Notes under the pieces: model-generated
The model's database searches: none
What the model saw: the letters and a program-made list of their open reading frames with translations, nothing else
Told to the model about the DNA's origin: nothing
Part shown: piece after piece, positions 1 to 63,067 of the stretch
Numbering within the stretch: the stretch's first letter is position 1
Layout of the letters: every line of letters starts with the position of its first letter
DNA from: Ereboglobus sp. PH5-10
Lineage (GTDB): Bacteria > Verrucomicrobiota > Verrucomicrobiia > Opitutales > Opitutaceae
Assembly (NCBI RefSeq): GCF_029504735.1
Contig: NZ_JAQFIP010000016.1
Location: forward strand, 1 to 63,067
Length of the DNA: 63,067 nucleotides
Direction: 5' to 3'
Translations under genes and position numbers: made by a program

Positions 1-87
1 GGTCTGTGATCGTGTTTTTGGAGCTGTTATGATGTCAACCTATGGTCAACTACCCCCTGTTTTCATAAGGGGCGGGGTTGGTCTCCG
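1..87. other. non-sulfatase sequence at the left edge, possible insertion-element end
   Basis: This stretch does not continue the sulfatase upstream: the frame is open back to a stop at 7-9 but the translation is not sulfatase-like. It contains two closely spaced GTCAAC words (near 35 and 46). Repeated GTTGAC words are seen at the ends of IS21-family elements, and a GTTGACC word also occurs near the right edge (62989-62996). No transposase is visible, so calling it an IS end is only a guess. Confidence 0.25.
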
Positions 88-900
88 AAGCCGTTCTTTC
101 TTTATTACACACCCACCGAGCCGCACGTCAGCCTGATGCCCGAAAAGGAATACCTCGACCGCTATCCGGAAAACTGGGACGCCGACGCCTATCGCGGTGA
201 AAACGGCTACACGCCGCAAACACGCCCGCGCGCCGCCTACGCCGCCATGATCACGGGGCTCGACGCCTACGTCGGCAAAATCATGGCGAAACTCGACGAG
301 CTCGGCATCGCGGACAACACGCTCATCATTTTCACCAGCGACAACGGCACCACGCTGCCCGGGCGCAACTCGAAACGCTGGAACACCGGCGGCGTTGACG
401 CCGACTTCTTCAACTCCACCGCCGGCCTGCGCGGTTTCAAGGGCTCCGTTTACGAAGGCGGCATTCGCATCCCCTGCGTCATGCGCTGGCCGGGGAAAAT
501 CCCCGCCGGTGCCACCACGGATTTTCCGACCTATTTCCCCGACTACGCCCCGACGCTTTGCGCCGCCGCCGACATCGAAAAGCCCGCCCGCGGCGACGGC
601 GTCAACTTCCTCCCCGTCATGCTGGACAAGGGTGTCCGCCCCGAGCGAAACCCGATGGTCTGGGTGTTTCCCGAATACGGCGGACAAGCCGCCGTCCGCG
701 TCGGCGAATACAAAGTGCTGCGCAGAAACCTGAACAAAAAACAACCCGGCGACTGGGAGGTTTACAACCTCGCCAACGACATCGGTGAAAAAGAAAACCT
801 GGCCTCCACCCGCGCCAACCTGGTCAAAAAAGCCGTCGAGATTTTCAAAAAGGAAAAACGCCCCAACGCCATCTTTCCCGTAAACATCCCGGGAGTTTAA
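88..900 (+). pseudogene. sulfatase, C-terminal part only (5'-truncated)
   Basis: Arylsulfatase-type enzymes (alkaline-phosphatase superfamily) remove sulfate from sugars or other esters and are normally exported. Sulfatase-like residues begin at the FFLYYTPTEPH motif (codons from about position 94). They continue through the segment ending FTSDNG, which supplies metal and substrate ligands, the PCVMRWPGKIP region and the family's C-terminal part ending in VYNLANDIGEKENLA. The N-terminal half, including the CxPSR formylglycine motif, is absent. Codons before position 88 are not sulfatase, so the gene is cut at or just before that point rather than simply running off the window. The first in-frame ATG (136) would give 254 residues without an active site. 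Convergent with ispH 47 bp downstream. It may once have belonged with the rhamnosidase genes further right. Confidence 0.8.
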
Positions 901-946
901 CCGGCGCGGCGACAAAGACGTTTCTCACGGAAATCGCGCGCCATGA

Positions 947-2674
947 TTACGCAGGTTTGTCATGGCGCTCCAAATCGCCAAGGACGGCATCAATGGGGCG
1001 GATGGTTTGGGCGGGGAGGAGTGAGTTTATTTTTGCAACGACTTGTTGGATGATGCCGTCGGGGCAGGAGGCTCCGCCGGTGATAAGAATGCGAAGCGGT
1101 TGCCCCGGCGCGGAGGGACGCGGGAGGGTTTTGATCTCGGTATTGTCGAAGGGGGCGACGGTGACGCGCGGGCCGTGGGCGGGGAAATGGTAATGCTCGA
1201 TGGCGTCGAGCGAGCGGATGTTGCGCTCGCTTTGGATGAAAAAGGCGCGCGGGCCGAGCGTTTGCTCGCAGAGACGGTAAAGCTGGTAGGTGTTGGAGGA
1301 GTTTTTGCCGCCAATGACAATGGCGGCGTCGAGCGGCTCCGCGAGGGCGCGGCTGAGCGCGTCCTGATTGACTTGCGTGGCGTAGCAGAGGGTGTCGCGC
1401 TTGGCGTTGCCCCCGACGCGGGCGGCGGCTTCGACGGAGCCGTATTTGGCCGCGTAGGCGGAGCGGAGGTGCTCTATAATCGCAAGCGTTTCGTTCATCA
1501 GGAGCGTGGTTTGGTTGACCACGGCGACTCGCTGGAGGTCGCGGGTGATGTCGAAGCCCGGCGTGTGCTTGCCGTCAAAGGTGGCGGCAAATTTTTCGCG
1601 GGCGGCGGCGAGCACGGACGAATCGCCCGAGTCGCTTTGGATGATGTCGGTGAGGATGCGGGCCTCGGCGAGGTTGCGCACAATAAGCGCGGGGGCGTGG
1701 CGGCGGGCGTTGGAGAAAGTGGCCTTGGTTTCCTCGTGCTCGTGCTTGCCGTGGATGATGATGGTGAAACCCTCGCGTCCGAAGGCGCGCGCCGCCTTCC
1801 AGACTTTTTCCACGAGCATGCAAGTGGCGTCGTATTGGAGGACGGGGATGCCCTTGCGCACGAGTCGCCGCTTGTCGTCGTCGGTTGCGCCGAAGGCGGG
1901 AATGATGACGATGTCGTCAGGTGTTAAAACATCCCAAAGCTGGCGTCCGTCGCCGGTGCCGATCGGCTGGCCTTTGTCGGTTTGGAGATAGCGGAGGCCG
2001 CGGCGGCGGAGGTCTTCGTTGACGTAGGGATTGTGGATAAGCTCGGAAAGCATGAAGACGCGGCGGCCGGGATTTTCGGCGAGCGTTTCGTAAGCGCGCT
2101 CGATGGCGTTTTTCACGCCGAGACAAAATCCGAAGTGACTGGGAATGAGGTAGCGGACGGCGCCAAAGTCGAGGGGGACGGGAGCGGAGGCGGTGCGTTC
2201 GTTGGCGCGCGAGAGGGCCTTGATGGCGGAGCAGAGTTGCGATTGGTAGAGAGCGCGGGCGTTGTCGTCCAATTGATAGATGCGACTGTTGCGCTCCTTG
2301 TCGGGGCGGAATTTGTAGATAAAATCATTCTCGCCGAGGTGCAGGTAGGGGATGGCGATGAGGTGCGGGTCGAGTTGCGCAAGGACACCGGCGAGGACTG
2401 GGTCGGGGGCGTCGGGCGCGGATTGCAACGAGTCGATGGAGGCAAAATGGATATCACGATCGACGGGTTCGCCTGTGACTTGCGCGAGGTGAACGTGCAG
2501 GCCGTCGCCGGTGGTGAATGCGGCGCGGGGGCCGGTGTGCGCTTGGAAAACGGCCTCAAGGCGGGCGAGGGTTTCGGGAAGATCGCCGCCGGTGAAGGCG
2601 AGTTGCGCGGAGGCGCCCGCGCGCCGGATGGCGAGCTGGTTGTTGGTGTTGAATGCGAGGATTGCGGTTGGCAC
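947..2674 (-). CDS. ispH: 4-hydroxy-3-methylbut-2-enyl diphosphate reductase, long form
   Basis: IspH is the [4Fe-4S] enzyme for the last step of the MEP isoprenoid pathway, giving IPP and DMAPP. The three cluster cysteines are visible in FGFCLGVKNA (Cys184), DATCMLVEKVW and DTLCYATQ. The HNPYVN, HGKHEHEET, NQTT and GGKNSSNT motifs follow the cyanobacterial/plant class. About 170 residues precede the first cluster cysteine, far more than in E. coli, and I do not recognise that extension. I chose a GTG start at 2674: the frame stays open further upstream, but that part overlaps the antisense of the next gene and has no credible start. There is no Shine-Dalgarno sequence; a tandem CTGAAGGA-word repeat lies just upstream. 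The gene follows the TamB-TamA fusion by 59 bp on the same strand and may be co-transcribed with it. Confidence 0.9.
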   Translation of the reverse strand: MPTAILAFNTNNQLAIRRAGASAQLAFTGGDLPETLARLEAVFQAHTGPRAAFTTGDGLHVHLAQVTGEPVDRDIHFASIDSLQSAPDAPDPVLAGVLAQLDPHLIAIPYLHLGENDFIYKFRPDKERNSRIYQLDDNARALYQSQLCSAIKALSRANERTASAPVPLDFGAVRYLIPSHFGFCLGVKNAIERAYETLAENPGRRVFMLSELIHNPYVNEDLRRRGLRYLQTDKGQPIGTGDGRQLWDVLTPDDIVIIPAFGATDDDKRRLVRKGIPVLQYDATCMLVEKVWKAARAFGREGFTIIIHGKHEHEETKATFSNARRHAPALIVRNLAEARILTDIIQSDSGDSSVLAAAREKFAATFDGKHTPGFDITRDLQRVAVVNQTTLLMNETLAIIEHLRSAYAAKYGSVEAAARVGGNAKRDTLCYATQVNQDALSRALAEPLDAAIVIGGKNSSNTYQLYRLCEQTLGPRAFFIQSERNIRSLDAIEHYHFPAHGPRVTVAPFDNTEIKTLPRPSAPGQPLRILITGGASCPDGIIQQVVAKINSLLPAQTIRPIDAVLGDLERHDKPA

Positions 2675-2688
2675 GGGAGGGAGGGAAA

Positions 2689-2722
2689 GGCTGAAGGACT
2701 GAAGGGCTGAAGGACTGAAAAG
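2689..2722 (-). repeat. tandem CTGAAGGA-word repeat in the ispH leader
   Basis: Four near-copies of an 8-9 nt word (CTGAAGGACTGAAGGG type) lie directly upstream of the ispH GTG start. The same word family lies in front of purM at 52219-52256, also within 20 nt of the start and, relative to its gene, in the same pyrimidine-rich orientation. Confidence 0.75.
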
Positions 2723-2733
2723 GATGCAAGAGG

Positions 2734-5700
2734 TTAGAACGGGATGCCTATTGAGAAGTGGAGGGTGCCGCCGGGGTCGTCGGTGCGCGGGTTCAGGTTG
2801 CGGCCGTATTCGAGACGGAGGGGGCCGAGAATTGTGTGATAACGGAATCCCACGCCCGCGCTGTTCAACCATTCGTTGCCGGGATAGTCGGCAAGGTTCG
2901 CGCTGGCTCCGAGCAGGTCGTAGAAGATCACAAAGTTCAGGTTGCCGATCAGCGCCTGTTCGAGCTCCAGATTGATTATCGTGTAAACTTTCGCGCCGAG
3001 AAAAGCGCCGTTGGCATCGCGCGGGGCGGCTTCGCCATCCTGGTAACCGCGGATGGTGTTTTCGCCGCCGGGATAAAAAAGTTTGTTGATGGGCAGCGGC
3101 GTGTCGCGATTGCCGAAGGGCGAGATGAGGCCCTGCGAAATGCCGGCGTGAATCCAGCGGGTTCGCCCCCAGGAAGTGTGATAATTGAAACCCGCGCGAT
3201 AACGGTGATAGTCGGTGCGCCCGCCGAGGTAGTGGCTGGCAAACTCGCCCTGCAGATACCAATTGTATCCTCTTTTTGGAGACAGGGGATTGTCGCGCCG
3301 GTCGCGCGCGATGCTGAGGTTGATGGTGGCGGCAATGGTGCGGGCGGTTTTTCCGGCCTCGGGCGAAAGGGAGTCGCGGGTGTTGTTGAGCGACTCATAG
3401 GTGTAACCGCTGCTCACCTCGTAACCGCGCCTGGGCCAGGCGCGGCGGAGCGTGACGGTGCCGCCGTATTCGATGCGCTTGAATGCGGCCTCCTCGCGGC
3501 GCAGGCCGAAGGCGCTCACGGAGCCGTTGACGTTGCGGGCGAAGAGGTCCGGCACGCTGAAGGTGAGATCGCCGTTGGTGCTTTTGGATGACTGGATGAC
3601 CTGAAGGCGCGTCTGGTCGGCGATGCCGAGCGTGTTGAGGCGGCGTATTTCAAAACCGCCGCGCAACTGCTCGTAACTGCCCCAGCCGAGGAGGAGCGAG
3701 AGATTGGTGCCCGGGCTTTCGGTGAGGGTGAAAGTGAGGTCGCGTTCGGCGGAACCATCGTGCGCATAACCGGCCTCGATGCCGCGGAAGGCGCCAAGGC
3801 GGCTGATGCGGAAGCGCGCGGCTTCGATGGCGAGCGGGTTGAGGAGATCGCCGGGGAGGAGGCGAATGCGGCGGCTGATGAGCGAGGGGCGCGTGTGGCG
3901 GTTGCCCTCGATTTTGACAATGCCGAGCCGCACCTGCGGGCCGGGTGTGATGTCAACACGAACGGCGACAGGCGTGACGGTCCGCGCATCGTCGGCCCGG
4001 GGCGCCGTTGAATCGGGCGCAGCGGGTGTGGCGATTGCAATTTGCGCGATGATATCGGGGTAGCCTTTGCGATAAAAATACTGGCGGATTTGCTCGGCGA
4101 TGTCCTGCTGCGTCCATTGCGACCAGGGTTTTGAAACAAAATCGCGGCGAAGCTTGGCGAGCAGGGTTTCGAGCGCGATATCGTTGGTTTCAACCGCGGT
4201 GACTTGGACGGTTTCGGGGAAACGGGCGTCGAGCGAATTGATTTCCCACAAGGGGCCTTCGTTGATGTTGATTTGCGCGGCGACACGGCCGGTGTCGTCG
4301 TCGATGCGCAGGTCGGCGACGGTGACAAGCGCGCCGGCATATCCCCGTTGCTTCAGGGTTTCCTCCAGGGCGGCGGCGGCGCTGCTGATTGCGGCGGGCG
4401 CATAAGGGATGGTTTTGTCGCCGAAGAGGCTTGTGTCGGGAAGGAAGAACTGGCGCGCGTCGTCGTCGGCGATGGTGGACGGGCCTGTGTGCGTGAAGAT
4501 GACCTCGTTGAGCTTGTAGCGTTTGCCGGTTTCGATTTTGAAGCGGGCCGAGATTGCGGAAAGTTCGCGGGGCAGGTCGAGTTCGAGGGTTTCGTTTGTG
4601 GTAAAGGTGAGCGGCGCGCCGGGCGGCGCCGGAATGGCCGTGATCGTAAGCTTGGGGTGCATGTAACCCTTTTCGACAAGTTGCGAGATGAGAAGGAACG
4701 CGGCGTCCTCGACCTCGTTGGCGGTGAGCGCGGGGCCGTGGGTTTTGTCGAGCGAAAGCGTTCGCTGGAGCATGCGTTTGCTGGTGAGGTTTGCCCAGAA
4801 ACCGCGCCCGCGAACTTTGATTTTTGGAGGGGAACTTTTTTCGGCTTCCGCGTTTTTTTCACTTGGCTTGGGCGGGGCGGCGGGGCCGCGGATTTTGCTG
4901 CGGTAGGCGAGCCAGCGCATGCCGAGGTTATAGGCGTCGAACTCGTCGTATTCGCCAACGGCGGTCCAGCGCTCGTCGAGCTTGTATTCGACGGTGTAGG
5001 TTTCGCGGCCCTGGCGTGTGAGTTTTTCGCCGCTGATGAGCGTGAGGCGGCTTTCGTCGGGCGAGAGGCCGAAGATGTCGTTGATGAGTCCCTGCCCGAG
5101 ATAGGTGCCAAAGCTGAGCGCGCGCTGCTGGTCGCTGTAATTGATTTCGTTGTTCGGAGCCTCGCCGGCCATGACCATGAGGAGGATTTGCTCGGAGGTG
5201 AGCGCGGGGCTGGAGGTGAAGGTGAGGCGCGGGTTTTCGGCTGTGCCGCGGACTTCCATGCGCAAGTCGTAGCCGAGGGTGCGCGAGGCGGCGGTGAACT
5301 CGATGCGCGGCATGTGCGGGGCCGCCTGGGTGAGGCGAACGCGCCCGGATTGCGCGGTGAAGGTGGCGAAGGGCAGGAGCACTTTGCCGCTGTCGATGGT
5401 GGCGTCGCCGACGAGCCGCGGGTCGCCGAGCGTGCCGTCGAGCTTGAACGCGGCGGAGAGCCGCCCGGCGAACACGGTGGTGTTGATGCGCAAAAAACCG
5501 GGGCCGCGCACGTCGACGTCGAGACGCCACTTGTCGAGCGGGGGCGTTTCGATGGCGAAGAACGGAGGACGGCTTTCCGGCCCGCTGGCGGGGCGGGTTG
5601 ACCAGAAGGCGCGCATGTCGGCGAGGAAGAGGCTTTCGCGAAGCCGAAGCGAGCCTTGTATGACCGGAACGGAGCCGGCGGGTGTGTCCGAATTCTTGAT

Positions 5701-8640
5701 ACGCAGGTCGATGTCGCCGCGAACGAGCAGCCCGGGTTCGCGGGCGAAGGGAACATTGGACGCCTTGAGCACGAGGTCGGGCTGGATGGCGGCCACGGTG
5801 TTGTCGGGGAAAACAACGCTGCCCGTGAGCGTGGCGGGCTGGTTGCCGATGAGGGCGGTGGCGGTGGCGATTTCGAAACGGCGGCCCGTGAGTCGCGCGT
5901 CCGCGTTGATGGCATTGACAACGCCGAGCGGCGCAAGCGGCCGAAGCGCGGCGTCGTGAAGCTGGAGACGGCCTTCGAGCGGTTTGCCGGGGGCGAGGTT
6001 GAGCGAAAGTTCGAGGCGTCCGCGGGGGGCGAGGATGGAATTGCTGTATTCGGCAAAAGCGGAAAGGTCGGCGTTGGTGTCCAGGCGCAGGGTCTCGACT
6101 TCCGGCGAGAGATTTTTATCGAGGGTAAAACGCGCGGCGGCGGTGACGGGTTGCCCGGCGAGGAGCAGGGAAAATTGCTCAAGGTTGATCGTGGAGCCGT
6201 CGGTGTTGAGTTTTGTGGCGAGGCCGGTGATTTCCGGAAGCGGCGGGAGAGCGGGAAGCTTGGCGAAGCGCTTGGGCCAGCGGGTTTGGTCGAAGCTGAG
6301 GCGCGCGATGGTGATGTCGGCATGGGCGTCGGGTTTCCTCAGCGTGCCCTCGACGCGGGCGCTGATGCGCGGTGATTCGAGCGTGATGCCGGTGGCCTCG
6401 GCGAGATTATGCCAGAAAGGGCTGTCGGGCTGGGTGTGGGCGCTGAGCGCGAGCGGGGCGCTTTTGTCCATGCGAAACAGGGTTTCGCCGACGGGACTAA
6501 CGGTGATCGGGATGGTGCCTGAAACGTGGGCGACAAGGGAACGACTCGCGGTTTCGCTGACGGTGAGGCGGTCGATGCCCAGGCCTTTGGGGGTAAGACT
6601 GGCGGCGACATTGATGAGCGCGGAGTCTGGCAGTCCGGGCGTTTCACGCGCGGCGGCGGGAAGCGTTTGCGCGTAGTCGAAACGGGCGTCGAGCGTGACG
6701 GACGCGGAGAGCGCGGCATCGGGATCGGGCAGCGAGGCGTTGATTTCGGCGGAGGCAACATGCCAGGGAAGCGGCCCGGTGTCGACGAGGTCGGAAAAGA
6801 GCGCGGAGTCGATGTTGGCGGCGGTGAAGGAAAGCGAGATGGCGCGCGCGACGGCGGCCTGCAGCGATAACTTGGACACACCATCGGGCGAGGCGAACGA
6901 AAGGGGCTCGAGCGTGAAGGAGCCGTCGTCCGCGCGGCTGAAGGTGGCGGGGGCGAGAAGCGAGAGGAGGCTGGTGTTGTTTTTGCGGATGGAGGCCGAG
7001 GCGAGCGTGACGCTTTGCGCGGAGACGCCGGTGGCGGCGAGGATGAGCTCGGTCCCGGCGGCATTGAGAGTGAGGTTGATCGCGTCGGCGGCGAGGTCCC
7101 GCCCTCGCCAACTGGCGGTGATGTTGACGGGATTCTCGAGCACGGAAGCGCGCGCGTTTTGGATTTCGATGGAGCCGCGATGCTCGGGCGCGGTTGCGGG
7201 TCCCTCGGCGGAAACGGTGAGCGTGATGCCATCAAAAGCGACTCCGGCGGGCAGGAAACGGGCGACGGCCGCAGGCAGAACGCGGGCGGAGAGCGTGGTT
7301 TTGGAAAGCGTGCGCGCAGTGATGTCGTATTGGCCGGAGGCGTTGAGTTGCGAGCCGTCGGGAAGCGCGAGGTCGAGGGCGTTCAGGCGGGTGAGGTGAT
7401 CGTCCTGGGTGAGGTTGATCGCGAGTCGGTCGACGGCGATTCCGGCGAGCTGGATGTTTTCCGCCTGGAGGCGGGCGTCGGCGTGGAGTTTGTCGAAGCG
7501 CGTGGAATCGAGCGCGACTTCGCCGGTGACGCGACCTTGCGCGGCAAACCAGGGTTGTTGCGCGAGATCGGCGTCGAGCGTGAAACGGGATTGCGGCGAG
7601 AGGAGGCGAAGATCGCGCGTGATGGAAACGGGCGCGGAGAGTTTTGCGGCGATGCCGGGGATCGCAATGTCGAGCACGGTGATGTCGATTTGTTCGGGCG
7701 TGCCTTGGGCGTGGAAGGCGATGTCGAGGGGCGGGGCGGATTCCTCTGGCGCGGCTTCGGCATGAGCGGCGATGTCGGCGGTGAGGCGGGTGTCGCGATA
7801 TTCGATGCGCGCCGAGCCGGTCGCGGTTGTGTAGGGCGCGGGAAAATTGACGCGGGCGAGCTGCCCGGCGGTGAGCGAAAGTGACGGGGCGTCGAGCAAC
7901 GCCTCGGAGGGAAGCCAGCCGGCGGGATCGAAACGGGCGGTGAGCGCGGCGGTTTGGTCGAGGAGCTTGATGGTTGCGGCGAGGTTCTCGCCGGCAAGCG
8001 TGGCGTCGATGGTATTGGCGTGCTTGCCGGGGTCGGTGTGCGCGAGGTGCAGCGCAAGCATGCCGGTCGCGTTTTCCAATGTGATGGATGCGGCGGCGGT
8101 GTGATTGCGGTAGCGCGCGGAGACGATTTCGAGGAGTGATTTATTTTTGTCCGAACGCCAGTTGATTGAATCGATTTCGAGAGGCGCGCCGGCGATCTCG
8201 ATCCGACCTTGGTTGAGCCGCAACTCGGGCAGCCACGGGGTGAGTTGCGACAGGATGGAATCAACCGTGCCTAACACGGGCCGGAGACCTCGTGGCGATG
8301 ATGCGGGCGCGGCATCATCGGCGCGGGCGGGCGTGTTTTTTATTGTGACACGGCAGTCGTCGATTGTGACGGGGCCGGGTTGCGAAAAAGCGCGGTGCCA
8401 AAGAAGCAGCCAGGGCGTGTCGAGTTCGACACGGGTGGCGGAAATGTCGGCGGCCGGCGTGGCGACCATCAAATCGGAAAGCACGAGGCGCGAGTAGCCG
8501 TTGGTATCGGCGGCGGCGAAGGTGACGCCGTTTCGCTTGAGCAGCGGGCGTGACACCGGCGCAATCCACCACGGCGATGCGAGCACACCGATGATCAGTG
8601 CGGCAAGGAGGACGAGAAATATGCGGCGTAGGCGGCGCAT
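2734..8640 (-). CDS. TamB-like / Omp85 (TamA/BamA-like) fusion protein
   Basis: In Proteobacteria TamB (inner-membrane anchored, spanning the periplasm) and TamA (outer-membrane Omp85 protein) are separate partners in outer-membrane biogenesis. Here both are in one chain of 1968 residues. Residues 7-29 form an N-terminal membrane anchor. Residues about 30-1250 are repetitive AsmA/TamB-like beta sequence ending in a typical DUF490 C-terminal region, with TSEQILLMVMAGEAP near residue 1147. A Pro/Lys-rich linker follows. POTRA-like repeats lie at about 1290-1640, and a 16-strand-type barrel runs from about 1640 to 1968 with the Omp85 RGYQDGE motif near 1865 and a C-terminal Phe. The frame is continuous, so this is a real fusion rather than two genes. 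The ATG at 8640 precedes the anchor directly. It could bridge both membranes as one polypeptide unless processed. Confidence 0.88.
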   Translation of the reverse strand: MRRLRRIFLVLLAALIIGVLASPWWIAPVSRPLLKRNGVTFAAADTNGYSRLVLSDLMVATPAADISATRVELDTPWLLLWHRAFSQPGPVTIDDCRVTIKNTPARADDAAPASSPRGLRPVLGTVDSILSQLTPWLPELRLNQGRIEIAGAPLEIDSINWRSDKNKSLLEIVSARYRNHTAAASITLENATGMLALHLAHTDPGKHANTIDATLAGENLAATIKLLDQTAALTARFDPAGWLPSEALLDAPSLSLTAGQLARVNFPAPYTTATGSARIEYRDTRLTADIAAHAEAAPEESAPPLDIAFHAQGTPEQIDITVLDIAIPGIAAKLSAPVSITRDLRLLSPQSRFTLDADLAQQPWFAAQGRVTGEVALDSTRFDKLHADARLQAENIQLAGIAVDRLAINLTQDDHLTRLNALDLALPDGSQLNASGQYDITARTLSKTTLSARVLPAAVARFLPAGVAFDGITLTVSAEGPATAPEHRGSIEIQNARASVLENPVNITASWRGRDLAADAINLTLNAAGTELILAATGVSAQSVTLASASIRKNNTSLLSLLAPATFSRADDGSFTLEPLSFASPDGVSKLSLQAAVARAISLSFTAANIDSALFSDLVDTGPLPWHVASAEINASLPDPDAALSASVTLDARFDYAQTLPAAARETPGLPDSALINVAASLTPKGLGIDRLTVSETASRSLVAHVSGTIPITVSPVGETLFRMDKSAPLALSAHTQPDSPFWHNLAEATGITLESPRISARVEGTLRKPDAHADITIARLSFDQTRWPKRFAKLPALPPLPEITGLATKLNTDGSTINLEQFSLLLAGQPVTAAARFTLDKNLSPEVETLRLDTNADLSAFAEYSNSILAPRGRLELSLNLAPGKPLEGRLQLHDAALRPLAPLGVVNAINADARLTGRRFEIATATALIGNQPATLTGSVVFPDNTVAAIQPDLVLKASNVPFAREPGLLVRGDIDLRIKNSDTPAGSVPVIQGSLRLRESLFLADMRAFWSTRPASGPESRPPFFAIETPPLDKWRLDVDVRGPGFLRINTTVFAGRLSAAFKLDGTLGDPRLVGDATIDSGKVLLPFATFTAQSGRVRLTQAAPHMPRIEFTAASRTLGYDLRMEVRGTAENPRLTFTSSPALTSEQILLMVMAGEAPNNEINYSDQQRALSFGTYLGQGLINDIFGLSPDESRLTLISGEKLTRQGRETYTVEYKLDERWTAVGEYDEFDAYNLGMRWLAYRSKIRGPAAPPKPSEKNAEAEKSSPPKIKVRGRGFWANLTSKRMLQRTLSLDKTHGPALTANEVEDAAFLLISQLVEKGYMHPKLTITAIPAPPGAPLTFTTNETLELDLPRELSAISARFKIETGKRYKLNEVIFTHTGPSTIADDDARQFFLPDTSLFGDKTIPYAPAAISSAAAALEETLKQRGYAGALVTVADLRIDDDTGRVAAQININEGPLWEINSLDARFPETVQVTAVETNDIALETLLAKLRRDFVSKPWSQWTQQDIAEQIRQYFYRKGYPDIIAQIAIATPAAPDSTAPRADDARTVTPVAVRVDITPGPQVRLGIVKIEGNRHTRPSLISRRIRLLPGDLLNPLAIEAARFRISRLGAFRGIEAGYAHDGSAERDLTFTLTESPGTNLSLLLGWGSYEQLRGGFEIRRLNTLGIADQTRLQVIQSSKSTNGDLTFSVPDLFARNVNGSVSAFGLRREEAAFKRIEYGGTVTLRRAWPRRGYEVSSGYTYESLNNTRDSLSPEAGKTARTIAATINLSIARDRRDNPLSPKRGYNWYLQGEFASHYLGGRTDYHRYRAGFNYHTSWGRTRWIHAGISQGLISPFGNRDTPLPINKLFYPGGENTIRGYQDGEAAPRDANGAFLGAKVYTIINLELEQALIGNLNFVIFYDLLGASANLADYPGNEWLNSAGVGFRYHTILGPLRLEYGRNLNPRTDDPGGTLHFSIGIPF

Positions 8641-8761
8641 GGATTGCTATACATTGGATGAAGGCGCGCAGGCGCGCGGGCAATATCAAGTTGAGCGCGA
8701 CCCCGCATGCGTCCGGCGCGCGCATGCCGGACACCGCCCGCGTTTCACCGCGAACAAAAAC

Positions 8762-9661
8762 TCACGCGCCATCGGTGGCGAGTGGCTTGATGCTCTCACG
8801 GAGGGTTTCGATAAAGAGCGAGGCGCCGCGGCTTTGGTAGCGTTGAGGGTGGCGGATAAGGGCAATTTCACGGGTCGGGGCGCGTCCGCTGAGATCGCGG
8901 TAAACGATGCGTGAGTCGTCCCCGGAAACACGCGAAAGCTGCGGAAGGATGGAAATGCCCAGCCCCATGGCGACAAAGGATTTCACCGTGGCGATTTGCG
9001 AGCAGCGATAGCCGATCATGGGTTCGAAATCGTGCGCGCCGCAGAAGCCCTGAATCTTGGCGGCAAGGGCGCTCGAATGTCCGAGAAGCGCGAAGGTTTC
9101 GTTGCGAAGGTCGTCGCCCGAGACGGTCGGTTGCGTCGCGAGGGGATGCGTTTTCGAGACGGCGAGGAGGAGTGGCTCGGTGAAAAGCGCCTCGACGGCG
9201 ATTCGGGTGTCGGTGACGGGCATGGAGACAAGCGCCATGTCGAGATCGCCTTCGAGCACGGATTTGACAAGAGCGGGGCGAAAATCCTCGCGGGCGTGGA
9301 TGATGAGATCGGGGTGCTTTTGGAGCGCCTGCCCGATGATGGCAGTCATGAGATGAGGCATGACGGTGGGAATCGCGCCGACAGTTATGCGCCGTTCGAG
9401 CGTGGGGGCGTCCTTAATTTCGCGCGTGGCAGCCTCGACCTCGTGCAGGACACGCCGGGCGCGTCCGATAAAAAGCTCGCCGCTTTCAGTGAGCACGGCC
9501 TTGCGCCCGAGACGGTGAAAGAGTTTATGACCAAGCTCCGACTCAAGATTTATAATTTGCTGACTCAATGAAGGTTGAGAAACATTGCAGCGCTCGGCCG
9601 CACGGGTAAAATTGCCCGTTTCAGCGACCGCGACGAAATAGCGTAGTTGGTGGATTTCCAT
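8762..9661 (-). CDS. oxyR: LysR-family regulator, OxyR-like
   Basis: The protein has an N-terminal winged helix-turn-helix (residues 1-60) and a LysR substrate-binding domain, 299 residues in all. The segment around residues 194-240 aligns with the OxyR redox loop: GFC (Cys207) matches the resolving Cys208 of E. coli OxyR, and AMGLGISILP follows. The peroxidatic position (Cys199 in E. coli, GHCxxD) reads GHSS here (Ser196/197), with two extra residues in between. Another cysteine, Cys220, lies 13 residues after Cys207. The intergenic region upstream carries an OxyR-type operator, which supports the family call. How it would sense peroxide without the usual cysteine is unclear; it may sense something else or use Cys207/Cys220. 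Confidence 0.75.
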   Translation of the reverse strand: MEIHQLRYFVAVAETGNFTRAAERCNVSQPSLSQQIINLESELGHKLFHRLGRKAVLTESGELFIGRARRVLHEVEAATREIKDAPTLERRITVGAIPTVMPHLMTAIIGQALQKHPDLIIHAREDFRPALVKSVLEGDLDMALVSMPVTDTRIAVEALFTEPLLLAVSKTHPLATQPTVSGDDLRNETFALLGHSSALAAKIQGFCGAHDFEPMIGYRCSQIATVKSFVAMGLGISILPQLSRVSGDDSRIVYRDLSGRAPTREIALIRHPQRYQSRGASLFIETLRESIKPLATDGA

Positions 9662-9678
9662 AAAGTTACGTCAAATTG

Positions 9679-9715
9679 ATAGTTTTAAACTATCGTTGCA
9701 ATAAAATCTAAATAT
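9679..9715. promoter_or_regulatory. OxyR-type tandem operator between oxyR-like gene and small membrane gene
   Basis: The OxyR consensus is ATAGnTnnnAnCTAT repeated after a 7-nt spacer. Positions 9679-9693 read ATAG TTTTAAA CTAT, a perfect half-operator inside a 17-bp palindrome. After exactly 7 nt, 9701-9715 read ATAA AATCTAA ATAT, a degraded second copy. The site lies 18 bp upstream of the regulator's start, as expected for autoregulation, and 85 bp upstream of the divergent small gene. Confidence 0.75.
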
Positions 9716-9799
9716 TTCCCCTATTGCACCCTTATGGTAATTTAATGGCATCTCCATTCCGTCTCGGAGTGGACTAACACTAAACAGAAAGTAACCAAC

Positions 9800-9988
9800 A
9801 TGAAAAACAACCGCTCAATCTTCGCAGCTCTCATAGTTGCCGTATTGATCGCCCTGGCGATCCTTGTGGCTCCGGTGAGCGCCACCGTGAAGTTAACCGG
9901 CATCTTGGGTTACGGGGTCGTTTTGTCGCTCATCACCATGGGCTTCATCGAATACGGCCACGGAACCAGGCACAATGCCTCCCGTTAA
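9800..9988 (+). CDS. small two-helix membrane protein, unknown function
   Basis: A 62-residue protein with two hydrophobic segments (about residues 8-27 and 31-50) and a short polar tail. I do not recognise a family. It is divergent from the OxyR-like regulator, shares its operator region and is followed by a good intrinsic terminator, so it is a monocistronic unit. By position it is a candidate target of that regulator, which would make it a stress-induced small membrane protein. The ATG is preceded only by a weak purine stretch. Confidence 0.65.
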   Translation: MKNNRSIFAALIVAVLIALAILVAPVSATVKLTGILGYGVVLSLITMGFIEYGHGTRHNASR

Positions 9989-10015
9989 GCGTTTGTTTTC
10001 TTAGATAGAACCCAT

Positions 10016-10050
10016 GAGGCTCGGATGAAAAGTCCGGGCCTCTTTAATTT
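10016..10050 (+). terminator. intrinsic terminator of the small membrane gene
   Basis: A 10-bp stem (GAGGCTCGGA with TCCGGGCCTC, one G-T pair) with a 7-nt loop is followed by TTTAATTTT. Confidence 0.8.
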
Positions 10051-10194
10051 TAATCACGCCAAACACGAAATCGTGCGAACATGGCGTTTAAAAGCTCCCC
10101 ACCCCGCCGGCACCGATCCGTAAATTGCAGGAAGCGCATGGAGCGCATGCGGTTTGCCTCGCGTTCGCACACCGAGTTCATTGTATGCATTTTC

Positions 10195-11400
10195 ATGCCG
10201 CAAGCTTTCACAAAAACGTCACGCCGCGCCCCTTCCTCAAAACCATTCCGTGCCGCGCGCCGGGGCGCCTGTTGCGCGGCGACTTTGATTCTCCCCGCGC
10301 TTTTAATTTGCGCCATTTCCGCAGCCCCCTCCCCCGCCCCAACATCCGCAACCAACAAGCCGAATGCCGCGCGCGACCATCAGAAAATAACATCCGGCAT
10401 GGATTGCATCGCCATCAGCAACACCGCCGAAAAATCAGTGGAGATCCATAATTACAACGACACGACATGGGACGCGTCCACCCGGCTGTGGCAGTTCAAA
10501 CCCGTGCCCGAACTGGGCTTTTCCCCCGACGCCATCAAGGCGATGGGAGCCGGCGTGGGCGACCTGAAACTTCGCAACACAACGGGATTCCCCGGCAAGG
10601 CGGCGTCGGCCTGCGCCGTGCAGGGCGGACGCTGGCTCGCCGTGGTGGCACATGAGCCCGCGGGCAATCACGTAAAAGGGCAGAAACTATGGGAGAAAAT
10701 TTATCCGCCGGCGGAAGACCCCAACAATCACGCCGTGGAACTCCTCCCCAACGGCAACCTCGCCGTCGCGGGAACGGGGCAACGCCGCCCCGGCAAGGGC
10801 AACTGGGTGCGAATATACAACACCTCCAACCCCGCCGTGACGGATGATTATGCCGAGGCGCCGCTTTACGCCGCGCACGCCCTTCTTTGGGATCCGGCTT
10901 ACAACATCCTGTGGGCGGGCGGCACGATTCATATCGAGGGCAAGGAATGGCACGGCATCTTTGCCTATATTATTGGCGGAACGAGGGAGCGTCCGACAAT
11001 CACCGAGGATGTGTCCAAAAGAAGCATCAGGCCGCGCGGAGCGTCTCCAAACGGACTCAAATGGCCGCACGACCTCTCCCCGGATTTTGATGATATTAAT
11101 AAACTATGGTATGCTGATCATTCCGGAGTATATGTTTATAACAAAACAGAAAAAACATTCACGCCGGCCCCCGGGGACGCGCGACGATTCGACGGGGTTA
11201 ATATTAAATCGGCCGGGAAGCTGCCGGGGAAGAACGGAAAAATTATTGTCACCGAGTCATCCAACAAACCGGGCCCGTGCCGTTACACAACAAACACGGT
11301 TTCCTTCTACGACCCGGCCACGGGCGATTTGTCATTCACACGCACCACCCCCGCCTGCACAATATACAGGGCGAGAATATGGTCCCCACGCTACCAGTAA
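10195..11400 (+). CDS. secreted protein, DUF6528-like
   Basis: An exported protein of about 400 residues. I chose the ATG at 10195 (MPQAFTKTS) because it puts a signal peptide directly at the N-terminus, with the hydrophobic core ATLILPALLICAISAA. The mature part begins with a DCIAISNTAEKSVEI segment and has repeated Trp/Gly-rich beta motifs (WAGGTIH, LWYADHSGVYVYN), as in beta-propeller-like proteins. The resemblance to DUF6528 is from memory and is moderate. Enzymatic function is unknown. The gene ends where the repeat blocks of the RHS array begin, so its last residues could be altered by that boundary. Confidence 0.6.
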   Translation: MPQAFTKTSRRAPSSKPFRAARRGACCAATLILPALLICAISAAPSPAPTSATNKPNAARDHQKITSGMDCIAISNTAEKSVEIHNYNDTTWDASTRLWQFKPVPELGFSPDAIKAMGAGVGDLKLRNTTGFPGKAASACAVQGGRWLAVVAHEPAGNHVKGQKLWEKIYPPAEDPNNHAVELLPNGNLAVAGTGQRRPGKGNWVRIYNTSNPAVTDDYAEAPLYAAHALLWDPAYNILWAGGTIHIEGKEWHGIFAYIIGGTRERPTITEDVSKRSIRPRGASPNGLKWPHDLSPDFDDINKLWYADHSGVYVYNKTEKTFTPAPGDARRFDGVNIKSAGKLPGKNGKIIVTESSNKPGPCRYTTNTVSFYDPATGDLSFTRTTPACTIYRARIWSPRYQ

Positions 11401-11417
11401 ACGCGACTCGCGCGATG

Positions 11418-11655
11418 TAAGGTGAACCATCCAAGCCAACAACCATGGCAAACAACGTCCCAGCTTCGGCTAAAACGCGATGAGCAGCTTTTGTTCGCTC
11501 CGCTCGGGGCTGTTTCGCCGCGACGCACGACGCCATCTCCGCACTGCCCCGCTCCGCTCCCCCAGGGCAAACACTCCTTCCGTTCACGGCCTAGTTCATC
11601 CAAAATGCCCCGATCAGACTTGCGATAGGGATGCAACTGCCCATGCTATGCAAAA
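11418..11655. repeat. array repeat block R1
   Basis: First copy of a block that recurs near 13661, 16183, 18734 and 20089. It starts with GTGAACCATCCAAGCCAAC, passes through CAGCTTTTGTTC and a CACGACGCCA segment, and ends with TGCAACTGCCCATGCTATG. The second half is shared most closely with the block ending near 19120. In this array it stands in front of an RHS-core copy. Confidence 0.8.
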
Positions 11656-11820
11656 AAAACTCGCACACCAACCCATCGCGCGCGCACCTCGACAACCCCA
11701 CATCGCGGTCAATTTTGCTTTTCCTATGTCTACAACGGCACCCAACCCGTCGCCGAAATTGACGCGACCACGCGCCGGCTGCTGCGCACCTTCGCTTGGG
11801 GCGCTACCGGCGAACTGCTC

Positions 11821-13173
11821 ATGATCCACGACCGCACAATCCCCGCCAGCACGCAAACTTACCTGCCCGTGCGCGACGCCTCAGGCAGCGTCACGGCCTT
11901 GGTGCGCGACGATGGCAACAGCACTACAATCGTCGCCGTTTACGAATACGACCCCAACGGCAACCTTCTGCGCGCGCAGGGCGAGTATGCGAAGAAAAAC
12001 CCCTTTACCTTTGGCGGCGGTTGGATGGATTGGGAGACGGGCCTGGTTGGCGCCGGCTCGGTGTATTATTCCGCGCGGCTGGGACGCTATATAAATTCCG
12101 GACCTTCCGGTGCCGGCGATGGCATCAGCGCCTGCTTTGGCGTCGATCCATCCATCAGTTATCACCACACGCGCCAATACGCCCGCCCGTCCTCGCGACG
12201 CAACACCTCCACGCCGAGCTGGCAGTCGGTCAATCCCGCCGAGCTGGCGGCCTACGAGGCGGCGTGGACCGCCTATGAAACAGCGCGGGTAGCCTATGAG
12301 CAAGCCGCGGAGGCGGAGAGCATGGCACTGGACGGTGAACGAAGCCATAATCCCGATTGCGAGTCGCCCGAGGATAATACGGCCGATGAGTTCATCGCGG
12401 ATGAGCATGACTATCATCAAAATGCCGTTTTTGACTCCAGGGACCACGGCTTGAGCGATGCCTATTTGATAGGCACGGACCACCGCGAAGGCGGCGCTTA
12501 TATTGAATATTACAGCGACGGAAGCATGCTGGTGACAAACACCCTTGGCAGCACCCTCTTGATCGAAAATGACGGCACTGCCACACTAAATTTTAGCGAT
12601 GCCCAACTGGAGATTATGCAAGCCCCAATCAGCGCACCGGATGTTTGCTTTAGAGAAGATGGAGGCATTGAGGGTGGTGGTGCATTACTTGCTGGGCCGC
12701 TTGTTCCGGGAGCGCTTTCTAGTAGCAGCACAGCAAAGTCTAAATCAGGAACTGCAGAAGTTTATATATGGGATTATAGAGGAAAAAAAGTAGCTTATGG
12801 TCATGCATCAATGAAGCTTGACGATGGGACTTATATTAGTTTCTGGCCGCAAGCTACAGGACGAGACCGGTCCAAAATATCGAGCCGCCTTTATACAGTG
12901 GCAGAAATTCAAAATCAAACATATGCTGATGACGTTAGACTAAAAGACGGACGTGCCCCTGACCATATTATAAATGTAACCAATCTCGACACTGATAATA
13001 TTCGTAATTTTTGGATCACATGGCAGGACGATAAAAATTGGTCTACAATTCGCTATAATTGCGCAGCTACAATTTATAATTGTCTTCATGCAGGCGGAAA
13101 ACCCCGGGAATTTGAATTCATTTGGCCCCCCGCAGATGTTAAAAATTATGCAAACAAATACAAAGACAAATAA
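11821..13173 (+). CDS. RHS core end with peptidase-like toxin tip (unit A)
   Basis: RHS homology begins at about 11725 (YVYNGTQPVAEI), in the same open frame but with no good start; the first ATG is at 11821. The core ends in the RHS-associated motif YYSARLGRYINS. A linker of about 150 residues follows, and from here to 12632 the DNA matches unit C without indels. After the APIS residues the sequence changes completely to a tip of about 180 residues. That tip has a conserved-looking His in GHASMKL and, later, a Cys in RYNCAATIY. This His-before-Cys order is that of permuted papain-like (YaeF/LRAT-type) amidases and peptidases, so I infer a toxin of that class. The tip is clearly more AT-rich than the core. 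Thousands of bases of N-terminal RHS repeats are missing, so this is a displaced tip rather than a working RHS gene. It overlaps the next gene by 26 bp. Confidence 0.75.
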   Translation: MIHDRTIPASTQTYLPVRDASGSVTALVRDDGNSTTIVAVYEYDPNGNLLRAQGEYAKKNPFTFGGGWMDWETGLVGAGSVYYSARLGRYINSGPSGAGDGISACFGVDPSISYHHTRQYARPSSRRNTSTPSWQSVNPAELAAYEAAWTAYETARVAYEQAAEAESMALDGERSHNPDCESPEDNTADEFIADEHDYHQNAVFDSRDHGLSDAYLIGTDHREGGAYIEYYSDGSMLVTNTLGSTLLIENDGTATLNFSDAQLEIMQAPISAPDVCFREDGGIEGGGALLAGPLVPGALSSSSTAKSKSGTAEVYIWDYRGKKVAYGHASMKLDDGTYISFWPQATGRDRSKISSRLYTVAEIQNQTYADDVRLKDGRAPDHIINVTNLDTDNIRNFWITWQDDKNWSTIRYNCAATIYNCLHAGGKPREFEFIWPPADVKNYANKYKDK

Positions 13174-13540
13174 GATTGCCATGTCGCTTGGCATAACAAT
13201 CATGCTAAGCATATGCGTTGTTAACGCAAAACCTGACTGTAAAAATTATCCTATGAACAACAGGCCGCAATACTCTGAATCCGAAATTAAATCCTTAATC
13301 AAGTTGGGTGATAATATCGGTTATGTTATGAGTAAACTTGGAAAACCAGATCAAGATAACTTAATGGCCAGAAAGGAAGGTAAATCAGTGGGAGGACGGA
13401 GGCTTATGTATATTTACAATCAGGTGAATAATAAAATATTTAACGAAAATAAAGACACATACTTGCGTTTATGGTTCAATACAGATGGTATACTTGAAGA
13501 GATTAATTATCATCACGAGCCGAAGAAGGGGGCAGGTTGA
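13148..13540 (+). CDS. exported putative immunity protein of unit A
   Basis: A 130-residue protein with a Sec signal peptide (hydrophobic core IAMSLGITIMLSICVVNA). The mature domain contains LIKLGDNIGYVMSKLGKPD, the pattern of BamE/SmpA-like folds. Its ATG lies inside the end of the toxin-tip gene, the tight spacing usual for toxin/immunity pairs. I infer immunity from this position and the export signal; no immunity family is recognised. Export implies that the partner toxin acts in the periplasm. There is no Shine-Dalgarno sequence and the DNA is AT-rich. Confidence 0.6.
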   Translation: MQTNTKTNKIAMSLGITIMLSICVVNAKPDCKNYPMNNRPQYSESEIKSLIKLGDNIGYVMSKLGKPDQDNLMARKEGKSVGGRRLMYIYNQVNNKIFNENKDTYLRLWFNTDGILEEINYHHEPKKGAG

Positions 13541-13660
13541 GTTTTGTTGATTTTTGAATACGCCTCCTTACGCAACGCGAACGAACGCCATTGGTCGGCA
13601 AGCTCACGCGAAACGCAAGTCGCACGATTACCTGTTACGAACTTTTTTGGCGTCGTAAAG

Positions 13661-13978
13661 AGTGAACCCACGAGACAACCATTAGCAGTCGATGTGCCAG
13701 AATTCTTCCAGCCTTATGCCAATTATAGAAAACGCGATGGACAGCTTCGCGGCTACAACCCCTTTTACTTGGAAACTTCAAAGTCAAAACTCGCCTACTC
13801 AAACTAAACATTCCAGCAACTTGCCCGCCTCGTGCTGCTTGTCCCTGCTAACCATTCATACTCCCATCAACGGTCTGTTTCACCCGGATTGGTTTCGATC
13901 AAAATCGGTAGGAATGCGACTGCCCATGCTATGTGACTAACCCAGCCAGATCTTGTCGAAAGCATCCATCCGTCAACC
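13661..13978. repeat. array repeat blocks R2 (degenerate) and S
   Basis: 13661-13768 is a degenerate copy of the R block (GTGAACCCACGAGACAACCA start, remnants of GACAGCTTCG and GGCTACAACCCC). 13770-13978 is block S. It recurs almost unchanged at 16354-16562, including the stretch TGCTATGTGACTAACCCAGC, and leads straight into an RHS-core copy both times. An 87-codon open frame across this region is a by-product of the repeats. Confidence 0.8.
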
Positions 13979-14819
13979 GCTGATCATCAGCTTCACCTAC
14001 GATTACGCCAACCGCCGCGTCGGCAAACGCGTGCAGGAAAAGACTGGCGGCCAGTGGCGGGAACGCTACCATCATCTCTATGTCTACAACGGCTCCCAAC
14101 CCGTCGCCGAAATTGACGCCAGCACGCGCCGGGTGCTGCGCACCTTCGCTTGGGGCGCTACCGGCGAACTGCTCATGATCCACGACCGCACCAACACCGC
14201 CAGCCCGCAAACTTACCTGCCCGTGCGCGACGCCTCGGGCAGCGTCACGGCCTTGGTGCGCGACGATGGCAACAGCACTACAATCGTCGCCGTTTACGAA
14301 TACGACCCCAACGGCAACCTTCTGCGCGCGCAGGGCGAGTATGCGAAAAACAATCCCTTCACCTTTGGCGGTGGCTGGATGGATTGGGAGACGGGCCTGA
14401 TAAATGGCGGCCCGGTGTATTACGCACCGCGCCTGGGGCGCATGATAAACACAGCCCCCTCCGGCTCCGGCGACGGCATGGTGGCCTGCTACGGAGTCGC
14501 CCCCACTTACGACAGGCGGCCCGAGCGCCAGTATGCGCGGGCTCCCGCGAGGCGCATAAGCGCGGAATACCTTGTCGCGGCGGCGGAATACAAGCTCGCC
14601 CTGGCCGCGCAGCAGAAGGCGCTCGCCGAGCACGAGGCCGCCACCATCGCGCGTGACGGATACCTCAGCCTTTATCCCGACGACGAGCCGCCCGAGGAGA
14701 ACTTGGCCAGCGAATTTATCGCGAATGACGACTTTTCCTATGGAAACCTCTATATTGAGGATCCGGAGTTGGATTATTGGAACTACTACTTCAACGGGGA
14801 CAATAGCGACAAATCTTGA
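13953..14819 (+). pseudogene. RHS core end without a toxin tip (unit B)
   Basis: The frame opens at a TTG (13953) inside block S. It encodes an RHS-core end (DYANRRVGKRV, VYNGSQPVAEID, FAWGATGELL, YYAPRLGRMINT) near-identical in DNA to unit C as far as the GGWMDWETGL codons. It then has its own linker rich in Ala/Glu and acidic residues and stops at 14819. No toxin domain follows, so the tip was lost or replaced and only the neighbouring lipoprotein gene remains. The N-terminal RHS part is missing, as in the other units. Confidence 0.7.
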
Positions 14820-14826
14820 TACTCTT

Positions 14827-15231
14827 ATGCACACTTTTCTCAAAGTTTTAATGTCTTACACCCTGTTCATGTTAGTTTTCACCGGTTGCGTTTCTTGTGA
14901 GACAACGTCGAATCATGGCATTATGATACATGCAAAAATAGAAATATTGACCATTAAAAAACAACATTGGGTTGACAACCTTGGACCCAAAATTCTCGCG
15001 CGCGGTGACTATCTTGTCCAAGTGCGTTTCTTGGGACCGGAACGCTATCAAGGAGAGGTTGCTGATATTCCACTTGTGAATCTTTCGGATATGGTTTCGG
15101 CCGATAATATTCAGCTTCAAGCTGGTGATATCGTGGAGTTCGACACATCTGAAAAAATGCTCACAGGTGCCGCAAAGCCCTATGTCTTTACTAATTTTAA
15201 AAATGTAAAAAAAGTAACTAAGAAGAGGTAA
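14827..15231 (+). CDS. putative lipoprotein, probable orphan immunity protein
   Basis: A 134-residue protein starting 7 bp after unit B. The N-terminus has a lipoprotein-type signal (SYTLFMLVFTGC), predicting a lipid-anchored Cys at about residue 20. The mature part is a small beta-rich domain with no family I recognise. Placement behind an RHS core and the AT-rich composition suggest immunity to a tip no longer present. Other roles cannot be excluded. Confidence 0.55.
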   Translation: MHTFLKVLMSYTLFMLVFTGCVSCETTSNHGIMIHAKIEILTIKKQHWVDNLGPKILARGDYLVQVRFLGPERYQGEVADIPLVNLSDMVSADNIQLQAGDIVEFDTSEKMLTGAAKPYVFTNFKNVKKVTKKR

Positions 15232-15280
15232 CGATCGGCATGATCCGGAGAGTTAGGTGGCAGATAATTCGGGGTAATAG

Positions 15281-15805
15281 GTTACACTTTTTGCTCCAAT
15301 CAGTGGAGCGGATCTATTCTCCACATCAGGAACATTAGACAATTCCGCACTCGATGGGAAACTTGCTCAAACTGATTTTAAGGACACACTAGAATTAATA
15401 AAGAAGACAGCGCCAAAATTTTATGAATATATGAAGACAAAATATAAACTTGAAGCTTACGGAAACCAAACTGACCCAAAAATGAAAAATATTTCTGCTC
15501 ATACCGACGACAAAACAATATATTTCAACATGAATTTCACGGTGGCATACCTTAATTCTGCCGGAACCCTCGTGCAATTTTTAGCACTCACGATACTTCA
15601 TGAGGCCACCCATATCGGATACGTATCACTTGACCAGCCATCGGGTTACATGAATGAGGAATCCGTGCCTTACTGGGTAGCAGATTGGGCGATCAGAAAT
15701 AATATCCCAGAAACCGACTCTGGGTATCGAGATATTAGTGGCTCAAGGCCCGACTTTAAGCAGATATATAATGATGTTATTCGAAATGGTTCTTATAAAT
15801 TTTAA
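15281..15805 (+). pseudogene. orphan RHS toxin tip, HExxH metallopeptidase-like
   Basis: An open frame runs from a stop at 15278 to 15805. It begins (VTLFAPISGAD) with a match to the tip junctions of units A and C (QAPIS, QAPVSG), so it is a tip cut from its RHS core at exactly that point. The tip has LTILHEATHIGYVSL: HEATH is a zinc-protease HExxH motif, and a downstream Glu (MNEESVPYW) could be the third ligand. No start codon lies near the junction; the first ATG (15431) would lose about 50 residues. I infer a silent toxin cassette that would be used after recombination behind an RHS core. Confidence 0.7.
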
Positions 15806-15811
15806 AATGAT

Positions 15812-16243
15812 ATGCGTGTGTATTTTTTAAATCATTTTTTTGCCATCACTCTGATTATTTTGGCGTCGACAGTGACCGCTTGTGTTAACGCATCAAAAGC
15901 AGTAAAATATACGCGAATTAACGCGACCGTTGAATCTATTTCGAAAGAAGTATGGTTAACTACGTTGCCGGGCGATAATGGTGGCTACGATATGAGTATC
16001 GAAGTTAATAGTCCTATGCAGCTTCGAGGAGTAAAATTTAACGTGTTTGTTCCCAGAAAATATGAACGTAGGTTTGAGAAAAAAAAGATTAATTCAGGGG
16101 ACACGATCAGTTTCGATGTTCCGGATTGGATATTTAACAATTACGGTATGCCACTTTGGTTTTACGAAATGCGTAATATAAAAAGCGAACCATCCAAGCC
16201 AACCATAGCAAACGACGTGCCAGCTTCGGCTAAAACGCAATGA
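15812..16243 (+). CDS. lipoprotein, putative immunity to the metallopeptidase tip
   Basis: A 143-residue protein beginning 6 bp after the orphan tip. A lipoprotein signal (LIILASTVTAC) predicts a lipidated Cys near residue 24. The middle part is a small beta domain (VESISKEVWLTTL, GDTISFDVPDW) of unknown family. The last residues (SEPSKPTIANDVPASAKTQ) are encoded by the array repeat block R3, so the repeat supplies the gene's own C-terminus and stop. I infer immunity from position. Confidence 0.6.
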   Translation: MRVYFLNHFFAITLIILASTVTACVNASKAVKYTRINATVESISKEVWLTTLPGDNGGYDMSIEVNSPMQLRGVKFNVFVPRKYERRFEKKKINSGDTISFDVPDWIFNNYGMPLWFYEMRNIKSEPSKPTIANDVPASAKTQ

Positions 16244-16562
16244 GCAGCTTTTGTTCACTCCGCCCACCCGCTCGCTCCGTTCGAAGCTGTTTCACCACGC
16301 TGCACGACGCCAGCTTCGCACTTCGTGCTCCGTCGGCTACAAGCCCTCATACTTGGAAACTTCAAAGTCAAAACTCGCCTACTCAAACTAAACATTCCAG
16401 CAACTTGCCCGCCTCGTGCTGCTTGTCCCTGCTAACCATTCATACTCCCATCAACGGTCTGTTTCACCCGGATTGGTTTCGATCAAAATCGGTAGGAATG
16501 CAACTGCCCATGCTATGTGACTAACCCAGCCAGATCTTGTCGAAAGCATCCATCCGTCAACC
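16183..16562. repeat. array repeat blocks R3 and S (second copy)
   Basis: R3 (16183-16350) shares CATCCAAGCCAACCATAGCA, the CAGCTTTTGTTCACTCCGCC stretch and CACGACGCCA with R4. Block S (16354-16562) matches 13770-13978 nearly base for base. Together with the start of the RHS core, about 630 bp are shared with unit B, long enough for homologous recombination. Confidence 0.85.
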
Positions 16563-18135
16563 CCTGATCATCACCTTCACCTACGATTACGCCAACCGCC
16601 GCGTCGGCAAACGCGTGCAGGAAAAGGCTGGCGGCCAGTGGCTGGAACGCTACCATCACCTCTATGTCTACAACGGCACCCAACCCGTCGCCGAAATTGA
16701 CGCCAGCACGCGCCGGGTGCTGCGCACCTTCGCTTGGGGCGCTACCGGCGAACTGCTCATGATCCACGACCGCACAATCCCCGCCAGCCCGCAAACCTAC
16801 TTGCCCGTGCGCGACGCCTCGGGCAGCGTCACGGCCTTGGTGCGCGACGATGGCAACAGCACTGCAATCGTCGCCGTTTACGAATACGACCCCAACGGCA
16901 ACCTTCTGCGCGCGCAGGGCGAGTATGCGAAGAAAAACCCCTTCACCTTTGGCGGCGGCTGGATGGACTGGGAAACGGGCCTGGTTAGCGCCGGCTCGGT
17001 GTATTATTCCGCGCGGCTGGGACGCTATATAAATTCCGGACCTTCCGGTGCCGGCGATGGCATCAGCGCCTGCTTTGGCGTCGATCCATCCATCAGTTAT
17101 CACCACACGCGCCAATACGCCCGCCCGTCCTCGCGACGCAGCATCTCCACGCCGAGCTGGCAGTCGGTCAATCCCGCCGAACTGGCGGCCTACGAGGCGG
17201 CGTGGACCGCCTATGAAACGGCACGGGTGGCCTATGAGCAGGCCGCTGAGGCGGAGAGCATGGCTCTGGACGGTGAACGAAGCCATAATCCCGATTGCGA
17301 GTCGCCCGAGGATAATACGGCCGATGAGTTCATCGCGGATGAGCATGACTATCATCAAAATGCCGTTTTTGACTCCAGGGACCACGGCTTGAGCGATGCC
17401 TATTTGATAGGCACGGACCACCGCGAAGGCGGCGCTTATATTGAATATTACAGCGACGGAAGCATGCTAGTGACAAACACCCTTGGCAGCACCCTCTTGA
17501 TCGAAAATGACGGCACTGCCACACTAAACTTCAGCGCTGCCCAACTGGAGATTATGCAAGCCCCAGTCAGTGGATACTTGGGTGGATCAACGGAAGCTCC
17601 GAACACAACAACAGCTTCTCAATCCACTGTCCACAAAACACGAAGTTTTAAAAATGACATATTTGAGCGTTATGAAAAAGGAAAACACAAAGGACAGTTG
17701 AAATTTGTGCATACAGCCAATGGGTCTGAGCGCACTCAAGATGGAAAAAAAATTGAATACCAAGTAGGGTATTTGACGACTATGGATGGCGTTCAAGTAA
17801 CAGCATATAAAAATAAAAATGGGGGTGTTGCCTGGGAGACCAATTGCCATGGTTATTCCGTAGCCGACGGCATGTTTTGGATTGCGCCTGCAGACATGAC
17901 GCACTTGCTCAATAATACCAATTTGTTGGCAAAAGTCACAGGAGATCCCTCAGCAGGCGACATTGCTGTTTATTTGCGTAATAACGAAGCTATCCATTCT
18001 GCAAGATATGTCGGTGACAAGGGAATCTCTTACGCGGACGGAAATAGGATTTTCGAAAATAAAACGAGAATTAATGTCTCTAAAAACATGCTCTATCATG
18101 GTATTACACCAGTATACTACAGGAGGAAACAATGA
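16537..18135 (+). CDS. RHS core end with NlpC/P60-like toxin tip (unit C)
   Basis: The frame starts at a TTG in block S and encodes an RHS-core end (YDYANRRVGKRV to YYSARLGRYINS), then the same linker of about 150 residues as unit A. At 17570, after QAPVS, it switches to a tip of about 190 residues. The tip has ETNCHGYSVADG followed by GDIAVYLRNNEAIHSARYV. This Cys-then-His order with a GDxxxY step is that of NlpC/P60- and CHAP-like cysteine peptidases, so I infer a cell-wall or protein-cutting toxin. The usual DPxG self-cleavage motif after the RHS core is not present; the sequence there reads NSGPSGAGDG. The gene overlaps the next by ATGA. As with unit A, no N-terminal RHS repeats are in this window. 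Confidence 0.78.
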   Translation: MSKASIRQPLIITFTYDYANRRVGKRVQEKAGGQWLERYHHLYVYNGTQPVAEIDASTRRVLRTFAWGATGELLMIHDRTIPASPQTYLPVRDASGSVTALVRDDGNSTAIVAVYEYDPNGNLLRAQGEYAKKNPFTFGGGWMDWETGLVSAGSVYYSARLGRYINSGPSGAGDGISACFGVDPSISYHHTRQYARPSSRRSISTPSWQSVNPAELAAYEAAWTAYETARVAYEQAAEAESMALDGERSHNPDCESPEDNTADEFIADEHDYHQNAVFDSRDHGLSDAYLIGTDHREGGAYIEYYSDGSMLVTNTLGSTLLIENDGTATLNFSAAQLEIMQAPVSGYLGGSTEAPNTTTASQSTVHKTRSFKNDIFERYEKGKHKGQLKFVHTANGSERTQDGKKIEYQVGYLTTMDGVQVTAYKNKNGGVAWETNCHGYSVADGMFWIAPADMTHLLNNTNLLAKVTGDPSAGDIAVYLRNNEAIHSARYVGDKGISYADGNRIFENKTRINVSKNMLYHGITPVYYRRKQ

Positions 18136-18851
18136 AAGTGCAAATATGCAAATCTGTTTGTTTTATATTTTTTATATTATTACTATCAAGCTCAATGTAT
18201 TCTAATGACGTATCCATCACAATAGAGGTTGCCTCAGATCCGTTGCGTTATCGAATTAAGATTAAATCTAACGCAAAGAAACCTATTGAGTTTGATGAAT
18301 CCGCATTTAATCCGCCCAGATGGGGTATAGCTCCATATGGAACGACGATAGTAATTCGGGACGGCAGCGACAAATACATTTATTTGGGGGAGAACGGAGA
18401 GTATTCATCCATTAGCGTAGGCTATGAACTGTTTGGAAAGCCGTCTGATGAGTGGCGTTTATTAAATCCTAATCAAATATGGGAGAGTGAATGGCTTTCT
18501 ATCTTGGATGTTACATATGATATTAAAAGTGTCGTGACCGAAAAAGATCCAAAAAAATGGAAAGATTTTAAAATCCTCTTCAGAATTAGGATAAATAAAA
18601 AAAGTCCAATGCTAGTAAGGGGAGATTCCGATTGGATATCAACTGATAAGATCAGCCTAGAGGAAGTTATGAACCCCGAATCAAAAACGATATTCCAGCT
18701 TCGAGAAGAGCGGAAAAAGCAGGAGCCAAAAAAAAGTGAGCCATCCAAACCAACCATAGCAAACGACGTAAGTGAACCAACGAGCCAACCAAAAGCATTA
18801 GATGTGCCAACTGGATCGTCAGCGCATGCTATTTCTAAAAAAACGCGATAG
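18132..18851 (+). CDS. exported putative immunity protein of unit C
   Basis: A 239-residue protein whose ATG overlaps the unit C stop by ATGA and is preceded by a strong AGGAGG seven bases upstream, the clearest Shine-Dalgarno site I found in the window. A Sec signal (SVCFIFFILLLSSSMYS) is followed by a beta-rich domain with PPRWGIAPYGTTIVIRDG, LFGKPSDEWRLL and a KWKDFKI motif. The tail (SEPSKPTIANDVSEPTSQP onward) is encoded by repeat block R4. It is a paralogue of the protein at 19181-20080. Tight coupling to the cysteine-peptidase tip and export suggest periplasmic immunity. Confidence 0.7.
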   Translation: MKVQICKSVCFIFFILLLSSSMYSNDVSITIEVASDPLRYRIKIKSNAKKPIEFDESAFNPPRWGIAPYGTTIVIRDGSDKYIYLGENGEYSSISVGYELFGKPSDEWRLLNPNQIWESEWLSILDVTYDIKSVVTEKDPKKWKDFKILFRIRINKKSPMLVRGDSDWISTDKISLEEVMNPESKTIFQLREERKKQEPKKSEPSKPTIANDVSEPTSQPKALDVPTGSSAHAISKKTR

Positions 18852-19125
18852 GCAGCTTTTGTTCACTCCGCCCACCCGCTCGCTCCGTTCGAAGCTGTTT
18901 CACCACGCTGCACGACGCCATCTCCGCACTTCGTGCTCCGTCGGCTACAACCCCTCATACTTGCCCCCTGAGACCAAACTCGCCTACATCAAACTGAACA
19001 CCCCAATGACTTGCCCGCACGTGCCACTTGTCCCGGGCAAACACTACTTCCATTCACGGCCTATTTCACCCAAAAGGTCCCGATCAGACTTGCGATAGGG
19101 ATGCAACTGCCCATGCTATGTAAAG
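18734..19125. repeat. array repeat block R4
   Basis: This copy includes GTGAGCCATCCAAACCAACC, a second GTGAACCAACGAGCCAACCA unit, the CAGCTTTTGTTCACTCCGCC stretch and the end segment GATAGGGATGCAACTGCCCA also seen in R1. Its first part is translated as the C-terminus of the upstream immunity-like gene. Confidence 0.8.
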
Positions 19126-19180
19126 AACACTCGCGCACCAACCCATCGCGCTCATCCCAGCAATCCCATGCCACAACGAA

Positions 19181-20080
19181 ATGAGAATATCAATGTTCAG
19201 ATTTCTTTGTTCTTTGTTTTTTCTATTATTAAGCATGAACTCAGTGCATTCCAAAGGTGTGATTATCTCAATAGACGTAACTCCTGATCCACTGTATTAT
19301 CGAATTAAACTTGAATCCAACTCAGAGAAACCTATCGAGTTCAATGAATCAACATTTAGTCCGCCCAGATGGGGAATAGCCCCATATGGAGCACGAATAA
19401 TAATTCGAGATAGAAATGATAAATATGTCTATTTGGGAAAAGGCGGAGACTTTTCATCCAATGATTCGGGATTTGAGCTTTTTGGGCGACCACCTGACAA
19501 ATGGCGTTTATTGAAGCCCAAGCAAACTTGGATAAGCGAATGGTTTTCTCTGTTAGATGTCACATATGGCTTTGCTGCATCCGCAGCCGAGAAAGACCCG
19601 AATAAATGGAAGGACTTTAAGATATTATTTTGGATTGAGATAAACAAAAACAACCCAGAGGTATTGGTGGGAGATTCCGGCTGGGTAACAACCAATAAGT
19701 GCAGTTTGGTGGAAGTTATGCGAGACGAGAAGAAGTCGAGATTCCAAATACGTGTCGAAAGGGGGTTGGCAGGTTATGACTGGGATGATAGGCTTCGCGC
19801 GCGGGAGGAAGCCGAGCAAAAGCAAGCTAATCAAGAAGCGGCATGCTCATGCGGTCTGATTGCAAAATTAAATAGAGAGATGGTGGGCGTCCACATTGTG
19901 GCAGATGGTTGTCTTTGTGAAAAAGAAGGCAACCATTGTCCTTGCTTAGAAGAAGAAAAGGAGATGCAGAAAAAGACCGAGCAAACCGAAGTGAGCAGCC
20001 GGGGAGAAGGAAAAGCAAAAAAGCATTGCCCTTGTGGCCCAAAGGTTGAACCACCTAAGCAAGAGACACGGTGGCCGTGA
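19181..20080 (+). CDS. paralogue of the unit C immunity protein, with Cys-rich tail
   Basis: A 299-residue protein with a Sec signal (FRFLCSLFFLLLSMNSVHS). Residues about 23-190 are clearly homologous to the 18132 gene product, sharing the PPRWGIAPYG and KWKDFKILF motifs and the order of blocks. No toxin tip precedes it, only repeat block R4, so it is an orphan immunity copy. Unlike its paralogue it ends in a charged tail with three CxC-type clusters (CSCG; CLCEKEGNHCPC; HCPCG), which could bind metal or form disulfides. The function of the tail is unknown. Confidence 0.65.
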   Translation: MRISMFRFLCSLFFLLLSMNSVHSKGVIISIDVTPDPLYYRIKLESNSEKPIEFNESTFSPPRWGIAPYGARIIIRDRNDKYVYLGKGGDFSSNDSGFELFGRPPDKWRLLKPKQTWISEWFSLLDVTYGFAASAAEKDPNKWKDFKILFWIEINKNNPEVLVGDSGWVTTNKCSLVEVMRDEKKSRFQIRVERGLAGYDWDDRLRAREEAEQKQANQEAACSCGLIAKLNREMVGVHIVADGCLCEKEGNHCPCLEEEKEMQKKTEQTEVSSRGEGKAKKHCPCGPKVEPPKQETRWP

Positions 20081-20088
20081 AAGAGAGG

Positions 20089-20290
20089 CCTAAAAAGTGA
20101 ACCAACGAGCCAACCAAAAGCATTAGATGTGCCAACTGGATCGTCAGCGCATGCTTTTTTCTAAAAAAATGCGATCGACAGCTTTTGTTCATTCCGTTCA
20201 TCCGCTCGCTCCGCTCGGAGCTGTTTCGCTGCGCTGCACGACGCCAGCTTCGCACTTCGTGCTTCGTCGGCCCCCCCTCATACTTGTCCC
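20089..20290. repeat. array repeat block R5, right end of the RHS array
   Basis: This copy has GTGAACCAACGAGCCAACCA, the TTAGATGTGCCAACTGGATC segment shared with R4, then GACAGCTTTTGTTCATTCCG and CACGACGCCA. No RHS core or toxin tip follows, so this marks the right boundary of the array. 20291-20402 shows nothing recognisable. Confidence 0.8.
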
Positions 20291-20402
20291 CTGAGACCAA
20301 ACTCGCCTACATCAAACTAAAGTGAGCCTCGCCGCCCAAGGGCACCCGCCGCGACCGCCACTCCCCTGCCCTGTCAACCCCGCGTGCGTGCCCGTCTTTG
20401 TG

Positions 20403-20494
20403 CTTATCCACAGATGCCACAGATATGCGCAGATAAATCCCTAGATCCGGCGGTTTGCGCATCTGTGTTCATCTGTGTCATCTGTGGATAAATA
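20403..20494. repeat. palindromic CACAGATG-word element
   Basis: Two imperfect inverted arms of about 35 nt (TTATCCACAGATGCCACAG on the left; TCATCTGTGTCATCTGTGG on the right) surround a short GC-rich centre. The arms are made of repeated CACAGATG words. It lies between the RHS array and the downstream end of the URO-D-like gene (minus strand). Confidence 0.75.
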
Positions 20495-20534
20495 GCTCTG
20501 AGAATTCAATGCGCACACGCTTCAGCGAATATCT

Positions 20535-21563
20535 TCACCCGCCCGCCACGCCGGGCTGCGTGTATTCTTGTAGCAGGCGCAGGTATAGATGGTATTCTTG
20601 CAGGGAAACTCCGGGCGGAGTCTGGTGGTCCACACTCGGAATGAAACCGCCTCGGCGCATGAGGGGCAGCAGGCGCTCGAATTCGCGCCTCATCGCCGCC
20701 TCGCCCTGGTTCATGACGAGTTTGTTGTAATGACCAATCATCAATAAATCGGGATAAGCCTCGCGCAGCGCCAACCCATCGACGCCGGCCTGGTATTCCA
20801 ACGGCAACACGCCGTCCACGCCAACCGATTGCAGCCACGGGACGAGTTTTGTGACATCGCCGTCGGTGTCCACAATGGCGAATGCGTCGAGTTCCTTCAC
20901 GCGCTCCATCAGCCGGCGATAATAGGGGGCCATGAACTCGTCGAATATCGCGCGCGAAATCATGGGACCGTTGTTATAGGACATGTCCTCGGCGATGGTC
21001 AGGAACACGGGCACGCAAACGCGCGAGATTCGTTCGAGCAGGTCGAGATTGTATGCAAGCAAATCCTCGCTGATTTTGTGCACCAGTTCCGGCTGGTCGA
21101 TGTAGGCATACATGAACTGCTCGAATCCCATGAGCGTGCGCGTGAACCAGAAAAATCCCTCGAGCGTGATCCACACCACCAGTTTTCCGTCCTTCTGCCG
21201 CAACGCCCACGGGGTCATGCCGGCGATGGCCTCCTCATGCCTCGGATAAATCTTCGGGCGCAGCGCAAGATAATCGTCCATTCCGGCAACGACTCCCTCC
21301 ACATGGTGCTGCACCGCCTCGATTGTGGACTCGGTCGTGCTGAACCAAAATTGCTTATAGGGATCGAGTCCGAAATGGCATGAGATATCGAACACATCAT
21401 TCAGGGCGGCGGGCAAACCCTCGCCATGCCAGCGCGCGATGGTTTTGTCCCACCACATCGCCCATTCCCAACGGGGCATGCGATCCACGGGCTGGAAACG
21501 CATGACCGCGCGAAAACGCTCAACATGGTTCATCGCGGGTTTTGTCGGGGACGTTTGGTTCAT
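20535..21563 (-). CDS. uroporphyrinogen decarboxylase-like (URO-D domain) protein
   Basis: A 342-residue TIM-barrel protein of the URO-D superfamily. It has the pattern of the MtaA/CmuA-like or uncharacterised subgroup (ERFRAVMRFQPVDRMPRWEW at the N-terminus, IAEDMSYNNGPMIS and IVDTDGDVTKLVPWL further on) rather than true HemE. It is therefore unlikely to be the haem enzyme, although hemC lies 7.7 kb away. Related proteins often sit with sugar-degradation genes in Verrucomicrobiota, and here it follows two GH106-like genes on the same strand. The second Met (MNHVERF) is an alternative start. The substrate is unknown. Confidence 0.75.
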   Translation of the reverse strand: MNQTSPTKPAMNHVERFRAVMRFQPVDRMPRWEWAMWWDKTIARWHGEGLPAALNDVFDISCHFGLDPYKQFWFSTTESTIEAVQHHVEGVVAGMDDYLALRPKIYPRHEEAIAGMTPWALRQKDGKLVVWITLEGFFWFTRTLMGFEQFMYAYIDQPELVHKISEDLLAYNLDLLERISRVCVPVFLTIAEDMSYNNGPMISRAIFDEFMAPYYRRLMERVKELDAFAIVDTDGDVTKLVPWLQSVGVDGVLPLEYQAGVDGLALREAYPDLLMIGHYNKLVMNQGEAAMRREFERLLPLMRRGGFIPSVDHQTPPGVSLQEYHLYLRLLQEYTQPGVAGG

Positions 21564-21590
21564 GGGAATATTGGAGCTTTTGCCGTTTTT

Positions 21591-21665
21591 GGTAGGGCGG
21601 TTTCGCCGAAACCGCCGTGTTTGTCATTCGAAAATTCTCGGCGCGCTCGGCGAGCGCGCCCTACC
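21591..21665. repeat. REP-like inverted repeat
   Basis: GTAGGGCGG at the left and CGCGCCCTAC at the right enclose two smaller hairpins (TTTCGCCGAAA and GCTCGGCGAGC). It lies in the 145-bp gap between the URO-D-like gene and the GH106-like gene. A related element with the GCGCTCGCCGAGCGCGCC core lies at 47377. Confidence 0.75.
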
Positions 21666-21708
21666 CAGTGCGATTACAGTTTCATTTAATAATTTTGAAT
21701 AACAATCC

Positions 21709-24700
21709 CTACTCGCACTTGAGCTTCACAACCGGGCGGATGGCGACGGGGCCGAGCAGGCCGGAGGGCGGGAGCGGGGAATTTTTGTCGTAGTGCCGCC
21801 ATGTCGTGAAGGCGATGCGTCCCGTCGGGCTGGACTCGCCGCGCAGGAACCAATCGGGATACGCCTTCAATCCGTAGCCGCGCCGGCGCGGCACGCGCAC
21901 CCATTCGCGGTCGGCGGGCAGTTGCTCGTCGCCGATCAGGCGGTTCACCCAGGTGTTGGTGACCGCGATTTCGAGCGTGTTGTCGCCGTCGCGCAACGCA
22001 TCGGTGATATCCACGCGGAAGGGCGGCTTCCAGAGCGTGCCGAGGTCGCGTCCGTTGAGCTTCACTTGCGCAATCGCCTGCACGTCGCCCAGGTCCAGCC
22101 AGAGGCGGCGGCCCTCGGCGCGCATTCCGGCGGCGAGGGTGAAGGTTTTTGCGTAGGCGGCCGTGCCCGAGAAATATTTCACGCCGGGCGTTTTGTGCTC
22201 GCTCAACGACATGAGCGCGGGCAACTCCACCGAGTGCGGCGCGCCCAATCCTTCAGGGAAGCGCAACTGCCACGGGCCGGCGATTTCCTGCGGCGCCGGC
22301 ATCGGTCCGGTTTCGACCTCGATGGCGCGGCCTTTCGCGCGCTTTATTTTGTAGCGCCCCGGCTCACTGGTCCACACGACGGGGCCGTCCGCTTCCATCG
22401 AAACGCTCAACAGCGGCGCGGGTTCGTTTGCGCATGTTGTTTTTTGGGCGGACTTCGCCACGGTTGCGACGGCGGGTTCCTTCGGCGTCGAGCGCATCAG
22501 CTCGCGAATCTCCGCCTCGCCCAGCGCGCGATCGAATAACTGCAGCGGCGAGTGCTCCCCGCGAAACGTCGCGGCGCGCGCGTCCGAGGGCACGTCCGTC
22601 GCGCCGCGCGGCGTGAACAGCGAGCGCAGGCCCGTGTGCGCGTGGCTGCCGTTTATATACAAGTTGGGACGTCCGTCCTTGTAGACAACCGCCACATGCG
22701 TCCAGTTGTTCAGCGAGATTTCATAGACGAGCGTCGCCACAAAATGGAACGAACTGTGCTCAATCACGCAGACGACGTTTTTGCCGATGGCCAGGCCGGT
22801 GCCCGCGGCGGCCGGGTCCTGGTAAAACTCCACGCCCTGCGGCGCGTAGAGAATGTCGTTGCGCGCGATGTTCAGCGACGAGGTGCCCGCGAAATCCTCG
22901 ACCGGCACGGTCATGTTGGCGGCGGGCTTCACCCAAACGGCGTAGCTGAAATCGCCGCCGACTCCCTTCGGCGCGGCGTCGGCGGATGCGCAGGAATCCT
23001 TCCGCGCGTCGGTGCCGATCAAGACATCCTGCCCGCGCGACACCTCGGTGATTCGCCTCGGGTTCGCCTGCTGGTTTTTTGGGAAAACAACAAACACCGA
23101 CTCGCGCGCCTCCAGCCTGAGCGGCACGCTCGTGCGCGCGCCGGCGGTTTCATAAACGGGCGCGTCCGCGATCACGCCCTGCTCGGGCCGCCAGAGCTGG
23201 GGCTTGCGATTCTTCATGCGAAACACCGCGCGGATGTCGGCGGGCGCGGCCTCCAGGTTTGCCACGAAATAGATGTCCTCCGCCGCCGTCTCGCGGTGAA
23301 TAAAATGCACGCGCGGTTCGTTTTGCGCCGCCGTTTTTTCGGCGGTGACACAAGCGGATTGGTAAGCGAAATCCGGCGCGTCGCCCGCCTTTGCCAGCAC
23401 CTCCGCGAGCGGACGTCCGCGAACGATGCGGCCCTTGCCGAACGAGCGCTCCTTGACGCGCACGCCGTCGCAATTTCCCCACAACTCGGCGGCGAGTTTG
23501 CGCACCTCGTCGTCGCACGCCGGGTAGTTGGCGAGACTCGGCGAGCGCAGCGGCGGTTCGCCGAGCACCGTCGCGCCTGCGCGCACGAGGTCGCGAATCT
23601 TGCGCAGAAGCTCGGGCGACATCAGGCGTTGTTGCGGCATCACGAGCACGCGGTAGCTCACGCCGTCGGGCAGCACGAGGCGCCCGTCCTTCACCGACAT
23701 GCGCGTGAGCACGACCTCGCCCGAGCACAGATCGTAATCGTAACCCTTCGGCGGCGCCGGTTGCACCTCCTTGCGAAGCGGCGGATTTTTGATGCCCTCC
23801 TCGTCCTGCAAATAACAAATGTCCGCGACAAACCTTCCCTGCCGCAACATGTGCTGGCAGCGCGCCAGGTATTCGTGCCACGGGCGGCTCTGCTCCCACC
23901 ACGTCGCCGTGCGCTCGTATTCCCAGCCCCACGGCCCCATCGTCATGCCGGGCTTGGCGCGCGCGTCCGTCCACGGCTGCAACGAATAACGGTGCACGAT
24001 AAAATGATTGATGCCCGCGCAAAACGCCGCGTCGCCGACCGCCTTCGCCACATAGGGATGCACGCGATGCTTGCTCTGCAAATCCGTCGCCGTGAACGCC
24101 TCCGCCGCGATGATGTTTCGCCCGTAAATGTGACCGGCGGACGCCATCGTCTTCACACTCGGATGCAGGTTTTCGGGGTCGGGATTGATCCAGAATTCGC
24201 CGATCGGCAAATCCGCGCGGCCGGTGTAAGTCAGCGGGTCGAAAGGCCCGTTGCGATAACCCTCGAGCGAAAAAATCCGCCCGTGCTTGCGCGCGAGGGC
24301 GGTCATGCGCCCCGCGTAGTTTTCGTTCAGCATGTCCGAAATCGTGCGGCGCACATCCCACAAAAACCGCTCGCTCACGCCCGCGTCGCCGATCACGCGT
24401 CCCGTGAGGACGGGCATCCACGGCAGCGGATCGTAACCGCGCAGCCGCTTGAACTCGTCGCGAAAACGCCCCGTCCAGTTCTGGTAGCCGACCTCCCAGC
24501 TATCGACATGAAAGCCGGTGAACGTGCCCGCGTTCACACCCGCCGCCTCGGACTCCTTGATGAGCCTGCCCAAAAAACCGTCGAAATGCCGGTCGAGCGC
24601 GTCGGCGCTGAGCTTGTCAACCTCCAGCCCGCGCGCGTCGGAGGGCGCGGGATAATTCTTCTTGCCCGTCGATGTGTGGCCGAAGCGCATGACCGTCCAC

Positions 24701-25806
24701 TCGCCCGCGGGCGCGTCCCACTGCAAGCGCCCGTCGCGCATCTTTTCCGTGAGATCGAGTATTTGGTTTTTGGATACAGTCATGCCGGCGCTCGCGTTCG
24801 CGGCGACCTCCGGCGACGCGGCGAGCCCGAGGCCGGACTTGCGCGCGTAATCCTCGATGCGGAAAACCGACGCCAGCGTGATCTCATTCACGCGCAAGCC
24901 GTCCAGCGAAGCGTCGTTGCCGCCCAGCACCACGCGGAAAAACTTCGCCCTCACCGGCGCGAACGCCTTCGTGGAATTGGCCTGCATGCGCGCGATCTCG
25001 CGAAACACGCGCCCGTCGTCGGACGCCTGCAACTCGCACAAAACGCGCCCCTTCGACCCGGCGCGCTCCCCAAAAGTAACCGCGACATCAAGCAGGCACG
25101 CCTCGTAAGGCTCGGCGAACTCGAACTGCACGCTCGGCGATTCGCTCCGGTTTTGCGGACGCGCCAGAAGCGCGCTCGTGCCCTGGTCGCCGTCGATGAG
25201 CAGGGAAAGATTTTCGGCGGCGGACGTTGTCGCGTTTGTTGTGATCGTCGGCTTGGCGTCGCGCAGCGAGCGCATTTCCGCCTCCGGCGTGGGAAACGCC
25301 AGCACGGCGATGTCGCGATAAAAACCCTCGTTGGTTTGCGGCTGTTTCAGCACGGCGTCGAACTTGGCCGGCCCCGACACGCGGCGCTCCGTCCACACGA
25401 CCTTTTGCATGGAGTCCTCCGGCTTGTTCCAGGGGCCGCCCGAGCCGGTCCAGCCGGGATCGTTGTTCATGATGAGCTTCAGGCCGAGCCGCTGCATTTC
25501 GCTTGTGGCGAAGACAAACATCTCGCGCCACTCCGCCGTCACGATCCGCACAGGCCCCTTGGGCACGCCCTGATCAACCTCCATGATGATCACGCCGCCG
25601 ACACCCGCGCGTTTCATCGCCTCAAGGTCGGCGGTGATGCCCTCGCGCGTGATGTTTCCGTCCGACCAAAACCAATAGACCCAGGGCCGAGCGTCGTCGG
25701 GCGGCGCGACAAAATCGCGCTCAAGCGTTGAAGTCGCGGGAACCGCGGCGCGAATCAAAGTCGCGGCAAACACACAAAGGGCAAGTATGATGGTGGCTGG
25801 TTTCAT
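21709..25806 (-). CDS. secreted GH106-like glycoside hydrolase with LamG-type insertion
   Basis: A 1365-residue exported enzyme (signal peptide IILALCVFAATLIRAA). The N-terminal catalytic region (about residues 30-900) starts with ARPWVYWFWSDGNITREGI and GVGGVIIMEVDQG, typical of GH106 alpha-L-rhamnosidases and related enzymes that trim rhamnose from plant or microbial polysaccharides. Residues about 955-1100 form a concanavalin/LamG-like domain (WVKPAANMTV, NNWTHVAVVYKDG, LYINGSHAHTG). The C-terminus (about 1180-1365) is a GH2-type galactose-binding fold (VKLNGRDLGTLWKPPFRVDI). It is a paralogue of the next gene upstream. The position of the LamG-like domain before the final beta-sandwich distinguishes it. 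Exact substrate unknown. Confidence 0.82.
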   Translation of the reverse strand: MKPATIILALCVFAATLIRAAVPATSTLERDFVAPPDDARPWVYWFWSDGNITREGITADLEAMKRAGVGGVIIMEVDQGVPKGPVRIVTAEWREMFVFATSEMQRLGLKLIMNNDPGWTGSGGPWNKPEDSMQKVVWTERRVSGPAKFDAVLKQPQTNEGFYRDIAVLAFPTPEAEMRSLRDAKPTITTNATTSAAENLSLLIDGDQGTSALLARPQNRSESPSVQFEFAEPYEACLLDVAVTFGERAGSKGRVLCELQASDDGRVFREIARMQANSTKAFAPVRAKFFRVVLGGNDASLDGLRVNEITLASVFRIEDYARKSGLGLAASPEVAANASAGMTVSKNQILDLTEKMRDGRLQWDAPAGEWTVMRFGHTSTGKKNYPAPSDARGLEVDKLSADALDRHFDGFLGRLIKESEAAGVNAGTFTGFHVDSWEVGYQNWTGRFRDEFKRLRGYDPLPWMPVLTGRVIGDAGVSERFLWDVRRTISDMLNENYAGRMTALARKHGRIFSLEGYRNGPFDPLTYTGRADLPIGEFWINPDPENLHPSVKTMASAGHIYGRNIIAAEAFTATDLQSKHRVHPYVAKAVGDAAFCAGINHFIVHRYSLQPWTDARAKPGMTMGPWGWEYERTATWWEQSRPWHEYLARCQHMLRQGRFVADICYLQDEEGIKNPPLRKEVQPAPPKGYDYDLCSGEVVLTRMSVKDGRLVLPDGVSYRVLVMPQQRLMSPELLRKIRDLVRAGATVLGEPPLRSPSLANYPACDDEVRKLAAELWGNCDGVRVKERSFGKGRIVRGRPLAEVLAKAGDAPDFAYQSACVTAEKTAAQNEPRVHFIHRETAAEDIYFVANLEAAPADIRAVFRMKNRKPQLWRPEQGVIADAPVYETAGARTSVPLRLEARESVFVVFPKNQQANPRRITEVSRGQDVLIGTDARKDSCASADAAPKGVGGDFSYAVWVKPAANMTVPVEDFAGTSSLNIARNDILYAPQGVEFYQDPAAAGTGLAIGKNVVCVIEHSSFHFVATLVYEISLNNWTHVAVVYKDGRPNLYINGSHAHTGLRSLFTPRGATDVPSDARAATFRGEHSPLQLFDRALGEAEIRELMRSTPKEPAVATVAKSAQKTTCANEPAPLLSVSMEADGPVVWTSEPGRYKIKRAKGRAIEVETGPMPAPQEIAGPWQLRFPEGLGAPHSVELPALMSLSEHKTPGVKYFSGTAAYAKTFTLAAGMRAEGRRLWLDLGDVQAIAQVKLNGRDLGTLWKPPFRVDITDALRDGDNTLEIAVTNTWVNRLIGDEQLPADREWVRVPRRRGYGLKAYPDWFLRGESSPTGRIAFTTWRHYDKNSPLPPSGLLGPVAIRPVVKLKCE

Positions 25807-26080
25807 GGCATGGAAGACGGTGCTTGGTTTCGTTGCATGGATATCCGGGCGTGGCGGAAGAACGGGGAATTTGGTTTATGGAAAAGCCTCGCGAGTCTAT
25901 CGCAACGCAGCTCGCAAGGGAATCCTTCCTATGATGTTTTACATACAAAAAATGCCCAATGTTGTGGGCAGGCAAGATGTCATTCCAGCCGTTTTGATTT
26001 CACGTAAAATAGATGCGAGGAATACAGGATATGCCCAACGGCGACGCGCGCAAACGCGCGAGTGCCTTGCAAATGTTGTG
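25807..26080. other. intergenic region between the two GH106-like genes
   Basis: A 274-bp gap with no gene I can support and no clear terminator hairpin. It may contain the promoter of the downstream (21709-25806) gene. Confidence 0.5.
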
Positions 26081-29000
26081 TCAGGTTCCGAGCACCAGCT
26101 TCACCGGGCCCAGCAGGCCGGACGGGAGCAGCGGCATTTTTTTCGGATCAACGGGGATGTTGGTGTAGGTGATGCGTTTTTCCTCGGGCAGCATCGCGTC
26201 GCCGACGAGGCGGTTGCGCCATTGGTTGACCACTTCGATCTCCAGCGTGTTCGCGCCGTCCTTGATCACGTCGGTCACATCAACACGCCACGGCGATGTC
26301 CACACGGTGCCGAAATCATGGCCGTTGAGTTTCACGCCGGCGATGTCGCGAACCGTGCCGAGGTCGATGAAAACGCGCGCGTCCTTGTCGAGGGAGCCTT
26401 TTTTATAATCGAAGCGTTTTGTATAAAACGCGGAGCCGGAATAATACTTGATGCCCGGCTCGGAGCGCTTCGTCCAATCCTCGAGCGCGGCAAACTCCAC
26501 CTTCGCGGGGCCGCCCCACGCGGGGTCGAACGTCACCGTCCACGCGCCGGTCAGCTCGGCGGCGTCGGCGTATTGCAGGGAGTTTTTCGCGCGGGCTTTT
26601 TTGGCGAGGCGGGAGGGCGACGCGGGGAACACGACGAAGAACGATTGGAAGGGCGCGAAGTCGAGCGACACAATCGTGCGCCCGCGCTCCTCGCGGTGCG
26701 CAGCGGCGCGCATGGCGCCGTCAACCGCGTTCCAGATTTCCGGCGCGCGTCCGGTCACGCGGAAGCCGCATTCCTGCGTTTGCGCGAGGGGCGAGAGGTT
26801 TGCGACGAGGTAGATTTCCGCGCCGTTTTTGCCGGGGACGCTGCGGTGGATGAAGTCCATTCCCGTGCGGCTCGCGTGCGCGACGCCGGTGGATTTGTCG
26901 GCGGCGGCGATGTTTTCGGAGCAGGAAAAATCGGGGCCGATGCCGTCCTTCGCAAGAATCTCGCGCAGCGTCACGCCCTGGAAAACGCGGCCGCGGCCGT
27001 ATTTGTTCGAGGTGCGGGTTTTTCCGTCGCAATCGCCCCAGACTTCGCGCGCGAGTTTTTTCACGGCGTCGTCGCACTTGGGATAATTTTTCATGCCCGG
27101 ATCTTTTTCCGGACGCGGCCCGGTGATCGTCGCGCCCGCCTTCACGAGCGCCTTTATTTTTTCCATCACCTCGACGGGCATGCGGTCGGTTTCGGGAAGC
27201 GCGAGCACGCGGTAGCTCATGCCGTCGGGCAGCGTGAGGCGTCCGTCCCTCGCCACCGAGAGGCGCGTGAGCAGCACCTCGGCGTTGCACACGTCGTAGT
27301 CGAAACCAAAGCCGAGCGAAGGATCGATGCGCTTGGGCGGAACGATGTTCGGCGCCCAGTCGCCGTTGTAATACAGCACGTCGGCGACAAACAATCCCTG
27401 GCGCAGCAGGTGCTGGCTTCGCCCGATGTATTTCAGGAACGCGCCGGCGTGGTGCCACCAGGTCACGTTTGGGTTGAAGTGCGTGCCCGCGTAGTATTCG
27501 TAGCCCGGTTTTCCGAGCGTGGACTTGGTGGCGGTCGTTGTGTGAATCGAGAAATGGTTGATGCCCTCGCAGAACGCGCGGTCGGCCTGCTGCTTGAGGT
27601 TGCCCGGATAATCCTGCCAGTGGCGCATCGTCGTGAACGATTCCGCCGACGCCGTTTTTTTGCCGTAAATGTGCGCGGCGGACGCGACCATTTTGGTGAC
27701 CTTGTTCTGGCCTTCCTCAAGGCGCGAGGTTCCGTAGCGGAGCTTGGGATCGAGGCCGCCGGGCTCGTCGTGACGCGTGCCCATCCAGAACTCGCCCATC
27801 GGGCGATCCGCGCGGCCAAGGTTCTTGAGAGTGTCCATGCACATCGTGCCGGAGCGGCTCGGCCCCGCCGACTCGTGCTGCGCCTCCATGCCAAGCTCGT
27901 GACACTTTTTGCCGAAGTAGGCGTAATGCCTGTCGGCCATGCAATCGGCGACGGTCTTCCGGTAGTCGTGCAGGAAGCGGTCGGAGATTTCCGCGCTGCC
28001 GACAATGAATCCGTTCATCACCGGCGTATAGGGACGCGGATCGTAACCGCGCCGCGCCTCGAACTCTTTCAAAATATCCTCGGTCCAGTTCGGAAAACCG
28101 TCCTCGAAACTGTCGCTGCAAAAATATTTCAGCGTGTTGCGTCCGTTGACTTTTCCACCCTCCAAAAACTTCTTGCCGATGTTCTCAAACTGAATGTCCA
28201 CCGGCTTGCTCGAGAGCCAGTCAACCGAAAGGCCGTCGGCCTCGGGCGGCGCGATCATGAGCCGCGAGCCGGTCATGCGATGCCCCGTGCGCACGATCAC
28301 CCAGCGACCGGCGGGAACGTCCCACCGCAGGCGTCCGTCGGCGGAAACCTTTGATGTCAAATCAACGACATTCTCCGGCGCGACCGGCTTGTCCGAGGGA
28401 AGCGACGGCCACGCACCGAGCGTCGGGCCGACCACGTCGCGCGCGGGCGCGTGGTTGCTCGCGTCGCGGCGGTTTGTTTTTGCGGGGAGAAACTCAAGCC
28501 GTTCCTTGTCGCTGAAACGCGCCGCGTCGCCCGCGTCGTCGCGAAACGCCACCACGCACGTGTCACGGTAATCGAGCTTTTCGAGCGGCAGGTCGATGTA
28601 GGCCTTGTAGCCGGGCGGATTAAAAACCTTGTCGTAACCGTCGCGGCCGCCCGGAAGCGGGAGCGCGCCGTCGAACTTCAACGGACCCTCGACAACATGC
28701 CGCGATTGCAAAAACCAGCGGCCCGAATAACGCGGCTCGATCCACGGCCCGCCCATGCACCAGCCGCCGCTCATGTTCACGCCGAACTCGATGCCGAGCC
28801 GGTCGGCCTCGCGCACGGCGTGCTTGTATAATTCCATCCACTCGCCGGACAAAAATGCCGCGCCCTTGAGCCGTCGGTTTGCCGGGCCGAGGTTGGTGGA
28901 GTTCACGAACAGCACCGTGCCGATTCCCTTCGCGGCGAACTCCTCGAGGTCGTGCGTGATGCCCGCCTTGTCCACCTGCCCGTCGATCCACCACCAGTAG

Positions 29001-29170
29001 CCGCCCGGGCGCGACGAGTCGGGGATGTTCACAAATTCCTCCGCGAGTGATCCGGCGCCGGACGCGCGCGCGCCCTTGCGGTCTGCCACTTTCGCGAGCA
29101 AGCCTGAATGGGGCGCGACCAGCGCGACCCCGGCCAGTGAACTGAGTTTAATAAAGTCTCTGCGTTTCAT
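26081..29170 (-). CDS. GH106-like glycoside hydrolase with Tat signal
   Basis: A 1029-residue enzyme with a twin-arginine signal (MKRRDFIKLSSLAGVALVAP), so it is probably exported folded. The catalytic part shares the order of motifs with its neighbour: RPGGYWWWIDGQVDKAGIT, GIGTVLFVNST, the GMSYRVLALPETDRMP region and a C-terminal galactose-binding domain (VKLNGHDFGTVWTSPWRVDV). It lacks the LamG-like insertion. Probable role: removal of alpha-L-rhamnose from polysaccharides. It sits 54 bp after hemC on the same strand, which looks accidental rather than functional. Confidence 0.82.
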   Translation of the reverse strand: MKRRDFIKLSSLAGVALVAPHSGLLAKVADRKGARASGAGSLAEEFVNIPDSSRPGGYWWWIDGQVDKAGITHDLEEFAAKGIGTVLFVNSTNLGPANRRLKGAAFLSGEWMELYKHAVREADRLGIEFGVNMSGGWCMGGPWIEPRYSGRWFLQSRHVVEGPLKFDGALPLPGGRDGYDKVFNPPGYKAYIDLPLEKLDYRDTCVVAFRDDAGDAARFSDKERLEFLPAKTNRRDASNHAPARDVVGPTLGAWPSLPSDKPVAPENVVDLTSKVSADGRLRWDVPAGRWVIVRTGHRMTGSRLMIAPPEADGLSVDWLSSKPVDIQFENIGKKFLEGGKVNGRNTLKYFCSDSFEDGFPNWTEDILKEFEARRGYDPRPYTPVMNGFIVGSAEISDRFLHDYRKTVADCMADRHYAYFGKKCHELGMEAQHESAGPSRSGTMCMDTLKNLGRADRPMGEFWMGTRHDEPGGLDPKLRYGTSRLEEGQNKVTKMVASAAHIYGKKTASAESFTTMRHWQDYPGNLKQQADRAFCEGINHFSIHTTTATKSTLGKPGYEYYAGTHFNPNVTWWHHAGAFLKYIGRSQHLLRQGLFVADVLYYNGDWAPNIVPPKRIDPSLGFGFDYDVCNAEVLLTRLSVARDGRLTLPDGMSYRVLALPETDRMPVEVMEKIKALVKAGATITGPRPEKDPGMKNYPKCDDAVKKLAREVWGDCDGKTRTSNKYGRGRVFQGVTLREILAKDGIGPDFSCSENIAAADKSTGVAHASRTGMDFIHRSVPGKNGAEIYLVANLSPLAQTQECGFRVTGRAPEIWNAVDGAMRAAAHREERGRTIVSLDFAPFQSFFVVFPASPSRLAKKARAKNSLQYADAAELTGAWTVTFDPAWGGPAKVEFAALEDWTKRSEPGIKYYSGSAFYTKRFDYKKGSLDKDARVFIDLGTVRDIAGVKLNGHDFGTVWTSPWRVDVTDVIKDGANTLEIEVVNQWRNRLVGDAMLPEEKRITYTNIPVDPKKMPLLPSGLLGPVKLVLGT

Positions 29171-29224
29171 AATGGTATCGTGTTTGAGGGTTATGTTTTG
29201 GGATTTGGTTTTGTTTGAGTTCGA

Positions 29225-30079
29225 CTAAAGATTAAGTCCCAAGCGTGCCAGCACGCGGCGGGCGGTTTCGTCGGGATTGTTGAAGTCCACAGGCGCAAGA
29301 GGAAAATTGTGCGAGCCGGTCTGCTCGTCGAAAAACCACAGCGTGTCGCGCGCGGCATGGGCGCCGAGCGCGGTGTGACACCCGCCGCCAAGCGCGGATT
29401 GGAAGGCGCGCTCGAGGGCGATGTGTCGCGCGGTTTCCGCGTCAAAATGCGGGGCGTATTTCGCGGCGTCGGCGGCGCGGCATTGCACGCCAATCGCGGC
29501 CTGGCCGACGGCGGGAACCATTGTCTCAAAACCAAGCGCGTGAAACTCCACGCCGGGCCAGTTGCCGATGCGCAGGCGCGCGAGCCCGGCGGCGGCAAGG
29601 ATGGTCGCGTCGGCCTCGCCATCGGCGATTTTGCGCAGGCGCGTGTCCACGTTGCCGCGAATCTGGGTGAATTGCGCGTCGGGAAAAAGTTTCGCGATTT
29701 GCAGTCGCCGGCGCGGGCTGCCGGTGGCGATTGTTTTCGGCGTGGTGACGCCGGCGCGGAGCACAAGCACATCGCCCGGATCGGCACGCGGGAGATACCC
29801 CGCGATGGCCAGCCCCTCGGGCATGTCACCGGGAAGGTCCTTTGTGGAATGCACCGCGATATCGGCGTCGCCATTAAAAAGCGCGTGCTCGAGCTCCTTT
29901 GTGAAGAGGCCCTTGCCGCCGCGTTCCTCGAGCGACCATTCGACACGCTGATCGCCGGTCGTCACAACCTTGAGAAGCCCGACCTCCACGCCAAGACAGG
30001 CGCGCAAACGAGCCGCGACCAATTCGGCTTGGGCAAGCGCAAGGGGACTTTTTCGGGTGGCGAGGGTGAGTTTTTTCAA
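29225..30079 (-). CDS. hemC: hydroxymethylbilane synthase (porphobilinogen deaminase)
   Basis: This cytoplasmic haem-pathway enzyme joins four porphobilinogens. The 284-residue product has the TRKSPLALAQAE start, the catalytic Asp in VHSTKDLP, TGSPRRRLQ and IRGNVDTRL substrate-binding motifs, and the dipyrromethane-cofactor Cys in GGGCHTALGAHA. The start codon is TTG (30079) with AGAGG eight bases upstream. It lies 93 bp after the superoxide dismutase gene on the same strand. No other haem-synthesis gene is adjacent. Confidence 0.95.
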   Translation of the reverse strand: MKKLTLATRKSPLALAQAELVAARLRACLGVEVGLLKVVTTGDQRVEWSLEERGGKGLFTKELEHALFNGDADIAVHSTKDLPGDMPEGLAIAGYLPRADPGDVLVLRAGVTTPKTIATGSPRRRLQIAKLFPDAQFTQIRGNVDTRLRKIADGEADATILAAAGLARLRIGNWPGVEFHALGFETMVPAVGQAAIGVQCRAADAAKYAPHFDAETARHIALERAFQSALGGGCHTALGAHAARDTLWFFDEQTGSHNFPLAPVDFNNPDETARRVLARLGLNL

Positions 30080-30172
30080 AACAACGGCCTCTTAAATGGA
30101 TCGCGACGCAAACTGCCAAGTCTGCTTTTTGTAAAACAGGCGATTTGGGGCGGGCAATCTTGAGGCCGTCAC

Positions 30173-30952
30173 CTACGGGCGGCCCGCGGCATAAAATTCG
30201 CCGCAGCGCGACCAGTTGACGACATTCCAAAATGCGGCGATGTAGTCGGCGCGGCGGTTCTGGTATTTCAAATAATACGCGTGCTCCCACACATCGAGGC
30301 CGAGCACGGGAACATCCCCGGAAAGAAGCGGCGAGTCCTGATTCGCGGATGTGGTGATCGCGAGCCTGCCCGCCTCGCGCGACACGACGAGCCACGCCCA
30401 GCCGCTGCCGAAACGCTTCATGGCGGCGTCGGCAAATTGCGCTTTGAATGCGTCGAGGCTGCCAAAGGTGCTTTCAATGGCGGAGCGCAGCGCGGTTTCG
30501 CCGGACGCCGGCGCGGAGTCTTTTGTCCGCGGCGCAAGTATCCGCCAGAAAAATGCGTGGTTGGCGTGACCGCCGACATTGTTGCGCAACGCGGTGCGAA
30601 GCGGTTCGTCGATGGCATTGCCGTTGATACGCGAAAGCAGCTCCGCGATGTCGAGCTTTTGAAGCGCGGGGTGCGAGGCGAGCGCGTTGTTGGCGTTGGT
30701 GACGTAGGCCTGATGGTGTTTGCCGTGATGAATCTCCATCGTGCGCGCGTCGATGTGCGGCTCGAGCGCCGCGCAATCAAAACCGAGCGGCGGAAGCGCG
30801 AAAGGATAAGTGACGCCGGATTTGGGGGCGGACGACCCCGAGGGCGTTGCGCCAAGTTCGGGCGAGAAAAGATTGAGGCCGAGCAGCGAGGCGGACACAC
30901 CGAGTGTCTTAATCGCGGAGCGACGGGTGATTTGAGAGGGTTTTGTGTTCAT
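30173..30952 (-). CDS. sodA: Mn/Fe superoxide dismutase with Tat signal peptide
   Basis: This enzyme converts superoxide to peroxide and oxygen. All four metal ligands are visible: His75 (MEIHHGKHH), His132 (GGHANHAFFW), Asp220 and His224 (DVWEHAYY). The Gln in ANQDSP is typical of manganese forms. The N-terminus has a twin-arginine signal (ITRRSAIKTLGVSASLLGL), so the enzyme should be exported already folded, which is unusual for this mostly cytoplasmic family. It is divergent from the SGNH hydrolase gene. Confidence 0.92.
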   Translation of the reverse strand: MNTKPSQITRRSAIKTLGVSASLLGLNLFSPELGATPSGSSAPKSGVTYPFALPPLGFDCAALEPHIDARTMEIHHGKHHQAYVTNANNALASHPALQKLDIAELLSRINGNAIDEPLRTALRNNVGGHANHAFFWRILAPRTKDSAPASGETALRSAIESTFGSLDAFKAQFADAAMKRFGSGWAWLVVSREAGRLAITTSANQDSPLLSGDVPVLGLDVWEHAYYLKYQNRRADYIAAFWNVVNWSRCGEFYAAGRP

Positions 30953-31065
30953 GAATTCAAAGTCCGCCCTGTCATGCGCGCGCGCAACCCTTCCGCGTCG
31001 AAAGTTCGTCGAAATTGGGTATTTTCAAAGGCGATTAACAACAATAATGACTTTCCCCGAATCTT

Positions 31066-31755
31066 ATGAAAACACTCCCAAAAAAATCATTCCTGATTGT
31101 CGCCCTGTTTTTAACTCTCGCCCATGCGATCTCGCCGGCCGCCGTCAACCCAAGGCACGAACGCTGGAAAAAGGACATCGCCGCATTCGAGAAACAAGAC
31201 CGCGAAAACCCGCCCGTGCAAGGCGGCGTGCTGTTCCTCGGCAGCTCGAGCATCCGGTTATGGAAAACGCTCGCCGAGGATTTTCCCGGCGTGCCCGTGC
31301 GCAACCGCGGATTCGGCGGCTCGCGAGTCGCAAACTGCACGTATTATTTTGACAAGCTCGTGATGCCGGCGAAGCCGCGCTTGATTGTCTTTTTCAGCGG
31401 CGGCAACGACATCAACGCCTGGGAAACGGCGGAGGAGGTGGCATCGGACTTCCGCGCGTTTTGCGCGGAGCTGCACAAGAAGCTGCCCGAAACCAAGTTG
31501 ATTTACATTTCGATCCCCATCACCGAGAGCCGCGTGATGCAGCGTTCCACAATCGCGCTGGCAAACACCTACCTCTCCGTGTTCTGCCACTCTGATCCGA
31601 GACTGACGTTTCTCAACATGAACGACCACATCCTCACGCCCGAGGGCAACGTGCGCCCGGAATATTACCTCGCCGACAAGCTTCACATGAACGAGGCCGG
31701 CTACGCCCTTTGGGCCAGGGTGCTGCGCCCGATGGTGACCGCCGCGCTCAAGTAA
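31066..31755 (+). CDS. secreted SGNH/GDSL-family hydrolase
   Basis: A 229-residue exported esterase-type enzyme (signal KSFLIVALFLTLAHAISPA). The four SGNH blocks are present: LFLGSSSIRLW with the nucleophile Ser, the Gly in RGFGGS, the Asn in SGGNDIN, and the Asp/His pair in ADKLHMN. Such enzymes often remove acetyl groups from polysaccharides, which would fit the nearby glycoside hydrolases, but the substrate cannot be read from the sequence. It is followed by a good terminator. Confidence 0.88.
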   Translation: MKTLPKKSFLIVALFLTLAHAISPAAVNPRHERWKKDIAAFEKQDRENPPVQGGVLFLGSSSIRLWKTLAEDFPGVPVRNRGFGGSRVANCTYYFDKLVMPAKPRLIVFFSGGNDINAWETAEEVASDFRAFCAELHKKLPETKLIYISIPITESRVMQRSTIALANTYLSVFCHSDPRLTFLNMNDHILTPEGNVRPEYYLADKLHMNEAGYALWARVLRPMVTAALK

Positions 31756-31798
31756 ATATCCGGAGTCAAGACACGCCCAAGGGCGTGCCGTATTTTCA

Positions 31799-31830
31799 GC
31801 GCCGGGGAAAACACACACCGGCGCGTTTTT
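31799..31830 (+). terminator. intrinsic terminator of the SGNH hydrolase gene
   Basis: Stem GCGCCGG (31799-31805) with CCGGCGC (31818-31824) followed by GTTTTT. It lies just before the end of the convergent STAS gene. Confidence 0.75.
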
Positions 31831-31836
31831 GCGCGC

Positions 31837-32388
31837 CTATTTTTGCTCGACGCGGTTTTTCAGGAACGCGACCACATCCTGAAACTTCGAGCGGTTGCCC
31901 TCGTCGGCGGCGAGAAGGTTTTCGTGCGCTTCGAGCGCGAGCCTGGCGTGATCGAGTTCCGTCATCGCCCTGGCCGAAAGCGGTGTGTTTGGCGCGCCGA
32001 AGTTCATCGGAAAATCGCCGCACTCCACCGTGGCCAAATGCTGCAAACCGAGGTTGCGCGCGAGTTCGAGATTGCGCTTGCCCATGCGCGCCAGCACCAG
32101 CGAGCCGGAATCGCACTTGCGCAACTTTAACGCCGCGCCCGCGAGCACGCCCAGAAAGGTGCTGTCCATGCTCTCACAGTCTTGGAAATCGATCACGAAA
32201 CGGGTTTTTCCCTGCCTCATGCACTCCGAAATAAAATCGTTTATTGTCGCGCTGTTTTGAAACGAGGCGCGTCCGGTGATGCGTATCACGACCGGATCGG
32301 AATAGGCGTCGACAAGATAAACTGGTTTTGCGGTTTCCGGCATTGGATTTGGTTTTTCCTTCGCAAGAGGTCGCGAATCGTCAGGCAA
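31837..32388 (-). CDS. STAS-domain protein (anti-sigma-factor-antagonist type)
   Basis: A protein of up to 183 residues. The STAS fold covers about residues 22-125 with the phosphorylation-site-like motif FQDCESMDSTFLG. SpoIIAA-type STAS proteins switch partner kinases or sigma regulators through a Ser in this motif. The C-terminal 50 residues form an extra charged helical region. No partner kinase or sigma factor is nearby. A second Met at 32343 (MPETAKP) is a more typical start for the family. Confidence 0.8.
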   Translation of the reverse strand: MPDDSRPLAKEKPNPMPETAKPVYLVDAYSDPVVIRITGRASFQNSATINDFISECMRQGKTRFVIDFQDCESMDSTFLGVLAGAALKLRKCDSGSLVLARMGKRNLELARNLGLQHLATVECGDFPMNFGAPNTPLSARAMTELDHARLALEAHENLLAADEGNRSKFQDVVAFLKNRVEQK

Positions 32389-32392
32389 ATTT

Positions 32393-32466
32393 TCGGACAG
32401 AATTAACAGGCTGGAGAGAATGAATTCTTCGCTTGGTTTGCATTCTGTCCATTCTGTTAATTCCGC
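32393..32466. repeat. palindromic word-repeat element between acnA and STAS gene
   Basis: The left arm CGGACAGAATTAACAG and the right arm CATTCTGTCCATTCTGTTAA are inverted copies of an AACAGAATGGACAGAATG word series around a centre of about 30 nt. The layout matches the other palindromic word elements in the window. Confidence 0.65.
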
Positions 32467-32480
32467 CCCTAAAAACAGGC

Positions 32481-35273
<2,793 letters not shown>

Positions 35274-35301
35274 GTGTCGAAAAATTGGATATGAAAAATA
35301 A

Positions 35302-35357
35302 ACCCATCTGTCTGATCCGACAGATGGGTTTGGGCAACATTCAATGAAGATTTTTTA
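35302..35357 (-). terminator. stem-loop with conserved flank, probable terminator of the 35479 gene
   Basis: Read on the minus strand: TTCATTGAATGTTGCCCA, then the stem AACCCATCTGTC with GACAGATGGGTT, then TTATTTTT. The same flank and a stem with compensatory base changes occur after the peroxiredoxin gene (38461-38510). It lies between the glycosidase gene and the acnA start. Confidence 0.7.
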
Positions 35358-35373
35358 TTCCCCCCGAGTTTGC

Positions 35374-35471
35374 AGGGGCGCACCTGGCGTGCGCCCTCGT
35401 ATGCGAAAAACTGTTTGCGTGCGCAGCCCCAAAGCGGGCTGACGCGAGGGCGCACGCCAGGTGCGCCCCTA
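35374..35471. repeat. large REP-like inverted repeat
   Basis: Arms of about 26 nt: GGGGCGCACCTGGCGTGCGC and its inverse GCGCACGCCAGGTGCGCCCC, separated by about 45 nt. A one-armed relative (GGGGCGCACCTTGCGTGCGC) lies at 40317. Confidence 0.85.
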
Positions 35472-35478
35472 CGGCGTT

Positions 35479-38310
35479 TCACGGCACTTTTGAAATTCCC
35501 TCAAATTTGACCGACCAGGAACCGTCCTTCGGAAAGCCCGGCGCGGCTCCCTCGGAGCCTTCCCATCCGGCGCTCATCAGCGCCACCGCCCAGAGCAGGC
35601 CTCCGTTGCCGGGAAGATACCAACCGGCGTTGTAGCCCGCGGGTGTGTAGGCGTTCAAGGGGGCGTCGAAGAGCAGCCAGTCCACCGCCTCCTTGTCGCG
35701 GCCCAGGCGCGCGGCGGTCATCGCAAGCATGGGGTAGTCGCAGCCCCAAAGGTTGCCCTTCCAGTCGCCGCTTCGCAGGCCGGCGGAGATTTTGTCATAG
35801 GTGCGCTCCATGATTTTCGGGTCTATCAACGGCCCTCTCACGCAGCCGTAAACCTCCAGCCAGGCGGGGCGCAGGAATCGTCCGTTCGGCATTCTGTCCC
35901 ATGTCTCCGGATGCGATTCCGCGTCGATGTAAACGCCGTCAACGACGGGCGGCTTGGAAATGTGCTTCAACACATGGGCGATTTTTTCGTCCTCGGGCAT
36001 GCCGAGGCGCGCGCGCCATTTTTGCGCGATTTGCAGGGCGATCGCCCAGTAATTCAACTCACTCGTCGAGTTCCAGCAATCAAAGCCGCGCGTGCCTTCC
36101 GCCCCGCTCATCAAGGGCGGCCCCAGCACGTATCGTTGCGAGGCGTCGTCCCAATAAAGAAAATCGAGCATCATTTCCGTGGTTTCAAAAATGATGTCCT
36201 TCCACTTGCGCAACGTCTCCGCCGACGGATCGGCTCCGTAGGAAAGCTCCGCCAAGTAGAACGGATGCACGTTTTGGGTAATTCGGTTCGGCCCGTGATC
36301 CCAGCTTTCCCAACGCCCGAAAGGGTCCGGCGTCTTCAACCACTTCGCGCCCTTGAGCCCCTCGGCCGCGGCCTCCGCCCGAGCGGATTTCAGGCCGATT
36401 TTGTTAAACCATTCCACCCAGCCCTTCAAAAGCTCCCCCCTGCCCCAGAAGAAATACGGCGCGCCGTGCCAGGCGGTCATTTCAAGGTGGAATTTGCCGC
36501 ACCAGTGATCCGTCGCGAGCAAGCCCGCCTCGGAAGGCGGCATGGAGCCCGCCGAATTGGCCGCCATCAGGAATTGCGACAACACCACCCTGCGCTCAAG
36601 TTCCTTCCAACGCGGGTCGGCGCTTGCCGAAAAATCCGCGATCCCGCCGTTGTTCCAAAAGGCGTTCCAGTGTTTTTGGGCGGCGGCCTTCATCCTGCCA
36701 AACTCCGCCCCGGCCTTCGTCAGACGGAATTTTTTCACCCTGTCCAAGCCGTAGTCCGAGGCGTTTTCGGTGTTTTGCAAATTTTCAAATATCGCGGTGA
36801 ACTCCGCGGATTCCGAATTTCCGGAACGCATAAACACCGTGTGCTCCCTCGTGATGTCCCCAAAATTCTCCCCGCCCTTGGAAACGGAAAAGCCCTTTGT
36901 CCCGCAAAGGCGAACCATGTATTTCCCGCCGTCGTCCATTTCCCTGATTACGCGGAACTCGCCCCGCCCGTGATTTTCCAAAACCGTTTTGTGGCCCTCG
37001 ACGCGGTCAAAGACGCTGGAGAAATTTGGATCGGGCCGCGCCTTGCGCCGCAGCGACAATTGCGTGCGCAACGGGTAGCCGAAAGTCAAAACCACGCCGA
37101 GCCTGCCATCCCTCAACAGCGCGGAATCGACACGCACGCCCACCGCGTCGGCATCCGGATGCACGGTGCTGACCACACTCACGCGCTCCCCGAGATATTC
37201 AAAGACGCTCTCCACCCTCCCGTTCCAAAGGTCGAGTTTCCGTGAAACTATTTTGACGTCATCGGGCTTGATTTGAGCGCCGTCCATTCCCCTGAAGGCG
37301 ATGCGGCAAAGGTTCATCATGTGCGGGTTGTCATAATACCACCTGATAGCCGCGGTCTCCTGTTTTGTGCGGGCAACCTTCGCGCCGGAACCACGCGCAA
37401 GATAGTTAAACACGCGCCCGTGGGAATCCACGGGATACCGTGTTTGATTGCCCGCCTCAAAACCCTCGGGTTGCGGAAAACTGTGCCAGGCCCAGTGCGC
37501 CATCGTGTTCCCCGCGAAAGTCTGCAACCCCGTGGCGTCGCAGTTAAACGCAAACTCCCCGTTGCCAAGCGTCATGACGCCCAGCGTCTCGTTCCAAACA
37601 GGCGAGTTCCTTTCGACAACCGCTTTCCTGTCTATCTTTCCGCCCCCCGCCTCCAAATTTTCAAAAAGAGAAGGCATCCCTGTTTTCTCTTCGTTATCAG
37701 AAGTGACTTCCTTAGCAGGCAGGGAGACTTCTGCCCTGTTGGACGCGACACTATTTTCTCCCACTCCATATTTTGCTTTCAGCCTCTGCATGAATGCCTC
37801 CAAACGCTCCATTCTATATGTCCGGGATTGAATAGGCACGATCATACTTCTTATCTTAATATCTCTAGCCTCCGCGCTGAGGTTCGTATCATTGCTATTA
37901 ATATAATCTTGATATTCTTTTTTAGAGATCGTTACAAATTTCCCAAGTTTTGAATATAACTTTTCTGCCACTGCGTAGGCACCTGCCGGATCTGCATCAC
38001 CCGTTATATCAAGCACGATGCTCATGTCACCCCTACCTTCGTTGTAGGCACGGAAATTATGCTCATTATCCAAATCCTTTAACAAATAATCATGGGCATA
38101 CGGAGCGTTTTCCTTGAGGTATACTCGCATTCCCCTCAGATATTCCAGCTCCTCTTTTCCTAATTTTTCGCCATAAGCCTCGTTCGCCAAAATATAACCA
38201 GTAACGCTGTCAACGACTTGCCCAAGGGAACGGTTGCCATAGGGTGGCACTTGCCCATACGCCAAACCCAGAATCGAAAAATAAAATATTAGTATGTTTA
38301 TTATTTTCAT
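35479..38310 (-). CDS. secreted six-hairpin glycosidase (GH65/GH95-like) with unknown N-terminal domain
   Basis: A 943-residue exported protein (signal IINILIFYFSILGLAYG). The C-terminal half (about residues 555-880) looks like an (alpha/alpha)6-barrel glycosidase, with HLEMTAWHGAPYFFWGRGEL reading as FHLEMTAWH and a WESWDHGPNRITQNVHPFYL region. A beta-sandwich part (about 215-540, with VWNETLGVMTLGNGEFAFN) precedes it, as in GH65- and GH95-type enzymes. Residues about 20-215 are a helical, charged domain I do not recognise. The DNA encoding it (37670-38310) is visibly more AT-rich than the rest, which suggests a fusion of different origin. Substrate unknown; the neighbourhood suggests plant polysaccharide. 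Confidence 0.7.
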   Translation of the reverse strand: MKIINILIFYFSILGLAYGQVPPYGNRSLGQVVDSVTGYILANEAYGEKLGKEELEYLRGMRVYLKENAPYAHDYLLKDLDNEHNFRAYNEGRGDMSIVLDITGDADPAGAYAVAEKLYSKLGKFVTISKKEYQDYINSNDTNLSAEARDIKIRSMIVPIQSRTYRMERLEAFMQRLKAKYGVGENSVASNRAEVSLPAKEVTSDNEEKTGMPSLFENLEAGGGKIDRKAVVERNSPVWNETLGVMTLGNGEFAFNCDATGLQTFAGNTMAHWAWHSFPQPEGFEAGNQTRYPVDSHGRVFNYLARGSGAKVARTKQETAAIRWYYDNPHMMNLCRIAFRGMDGAQIKPDDVKIVSRKLDLWNGRVESVFEYLGERVSVVSTVHPDADAVGVRVDSALLRDGRLGVVLTFGYPLRTQLSLRRKARPDPNFSSVFDRVEGHKTVLENHGRGEFRVIREMDDGGKYMVRLCGTKGFSVSKGGENFGDITREHTVFMRSGNSESAEFTAIFENLQNTENASDYGLDRVKKFRLTKAGAEFGRMKAAAQKHWNAFWNNGGIADFSASADPRWKELERRVVLSQFLMAANSAGSMPPSEAGLLATDHWCGKFHLEMTAWHGAPYFFWGRGELLKGWVEWFNKIGLKSARAEAAAEGLKGAKWLKTPDPFGRWESWDHGPNRITQNVHPFYLAELSYGADPSAETLRKWKDIIFETTEMMLDFLYWDDASQRYVLGPPLMSGAEGTRGFDCWNSTSELNYWAIALQIAQKWRARLGMPEDEKIAHVLKHISKPPVVDGVYIDAESHPETWDRMPNGRFLRPAWLEVYGCVRGPLIDPKIMERTYDKISAGLRSGDWKGNLWGCDYPMLAMTAARLGRDKEAVDWLLFDAPLNAYTPAGYNAGWYLPGNGGLLWAVALMSAGWEGSEGAAPGFPKDGSWSVKFEGISKVP

Positions 38311-38460
38311 ATATTAAATACTCGTTCACATGCTGCTAGCCAACATGGGACTGAATGGATCCCATTTGAAAGGGGCGGTTTGATATTTGTTGCTTTTAAT
38401 GGGCGTTGGTCGATTTTTGCTTATGCGGCGTGCTGTGTTGAAAAGTGGACAAAAACAATC

Positions 38461-38510
38461 AAACCGATTTGTGTGATCGCACAAATCGGCCTGGGCAACA
38501 TTCAATGAAA
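38461..38510 (-). terminator. stem-loop with conserved flank, terminator of the peroxiredoxin gene
   Basis: Read on the minus strand after the prx stop: TTCATTGAATGTTGCCCA, then the stem CCGATTTGTG with CACAAATCGG, then TTTGATTGTTTTT. Flank and loop are shared with 35302-35357, while the stem differs by paired changes. 38311-38460 contains no gene I can see. Confidence 0.8.
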
Positions 38511-38511
38511 A

Positions 38512-38988
38512 TTATTTCGCGAGCGCGGCCTTGATCGCGGGGAAACAGGGCAGCTCTTTCGGCGTGGCAGTCTGCTCGGCGTATTTCACGATGCCGTCCC
38601 TGCCGATCACGAACGCCGCGCGCGCGGCCGTGCTTCCGATGCCGTTCAGGTCATCGAGCAGCACGTCGTAGGCGGCGGCGACCGTCTTGTTGAGGTCGGA
38701 GGCGAGCTTGAGCTTGATGCCGTTGGCCCGGGCCCACGCGTCCTGCGCGAACGGACTGTCCACGCTGATCGCGATCACATCGGCGCCGAGGTTCTCGTAT
38801 TCGGCGAGACCGCCGGAAGTGTCGCACATCTCGCGCGTGCACACGCTCGTGAACGCGAACGGGAAAAAGAGCAGAACCGTCGGCCTCCTGCCAAAGTTGT
38901 CGCTGAGTTTGACGTCAACGACGATGCCCTCGGCATTTTTCGATTTGAGTGAGAAATCAGGCGCTTTTGAACCAACTTGTATGGGCAT
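38512..38988 (-). CDS. peroxiredoxin, AhpE-like
   Basis: A 158-residue thiol peroxidase that reduces peroxides in the cytoplasm. The peroxidatic Cys50 is in FFPFAFTSVCTREMCD, with the conserved Thr three residues before it and Arg at STAARAAF. A second cysteine, Cys55, is close by, and another lies near the C-terminus (ELPCFP). The FTSVCTREM pattern fits AhpE-type rather than typical 2-Cys enzymes. The gene is not near the OxyR-like regulator, and I see no OxyR operator in front of it. Confidence 0.88.
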   Translation of the reverse strand: MPIQVGSKAPDFSLKSKNAEGIVVDVKLSDNFGRRPTVLLFFPFAFTSVCTREMCDTSGGLAEYENLGADVIAISVDSPFAQDAWARANGIKLKLASDLNKTVAAAYDVLLDDLNGIGSTAARAAFVIGRDGIVKYAEQTATPKELPCFPAIKAALAK

Positions 38989-39259
38989 GATGTGTGTGGA
39001 TTTTGTTGCGATATATTGTTGATTTGGACCGCGCGACCGCGCGTGCGGCGGCGCAATTTTTCAAGACCCTCACGATGCGTCCGTTTCACCCGAACACAAA
39101 CCGTTTTTGCCCGATAGAAGGCGTGGTTCTAGCGCAGGCGCGTTCTTTATTAATTTTTCCCACTTTTCTCGCAAATGTGGAAAAACAAACCGCGTTTCCA
39201 TTTTCTTTACGGATTCTTGACACATTTCGCCGGGCGACGGAACGTCTGAGCCTCAAATT

Positions 39260-40303
39260 ATGCAAAACACACGCAAATTCCTCCCCCTGCTGCTCGCGTC
39301 GTTGTGCGGCTTGCTCGTGCTCTCGGCCTGCGGCAAAAAATCCTCCTCCTCCGGCAGCTCCAGCTCCGGCTCCGGCGACAAGGCCGGCAACGAAGCCATC
39401 GGCTTTCACAACAAGCTCGTCGATTTCAACAAACTCGCCCGCGAACCCCTGAAGAAAATCATGCAAACCACCGGGGACTCCGCCTCGTGGGTCTCCCGCG
39501 ACGGCGTGACCGCCGAAAAACCGCGCTGGAACATGGTGCTGATCGGCGTCAATCCCTACGACAAGCTCGCCAAGAACAACCTCGCCGCGCCCGGCTCCTT
39601 CTCCAAGGAGGACCGCGAGTTTTTCGACAGCCGCATCAAGCTCGCCAAGGACAGCGCCGCCGAGCTCAACAAGGCCGTCGGCACGCTCACCAACTACTAC
39701 AAGGCCGGGGACTACAAGGACGACAAACACAAGAAATTCCTCGACCTCAAGCCACGCATCGAGGAGCTCGTCCAGCAAATCGCGCGCGCCACCGGCGAAA
39801 TGGGCGAACGCTCCGAAGTGATCGCCTCCGCCGCCGAGCGCGAAGCCCTCAAGAAAAACCCCATCGGCATCTACATCCTCAACATGCGCGACATCATGGC
39901 CAAATGCGAACAGCAGATGGACATCCTCATGGACCAGCGCCTCGTCCAAGTCGGCTCCGGCACCGGAAGCAAAACCGACGAGCAAAAAGCCGAGGCCGTT
40001 GCCAAGGTGAAGGATCTGCTCGACCCCGCCGAGGCCCTCTCGAAGGAAATCGCCGACATGGCGGAGAAGTTCAAGGCCGTTGACATGGGCGCGCTCAAAA
40101 ACCGCCAGACCCTCGCCAAGGACTACGAAAACTTCTTCAAGATTCTCGACGAGCAGCAAGGCACCGTCCGCAAAAACATCCGCTTCGCCAAGGAGTGGGG
40201 ATACATCGGAACCGAAAGCAGCATGAAGCTCCTCGGCGGCACCGTGCGCAAAGTCACCGGCGCGCACAACACCTTCATCGGTGATGTGAACAAAGGCCGC
40301 TAA
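39260..40303 (+). CDS. lipoprotein, DUF3829-like (YiiG family)
   Basis: A 347-residue lipoprotein: signal FLPLLLASLCGLLVLSAC with the lipidated Cys near residue 24, then a Ser/Gly-rich linker and a long helical domain (coiled-coil-like, many Lys/Glu). The body pattern (FHNKLVDFNKL at the start, ERSEVIASAAEREALKKNP in the middle) resembles DUF3829/YiiG proteins, whose role is unknown. It is followed by a strong terminator. Confidence 0.7.
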   Translation: MQNTRKFLPLLLASLCGLLVLSACGKKSSSSGSSSSGSGDKAGNEAIGFHNKLVDFNKLAREPLKKIMQTTGDSASWVSRDGVTAEKPRWNMVLIGVNPYDKLAKNNLAAPGSFSKEDREFFDSRIKLAKDSAAELNKAVGTLTNYYKAGDYKDDKHKKFLDLKPRIEELVQQIARATGEMGERSEVIASAAEREALKKNPIGIYILNMRDIMAKCEQQMDILMDQRLVQVGSGTGSKTDEQKAEAVAKVKDLLDPAEALSKEIADMAEKFKAVDMGALKNRQTLAKDYENFFKILDEQQGTVRKNIRFAKEWGYIGTESSMKLLGGTVRKVTGAHNTFIGDVNKGR

Positions 40304-40312
40304 GCCACCACC

Positions 40313-40390
40313 CGTAGGGGCGCACCTTGCGTGCGCCCTCATGCCCAAAACCGGCAGCCGCGCGCTCACCCCGCGCCTGCCGGTTTTGTA
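40313..40390 (+). terminator. REP half-element and intrinsic terminator after the lipoprotein gene
   Basis: 40316-40340 is a relative of the 35374 REP arm. 40347-40387 is a strong hairpin: AAAACCGGCAG with CTGCCGGTTTT, and an inner GCGCG/CGCGC stem. Confidence 0.8.
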
Positions 40391-40432
40391 TTTTCAAAAT
40401 CGCCACGCCCCGCTATGCACATTGGAAAAACA

Positions 40433-41446
40433 ATGAAGCCCGCATCCCAAAAACCCAAACTCGCGCCCTCGCTCAAAAAATTCATCCAGGCCCTCCCCAA
40501 AACCGAAACGCATCTCCACGTCGAGGGCGCCCTGCCCTACCAGGTGCTGCGCAAATGGAAACCGCGCGAATACCCCGCGAACCCGTTTTTCCACGCGCCG
40601 CGCCACCGCATCCGCCAGTTCGAGCGCTTCGACGAAATCCTGCTCGGCCACGCGCTCCCGTGGTTCACGAGCACCGAGCGTTATTACGAGGGCGCGAAGG
40701 CGATCTTCGCAAAACACACCGCGCAAAACGTCCGCTACGTCGAGACGAGCTTCCACCTCGCCGCGACGCATTTCCTGAAAATCCCGCCCTCCGAAATCGC
40801 CGCCGCGATCCTCTCCGCCGCGCCGCGCGGGCTCGAAGTGCGCGTGTTCGTCGGCATGCTTCGCAACGACTATCGCGGCCCGATGCGCGCCGTGATCGAC
40901 GGCATCGCCGACTGCGACAACATCACCGGCGTCGACCTGCACGGACTCGAAACCCTGCCCACCGAGGCATGGACCTCGCGCGTGTGGAAACGCATGCGCG
41001 CCGCCGGAAAAATCACCAAGGCCCACGCGGGCGAGTTCGACGGCGCGGCCCGCGTGCGCGAGGCGATCGTGAAGCTCGGCGTCACGCGCATCCAGCACGG
41101 CACGCGAGCCATCGAGGACCCCGAAGTCGTCGCCCTCGCGCGCGACCGCGGAGTCACTTTTGACATGTGCCCAATCAGCAACGTGCGCCTCGGCGTGGTG
41201 CCCTCGATCCGCAAGCACCCCATCCGCGCCTGCATGAAAGCCGGCATCCGCTGCACCCTGAGCACCGACGACCCGCTCGTGTTCAACAACACGCTCACCG
41301 ACGAATACGCGGCGCTGGCGTCCGAGGCCAAATTCACAAAACCCGAGCTCGCCCAGCTCGCCCGCAACGGCTTCGAAGTCGCGCAAATCAGCGAGACGAA
41401 ACGGCGGCGCCACCTTGCCGAAATCGACGCGCTGGCCAAATCGTAA
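40433..41446 (+). CDS. add: adenosine deaminase family protein
   Basis: A purine-salvage zinc hydrolase of about 337 residues. Zinc and catalytic residues are visible in [18 protein letters not shown] (His/Glu), [10 protein letters not shown] and STDDPLVF (Asp pair). It could deaminate adenosine or a relative; the substrate class is not certain. I chose the ATG at 40433, which has GGAA eight bases upstream; 40415 is an in-frame alternative. The upstream DNA is the terminator of the previous gene. Confidence 0.88.
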
Positions 41447-41500
41447 CGCGGACTGCCAAGCCCGTCAGTTTGGAGCCATGGGGTAATTGCCCCGCCGCTT

Positions 41501-41587
41501 CCGTCTTTTCGCGCTTCCGCGATTAACCGAATGGAATAGCCGCCAAGCGGCGCAAAAAGATTTAATCGCGGAAGCTCGAAAGACCGG
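41501..41587. repeat. palindromic element between add and sppA
   Basis: Inverted arms TTCGCGCTTCCGCGATTAA (41508-41526) and TTAATCGCGGAAGCTCGAA (41562-41580) surround about 35 nt in the gap between the convergent add and sppA genes. The rest of the gap (41447-41679) shows nothing else. Confidence 0.7.
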
Positions 41588-41679
41588 AAAGGCAGAACCA
41601 GGGAAAAAGCCCCGCCGCACACGCCCATCCCGCCTTCTTGCGTTCGCTGACCACACCTCGAATGGCGCCCGCCGATCCC

Positions 41680-43560
41680 TCACTTCACGATCAAGTCGAG
41701 GGGCAGGCGCGCGTAGATGCCCTTGGGATCGTTGAACTCATTGAGGATATGCGCCTCGTCCTGAATGCGCGACACCAGCTCGTTGACCGCGCCCTTGTTT
41801 CCCGCGCGCACACGCGCATCGGATTGTTCCGGCGAGAATCGGCCTCCCAGCATTTCGTTCAACACCTCGGCCATCTCCTTTTTGCGCGGAAACTCCTGCA
41901 CGCGGTAGTTTGGGCCGAGTCCCGCCTTTTCCACCGCATAAAGAATTGCGTCGTCCAGGCCGCCGATTTCATCGACGAGCCCGAGTTTCAACGCCTCCGC
42001 GCCCGACCACACGCGGCCTTGCGCGATTTCGTGCACGCGTTCCTTGGGAATGTTGCGCGATTCGGCGACCTTGCCGACAAACTCCTCGTAAATCCAATCA
42101 ACCATGCGCTGGTAAAGCGCCATTTCGTCGGGCGTCTTCGGGCGCGCGATTGTCCTCGTGTCGGCATATTTTCCCGTCTTCACGCTGTCGAATGTCACGC
42201 CCACGTTGTTCGCCAGTTTTTGCATGTCGAGCTGCATGCCGAACACGCCGATCGAGCCTGTGATCGTGCCCGGCTCCGCAAAAATCCGGTCGCCATAAGT
42301 CGCGATCCAGTAGCCGCCCGACGCCGCATACGCGCCCATCGAAACGATCACCGGTTTCTCTTTTCTCGCCAGGCGGATTTCCCGCTGGATGTGCTCCGAG
42401 GCCGTGGCGGAGCCGCCCGGGCTGTTCACGCGCAGCACGATCGCCTTCACCTTGTCGTCCTGGCGCAGGCGGCGGATTTGCCTCGCGAAACGCTCGCCGC
42501 CGACATCCTTCGCGCTGCCCCTGCCGTCAACAATCGCGCCCTCGGCATACACAATCGCGACCGCGCCCTTTCCGCCGCCGCGCTTGCCCGCGGTTTCCGT
42601 TTTCGGGGGAATCGCCGGCCCCGTCGTGCGCGGCAGGGTGAATATGTAGTCTTGCAGTCCGATCTGCTTGAACGGCTCCGCCGAGCCCTCGCGGCCCGTG
42701 CGTGTTTTCAAGTCGTCGATCACCTCGTCGCGATACGCGAGGCGCGTCACGAGTTTGCGTTGCAACGCGACCTCGGGCTGGATGAAACCCTCGCGATCCA
42801 CGAGCACCTGCAAATCCTGCGCGCGCAAACCGCGCCCGGCGGCGATATCGTTGCGCAAGTCGCCCCACAAATCGTCGAGCAGCTTTTGCATTTGCTCGCG
42901 ACTTTCGGGGCTCATGCCGGTGCGAGTGAAGGGCTCGATGGCCGACTTGTATTTTCCGACGCGCGTCACCTGCACGCCCACTCCGAACTTTTCAAACGCG
43001 CCCGCATAATACATCGGCTGGCTCGCCAGCCCCGGCATCAAAACCAGCCCGTAGGGATCGAGCACAAGCTCGTCGGCCAGCGACGCCACATACATCTCGC
43101 GCACCGTCGCCTGCTCAAGATACGCGATCACCGGTTTCTTGGCGGCGCGCACTTGCTCGAGCGCCTCGCGCACCTCGCGCAACGCCGCGTAACCCGTGCC
43201 GTAGCCGTCCGGCTCGAAGCCGCCGCACAGAAACACGCCCGCGATCCGGCTGTCCTCGGCGGCGGCCTTGAGCGCGTTCGTGACCTGGCGCAGTTGCAAC
43301 CGGTCGGGTTCGTTTCGCCCGCCCGCCAGCGCGCCCATCAACGCGCTCGAGTCCATCTGCGCCGGCGCGTCGGTGATGTTCACCGACATGTCGAAAACCA
43401 GATACGCGCCCTTCTCCACCGTCACCTGCCTGCTGTCGCCGCCTCCGCCGACCATGGAGCCGATCACTGCGAAAAACATGAACCCGCATATCACCGACCC
43501 GATCGAAAAGATGGCCAGCGCGGTCAATGAACCCAAAAGCGATGTGAAAAAATTTTTCAT
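41680..43560 (-). CDS. sppA: signal peptide peptidase SppA, long (67K) form
   Basis: A membrane-bound serine/lysine protease that degrades cleaved signal peptides. The 626-residue length is that of the tandem-domain form. One N-terminal transmembrane helix lies at residues 10-35. The general base Lys is in RVGKYKSAIEPFTR near residue 205, and the nucleophile Ser is in MGAYAASGGYWIA near residue 416, followed by ITGSIGVFG. Both halves of the duplicated fold are present, so it should be active. No Shine-Dalgarno sequence. Confidence 0.95.
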   Translation of the reverse strand: MKNFFTSLLGSLTALAIFSIGSVICGFMFFAVIGSMVGGGGDSRQVTVEKGAYLVFDMSVNITDAPAQMDSSALMGALAGGRNEPDRLQLRQVTNALKAAAEDSRIAGVFLCGGFEPDGYGTGYAALREVREALEQVRAAKKPVIAYLEQATVREMYVASLADELVLDPYGLVLMPGLASQPMYYAGAFEKFGVGVQVTRVGKYKSAIEPFTRTGMSPESREQMQKLLDDLWGDLRNDIAAGRGLRAQDLQVLVDREGFIQPEVALQRKLVTRLAYRDEVIDDLKTRTGREGSAEPFKQIGLQDYIFTLPRTTGPAIPPKTETAGKRGGGKGAVAIVYAEGAIVDGRGSAKDVGGERFARQIRRLRQDDKVKAIVLRVNSPGGSATASEHIQREIRLARKEKPVIVSMGAYAASGGYWIATYGDRIFAEPGTITGSIGVFGMQLDMQKLANNVGVTFDSVKTGKYADTRTIARPKTPDEMALYQRMVDWIYEEFVGKVAESRNIPKERVHEIAQGRVWSGAEALKLGLVDEIGGLDDAILYAVEKAGLGPNYRVQEFPRKKEMAEVLNEMLGGRFSPEQSDARVRAGNKGAVNELVSRIQDEAHILNEFNDPKGIYARLPLDLIVK

Positions 43561-43631
43561 AAAAATGAACTGCGCAGGTTAACTCATTTGCGAAACTCGA
43601 CCAGAGAAAATGCGCGGCGCCGGCGCCGCCC

Positions 43632-43724
43632 TCACAGCAGCCAAAATCCCAGCAATCCCAGGACAATCAACAGCGCGATCACAGCCAGGGCCTTTTTCTC
43701 AAGTGATGTGAGTTTGAAAAGCAT
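43632..43724 (-). CDS. 30-residue single-helix membrane peptide
   Basis: A small frame beginning at an ATG at 43724: a short basic start (FKLTSLEKKA) followed by a hydrophobic helix (LAVIALLIVLGLLGFWLL) to the end. It sits between marR and sppA on the same strand. It may be a real small membrane protein or the remnant of a longer protein that starts with such a helix. A longer reading from 43844 adds residues that look non-coding. Confidence 0.4.
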   Translation of the reverse strand: MLFKLTSLEKKALAVIALLIVLGLLGFWLL

Positions 43725-43816
43725 CTCTGCCCGCCGATGCAAACAACATGGCGGTGATCCCGCCACGATAATATTGCGCCGGGGGAAAAATCTTTCCTCC
43801 CAAAAAAGCGCCGCGG

Positions 43817-44260
43817 TTATGAAACGATCGCTTTCTGGCGGCAAAACTCACTTATCATCACAATCAACCCCGTCAGCTCCTTGAGCAAATCCGGGGGAAC
43901 TCCGGCCTCGTCCAGCATGGCGTCGAATTGCGCCAGCTCGTTTGCGTAATCCGCATACGACGCCTCCCAAAGCCTCCGCCCCTTTGCCGAAAGGCGCGCC
44001 ACATGCATGCGCGCATCCCCGGGGGAGCGCCTGGTCACCAGCAACCCGTCGCGCTTCATGCGCCCCACCAGCCCGGTGACGTTCGACGGATCGACAACGA
44101 GCTCTTCCGCAAGCACGCCGGCGCTAAGGCCGTCGGGCTGGTCGGAAAGCAAATTGAGCACATTGAACTGCGCCGGGGAAAGCCCGTGCCTGCGAAAAAC
44201 GCGCGTCGCCGCCTTCCGAATATCCCCCGCCGCGCCAAGAATGTGAGTGGTGATGTGCAT
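43817..44260 (-). CDS. MarR-family transcriptional regulator
   Basis: A winged-helix regulator of about 147 residues. The MarR pattern is clear (LSPAQFNVLNLLSDQPDGLS, then VVDPSNVTGLVGRMKRDGLL and the wing RRSPGDARMHVARLS). I prefer the ATG at 44260 (MHITTHILG). The frame is open up to a TTG at 44317, but that part overlaps two palindromes that look like operators. The target genes are unknown; the divergent outer-membrane protein is a candidate. Confidence 0.85.
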   Translation of the reverse strand: MHITTHILGAAGDIRKAATRVFRRHGLSPAQFNVLNLLSDQPDGLSAGVLAEELVVDPSNVTGLVGRMKRDGLLVTRRSPGDARMHVARLSAKGRRLWEASYADYANELAQFDAMLDEAGVPPDLLKELTGLIVMISEFCRQKAIVS

Positions 44261-44282
44261 GAGGGCGCACAATCGCCCAAAT

Positions 44283-44317
44283 ACTTTACATGTCAAGTAA
44301 TTTATTTGATACATCAA
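44283..44317. promoter_or_regulatory. two palindromes upstream of marR, candidate operators
   Basis: ACTTTACATGTCAAGT (44283-44298) is a 16-bp palindrome with one mismatched pair. TTGATACATCAA (44306-44317) is a 12-bp palindrome with two unpaired central bases. Both lie within 60 bp of the marR start, where autoregulatory MarR sites usually are. Confidence 0.5.
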
Positions 44318-44481
44318 TCAAATTGCGTGGAATTGCGTCCCGGATGTCCTTTGCCCTCCTTGATTTGGCGTGAATCCCCTAAATCGTTCCAACCTCATGT
44401 CTTGACGCACACAAAAAATATCGGCATATCAGGTGCCAAGCGCCGCCTCGTTGTGAAGGGACGCGTAACTCCAAAAACACC

Positions 44482-45165
44482 ATGAAACACGCTACCACCA
44501 GCAAAACGATTTGTGCATTAATCACGGGCTTGCTCATCGCAAGCGCGTCCGCCCTCGCCCAAGTTGCCCCGCCCACACCCGCCTCCGTGGCGCCAAATTA
44601 TTCATCGGGACGCGACTCATCGTATGCCATGCCCAAGGCAACTGGCCCCAATCTCTACCTCGAAGGCGGGCTTGCTTACATGAATGCCAAGCCGGGCAAT
44701 TCAAGTGGCGCCGATTTCTGGGGTATCAACACCGCCTTTGGCTGGCGCATCAATAAAAACAACAAAATTCAAGCCGAGCTCGGCGTTCTCATGTCAAGCG
44801 AGGATCATGGTCGAGGTATCAAAGAAGAGGACACCGCGCTGATGTTGCTGGCCTCATACAGCTATTGCATACCGCTTAATTCCGATGGAAATTGGGAACT
44901 GCGACTTACCCCCGCAGCCGGCTTCACATCCATAAATCTCAAACTCAAACGCAGAGGTTACGGTTCGGACGATGACACTGATACCGCATTCGCCTTTGGC
45001 GGCGGCATGGGAATCACCTACCACATTAGTGATCGTTTTTATATGGATTTCGGATATCGTTACCTGCGTGTTGGATCCACTGAATACAGAGTATTCAATA
45101 TTGAAGACGAACTCGACGACATGAACACTCATACAGCCAGCGTCAGCTTCGGCTGGAAGTTCTAA
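44482..45165 (+). CDS. outer-membrane beta-barrel protein
   Basis: A 227-residue protein with signal peptide [19 protein letters not shown]. The mature part has alternating amphipathic strands ([41 protein letters not shown]) and a C-terminal strand ending VSFGWKF, the usual outer-membrane insertion signal with terminal Phe. It fits the small OmpA/OmpW-like barrels (about 8 strands). Function unknown. It is divergent from marR and ends in a strong terminator. Confidence 0.8.
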
Positions 45166-45191
45166 TTCCTTCACAAACAACCCAAAACATA

Positions 45192-45219
45192 AACTCCGGT
45201 CCCACGACCGGAGTTTTTT
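45192..45219 (+). terminator. intrinsic terminator of the beta-barrel gene
   Basis: A perfect 10-bp stem AACTCCGGTC/GACCGGAGTT with a 4-nt loop and a T run. Confidence 0.9.
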
Positions 45220-45322
45220 GTCGAAACATCATTTCTTCATTTGCCACCACCCAAACCCTCGCACACCGTTCCATTCATCTCTTTTTAACCAAACCAGCAC
45301 ACACATAAACCACCCGCCTCAC

Positions 45323-46417
45323 ATGTCCAAAGCATCACCCGCCAAAACCGCCGCAGCAACTCCCGCAACCGCGGACGCCATCGACGCCGCCACGCGCAAA
45401 AACCTCGACCTCGCCGTCTCCGCCATCACCAAGCAATTCGGCGAAGGCTCCATCATGCGCCTCGGCGACGCGCAAAAGATGAAAGTCGAAACCCTCTCGA
45501 CCGGCTCCATCGCCATCGACCTCGCCCTCGGCGTCGGCGGCCTGCCCCGCGGCCGCATCATCGAAATCTACGGCCCCGAATCCTCCGGCAAAACCACCTT
45601 CTGCTTGAGCGCCATCGCCGAGGCCCAGAAACGCGGCGGCCTCGCCGCCTTCATCGACGTCGAGCACGCGCTCGACCCGAAATACGCCAAGGTCGTCGGC
45701 GTGAACCTCGACGACCTCCTCGTCTCCCAACCCGACTCCGGCGAGGACGCGCTCAACATCATGGAGACGCTCATCCGCTCCAACGCCATCGACATCATCG
45801 TGCTCGACTCCGTCGCCGCGCTCACCACCCGCGCCGAGCTCGACGGCCAGATGGGCGACGCCACCGTCGGCGCGCAAGCCCGCCTCATGAGCCAGGCCAT
45901 GCGCCGCCTCACCGCCGTCGTCAGCAAGACCAACTGCGTGTGCGTCTTCACCAACCAGATCCGCGAAAAAATCGGCGTCATGTTCGGCAACCCCGAGACG
46001 ACCTCCGGCGGACGCGCGCTGAAATTCTTCTCGTCCGTCCGCATCGACATCCGCCGCAAGGAGCAAATCAAGACACCCGACGGCAAAATCATCGGCAACC
46101 GCACCAAGATCAAAGTCGTCAAAAACAAAGTCGCCCCGCCCTTCACCGAATGCGAATTCGACATCATGTATGACGAGGGCATCTCGCGCACCGCGTCGAT
46201 CCTCGACCTCGGCATCGAGCACAAGATTCTTGAGAAAAAAGGCGCGTGGATATCCTACCAGGGCGAGCTCATCGGCCAGGGACGCGACGCCGCCAAGGCC
46301 ACGCTCCGCGAGCGCCCCGATGTCGCCGAAAAAGTCATCGCCGCGGTCCTGGAAAAAGTGACCGTCAAGGGCGGCACCGCTCTCGGCGAAGGCGACACCG
46401 GCAACGACAAGGACTAA
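45323..46417 (+). CDS. recA: recombinase A
   Basis: RecA drives homologous recombination and the SOS response. The 364-residue product has the Walker A motif GPESSGKTT (residues 84-92), the LDSVAAL Walker B region, the MSQAMRRLT and [17 protein letters not shown] loops and an acidic C-terminus. I chose the ATG at 45323 because homology starts there; the frame is open upstream but with unrelated residues. There is no Shine-Dalgarno sequence, and I see no E. coli-type LexA box in the leader. A full terminator follows. Confidence 0.97.
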
Positions 46418-46436
46418 ACGCCCGGCCCCAATCACC

Positions 46437-46467
46437 AAGCGCGCCGTCCGCCACGGCGCGCTTTTTT
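46437..46467 (+). terminator. intrinsic terminator of recA
   Basis: Stem AAGCGCGCCGT with ACGGCGCGCTT around a 5-nt loop, then a T run. Confidence 0.9.
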
Positions 46468-46509
46468 GTGGCGCGGACCGACAAGTCTGCTTCCCTTTCA
46501 ACATCAAAC

Positions 46510-47343
46510 ATGCCGCCGATTACCCGCATCCTCCTCATCGCAAGTCTCGCGCTCCTCGCCCCCGCGCTCATGTCGGCGCAAACCCCCGACGCCAAGCCCG
46601 CGGCCAAAAAAGCGCGCTCAAAAAAATCATCCGGCGTCAAAGTCGGAACCGCCACCGTCGTCTCCGACGACTCGGGGCCGAAGCTCATTTCCACAACCGG
46701 AGGCGGCGGCGCGGACAATAAATGGCCCAGCTTTGAGGCCCTGCAAAAAGCCGCTGAAACCCAAAACCCCGACGCACTCTACGAACTCGGCCAGATGTAT
46801 CTCGACGGCACGCCCGACACACCGAAAAACATCACGCGCGCAATGCTCTACCTCGACGACGCCGCGCAACTCGGGCACACCGCCGCCAACTTCCGCCTCG
46901 GAAAACTTTACGCCGACGGCACGGAAACGCCGCGGGATTACGCCAAGGGCCTCAAATACTACAAAACCGCGGCCCTCGCCGGGGACGCCACCGCGCAGCA
47001 CAACATCGGCGCAATGCTCTCCAGCGGCCGCGGCGTGAAACGCGACTACGTCGAAGGCCTGGCGTGGCTCATCGTCGCCGCGGAAAAAAACATCGAGGCG
47101 GCGCAAAGCGAAAAAAAGCTCCGCGAATTTCTGGCCAAGTATCCCAAGACCATCGCCGCCGGCGAAGCCCGCGCGGAAGCGCTCGCGAAAGAACTCGCCG
47201 CCGCCAAAACCGCCCGCGAGCCAACAGCCGCTCCCGCCCCATCCAAACCCGCCCCCATGAAAATCGACATCGCGCCCATTGCGCCAACAGTTGAGCCCAT
47301 GCCAATCACCCCAATGCCCGCGCCCTTCACAAACACCAATTAG
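46510..47343 (+). CDS. exported Sel1-repeat protein
   Basis: A 277-residue protein with signal RILLIASLALLAPALMSAQ, a basic linker, then four Sel1-type (TPR-like) repeats at about residues 75-210 (ALYELGQMYLDG, NFRLGKLYADG, AQHNIGAMLSSGRGV) and a Pro/Ala-rich tail. Sel1 proteins serve as scaffolds for protein contacts; the partner is unknown. The start is set by the signal peptide. Confidence 0.85.
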   Translation: MPPITRILLIASLALLAPALMSAQTPDAKPAAKKARSKKSSGVKVGTATVVSDDSGPKLISTTGGGGADNKWPSFEALQKAAETQNPDALYELGQMYLDGTPDTPKNITRAMLYLDDAAQLGHTAANFRLGKLYADGTETPRDYAKGLKYYKTAALAGDATAQHNIGAMLSSGRGVKRDYVEGLAWLIVAAEKNIEAAQSEKKLREFLAKYPKTIAAGEARAEALAKELAAAKTAREPTAAPAPSKPAPMKIDIAPIAPTVEPMPITPMPAPFTNTN

Positions 47344-47376
47344 GACAGTTTTTAAACAAAACGGCATTTGCTCCGG

Positions 47377-47463
47377 GTGGGGCGCGCTCGCCGAGCGCGC
47401 CGGCAACGCGAGGCCCGCACACGACCGTTTTGGGCGTTGGCGACAGTCTGCCAACCGCCCCGC
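47377..47463. repeat. REP-like hairpins between the Sel1 gene and the flotillin gene
   Basis: A GGCGCGCTCGCCGAGCGCGCC palindrome split here as GGCGCGCTC and GAGCGCGCC (47380-47401) is related to the 21591 element. A second small inverted repeat (GGCGTTGGCGACAGT to CCAACCGCCCCGCC) ends near 47463. The rest of the gap to 47542 shows nothing else. Confidence 0.6.
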
Positions 47464-47542
47464 CAAAAACAGGAATAATTAAAAAGCACCCAACCAGAAT
47501 ACCCGTAGGGATTGCATTCTTGTTGGGATACTTGGCGATCAA

Positions 47543-49042
47543 TCAGGCTTTGTTTTTCGGCGGTGTCGCCGGTGCGACGGGTGCCGCGGGCGCTTGTTGC
47601 TTCGGCGCGGCGGCTCCGGCTTCCGTGCCGAGGAAGCCCGGCAGGACGACGCCGGCGGCCTTCGCCACTTCATGAAGCGGGAGCACGTTTTTGTAGAGGT
47701 CCTGGACAAAACCGCCCGCGCTCGCGCCGTCCTTGCCGCCGCCCATGACGACGACTTTGTCGAACTTGAGCTTTTGAATCGCGTCGGATTGCACGCGGGC
47801 GACTTCGACGACTTGCTGCGCGAGGATGAGGTTGATCGCGGCGGTGGCGTCGCGTCCGCCTTGGGTGAATTTTGCAAGGCCGTCGGCTTGCGCGTCGAGG
47901 AGCGCCTGGCGGCCTTTCGCCTCGGCCTCAAGAATGGCTTGTTTGCCTTTCGCCTCGGCGGTGAGTTTCAGCTCAATCGCGGCGGCATCGGCTTCGGCAC
48001 GGGTTTTCACGGACGCGGCGTCACCCTCGGCGGCTATGCGCACGGCGGCGGCCTGGCCCTCGGCGGTCACTTTGGCGCGGATCGCGGTGGCCTCGGCGTC
48101 AACGCGAACTTTTTCCTTGGCGGCGTTGGCTTGGGCGACTTGGTCGGCCACGGCGCTGGCTTCGTCGCGCATGGCGCGGGCGTCCTCGGTGGCTTTTTGC
48201 GCCTCATAGGCGGCTTGCTCGGCTTTCGCCTTGGCGGTTTTTTGCGCAACCTCGGCGCGACGATCGGCCTCGGCTTTCTTCTCGGCGAGTTCGGCTTGCG
48301 AGGCGACGATGTCCTGCTCGGCCTTGTTGCGTCCGATCGCGGCCGAGGCCTCGGCTTCGGCAACGCGGATGGCTTGCAGTTTTTCCGCCTCGGCCTTGCC
48401 GATGGCGCCGCGCTGGTTTTCCTGCGCGACTTTGATTTGCGCGTCGTTGATCGCCTTGGCGGCGGCTTCCTTGCCGAGCGCGTCGATGTAGCCGGATTCG
48501 TCGGTGATGTCGGTGATGTTACAGTTGATGAGGTGGAGGCCGATTTTGCGGAGTTCCACTTCGACGCCCTTGGTGATGAGCGAGATGAGTTTTTCGCGGT
48601 CGGCGTTGATTTCCTCGATGGTCATCGAGGCGATGACGACGCGCATCTGGCCGGTGATGATTTCGCGGGCGAGCTCGGCGATTTCCGGCGGCGCCTTGCC
48701 GAGGAGGCGCGTGGCGGCGTTGCCCATGACGGCGGGGTCGTTCGAGATGGCGACGGCGAAGTTCGCGGGGGCGTTGACGCGGATGTTCTGACTGGAGAGG
48801 GCGCTGCGCAGCGGAATCTCGATCGTGATCGGCGTGAGGTTCAGGTAGGCGTAGCTTTGGAAAATCGGCATGACGAAGGTCGAGCCGCCGTTGTAGCAGC
48901 GCGCCGCGCCGGCTCCCACCTTGCCGTAAACGACGAGGATGCGGTCGGGCGGGCACATGCGGTAACGGCGCGCCACGCCGATGCCGATCATGACGATGAA
49001 GATTACAAAAACTGCGAGTAGCGGGACGGTGATGTCGTTCAT
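47543..49042 (-). CDS. flotillin-like SPFH/band-7 protein
   Basis: Flotillins form ring-like membrane scaffolds at the cytoplasmic face and organise membrane microdomains. The 499-residue product has an N-terminal membrane helix (VPLLAVFVIFIVMIGIGVA), the SPFH domain to about residue 190, then a long Ala/Glu/Lys coiled coil (about 190-410) with repeated AEA units, and a Pro/Ala-rich C-terminus. Length and layout match FloT/YuaG. It lies 51 bp after the NfeD-like gene, the classic partner. Confidence 0.93.
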   Translation of the reverse strand: MNDITVPLLAVFVIFIVMIGIGVARRYRMCPPDRILVVYGKVGAGAARCYNGGSTFVMPIFQSYAYLNLTPITIEIPLRSALSSQNIRVNAPANFAVAISNDPAVMGNAATRLLGKAPPEIAELAREIITGQMRVVIASMTIEEINADREKLISLITKGVEVELRKIGLHLINCNITDITDESGYIDALGKEAAAKAINDAQIKVAQENQRGAIGKAEAEKLQAIRVAEAEASAAIGRNKAEQDIVASQAELAEKKAEADRRAEVAQKTAKAKAEQAAYEAQKATEDARAMRDEASAVADQVAQANAAKEKVRVDAEATAIRAKVTAEGQAAAVRIAAEGDAASVKTRAEADAAAIELKLTAEAKGKQAILEAEAKGRQALLDAQADGLAKFTQGGRDATAAINLILAQQVVEVARVQSDAIQKLKFDKVVVMGGGKDGASAGGFVQDLYKNVLPLHEVAKAAGVVLPGFLGTEAGAAAPKQQAPAAPVAPATPPKNKA

Positions 49043-49093
49043 AAATATTGAGTTTGAAGTTTATGGTTTGGAATTTGCGGGCGTTTCGAAAAA

Positions 49094-49678
49094 TCAGATC
49101 GGCTCGACGAGCGCCGTGTGCGAATCAATGAGCGCGGCGACTTTAACCTTGGCGTCCGAGGGAATCGGCGCGGAGCCTTTTTGCAGGGCTCCGAGTGTGA
49201 TCGTGCGTCCGTCGAGCGGCACGATGATCTGGCCGCCGCTCTGGCTGTCGGGAGGGATCGTCACGTAAACGGTGGCGACTTTGCCGATGGCGTCCTCTTT
49301 TTTGAGCGTGCCGTCAACCTTGAGGCGCTGGGTCGCGCGCAGTATCCAGACGATGCCGAGCATCACCGCGCCGCCTGCAGCAAGCGCAATCACGCTCGCC
49401 ACCAAAACGCTCAATCCGCTGCTCAGCGAGGCGCCGCCCGCCCAGCCGAATGCGAACAAGAAGCCGATGATCGGCTTGACGGAGAATAGACTGCCGCCGC
49501 CGTCGGCCGCGTCGGCGTCGAGCTCGGCGTCGTCGCCGATGCCAAACATCGAGACGATCGCCATGACGATGACGAGGAACGCGGCAAAAATCGCGATACC
49601 GTAGAAAATCTGTTTGGCGAGCGACAGCGCGCCCCACCAATCAGTGAGGAAGCTGGCGAGTATTGTCGGGTATGCCAT
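49094..49678 (-). CDS. NfeD/YuaF-like membrane protein
   Basis: A 194-residue protein with two or three transmembrane segments (about residues 22-45, 68-90 and 92-112) and a C-terminal OB-fold-like domain (about 125-190: LKKEDAIGKVATVYVTIPPD, GGQIIVPLDGRTITLGAL). This is the short NfeD1b/YuaF type that works with flotillins; it is directly upstream of one here. No protease domain is present. Confidence 0.88.
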   Translation of the reverse strand: MAYPTILASFLTDWWGALSLAKQIFYGIAIFAAFLVIVMAIVSMFGIGDDAELDADAADGGGSLFSVKPIIGFLFAFGWAGGASLSSGLSVLVASVIALAAGGAVMLGIVWILRATQRLKVDGTLKKEDAIGKVATVYVTIPPDSQSGGQIIVPLDGRTITLGALQKGSAPIPSDAKVKVAALIDSHTALVEPI

Positions 49679-50208
49679 GGCGTGAAGGGATGGATGTTTT
49701 TTGGGTTGCTGGCCGCGCGCAACACAAACGCTGTGCGGGCTTCGCAGATGTGAATTCGTCCCCGATGGGGCTGCAAGCCAGATATGCGCGCCTTGGAAAA
49801 ATCCCCCGGTTTTCCATGAATGTTATTAATTGGCCGCCCGATTCGTAAAACTTCCGCTCGTGATTGCGCGAAAATCAGCAAAAACCCTTGACCGGCTTGC
49901 GATTCAAGGCGTCATCTTTTCGCTTTTAACGGCCTGTGAAGACCAACGACCAGACAATACGGGATCATCCGCTGGACGTCACTCAAAGTGACGGCGGGCA
50001 AGGCTGCGAAAACACAGGCGCCGCGCGCGCGATGTCCTGTCCCGCGCATGGAGCCGGACGTCGATGAGCGGGCGACATCCAGCCATAATGCGCCTCCACC
50101 CCCACGCCCGGAATGTCCGGGAAAATCACCCCGCCACCATCGCAAGCGAACGCATCCGCGCCCGCGCGCCGCGCAATTTCCACGCATCAATTTTAACTCA
50201 CATCCATC
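49679..50208. other. 530-bp intergenic region between divergent nfeD-like and purF genes
   Basis: No open frame with coding character is seen. It must hold the promoters of both divergent units. I could not identify a purine riboswitch (no clear three-way-junction sequence) or a PurR-like box. Confidence 0.5.
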
Positions 50209-52119
50209 ATGTCCGATAAACTCACGCACGAGTGCGGCATCGCGCTCATCCGACTCAAGAAACCGCTCTCGTATTACCAAAACAAATACGGCACGCCGCT
50301 CTGGGGCTTCACAAAACTGTTTCTCCTCATGGAAAAGCAGCACAACCGCGGCCAGGACGGCGCGGGCGTCGCCGCCGTGAAACTCGACATGCCCCCGGGC
50401 GAGCAATACATGTTCCGCGACCGCTGCGTGGAATCCAACCCCCTCGACCGCGTCTTCAAGCGCATCTGGAGCGACTACAACCAGAAAGTCACCGAAGGCA
50501 CCATCCACCCCGAGTTCGCCGACACCGTCAAAAAGAACTTCGACTTCGGCGCCGAGCTCTACATGGGCCACCTGCGCTACGGCACCAGCGGCGGCTACAG
50601 CCTCAGCTCCTGCCACCCCTTCTACCGCCGCAGCCCCTGGCAAACCCGCAACCTCGCCCTCTGCGGAAACTTCAACATGACCAACACCGCGGAGCTGAAC
50701 CAAAGCCTCATCGCCATGGGCCAGCACCCGATCTTCGCCACCGACACCCAGGCCATCCTCGAGCGCATCGGCTTCTTCCTCGACGAGGAACACGAGGACA
50801 TCTACCGCTACCTGCGCACCCGCGGCCTCTCCGGCGAGGAAATGTCGCACCGCATCAGCGAGGACCTCGACCTCGCCCGCGTCATCACCAAGGCCGCCCA
50901 GCAATGGGACGGCGCCTACTCCCTCTGCGGACTCATCGGCAACGGCGACGCCTTTGTCGCGCGCGACCCCTCCGGCATCCGCCCCTGCTTCTGGTATCAG
51001 GACGACGAAGTCGTCGCCTTCGCATCCGAGCGCGCCCCGCTCATGACCGTGTTCGACGCCGCCATCGACCAAGTCCAGGAAGTCGCCCCCGGCCACGTCA
51101 TCGTCATCAAGCGCCGCGGCGCCATCACCGACACGCAAATCACCACTCCCCTCCCCCGCGCCGCGTGCTCCTTCGAGCGCATCTACTTCTCGCGCGGCAA
51201 CGACCAGGACATCTACACCGAGCGCAAGGCCCTCGGCGGCCAGCTCGCCGACCAAGTCCTCGACGCCACCAACCACGAATGGGGCAACACCATCATCAGC
51301 TTCATCCCCAACACCTCCGAAATCGCCTACTTCGGACTCCTCCACTCCCTGCGCGAACGCCGCCGCGACGAAGTCAAAAAAATCCTCCTCGAGGCGCAAA
51401 ATGAAAACCGCCTCACCGAAACGCTCCTCGACGAAGTGATCCTGCGCAACTGGCCGCGCGGCGAAAAAATCGTCAGCAAGGACATCAAGCTGCGCACCTT
51501 CATCGGGCAGGAATCCGCGCGCAACCAGCTCGCCAGCCACGTCTACGACATCACCTACGGCACCATCCGCCCCGGCATCGACAACCTCGTGTGCGTTGAC
51601 GACTCCATCGTGCGCGGCACCACGCTCCGCAAATCGATCCTGCGCATGCTCGCCCGCCTCCAGCCCAAGCGCATCGTGATCGCCTCCACCGCGCCGCAAA
51701 TCCGCTACCCCGACTGCTACGGCATCGACATGTCCGAGCTCGGCAAACTCATCGCCTTCGAAGCCGCCATCTCGCTCATCAAGGAACGCGGCCAGACCCC
51801 GCTCCTGCAGGAAGTCTACCAACTCTGCCGCGACGAAGTCGCCCGCAACGGCGCCGTCAACCACGTCTCCAAAATCTACGACGGCTTCACGCCGGAGGAA
51901 ATCTCCGCGCGCATCGCCGAACTCGTCCGCCCCCGCAAGCTCGAATGGAAGGGCGAGCTGAGCGTGATCTTCCAGACGATCGAAAACCTGCACAAGGCGG
52001 TTCCCAACCACACCGGCGACTGGTATTTCTCGGGCAACTACCCCACCCCCGGCGGCTACCGCATCGTCAACCAAGCCTACGTGAACTACTACGAAAAACA
52101 CGAGGGCAGGAGCTATTGA
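50209..52119 (+). CDS. purF: amidophosphoribosyltransferase
   Basis: First committed step of purine synthesis: PRPP plus glutamine gives phosphoribosylamine. The 636-residue product belongs to the longer class found in Bacteroidota and Verrucomicrobiota. The glutaminase nucleophile Cys9 (HECGIALI) requires removal of an eight-residue propeptide. Other glutaminase motifs are QHNRGQDGAG and GHLRYGTSG, and the PRPP loop is VCVDDSIVRGTTLR near residue 465. It is followed by purM after 142 bp. The leader has no Shine-Dalgarno sequence. Confidence 0.95.
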   Translation: MSDKLTHECGIALIRLKKPLSYYQNKYGTPLWGFTKLFLLMEKQHNRGQDGAGVAAVKLDMPPGEQYMFRDRCVESNPLDRVFKRIWSDYNQKVTEGTIHPEFADTVKKNFDFGAELYMGHLRYGTSGGYSLSSCHPFYRRSPWQTRNLALCGNFNMTNTAELNQSLIAMGQHPIFATDTQAILERIGFFLDEEHEDIYRYLRTRGLSGEEMSHRISEDLDLARVITKAAQQWDGAYSLCGLIGNGDAFVARDPSGIRPCFWYQDDEVVAFASERAPLMTVFDAAIDQVQEVAPGHVIVIKRRGAITDTQITTPLPRAACSFERIYFSRGNDQDIYTERKALGGQLADQVLDATNHEWGNTIISFIPNTSEIAYFGLLHSLRERRRDEVKKILLEAQNENRLTETLLDEVILRNWPRGEKIVSKDIKLRTFIGQESARNQLASHVYDITYGTIRPGIDNLVCVDDSIVRGTTLRKSILRMLARLQPKRIVIASTAPQIRYPDCYGIDMSELGKLIAFEAAISLIKERGQTPLLQEVYQLCRDEVARNGAVNHVSKIYDGFTPEEISARIAELVRPRKLEWKGELSVIFQTIENLHKAVPNHTGDWYFSGNYPTPGGYRIVNQAYVNYYEKHEGRSY

Positions 52120-52147
52120 ACGAGCAGTTCACCCAATCCCCCCGACC

Positions 52148-52256
52148 TAAATCGACTTAACTCGAATTAAGTCGATTTTTAGTCGATTCCCGCTTCGATA
52201 ATCCCACGCTTCATTAATCCTTCCAGCCTTCAGCCTTTCAGTCCTTCAGACCTTCC
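52148..52256. repeat. AATCGACTTAA hairpin and CTTCAGTC-word repeat in the purM leader
   Basis: 52148-52190 holds AAATCGACTTAA with its inverse TTAAGTCGATTTTT, which could also act as a terminator after purF. 52219-52256 holds tandem CCTTCAGCCTTTCAGTCC words ending 6 bp before the purM ATG. Both word families recur elsewhere (58264-58303 and 2689-2722). Confidence 0.75.
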
Positions 52257-52261
52257 CACAC

Positions 52262-53368
52262 ATGTCCCTCAGCTACGAATCCTCCGGTGTAAACTACGAC
52301 CAGCTCGACGCCTTCAAGCGCGCCTGCCAGAAAGCCGCGCGCGCCACCGCCGGGCTCCTCGCGCCGCACGGCTATGCCGAACCCGCCGCCACACGCGGCG
52401 AAAGCGCCTACCTCATTGAGGCGTCCGACCATTACCTTGCTCACGTCGAGGAGGGCCTAGGCACCAAAAACCTCGTCGCCGACGCATATCAAGCCGCCAC
52501 CGGCAAGACCTTCTACCGCGAAATCGCCATCGACACCGTCGCCACCATCGTCAACGACCTCATCACCTGTGGCGCGCTTCCGATTTCCGTCGCCATGCAC
52601 GCCGCCGTCGGCGATTCCGCATGGTTCACCGACGAGGCTCGCATGAACGCCCTCGTTGACGGCTGGGCCGAGGGCTGCCGCCAGTCCGGCGCCGTCTGGG
52701 GCGGCGGCGAAACGCCCACCCTCCGCGGCATCGTCAATTCCGACGCAATCGTCCTCGCCGGCTCCGCCATCGGAAAAATTTCCCCGAAAAACCTCCGCAT
52801 CACCGGCGACGTTCACGACGGCGACTCGATCATCTTCCTCGCCTCCTCCGGCGTGCAAACCAACGGCCTCACCCTCTGCCGGAAAATCGCCGACTCGCTC
52901 CCGCAGGGCTACCTCACGCCCATCGGCCACGGCGACCCGCGCAACTACGGCGAGGCGCTCCTCGCCCCGTCGGTGATCTACGTCGCGTTCGTGCGCGAAT
53001 GCCAGCGCCGCAACATCAAGCTCAACTACGTCGCGCACGTCACCGGACACGGCTGGCGCAAACTCATGCGCCTCGACGAACCCTTCGTTTACGAAATCAC
53101 CGACCCGCGCCCGGCCCCCGCGCTCTTCAAGTTTCTTCAGGAGGCCGGCCCCATTTCCCAGCGCGAAATGTATGCCACCTTCAACCAGGGCATCGGTTTC
53201 GCCGCCTACGTCTCGCCCGAAAACGCCGAGGCCACCCTCGCCGCCGCCAAAGCCACCGGCTACGATGCCTGGCTCGCCGGTCGCGTCCGCAAGGACGGCC
53301 AGCGCAAAGCCGTCACCATCCCCTCGCTCGGCCTCGAATACGACGGCGAAACACTCGCGCTGCGCTGA
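52262..53368 (+). CDS. purM: phosphoribosylformylglycinamidine cyclo-ligase
   Basis: AIR synthetase, fifth step of purine synthesis. The 368-residue product starts with SYESSGVNYDQLDAF. The ATP-binding and active-site motifs are present: DTVATIVNDLITCGALPISV, the GGGETPTL turn, and VAHVTGHGWRKLMRL in the second domain. It differs from the E. coli type in several places, as usual in this phylum. It lies in a purine cluster with purF. Confidence 0.93.
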   Translation: MSLSYESSGVNYDQLDAFKRACQKAARATAGLLAPHGYAEPAATRGESAYLIEASDHYLAHVEEGLGTKNLVADAYQAATGKTFYREIAIDTVATIVNDLITCGALPISVAMHAAVGDSAWFTDEARMNALVDGWAEGCRQSGAVWGGGETPTLRGIVNSDAIVLAGSAIGKISPKNLRITGDVHDGDSIIFLASSGVQTNGLTLCRKIADSLPQGYLTPIGHGDPRNYGEALLAPSVIYVAFVRECQRRNIKLNYVAHVTGHGWRKLMRLDEPFVYEITDPRPAPALFKFLQEAGPISQREMYATFNQGIGFAAYVSPENAEATLAAAKATGYDAWLAGRVRKDGQRKAVTIPSLGLEYDGETLALR

Positions 53369-53392
53369 GTGCGCGCTGTCGCCACCCGCGCA

Positions 53393-54028
53393 ATGCACGA
53401 TCAGTCGCATCAGCCAGATCTGGCCGTTTCATCCGATTCGCCACCCGCGCGCCCGCGCCTCATCCTAGCCTCCGCTTCGCCGCGCCGCCGCGAACTCCTT
53501 GCGCAAACCGGCCTTGCCTTTGACGTGATCGTCGCCGATGTCACCGAGCACGAAGATCCCGCCACGCATCCGCGCACGATGGTCGCGCACAATGCCGCGC
53601 TCAAGGCCGACCATGTCGCCTTACTCCACCCCAACGCGTTCGTGCTCGGGGCCGACACCACCGTTTTTATTGACGACACCGTGCTCAACAAACCCGCCGA
53701 TCTCGACGAGGCGCGCGCCATGCTCAAGCGCCTTGCCGGGCGCACCCACACCGTTTTTACCGGCGTCGCACTCAGAAATATTTCCCGCCAAATCCGCATC
53801 GACGAGGGCGTCACCAGCCAAGTCACATTCAAGCCCCTCGACGATGCCGTGATCGACGCCTATTTCCGCATCGTCAACCCGCTCGACAAAGCCGGCGCCT
53901 ACGGAATCCAGGAAGGCCGCGACCTCATCATCGACCACTGGGACGGCTCCTTCTCAAACATCATGGGCCTGCCCATGGAAGCCACGAAACAAATTTTGAC
54001 CCGCTGCGGTCTCATCGGCACATTTTGA
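53393..54028 (+). CDS. maf: Maf-family nucleotide pyrophosphatase
   Basis: Maf proteins hydrolyse non-canonical or canonical NTPs (dTTP, UTP, m7GTP) and affect division. The signature LILASASPRRRELLAQTGL is followed by GADTTVF, the KPADLDEARAMLKRLAG motif and DKAGAYGIQE. I use the ATG at 53393; the frame begins right at the purM stop with a GTG. The spacing suggests co-transcription with purM. Confidence 0.93.
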   Translation: MHDQSHQPDLAVSSDSPPARPRLILASASPRRRELLAQTGLAFDVIVADVTEHEDPATHPRTMVAHNAALKADHVALLHPNAFVLGADTTVFIDDTVLNKPADLDEARAMLKRLAGRTHTVFTGVALRNISRQIRIDEGVTSQVTFKPLDDAVIDAYFRIVNPLDKAGAYGIQEGRDLIIDHWDGSFSNIMGLPMEATKQILTRCGLIGTF

Positions 54029-54070
54029 ACATTCCAGCGTCTGTTGTTGTATAACAACAAACAACCACAC

Positions 54071-55261
54071 ATGCCGCCGCCGCTCAAAGAACGTCCCTCC
54101 AGCCTGCTCGAAGCAGCGCCGCCATCGCGCCGCAAATCGCGCTACGCGCTGCTCGAAACCGGGGACCCGGCGGATCGCCGCCGCACCATCGGCCTCGGCA
54201 TTGTGCTCACCATCGGAGTCTGGCTCCTCTGCCTTTTCCTTTTCAACCTCCTCATCACCCACCTCGACCACCAGCACACCAGCAACACCGGCGACATCTC
54301 CACCCCGAAACCCTCCTTCGACATAGAGCTCCAGCCCGAGGAGTTTCTCCTCCCCAAGCCGCCTCCCCCGCCCCCGCAAAACTTCGTCGAGACCAATCCC
54401 GACGCCCCCGAAAACATTCCCGACAAAACCGACAACTTCGGCGCGCACAACCAGCAGGCCGCGCAGGAAACGCCCACCCCCGGAGGCAAAAGCGACCGCC
54501 CCGCAATCGAGGGTCAGGATGAGATCGACTCCACCCAAATCGTCAGCGGCGATCTCCGACAGCAGCCAATCATTGAAACACCACCACCACCGCCACCCAC
54601 GCCCGAACTCAAGGAATCGAGCAGCGTCACCGATGTCACCCCCGCCCAGCGCGAGCAAAACCCGCTCTCCGGCGAGCAGAAAATTCAGGGCGACAGCGAA
54701 ACCGGCTACGGAATGAATGAATACAAACTTCCCGAAGTGCTGAAAGACATCACACCCGACGCCACCGAGCGCACCGAAGGCCTCCCCGACGCCCCGCTCA
54801 TCACCGGTGTCCCCCAAACCACTCAACCCCAAATCGACCCCAAGCGCCCGCAACCCCGCATCACGCTCAACCGGCAAAAAGTTCGTCCCGCAATTTTTAA
54901 GGAAAACAAATTCGGCACCCAAAACATCGGCGCCATGGCCTACGACGCCAAATGGAGCAACTACGGCCAGTATCTCCAAAAGCTGATCGACACCGTCCAA
55001 ATCCAATTTGAGGACCTCAATGAAAAAAGCCGCTTCTGGCCGCCCACCGGCACGAAGGTCACCGTCCGCTTCATTCTCGATTCCGAAGGCAAGATCGCCG
55101 AAATCGTCGAGGCCGACGGCAACGGTGGCAGCCAGGCCACGAACATCTGCATGAGCGCAATCACCGACCGCGCGCCCTATGGCAAATGGACCGACGACAT
55201 GATCGCCATCCTCGGCGAGAAGCAGGAAATGACCTTCACCTTCTACTACGGCAGACCGTGA
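54071..55261 (+). CDS. TonB-like energy-transducer protein
   Basis: A 396-residue protein with a cytoplasmic basic N-terminus, one transmembrane helix (residues 40-62, IGLGIVLTIGVWLLCLFLF), a long Pro-rich periplasmic spacer with two polyproline tracts (KPPPPPPQN and TPPPPPPTP), and a C-terminal domain with the VTVRFILDSEGKIAEI pattern of TonB/TolA C-terminal folds. Probable role: passing proton-motive-force energy to outer-membrane proteins. ExbB and ExbD genes are not adjacent. It overlaps the next gene by GTGA. Confidence 0.78.
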   Translation: MPPPLKERPSSLLEAAPPSRRKSRYALLETGDPADRRRTIGLGIVLTIGVWLLCLFLFNLLITHLDHQHTSNTGDISTPKPSFDIELQPEEFLLPKPPPPPPQNFVETNPDAPENIPDKTDNFGAHNQQAAQETPTPGGKSDRPAIEGQDEIDSTQIVSGDLRQQPIIETPPPPPPTPELKESSSVTDVTPAQREQNPLSGEQKIQGDSETGYGMNEYKLPEVLKDITPDATERTEGLPDAPLITGVPQTTQPQIDPKRPQPRITLNRQKVRPAIFKENKFGTQNIGAMAYDAKWSNYGQYLQKLIDTVQIQFEDLNEKSRFWPPTGTKVTVRFILDSEGKIAEIVEADGNGGSQATNICMSAITDRAPYGKWTDDMIAILGEKQEMTFTFYYGRP

Positions 55262-56148
55262 GCGAAATCCCGGGCCCAATCGACGACTACTGGCAAACAC
55301 TCCCCCTCGGGCGCGGCGTAGCCGTCATCACCCGCGATCCCAACGGTCTCGTCGCCCTCAATAAACCCGCGGGCACCCTCTCCCACCCCAACGAACCCCG
55401 CGACCAGCCCCGTTCGCTCCTCAACGCCCCCTATGAACCCGACGGCGAATATTATATGTGGAATGCGGAATGCGGAATGCGGATTTCGGAATTGCAAACC
55501 GACAAAACTGCTCATGCCACTCGTCCGCCGCTAGGGTCCGATCATTCCGCATTCCAAAATCCGCATTCCACATTCAAAGAGGAATCCCGCCGCCTCTGGC
55601 TGCTCAACCGCCTTGATTCCGCCACCTCCGGAGTGATCCTTGCCGCGACCACGGAAGAACTCGCGCGCGAAATCCGCGCGCTCTTTCGCGAACGCCACAT
55701 CAGCAAAACCTACGCCGCGCTCGTCTTCGGCACCCCCTCCGAAAAAACGCAACTCTGGCGCGACCGGCTCGCCGTGCAAAAACGCGGCGGCCAAATCCGC
55801 GCCGCCGCCCGGGCCGGAAACATCCCCACCGAGGCGCGCATGAGCCTGCTGCGCACCAGCCGCAACACCCCCGCCGCCGCGGGCGCGCCCATCTCGCTCA
55901 TCCAGCTCGAACCGAAAACAGGACGCAGCCACCAGCTCCGGGTGCAATGCGCCAGGCGCCATCTTCCAATCATCGGCGACGCCACTTACGGCGATTTTCG
56001 AGCCAACCGCGACTTCGCCAAACGCACACGCGAAAAACGCCTCTTTCTCCATTCGCTCGAAACCCGTTTCGACTACACCCACGCCGGACGCGCGTTCACC
56101 TTCGCCGCCAAGGCCGACCTCCCCGGGGCGTTCACCGCGCATCTTTGA
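55258..56148 (+). CDS. RluA-family pseudouridine synthase
   Basis: A 296-residue RNA-modifying enzyme. The catalytic Asp is in LLNRLDSATSGV, with ALNKPAGTLSHP at the start and EPKTGRSHQLRVQCA as the RluA substrate motif. No S4 domain is visible. The GTG start overlaps the upstream stop (GTGA). About 40 residues before the catalytic motif (MWNAECGMRISE to DHSAFQNPHSTF) come from a palindromic repeat inserted in frame. Target RNA unknown. Confidence 0.88.
   Translation: MSEIPGPIDDYWQTLPLGRGVAVITRDPNGLVALNKPAGTLSHPNEPRDQPRSLLNAPYEPDGEYYMWNAECGMRISELQTDKTAHATRPPLGSDHSAFQNPHSTFKEESRRLWLLNRLDSATSGVILAATTEELAREIRALFRERHISKTYAALVFGTPSEKTQLWRDRLAVQKRGGQIRAAARAGNIPTEARMSLLRTSRNTPAAAGAPISLIQLEPKTGRSHQLRVQCARRHLPIIGDATYGDFRANRDFAKRTREKRLFLHSLETRFDYTHAGRAFTFAAKADLPGAFTAHL
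55457..55576. repeat. palindromic GGAATGC-word element inside the RluA-like gene
   Basis: The left arm has three tandem GGAATGC words and GGATTTCGGAAT; the right arm is the inverse (ATTCCGCATTCC, then AAAATCCGCATTCC). The centre is about 48 nt. The reading frame is kept. Confidence 0.8.
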
Positions 56149-56156
56149 CGGATTTT

Positions 56157-56182
56157 GCGCCGGCAATGGGCGGCGTTTTTTT
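56157..56182 (+). terminator. intrinsic terminator before rpmI
   Basis: Stem GCGCCG (56157-56162) with CGGCGT (56171-56176), then a T run to 56182. It separates the RluA-like gene from rpmI. Confidence 0.65.
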
Positions 56183-56248
56183 CATTCGGGAAGTTTTCCC
56201 TTTACACGCGCTCGAGCAGCCTATCTTTTGAACGGCTCTACTGTAATC

Positions 56249-56440
56249 ATGCAAAAGACAAAAAAGTCCGTTGCCAAACGATTCAAGGTGTCCGCCAAGG
56301 GCAAATTGATCTATCGTTCGCCAGGCACTCGCCACATCGCGAGCACCAAGTCCTCCAAGCAGAAACGCCGCTTGGGCAAGGCCAAGGCTCTCTCCGAGAC
56401 CCACACGCCTCCGCTCCTGCGTTGCCTGCCCCACGCCTAA
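56249..56440 (+). CDS. rpmI: 50S ribosomal protein L35
   Basis: A 63-residue basic protein with the L35 pattern (KTKKSVAKRFKVSAKGKL, then RHIASTKSSKQKRRL). The C-terminus is slightly unusual (LLRCLPHA). I chose the ATG at 56249; an earlier in-frame ATG would add seven residues. infC, the usual gene in front, is not here. It is followed by rplT after 102 bp. Confidence 0.95.
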   Translation: MQKTKKSVAKRFKVSAKGKLIYRSPGTRHIASTKSSKQKRRLGKAKALSETHTPPLLRCLPHA

Positions 56441-56542
56441 ACCGCCGAGGGACCGCGCGAACGATCAAACCATAACCACGCCAACCGGGTGAATCCCAAC
56501 GAGACGACCCGGCGGCGACTAAAAAAATACACATAATATAAC

Positions 56543-56929
56543 ATGGCTCGTGTCAAAAACTCCCCCGCGTCGCGCAAGCGCCGCAAGAACATGCTGAAGC
56601 ATGCCAAAGGCTACTTCGGCAACAAATCGAAGCTCTATCGCTACGCGAAAGAAGCCGTCCATCACGCCTGGCAATACGCCTACCGTGACCGCCGCAAGAA
56701 GAAGGCCGAGTTCCGCGCCCTCTGGATCGTGCGCATCAGCGCCGCCTGCCGCGAGGCCGGCATCAGCTACAACCGCTTCATCGAGGGTCTCAACGCCGCC
56801 GGCGTCGCCCTCGATCGCAAGGTCCTCTCCGACCTCGCAATCCGCGACGAAGCGGCCTTTACCGCCCTGGTCAAACAAGCCCAGGACGCGTTGAAGAAAA
56901 AAGCCGAGGCCAAAAAGGCCGCGGCCTAA
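56543..56929 (+). CDS. rplT: 50S ribosomal protein L20
   Basis: A 128-residue protein with the L20 pattern (RVKNSPASRKRRKNMLKHAK, YAYRDRRKKKAEFRALWI, FIEGLNAAGVALDRKVLSDL). It binds 23S rRNA and helps early 50S assembly; in many bacteria it also represses its own operon. The leader between rpmI and rplT shows no clear mimic site. The Lys/Ala tail is normal for the family. Confidence 0.97.
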   Translation: MARVKNSPASRKRRKNMLKHAKGYFGNKSKLYRYAKEAVHHAWQYAYRDRRKKKAEFRALWIVRISAACREAGISYNRFIEGLNAAGVALDRKVLSDLAIRDEAAFTALVKQAQDALKKKAEAKKAAA

Positions 56930-56982
56930 AAGCTTAAACGCGAGCCCGGACGCGGCTCGCCTCTCATTTTCAGAAATCATCA

Positions 56983-57027
56983 GAGGACGGGCCTCGTTCG
57001 AGCGAGGTGCCGTCCTCTTTGTTTTTT
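56983..57027 (+). terminator. strong intrinsic terminator after rplT
   Basis: Stem GAGGACGG/CCGTCCTC with an inner CCTCG/CGAGG stem, then TTTGTTTTTT. A weaker hairpin (GCGAGCC/GGCTCGC, 56940-56960) precedes it. It could act as an attenuator for pheS, but I see no Phe-rich leader peptide or T-box. Confidence 0.85.
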
Positions 57028-57085
57028 AACATCCACCGACCGATCAACCTGTCCCGTTCTTCCAGCCCGTCGCCGACAATCAGAC

Positions 57086-57190
57086 AAATTTTCGATTTTG
57101 AATTTTCGATTGCGCGCCACCGCGCGTGACCGAAGGCGAAACCGGAGCGGAAGCTCCCAATCCAAAATCGAGAATCCAAAATCGAAAATT
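57086..57190. repeat. palindromic AAAATCGA-word element in the pheS leader
   Basis: The left arm AATTTTCGATTTTGAATTTT and the right arm CCAAAATCGAAAATT are inverted word series around a GC-rich centre of about 45 nt. It ends 5 bp before the pheS ATG, so it occupies the place of a ribosome-binding site. Confidence 0.8.
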
Positions 57191-57195
57191 CCCAC

Positions 57196-58239
57196 ATGCA
57201 AGACCAACTCAAAGCCCTGCTCGACAAAGCCCGCACCGAACTCTCCGCGACAAAAATCCGCGCCGACTTCGAGGCCGCGAAAGCCCGTTACGTCGGCCCC
57301 AACGGCTCGCTCACCGCGTTCATGAAACAAATGGGCAGCCTGCCCAAGGAGCAAAAACCCATCGTCGGCAAGCTCATCAACGAGGCCAAGACCACCCTCA
57401 CCGGCCTCCTCGAAAACGCGCTCCGCGCCATCGAGTCCAACGAGCTCGCCGCGCAACTCGGCCCCGAAATCGACCCCACCCTTCCCTCGCCCGACGCCCT
57501 CGCCGGCACCTATCATCCCCTCACGCTCGTGCGCGAGGAAATGTGCCGCATCCTCGCAAAAGCCGGGTTCAACGTCGTCGAGGGTCCCGAGGTCGAAACC
57601 GAATTCTACTGCTTCGACGCGCTCAACACACCCGCCGACCATCCGGCCCGCAACGAGCAGGACACGTTCTATTTCCCCGCCGCCACGCGCTTCGGCAACG
57701 TCTCGCGCAAGGTCGCCGACGAAAAATACCTCCTCCGCACGCACACCTCCTCCGTGCAAATCCGCACGATGCTCAAGGGCCCGCCGCCCATCCGCATCGT
57801 CTCGCCCGGACGCGTTTACCGTCGCGACACCACCGACGCCACGCACTCCGCCAACTTTCACCAACTCGAGTGCCTCTACGTCGACAAAAACGTCACCGTC
57901 CGCGACCTCAAGGCGCTCCTTGATTACATCTTCGCCTCGCTCCTCGGCAAGGACACGAAGACCCGTTTTCGCCCGCACTATTTCGGCTACACCGAGCCCA
58001 GTTTCGAAGTCGATCTCAGCGCCAGGCACCTCCCCAAGGTGAACAAGGAATGGATCGAAATCGGCGGCTGCGGCATGGTCGATCCGACCGTCTTCGACGC
58101 CGTCGGCTACGACTCAAGCGTCTGGACCGGCTACGCCTTCGGCATGGGCCTCGAACGCCTCGCAATGCTCCTCTACGGCATCGACGACATCCGCTACTTC
58201 TACCAAAACGACCTGCGTTTCCTCAGGCAGTTCGCCTGA
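57196..58239 (+). CDS. pheS: phenylalanyl-tRNA synthetase alpha subunit
   Basis: The catalytic class II subunit of the alpha2beta2 enzyme that charges tRNA-Phe. The 347-residue product has an N-terminal coiled-coil region, motif 2 region (RVYRRDTTDATHSANFHQLE) and motif 3 (GMGLERLAMLLYGIDDIRYF). It is followed by pheT after 95 bp. Confidence 0.97.
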   Translation: MQDQLKALLDKARTELSATKIRADFEAAKARYVGPNGSLTAFMKQMGSLPKEQKPIVGKLINEAKTTLTGLLENALRAIESNELAAQLGPEIDPTLPSPDALAGTYHPLTLVREEMCRILAKAGFNVVEGPEVETEFYCFDALNTPADHPARNEQDTFYFPAATRFGNVSRKVADEKYLLRTHTSSVQIRTMLKGPPPIRIVSPGRVYRRDTTDATHSANFHQLECLYVDKNVTVRDLKALLDYIFASLLGKDTKTRFRPHYFGYTEPSFEVDLSARHLPKVNKEWIEIGGCGMVDPTVFDAVGYDSSVWTGYAFGMGLERLAMLLYGIDDIRYFYQNDLRFLRQFA

Positions 58240-58263
58240 ACCGCTCACGTCCCATTACCAACT

Positions 58264-58303
58264 TGAATCGACTTCCGTCGACTTAAGTCGATTTAAGTCG
58301 AAA
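58264..58303. repeat. TCGACTTAAGTCGA palindrome in the pheT leader
   Basis: A perfect 14-bp palindrome TCGACTTAAGTCGA with additional flanking copies of the same word (AATCGACTTCCG, TTTAAGTCGAAAT), 31 bp before pheT. The same word family lies at 52148-52190. Confidence 0.7.
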
Positions 58304-58334
58304 TCCCGCTCCCGCATTTACCGCACCACCACCC

Positions 58335-60830
58335 ATGAAAATCTCCCTCTCCTGGCTCAACGACTACGTCGATCTCAACGGCATCGCCACCGACGAAATC
58401 TCCCGCGCCATCACCTTTCTCGGCCTTGAAGTCGAGGCGGTCATCAACACCGGCGCGCCCCAGTTCAACAACGTCGTTGTCGGGCGCATCCTAACACGCG
58501 ACAAACACCCCAACGCCGACAAGCTCTCGCTCTGCACCGTCGATGTCGGCCCCGCCGGCGGCGTGAAGACAATCGTCTGCGGCGCGCCCAACTGCGACGC
58601 GGGCAACCTCGTTCCCGTCGCGCTCCCCGGCGCCATCCTCCCCGGCAATTTCGAAATCAAGCAATCCAAAATCCGCGGCCAGTCCTCCGACGGCATGATG
58701 TGCTCGTCCAAGGAACTCGCGCTCGAGGGCGGCGACCACGCCGGCCTCATGATCCTCGCCACCCCCGCGACGGAAACCCCGCCCGCCCTCGGCACTCCCA
58801 TCAACGACATTCTCCCCCCGGGCGACATCGTTTTCGACATCGAAGTCACGCCCAACCGCCCCGACTGCCTCAGCCACATCGGCATCGCGCGCGAACTCTC
58901 CGCCTGGTTCAAAAAACCGCTCCGGTATCCGGAAATCAAATACGACCCGGGCAACACCCGCGCCCCCTTTGCCGCCTTCGCCGCGCGCCCCGACCTGCTC
59001 GAATCCATCCGCGTCGACGCGCCCGAGATGTGCCCGCTCTACACCGCCACCGTCATCACCGGCATCAAGATCGGCCCCAGCCCCGAGTGGATGCAACGCC
59101 GCCTCCTCGCCGCGGGCATGCGCCCGATCAGCAACATCGTCGACATCTCCAATTACGTGATGCTCGAATACGGCCAGCCCACGCACGCCTTCGACGCGAA
59201 AAAAATCGGCGGGCACAAACTCATCATCCGCCCGGCCAACGAGGGCGAAAAAATCATCACCCTCGACGAAAAGGAGCGCGCGCTCAGCAGCCGCATGCTC
59301 GTCATCGCCGACGCCGAAAAACCGCTCGTCATCGCCGGTGTCATGGGCGGCGAAAACTCGGGCATCGACGACACCACGACCGACATCATTCTCGAGGCCG
59401 CCAGTTTCGCGCGCAGCCTCATCCGCTGGACATCGCGCCGTCTCGGACTCTCCTCCGACTCCTCCTACCGTTACGAACGCGGCGTCGATCCGCACATGCT
59501 CGACGAAGCCACGCGCCGCGCCATCTCGCTCATCCTCGAACTCTGCGGCGGGCAGGTCGCCGGCGCCACGCACAAGGCCGGGGGCGACGTCCCCTGGCAG
59601 CGCGAGGTTCAAGTCACCGCGTCCTTCGTGAACGAACGCGTCGGCTTCGAAATCCCCGTCGCCGAGCAACGCGCCGCGCTCGAGGCGCTCGAGCTCCGAA
59701 TCACACGCGAGGACAAAAACGCCCCCGGCGGCCCCGCATGGACGGTTGCCATCCCGAGCTGGCGCAACGACCTCGACCGGCCCATCGACCTCGTCGAGGA
59801 AGTTCTTCGTGTTTACGGCACGGAAAAAATTCCCCCCGCGCCCGTGCTCGCGCCGACGATCATCGGCAACGACGCCCCCATCGTGCTCTTCAACCGCGAA
59901 GTTTCCGCCTACCTTGTCGGCCAGGGCTTCAACGAATGCGTGAACTACACGCTGCGCTCCAAGCGCGAAGTCGAGACGTGGGTTTCACAGGCCGCCGGGG
60001 CCGAGCTTGCGCTCCTCAATCCCTTCACCGAGGATCAGTCGCACCTGCGCCCCACCCTCGTGCTCGGACTCCTCGAAACGCTCAAGCTCAACCAATCGCG
60101 TGGCGTGCCGGCCTCGCGCCTCTTTGAAACCGGGCGCGTCTTTATCGAGCGCGACGGGCAAAACTTCGAGTGTGTTTCGGTCTCCTTCATCATTGCCGAA
60201 AACGACCTCGACCGCGCCTGGCTCAAGCGCGAGCCCGCCGACTTCTACACGACAAAACGCCTCGTCGAAACCCTCGCCGGCATCGGCGGCATCGACATCG
60301 CCCGCCAGCCCGTGAAAGCGCCCGGCGGCGCGTTCTTCGGATGGCAGGAAGGCCAGTCCGCCATCATCGGCGACATCGCCCACGGCTGGACCGCTCGCCT
60401 CGGCCTGATCAACCTCGCCATGGTTCGCAGCCTCGGCATCGAGGGCAAGGTCTACGGCGGCACGCTCTCGATTCTCTCCGAGCGCGTCAAAACCGTCTCC
60501 GACCGCCGCCGCTATCAACCCATCACGATGCACCCCGCCGCGCTCCGCGACATCGCGCTCGTGGTCGATGAAAAGCTCCCCGCCGGCGACGCGCAAAAAA
60601 CACTCGCCAAGCACGCCCGCGCCACGCTGCCGAAAACCTTCGCGCTCGAAGCCGCGAACATCTTCGACGTCTACCAAGGCAAGGGCCTGCCCGAGGGCAA
60701 AAAAAGCCTCGCGTTCAGCCTCGTCTATCGCGCCCCCGACCGCACCCTCACCGACGACGAAGTCAACACCGCCTTCGCCAAGCTTCAGGAAATCCTCGCC
60801 AAGGAAACCGACTGGCAAATCAGAAAGTAG
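58335..60830 (+). CDS. pheT: phenylalanyl-tRNA synthetase beta subunit
   Basis: The 831-residue beta subunit. Domain order: start MKISLSWLNDYVDL, the EMAP/OB tRNA-binding domain at about residues 40-150, B3/B4 editing domain (about 210-390, VMGGENSGI), B5 (about 410-485), the catalytic-like core, and the C-terminal anticodon-binding FDX-ACB domain (about 735-831, ITMHPAALRDIALVVDE). All expected domains are present. No Shine-Dalgarno sequence. Confidence 0.97.
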   Translation: MKISLSWLNDYVDLNGIATDEISRAITFLGLEVEAVINTGAPQFNNVVVGRILTRDKHPNADKLSLCTVDVGPAGGVKTIVCGAPNCDAGNLVPVALPGAILPGNFEIKQSKIRGQSSDGMMCSSKELALEGGDHAGLMILATPATETPPALGTPINDILPPGDIVFDIEVTPNRPDCLSHIGIARELSAWFKKPLRYPEIKYDPGNTRAPFAAFAARPDLLESIRVDAPEMCPLYTATVITGIKIGPSPEWMQRRLLAAGMRPISNIVDISNYVMLEYGQPTHAFDAKKIGGHKLIIRPANEGEKIITLDEKERALSSRMLVIADAEKPLVIAGVMGGENSGIDDTTTDIILEAASFARSLIRWTSRRLGLSSDSSYRYERGVDPHMLDEATRRAISLILELCGGQVAGATHKAGGDVPWQREVQVTASFVNERVGFEIPVAEQRAALEALELRITREDKNAPGGPAWTVAIPSWRNDLDRPIDLVEEVLRVYGTEKIPPAPVLAPTIIGNDAPIVLFNREVSAYLVGQGFNECVNYTLRSKREVETWVSQAAGAELALLNPFTEDQSHLRPTLVLGLLETLKLNQSRGVPASRLFETGRVFIERDGQNFECVSVSFIIAENDLDRAWLKREPADFYTTKRLVETLAGIGGIDIARQPVKAPGGAFFGWQEGQSAIIGDIAHGWTARLGLINLAMVRSLGIEGKVYGGTLSILSERVKTVSDRRRYQPITMHPAALRDIALVVDEKLPAGDAQKTLAKHARATLPKTFALEAANIFDVYQGKGLPEGKKSLAFSLVYRAPDRTLTDDEVNTAFAKLQEILAKETDWQIRK

Positions 60831-61143
60831 CAAATCAGCCCTTGCAAACGCACATGATTGCCTCATGGGGCAATCACCAGTCCAATCCAGCCACAAAGCG
60901 TGTTCTTCGGAAGGCGCCAATAGGTGGGACGGTTGGCGGGCTTTCGCTCGAAATACCAAAACACCGTGCGATAGGCATCGCGCGAAGTGTTTTGGTGTTC
61001 AAATCAAATAAATCGCATTCCTCGCGCCTTCCACGCCTCGTTGCGACCGTGCGTTGCGCAAAGACCAATCCGAGGTTTGGTTACCCTCGCCTTCTTGGGC
61101 GGGAATCCTTTCGTTGCGCTCACCCCCAACCGCCCGTTATGCA
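60831..61143. other. intergenic region with a long stem-loop after pheT
   Basis: No gene is seen. 60955-60996 folds into a long hairpin: outer arms ACCAAAACAC and GTGTTTTGGT, inner arms GTGCGAT and ATCGCGC (one G-T pair) with a short loop. It has no T run on the plus strand directly after it, so it is a doubtful terminator. It may be another palindromic repeat or a structured RNA. Confidence 0.55.
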
Positions 61144-62127
61144 ATGATCACCATGCTTTCTTCCAAAACCATTCCGTTTCTTGTTTTCATTTCGTGCTGC
61201 CTGCCCCCGCCTTGCGCCGCTTTGGGGACGTTTGCCCTTTCGCCGCCCGCGGGGAAAAATTATGTGACCTGCGAGGGCGTTTATCCCGGCCATTTGCAGG
61301 GGATCACGACAAATGGCGCGGATGCCATTTATTGGTCGTTCACCACCGCGCTGGTCAAGACCACTCCCGCCGGAAAGGTTCTCAAAAAAATCAACGTGAT
61401 CAACCATCACGGCGACCTGACTTTTGCGAACGGCAAGGTTTATGTGGCGGTGAACGATTATGTCAGCGAGAAGCCGGGGCAATTCAACCATCCCAACCCA
61501 AACAATCCCGCGAGACAGTGGGTTTACGAATACGACGCCGACCTCAATTTTCTAGCCCGCCATTCGGTTCCGCAGGTTATCCACGGCGCGGGTGGCGTGG
61601 CGCATCACAAGGGGCATTTTTGGGTGGTCGGCGGACTGCCCGGCCCGTGGGCTGGCGGTTTCGATCCCGAGAAATACAACAAAAACCACCTCTATGAATA
61701 TGATGTCGCGTTTCGATTCGTGAAGGCTCACGAGCTGGCCACGGGCAACACCGACATGGGCATTCAGACAGTGGAGTTCGGCGGCGGCAGATGGTGGTTT
61801 GGCACCTATGAGGGCTCGCCCCGGCGTCCGGTCGGCGGCAAAGGCACGCCGGGCTGGCGGCACCAAGTTTTTTCGACCGGCGAAACCCTCGCCGCATTTG
61901 CGCGCTTCGGCTTCCATGCGGGAAAGCCCGAGGGTATCTATCCGAATGCCTCGTTGGGAATCGCCGCGCTGCCCGGCGGCCAGTTTTTAATCGGAGGCGG
62001 AAGCGGCAAAAAGAATGAACGCCGCGGCCACGCCTGGATGGCCGAGGCTACTGATGACGGACGGTTGAGGGTGCTTGATAGGGTTTCTGAAATGATGGAT
62101 GGCGGAAGCATGCATTCAAAAAAATGA
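61144..62127 (+). CDS. secreted protein of unknown function, beta-propeller-like
   Basis: A 327-residue protein with signal IPFLVFISCCLPPPCAALG. The mature part has repeated Trp/Gly-rich beta segments (GADAIYWSFTTALVKT, GDLTFANGKVYVAVNDYV, GAGGVAHHKGHFWVVGGL, GRWWFGTYEGSP), suggesting a propeller, with several His and Asp residues that might bind metal or sugar. I do not recognise the family. The start is the ATG at 61144 (an ATG nine bases later is also possible). Confidence 0.6.
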   Translation: MITMLSSKTIPFLVFISCCLPPPCAALGTFALSPPAGKNYVTCEGVYPGHLQGITTNGADAIYWSFTTALVKTTPAGKVLKKINVINHHGDLTFANGKVYVAVNDYVSEKPGQFNHPNPNNPARQWVYEYDADLNFLARHSVPQVIHGAGGVAHHKGHFWVVGGLPGPWAGGFDPEKYNKNHLYEYDVAFRFVKAHELATGNTDMGIQTVEFGGGRWWFGTYEGSPRRPVGGKGTPGWRHQVFSTGETLAAFARFGFHAGKPEGIYPNASLGIAALPGGQFLIGGGSGKKNERRGHAWMAEATDDGRLRVLDRVSEMMDGGSMHSKK

Positions 62128-62189
62128 ACGAAAGAGACGAGCCAGGATGCCACCGCTCATCACGAGATTTTTGGTTCTGCTGCGTTTGT

Positions 62190-62918
62190 TTATCTACCAA
62201 ATAACTTGGTCAAAAATCCAGCAGACGGCGGTTTTTCATAAGCAAAAATATGCTCGTGTTTGTATCTATGCAGTTTGGTTTTTGCTCCGTATCGGCCCCA
62301 TGAAAATCCCATGCCGACTTTGGCGTTTCTTAAATCCACGATTTTGGATTTTGCATTAAGGGTTCGCGCAAAATCACAAATGCTTTCATCGGAAGATGCA
62401 CATGCATCGGCGTATTCGATTACATCCGGGTTTCGTTTCCAAACTTCGAAAAGCCTGTCTTCATGTATGTCATTAATCAATGATTCGTGTGGGGCGGTAA
62501 ACAGTCTAAATACCTCGATCAGAAAAGATGAAATGCTCGGACTTTGATACAGGATAACAGGCGCATCATGGCATGCAAAGAATACAGGAGCACTATCTTT
62601 TGTTTGCGGTGTAATATCCAGAACCCAAAAGTTACCAAATCCATCTGCCGCTATTGGCAATCCGTTCGGAAATACCTCGGGAAACTCAAAAGAGAGCGAG
62701 TGTCCCGTAAAATCAATTTGCTCAAGACATCCGTCAATCGCAGAGCAAAATGACAAAATTGTTCGAAGTTCATCAGGAAGTTTCTGGCCGATTTTGTCTT
62801 CAAGTGTTTTGATCTGCTCCGGGGATGCCGGTGGGGATAACTCGATTGTTATTTTGTCGCCGTCCTCGTTCGTCAGTTCGGCATGCTGGGCATTTTTAAT
62901 AATATCAATTGGGGTCAT
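62190..62918 (-). CDS. SMI1/KNR4 (SUKH) family protein, orphan immunity candidate
   Basis: A 242-residue cytoplasmic protein (no signal peptide). The N-terminal 150 residues fit the SUKH fold: PASPEQIKTLEDKIGQKLPD, then ILSFCSAIDG and an ADGFGNFWVLD segment. SUKH proteins commonly protect against contact-dependent or RHS-type nuclease toxins. No toxin gene is adjacent, and the gene is more AT-rich than its neighbours. The C-terminal 90 residues are not typical of the fold. It is not part of the array at 11-20 kb, whose immunity candidates are all exported. Confidence 0.75.
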   Translation of the reverse strand: MTPIDIIKNAQHAELTNEDGDKITIELSPPASPEQIKTLEDKIGQKLPDELRTILSFCSAIDGCLEQIDFTGHSLSFEFPEVFPNGLPIAADGFGNFWVLDITPQTKDSAPVFFACHDAPVILYQSPSISSFLIEVFRLFTAPHESLINDIHEDRLFEVWKRNPDVIEYADACASSDESICDFARTLNAKSKIVDLRNAKVGMGFSWGRYGAKTKLHRYKHEHIFAYEKPPSAGFLTKLFGR

Positions 62919-63067
62919 TCAATGAAGTGTTAGTCATTATATGCCGGTGCCAAGGCAGTAATTGAACAGATGCGGGAGGTCCAGACAGAAGTTGACCCAT
63001 CGGGGCATCGAGAAGGAGTGGGGATAGAAGCAGGACGCGAGGGTCGATTTGAGGGGACTTTTCGCGG
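62919..63067. other. right edge, no gene recognised
   Basis: A short non-coding stretch in front of the SUKH gene with a GTTGACC word near 62989, similar to the repeated word at the left edge. It may be the end of an insertion element; there is not enough sequence to tell. Confidence 0.25.

Follow-up and report, generated by a model that had tools for sequence, protein, structure and literature searches.

In the genome of Ereboglobus sp. PH5-10 (Opitutaceae), an open frame resembling the C-terminal tip of an Rhs protein begins almost exactly where the Rhs linker gives way to the tip in two neighboring units. How did this tip come to start at the cassette junction? The first-pass annotation had attributed the start to precise exchange at a short shared sequence and not to a random deletion. 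The explanation that we favor, and that we consider probable as a whole, is that the frame and the gene that follows it constitute a displaced rhs-CT/immunity pair within a degenerate array of such units; the tip was probably beheaded by an IS481-associated deletion and left as a silent rhs-CT/immunity cassette.

The window, i.e., the whole 63-kb stretch of DNA analyzed, is the entire contig 16 of the 3.58-Mb, 45-contig draft genome (G000). The features discussed below are listed in Table 1. The 9.1-kb Rhs-fragment array is missing from an approximately 97%-identical relative, G084 (single contig), in which the same flanks are 41 bp apart; the array is thus a discrete presence/absence block. 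The left flank was 97.4% identical to that of G084 over 8.1 kb, with 96.9% and 95.7% on two other left stretches, and the right flank showed identities of 96.8% and 93.7%. Farther to the left, positions 10052-10151 (about 0.1 kb) of the window correspond to about 3.3 kb in G084.

Table 1. Features of the Rhs-fragment array and the orphan tip (positions in the window)
Feature	Position	Strand	Remark
Whole Rhs-fragment array	11416..20551	.	41 bp instead between the same flanks in G084
Unit A: Rhs core fragment, linker (to 12632) and tip A	11724..13173	+	
Unit B: Rhs core fragment without tip	13953..14819	+	
immB, putative immunity lipoprotein of unit B	14827..15231	+	
IS481-family terminal repeat	15237..15291	+	outer end toward 15237, inner end fused to linker remnant
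VTLF codons from the IS481 end	15281..15292	+	repeat similarity to 15291
Linker remnant APIS	15293..15304	+	aligned to 12622-12633 (unit A) and 17560-17571 (unit C)
Orphan Rhs C-terminal tip, APISGAD... to stop, putative zincin	15293..15805	+	43% to C-terminus of G244 Rhs-core frame
HEATH (HExxH) codons	15599..15613	+	
immO, putative cognate immunity lipoprotein	15812..16243	+	role from position; lipoprotein by eye
Shared 3' tail and inter-unit spacer repeat	16180..16536	+	
Unit C: Rhs core fragment, linker (to 17570) and tip C	16537..18135	+	
Putative immunity gene of unit C	18132..18851	+	role from position

Units A and C are 97.0% identical over 909 nt, diverge at 12632 and 17570, respectively, and carry different tips beyond. 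The DNA match between units B and C stops at 14479 and 17063, respectively, close to the point at which the alignment to Rhs_assc_core gives out (model position 58-59 of 76). Two nested boundaries can accordingly be seen: the B/C split near the Rhs_assc_core break, and the A/C split about 169 codons later at QAP[IV]S. The G+C content steps from 0.58-0.62 in the cores and linkers to 0.36-0.43 in the tips and immunity genes. For tip C and its downstream gene, homologues were found in another relative, G085, where they form the C-terminus of a 2183-aa Rhs gene and the gene that follows it. The N-terminal 1650 aa of the G085 Rhs gene gave strong matches in G085 and G086, weak partial ones in G084, and no match in G000. 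No full-length Rhs gene was found in the 45-contig draft, whose draft state means that this absence is no proof, and the only three Rhs_assc_core matches in G000 all lie inside the window.

The orphan frame (15281-15802; 174 codons) is bounded by stop codons, TAG at 15278-15280 and TAA at 15803-15805, and reads VTLFAPISGADLF... Its earliest in-frame ATG, GTG, or TTG is codon 51 (15431), preceded by the rare-type codons ATC at 15299 and ATA at 15398. As the first-pass annotation had stated, no Rhs core precedes the frame: none was found upstream in a self-comparison of the array, and upstream of 15293 the ungapped identity to unit A or C was only 14/60. Core remains in 15232-15292 were considered and rejected, this stretch being an IS end. 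The frame thus has the marks of an orphan rhs-CT: no delivery part, no ATG, GTG, or TTG before codon 51, and a start at or near the core/CT junction. In its present state, the tip can probably be neither translated as a whole nor delivered. Within 14750-16300, promoter-like sites did not exceed the shuffled level (4; shuffled mean, 4.4), and terminator-like sites were close to it (2; shuffled mean, 1.1). A terminator-like inverted repeat, GCTCCAATCAGTGGAGC, was seen at 15293-15312 and is absent from unit A.

What ties the orphan to the junction is a short stretch of DNA. The sequence GCTCCAATCAG (15293-15303) falls exactly on the divergence point of units A and C, and homology at the DNA level is limited, as previously noted, to about four codons (APIS). 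The similarity lay far beyond chance: the best ungapped match between the orphan and unit A (O-A) was equaled by none of 5000 shuffles and by none of 2000 other 60-nt array windows drawn so as to avoid the junctions. The best orphan-unit C match (O-C) was weaker, being equaled by 12 of 5000 shuffles and 8 of 2000 such windows; in an initial draw of 2000 windows that included the junctions themselves, 42 and 57 windows reached the O-A and O-C levels, respectively. With at least 17/21 matching bases required, the 21-mer of unit A from 12622 had no counterpart on either strand of the 63-kb window except itself and 15293 (4e-8 per position), and the 15-mer of unit C at ≥13/15 likewise matched only itself and 15293 (3e-7 per position); these per-position probabilities are optimistic because the lengths were picked after the match was seen, and the conclusion does not depend on them. 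In addition, the match to a relative of the tip in G244, a genome of another genus of the same family, starts at orphan residue 11, directly after APISGAD, and so lends support to this module boundary that does not rely on units A and C.

Precise recombination could have placed the tip at the short sequence common to the three junctions (GCYCCARTCAG) without deletion of an earlier core. Units A and C part at that very base with different tips behind, the orphan starts at most five codons from the junction, and the A-O similarity extends slightly beyond the A/C break (21/28), all of which would fit such an exchange. However, no exchange donor was found, common descent of the linkers accounts for the shared 11-28 nt, and the remnant is joined directly to an IS481 end, so that we regard this alternative as unlikely. 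An IS481-associated deletion is favored by what lies immediately upstream.

A search with 15220-15300 revealed that 15237-15291 occurs at 82% identity in G084, in many dispersed copies at 71-78% in G244, and in four further partial ends (92% over 24 nt); the same search found no other copy of the repeat in the genome of strain PH5-10 itself. Copies with unrelated outer flanks fix the left outer end, GGTATGATCC, and the inner end, GGTTACACTTTT. Some copies are elements of about 300 bp with both ends, and others are about 1.3 kb long. At one G244 locus (L104), the same repeat is followed by 11 nt and then by a transposase frame matching the IS481 model NF033577 with an E value of 1.7e-37; this frame is cut by the contig end, and its score of 129.5 bits therefore lies below the cut-off of 224. 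The repeat was assigned to the IS481 family on the basis of this element with which it is shared.

In the window, the outer end of the repeat begins 5 nt after the stop codon of immB, and its body side faces the tip. The identity to the G084 IS end was 45/55 over 15237-15291 and then 6/21, and that to the linker of unit A was 14/60 before 15293 and 17/21 after it. The IS similarity therefore stops at 15291 and the linker similarity starts at 15293, 1-2 bases apart. This switch means that the open frame begins with transposon-derived VTLF fused to linker-derived APIS. The earlier equation of the start LFAPISGAD with the QAPIS/QAPVSG junction of units A and C thus holds for APIS, a real linker remnant, and fails for LF, which as part of VTLF belongs to the IS481 end. 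The preference for precise exchange over random deletion is not supported by this result, since the repeat ends 1-2 bases before the linker homology starts. A joint of IS and linker points instead to a transposon-associated deletion.

Unlike IS481-family insertion sequences, with which it shares the repeat, the stretch has one end only and no transposase in the window. Neither an IS481 transposase nor an IS body is present, and a second terminal repeat was represented in the window only by a 17-nt chance-level match at 60533. With a single end present, a target duplication cannot be read, and 15237-15291 is a remnant end and not an element. The tip and its immunity gene might also have been passengers in an IS481-type element that has since lost its right end. 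The outer end facing immB with the body side facing the tip, and the occurrence in G244 of copies of about 300 bp with both ends, would be compatible with such cargo. The lack of a second repeat beyond the chance-level match speaks against it, as does the 3' side of immO, which runs into the tail and spacer of other units as expected of an array unit; passenger status is decidedly improbable.

The deletion itself is inferred, since only one IS end is present. In the reading that we prefer, an IS481 element would have inserted behind immB, and a later deletion from inside this copy into the linker would have taken the IS body together with the spacer, core, and linker of the unit. The tip and the immunity gene would have been left behind as a silent cassette. 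The tip would once have been a zinc peptidase toxin at the end of an Rhs protein, presumably neutralized by the lipoprotein encoded at 15812-16243. The fusion point is no more than five codons away from the module boundary (for a random end point, about 5 of the 345 core and linker codons would qualify), and this proximity may reflect chance or constraint. This explanation addresses the orphan tip and does not cover the missing tip of unit B.

The nature of the tip was examined by homology searches. Among 252 family genomes, G244 was the only one besides G000 with a relative at E ≤ 0.001, sharing 43% identity over query residues 11-170. The tip occurred in 2/384 and 2/387 genomes of the class and phylum samples, respectively, and in 2/252 of the family, with the own genome counted and the samples overlapping. 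Scans of genome contigs gave 29 pattern matches with the two-tip alignment and 26 with a 65-residue part, and a scan of viral contigs with the 65-residue part gave 21; none was confirmed as a relative of the tip. No match was found in plasmids (72,556 records) or phages (50,697 records).

The G244 relative forms the C-terminus of a 1133-codon frame with an Rhs core signature upstream, so the same tip was indeed found behind an Rhs core in a relative, as the first-pass annotation had proposed to seek. An in-frame TGA (L037:4153-4155) splits this frame from an 801-codon frame upstream, and an intact full-length protein is not claimed. A stand-alone secreted metallopeptidase gene merely resembling a tip would have the HExxH motif and could be followed by a lipoprotein gene, as is the case here. 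Such a gene is contradicted by the 50 codons without ATG, GTG, or TTG, by the junction remnant, and by the sole relative found being the C-terminus of an Rhs-core frame, and is extremely improbable. On these sequence grounds, the domain is an Rhs tip, in keeping with the earlier description of it as an orphan tip, rather than a stand-alone gene.

The earlier name "metallopeptidase" depends on the HEATH motif and on residues shared with one homologue. The HEATH motif has the HExxH form of Tox-MPTase/zincin domains, and H107, E108, and H111 are retained in the G244 relative; the motif and nearby conserved residues suggest a zinc peptidase, as judged from one homologue. A family could not be assigned: the Pfam scan of the tip gave no match, hence assignment to the Tox-MPTase families is not possible, and the NCBIfam scan gave only weak matches far below the cut-off. 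The single weak NCBIfam match of the G244 homologue was TIGR04267 (E 0.18), an HExxH family named peptide hydroxylase, not peptidase. A PDB search with the tip returned nothing below E 0.8, and a two-sequence AlphaFold model of the tip was unusable (pLDDT 35).

The putative immunity gene immO starts 6 nt downstream of the tip frame with its own ATG, and its product may still be made. It is distantly related to immB (20% identity; z 8.4; 0/500 shuffles), and its 3' end enters a shared tail encoding SEPSKPTIAN... This tail of 40-60 bp (16180-16218, 18731-18769, 11422-11483, 20092-20130, and 13657-13695) was found at or behind the 3' ends of different immunity-like genes and at the left array edge. 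It also occurs on contigs 2 and 9 and in G085, there following a gene that seems by eye to be the orthologue of 10081-11400, and it may delimit the cassettes on their 3' side. At 19181-20080, the unit C immunity gene has a 57%-identical paralogue with no tip in front. On contig 2 of G000 (366000-379000), two tandem paralogous immunity-like genes on the minus strand (5975-6721 and 7394-8260 of this region) end in the same SEPSKPTIAN tail as immO and the unit C gene, beside an apparent IS256/mutator transposase remnant. On contig 9 (5000-16000), a second core-less tip-like frame with an HExxH motif (HELGH; 4182-4625 of this region, minus strand) is followed by a lipoprotein-like ORF and stands behind a segment that seems, by eye, to be a tandem duplicate of an MFS transporter gene's 3' end; a family scan of this frame gave no match.

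The module is ordinary in kind, and the cause of its truncation is informative. A model in which Rhs tips become displaced into arrays has been published (Jackson 2009, PMC2935791; Poole 2011, PMC3150448). As described in the relevant passages of the studies on Enterobacteriaceae, orphan rhs-CT/rhsI modules resemble the present one in comprising a tip and a downstream immunity-like gene, in lacking a start codon, in forming arrays in which the tips differ and the core fragments vary in length, and in carrying a tip that is joined to an Rhs core in another species (Jackson 2009, PMC2935791; Poole 2011, PMC3150448; Koskiniemi 2014, PMC3967940). Apart from the host, Ereboglobus sp. PH5-10 of the Opitutaceae instead of Enterobacteriaceae, three differences from the modules in those passages were recognized. 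The usual context there is downstream of a full-length rhs, and none was found in the G000 draft; the boundary here is the motif QAP[IV]S, which lies about 169 codons past the B/C split, in contrast to PxxxxDPxGL in enterobacterial rhs; and the 5' truncation at an IS481 end is seen here, unlike in the enterobacterial modules. HExxH domains are known as Rhs C-terminal tips, as here, from the section on Tox-MPTase1-5 and other HExxH toxins in Zhang 2012 (PMC3482391), although the present tip matches no Pfam family.

Orphan CDI cassettes provide a further comparison in the passages of Poole 2011 (PMC3150448) that describe them. The orphan cdiA-CT o1 of Y. pseudotuberculosis PB1/+ region II has no significant identity to the main gene beyond the VENN junction motif, which is comparable to the present case, and IS disruption of orphan cdiA-CT cassettes has already been reported there. 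These orphans belong to CDI, not Rhs, and the passages on them do not mention a transposon end at the junction. Re-arming of a silent orphan by recombination with the main gene has been proposed to proceed via a 522-bp shared region (Koskiniemi 2014, PMC3967940, in the part concerned). The shared core region of the present orphan is gone, and this route is therefore closed unless the few remaining bases are used. To act, the tip would first have to recombine onto an Rhs core, and none of full length was detected in the genome. We therefore prefer to read the cassette as a beheaded relic whose tip frame is still intact.

IS481 ends also lie near Rhs loci in one relative. In G244, 6 of 14 IS481-end sites were within 4 kb of an Rhs core, compared to 0.36 expected (P 7e-7), with 4/14 at 2 kb (P 6e-5) and 6/14 at 10 kb (P 3e-5), where the P values take the sites as independent, use a rounded genome size, and refer to this one genome. 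The 14 sites were obtained by merging 20 of 25 repeat rows, the 5 rows of 14-17 nt being dropped; one kept site (C9:287516) had an E value of 1.2 in the search and is 96% identical to the end at L096. For the Rhs cores, 19 of 21 matches were used and two weak ones dropped. The IS481 end lies 17 nt behind a 200-aa ORF in a second G244 Rhs unit (L106), 79 nt behind a 136-aa ORF adjoining a tip-like frame at L104, and 28 nt behind a 125-aa ORF in G084 (L099). These ORFs are immunity-like by position only, and those scanned gave no convincing family match.

One genome is too few to claim IS481 targeting, and AT-rich, dispensable tip DNA could by itself attract insertions. We offer as a tentative and rather doubtful proposal that IS481-type elements recurrently remodel Rhs tip arrays in Opitutaceae. 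Insertion would take place immediately after an immunity gene, toward which the outer end would point, and deletions starting inside the elements would behead the next unit and thereby yield silent reserve cassettes, whose transcription might be driven by the inward-reading IS end.

For the strain itself, the results suggest that an orphan tip can start at a cassette boundary via a transposon-linked deletion, without junction-specific exchange, and that silent tip-immunity cassettes are carried by a genome without a detected full-length Rhs gene. If IS481 ends do prefer to lie behind Rhs immunity genes, strain comparison would make part of the origin of such arrays testable.
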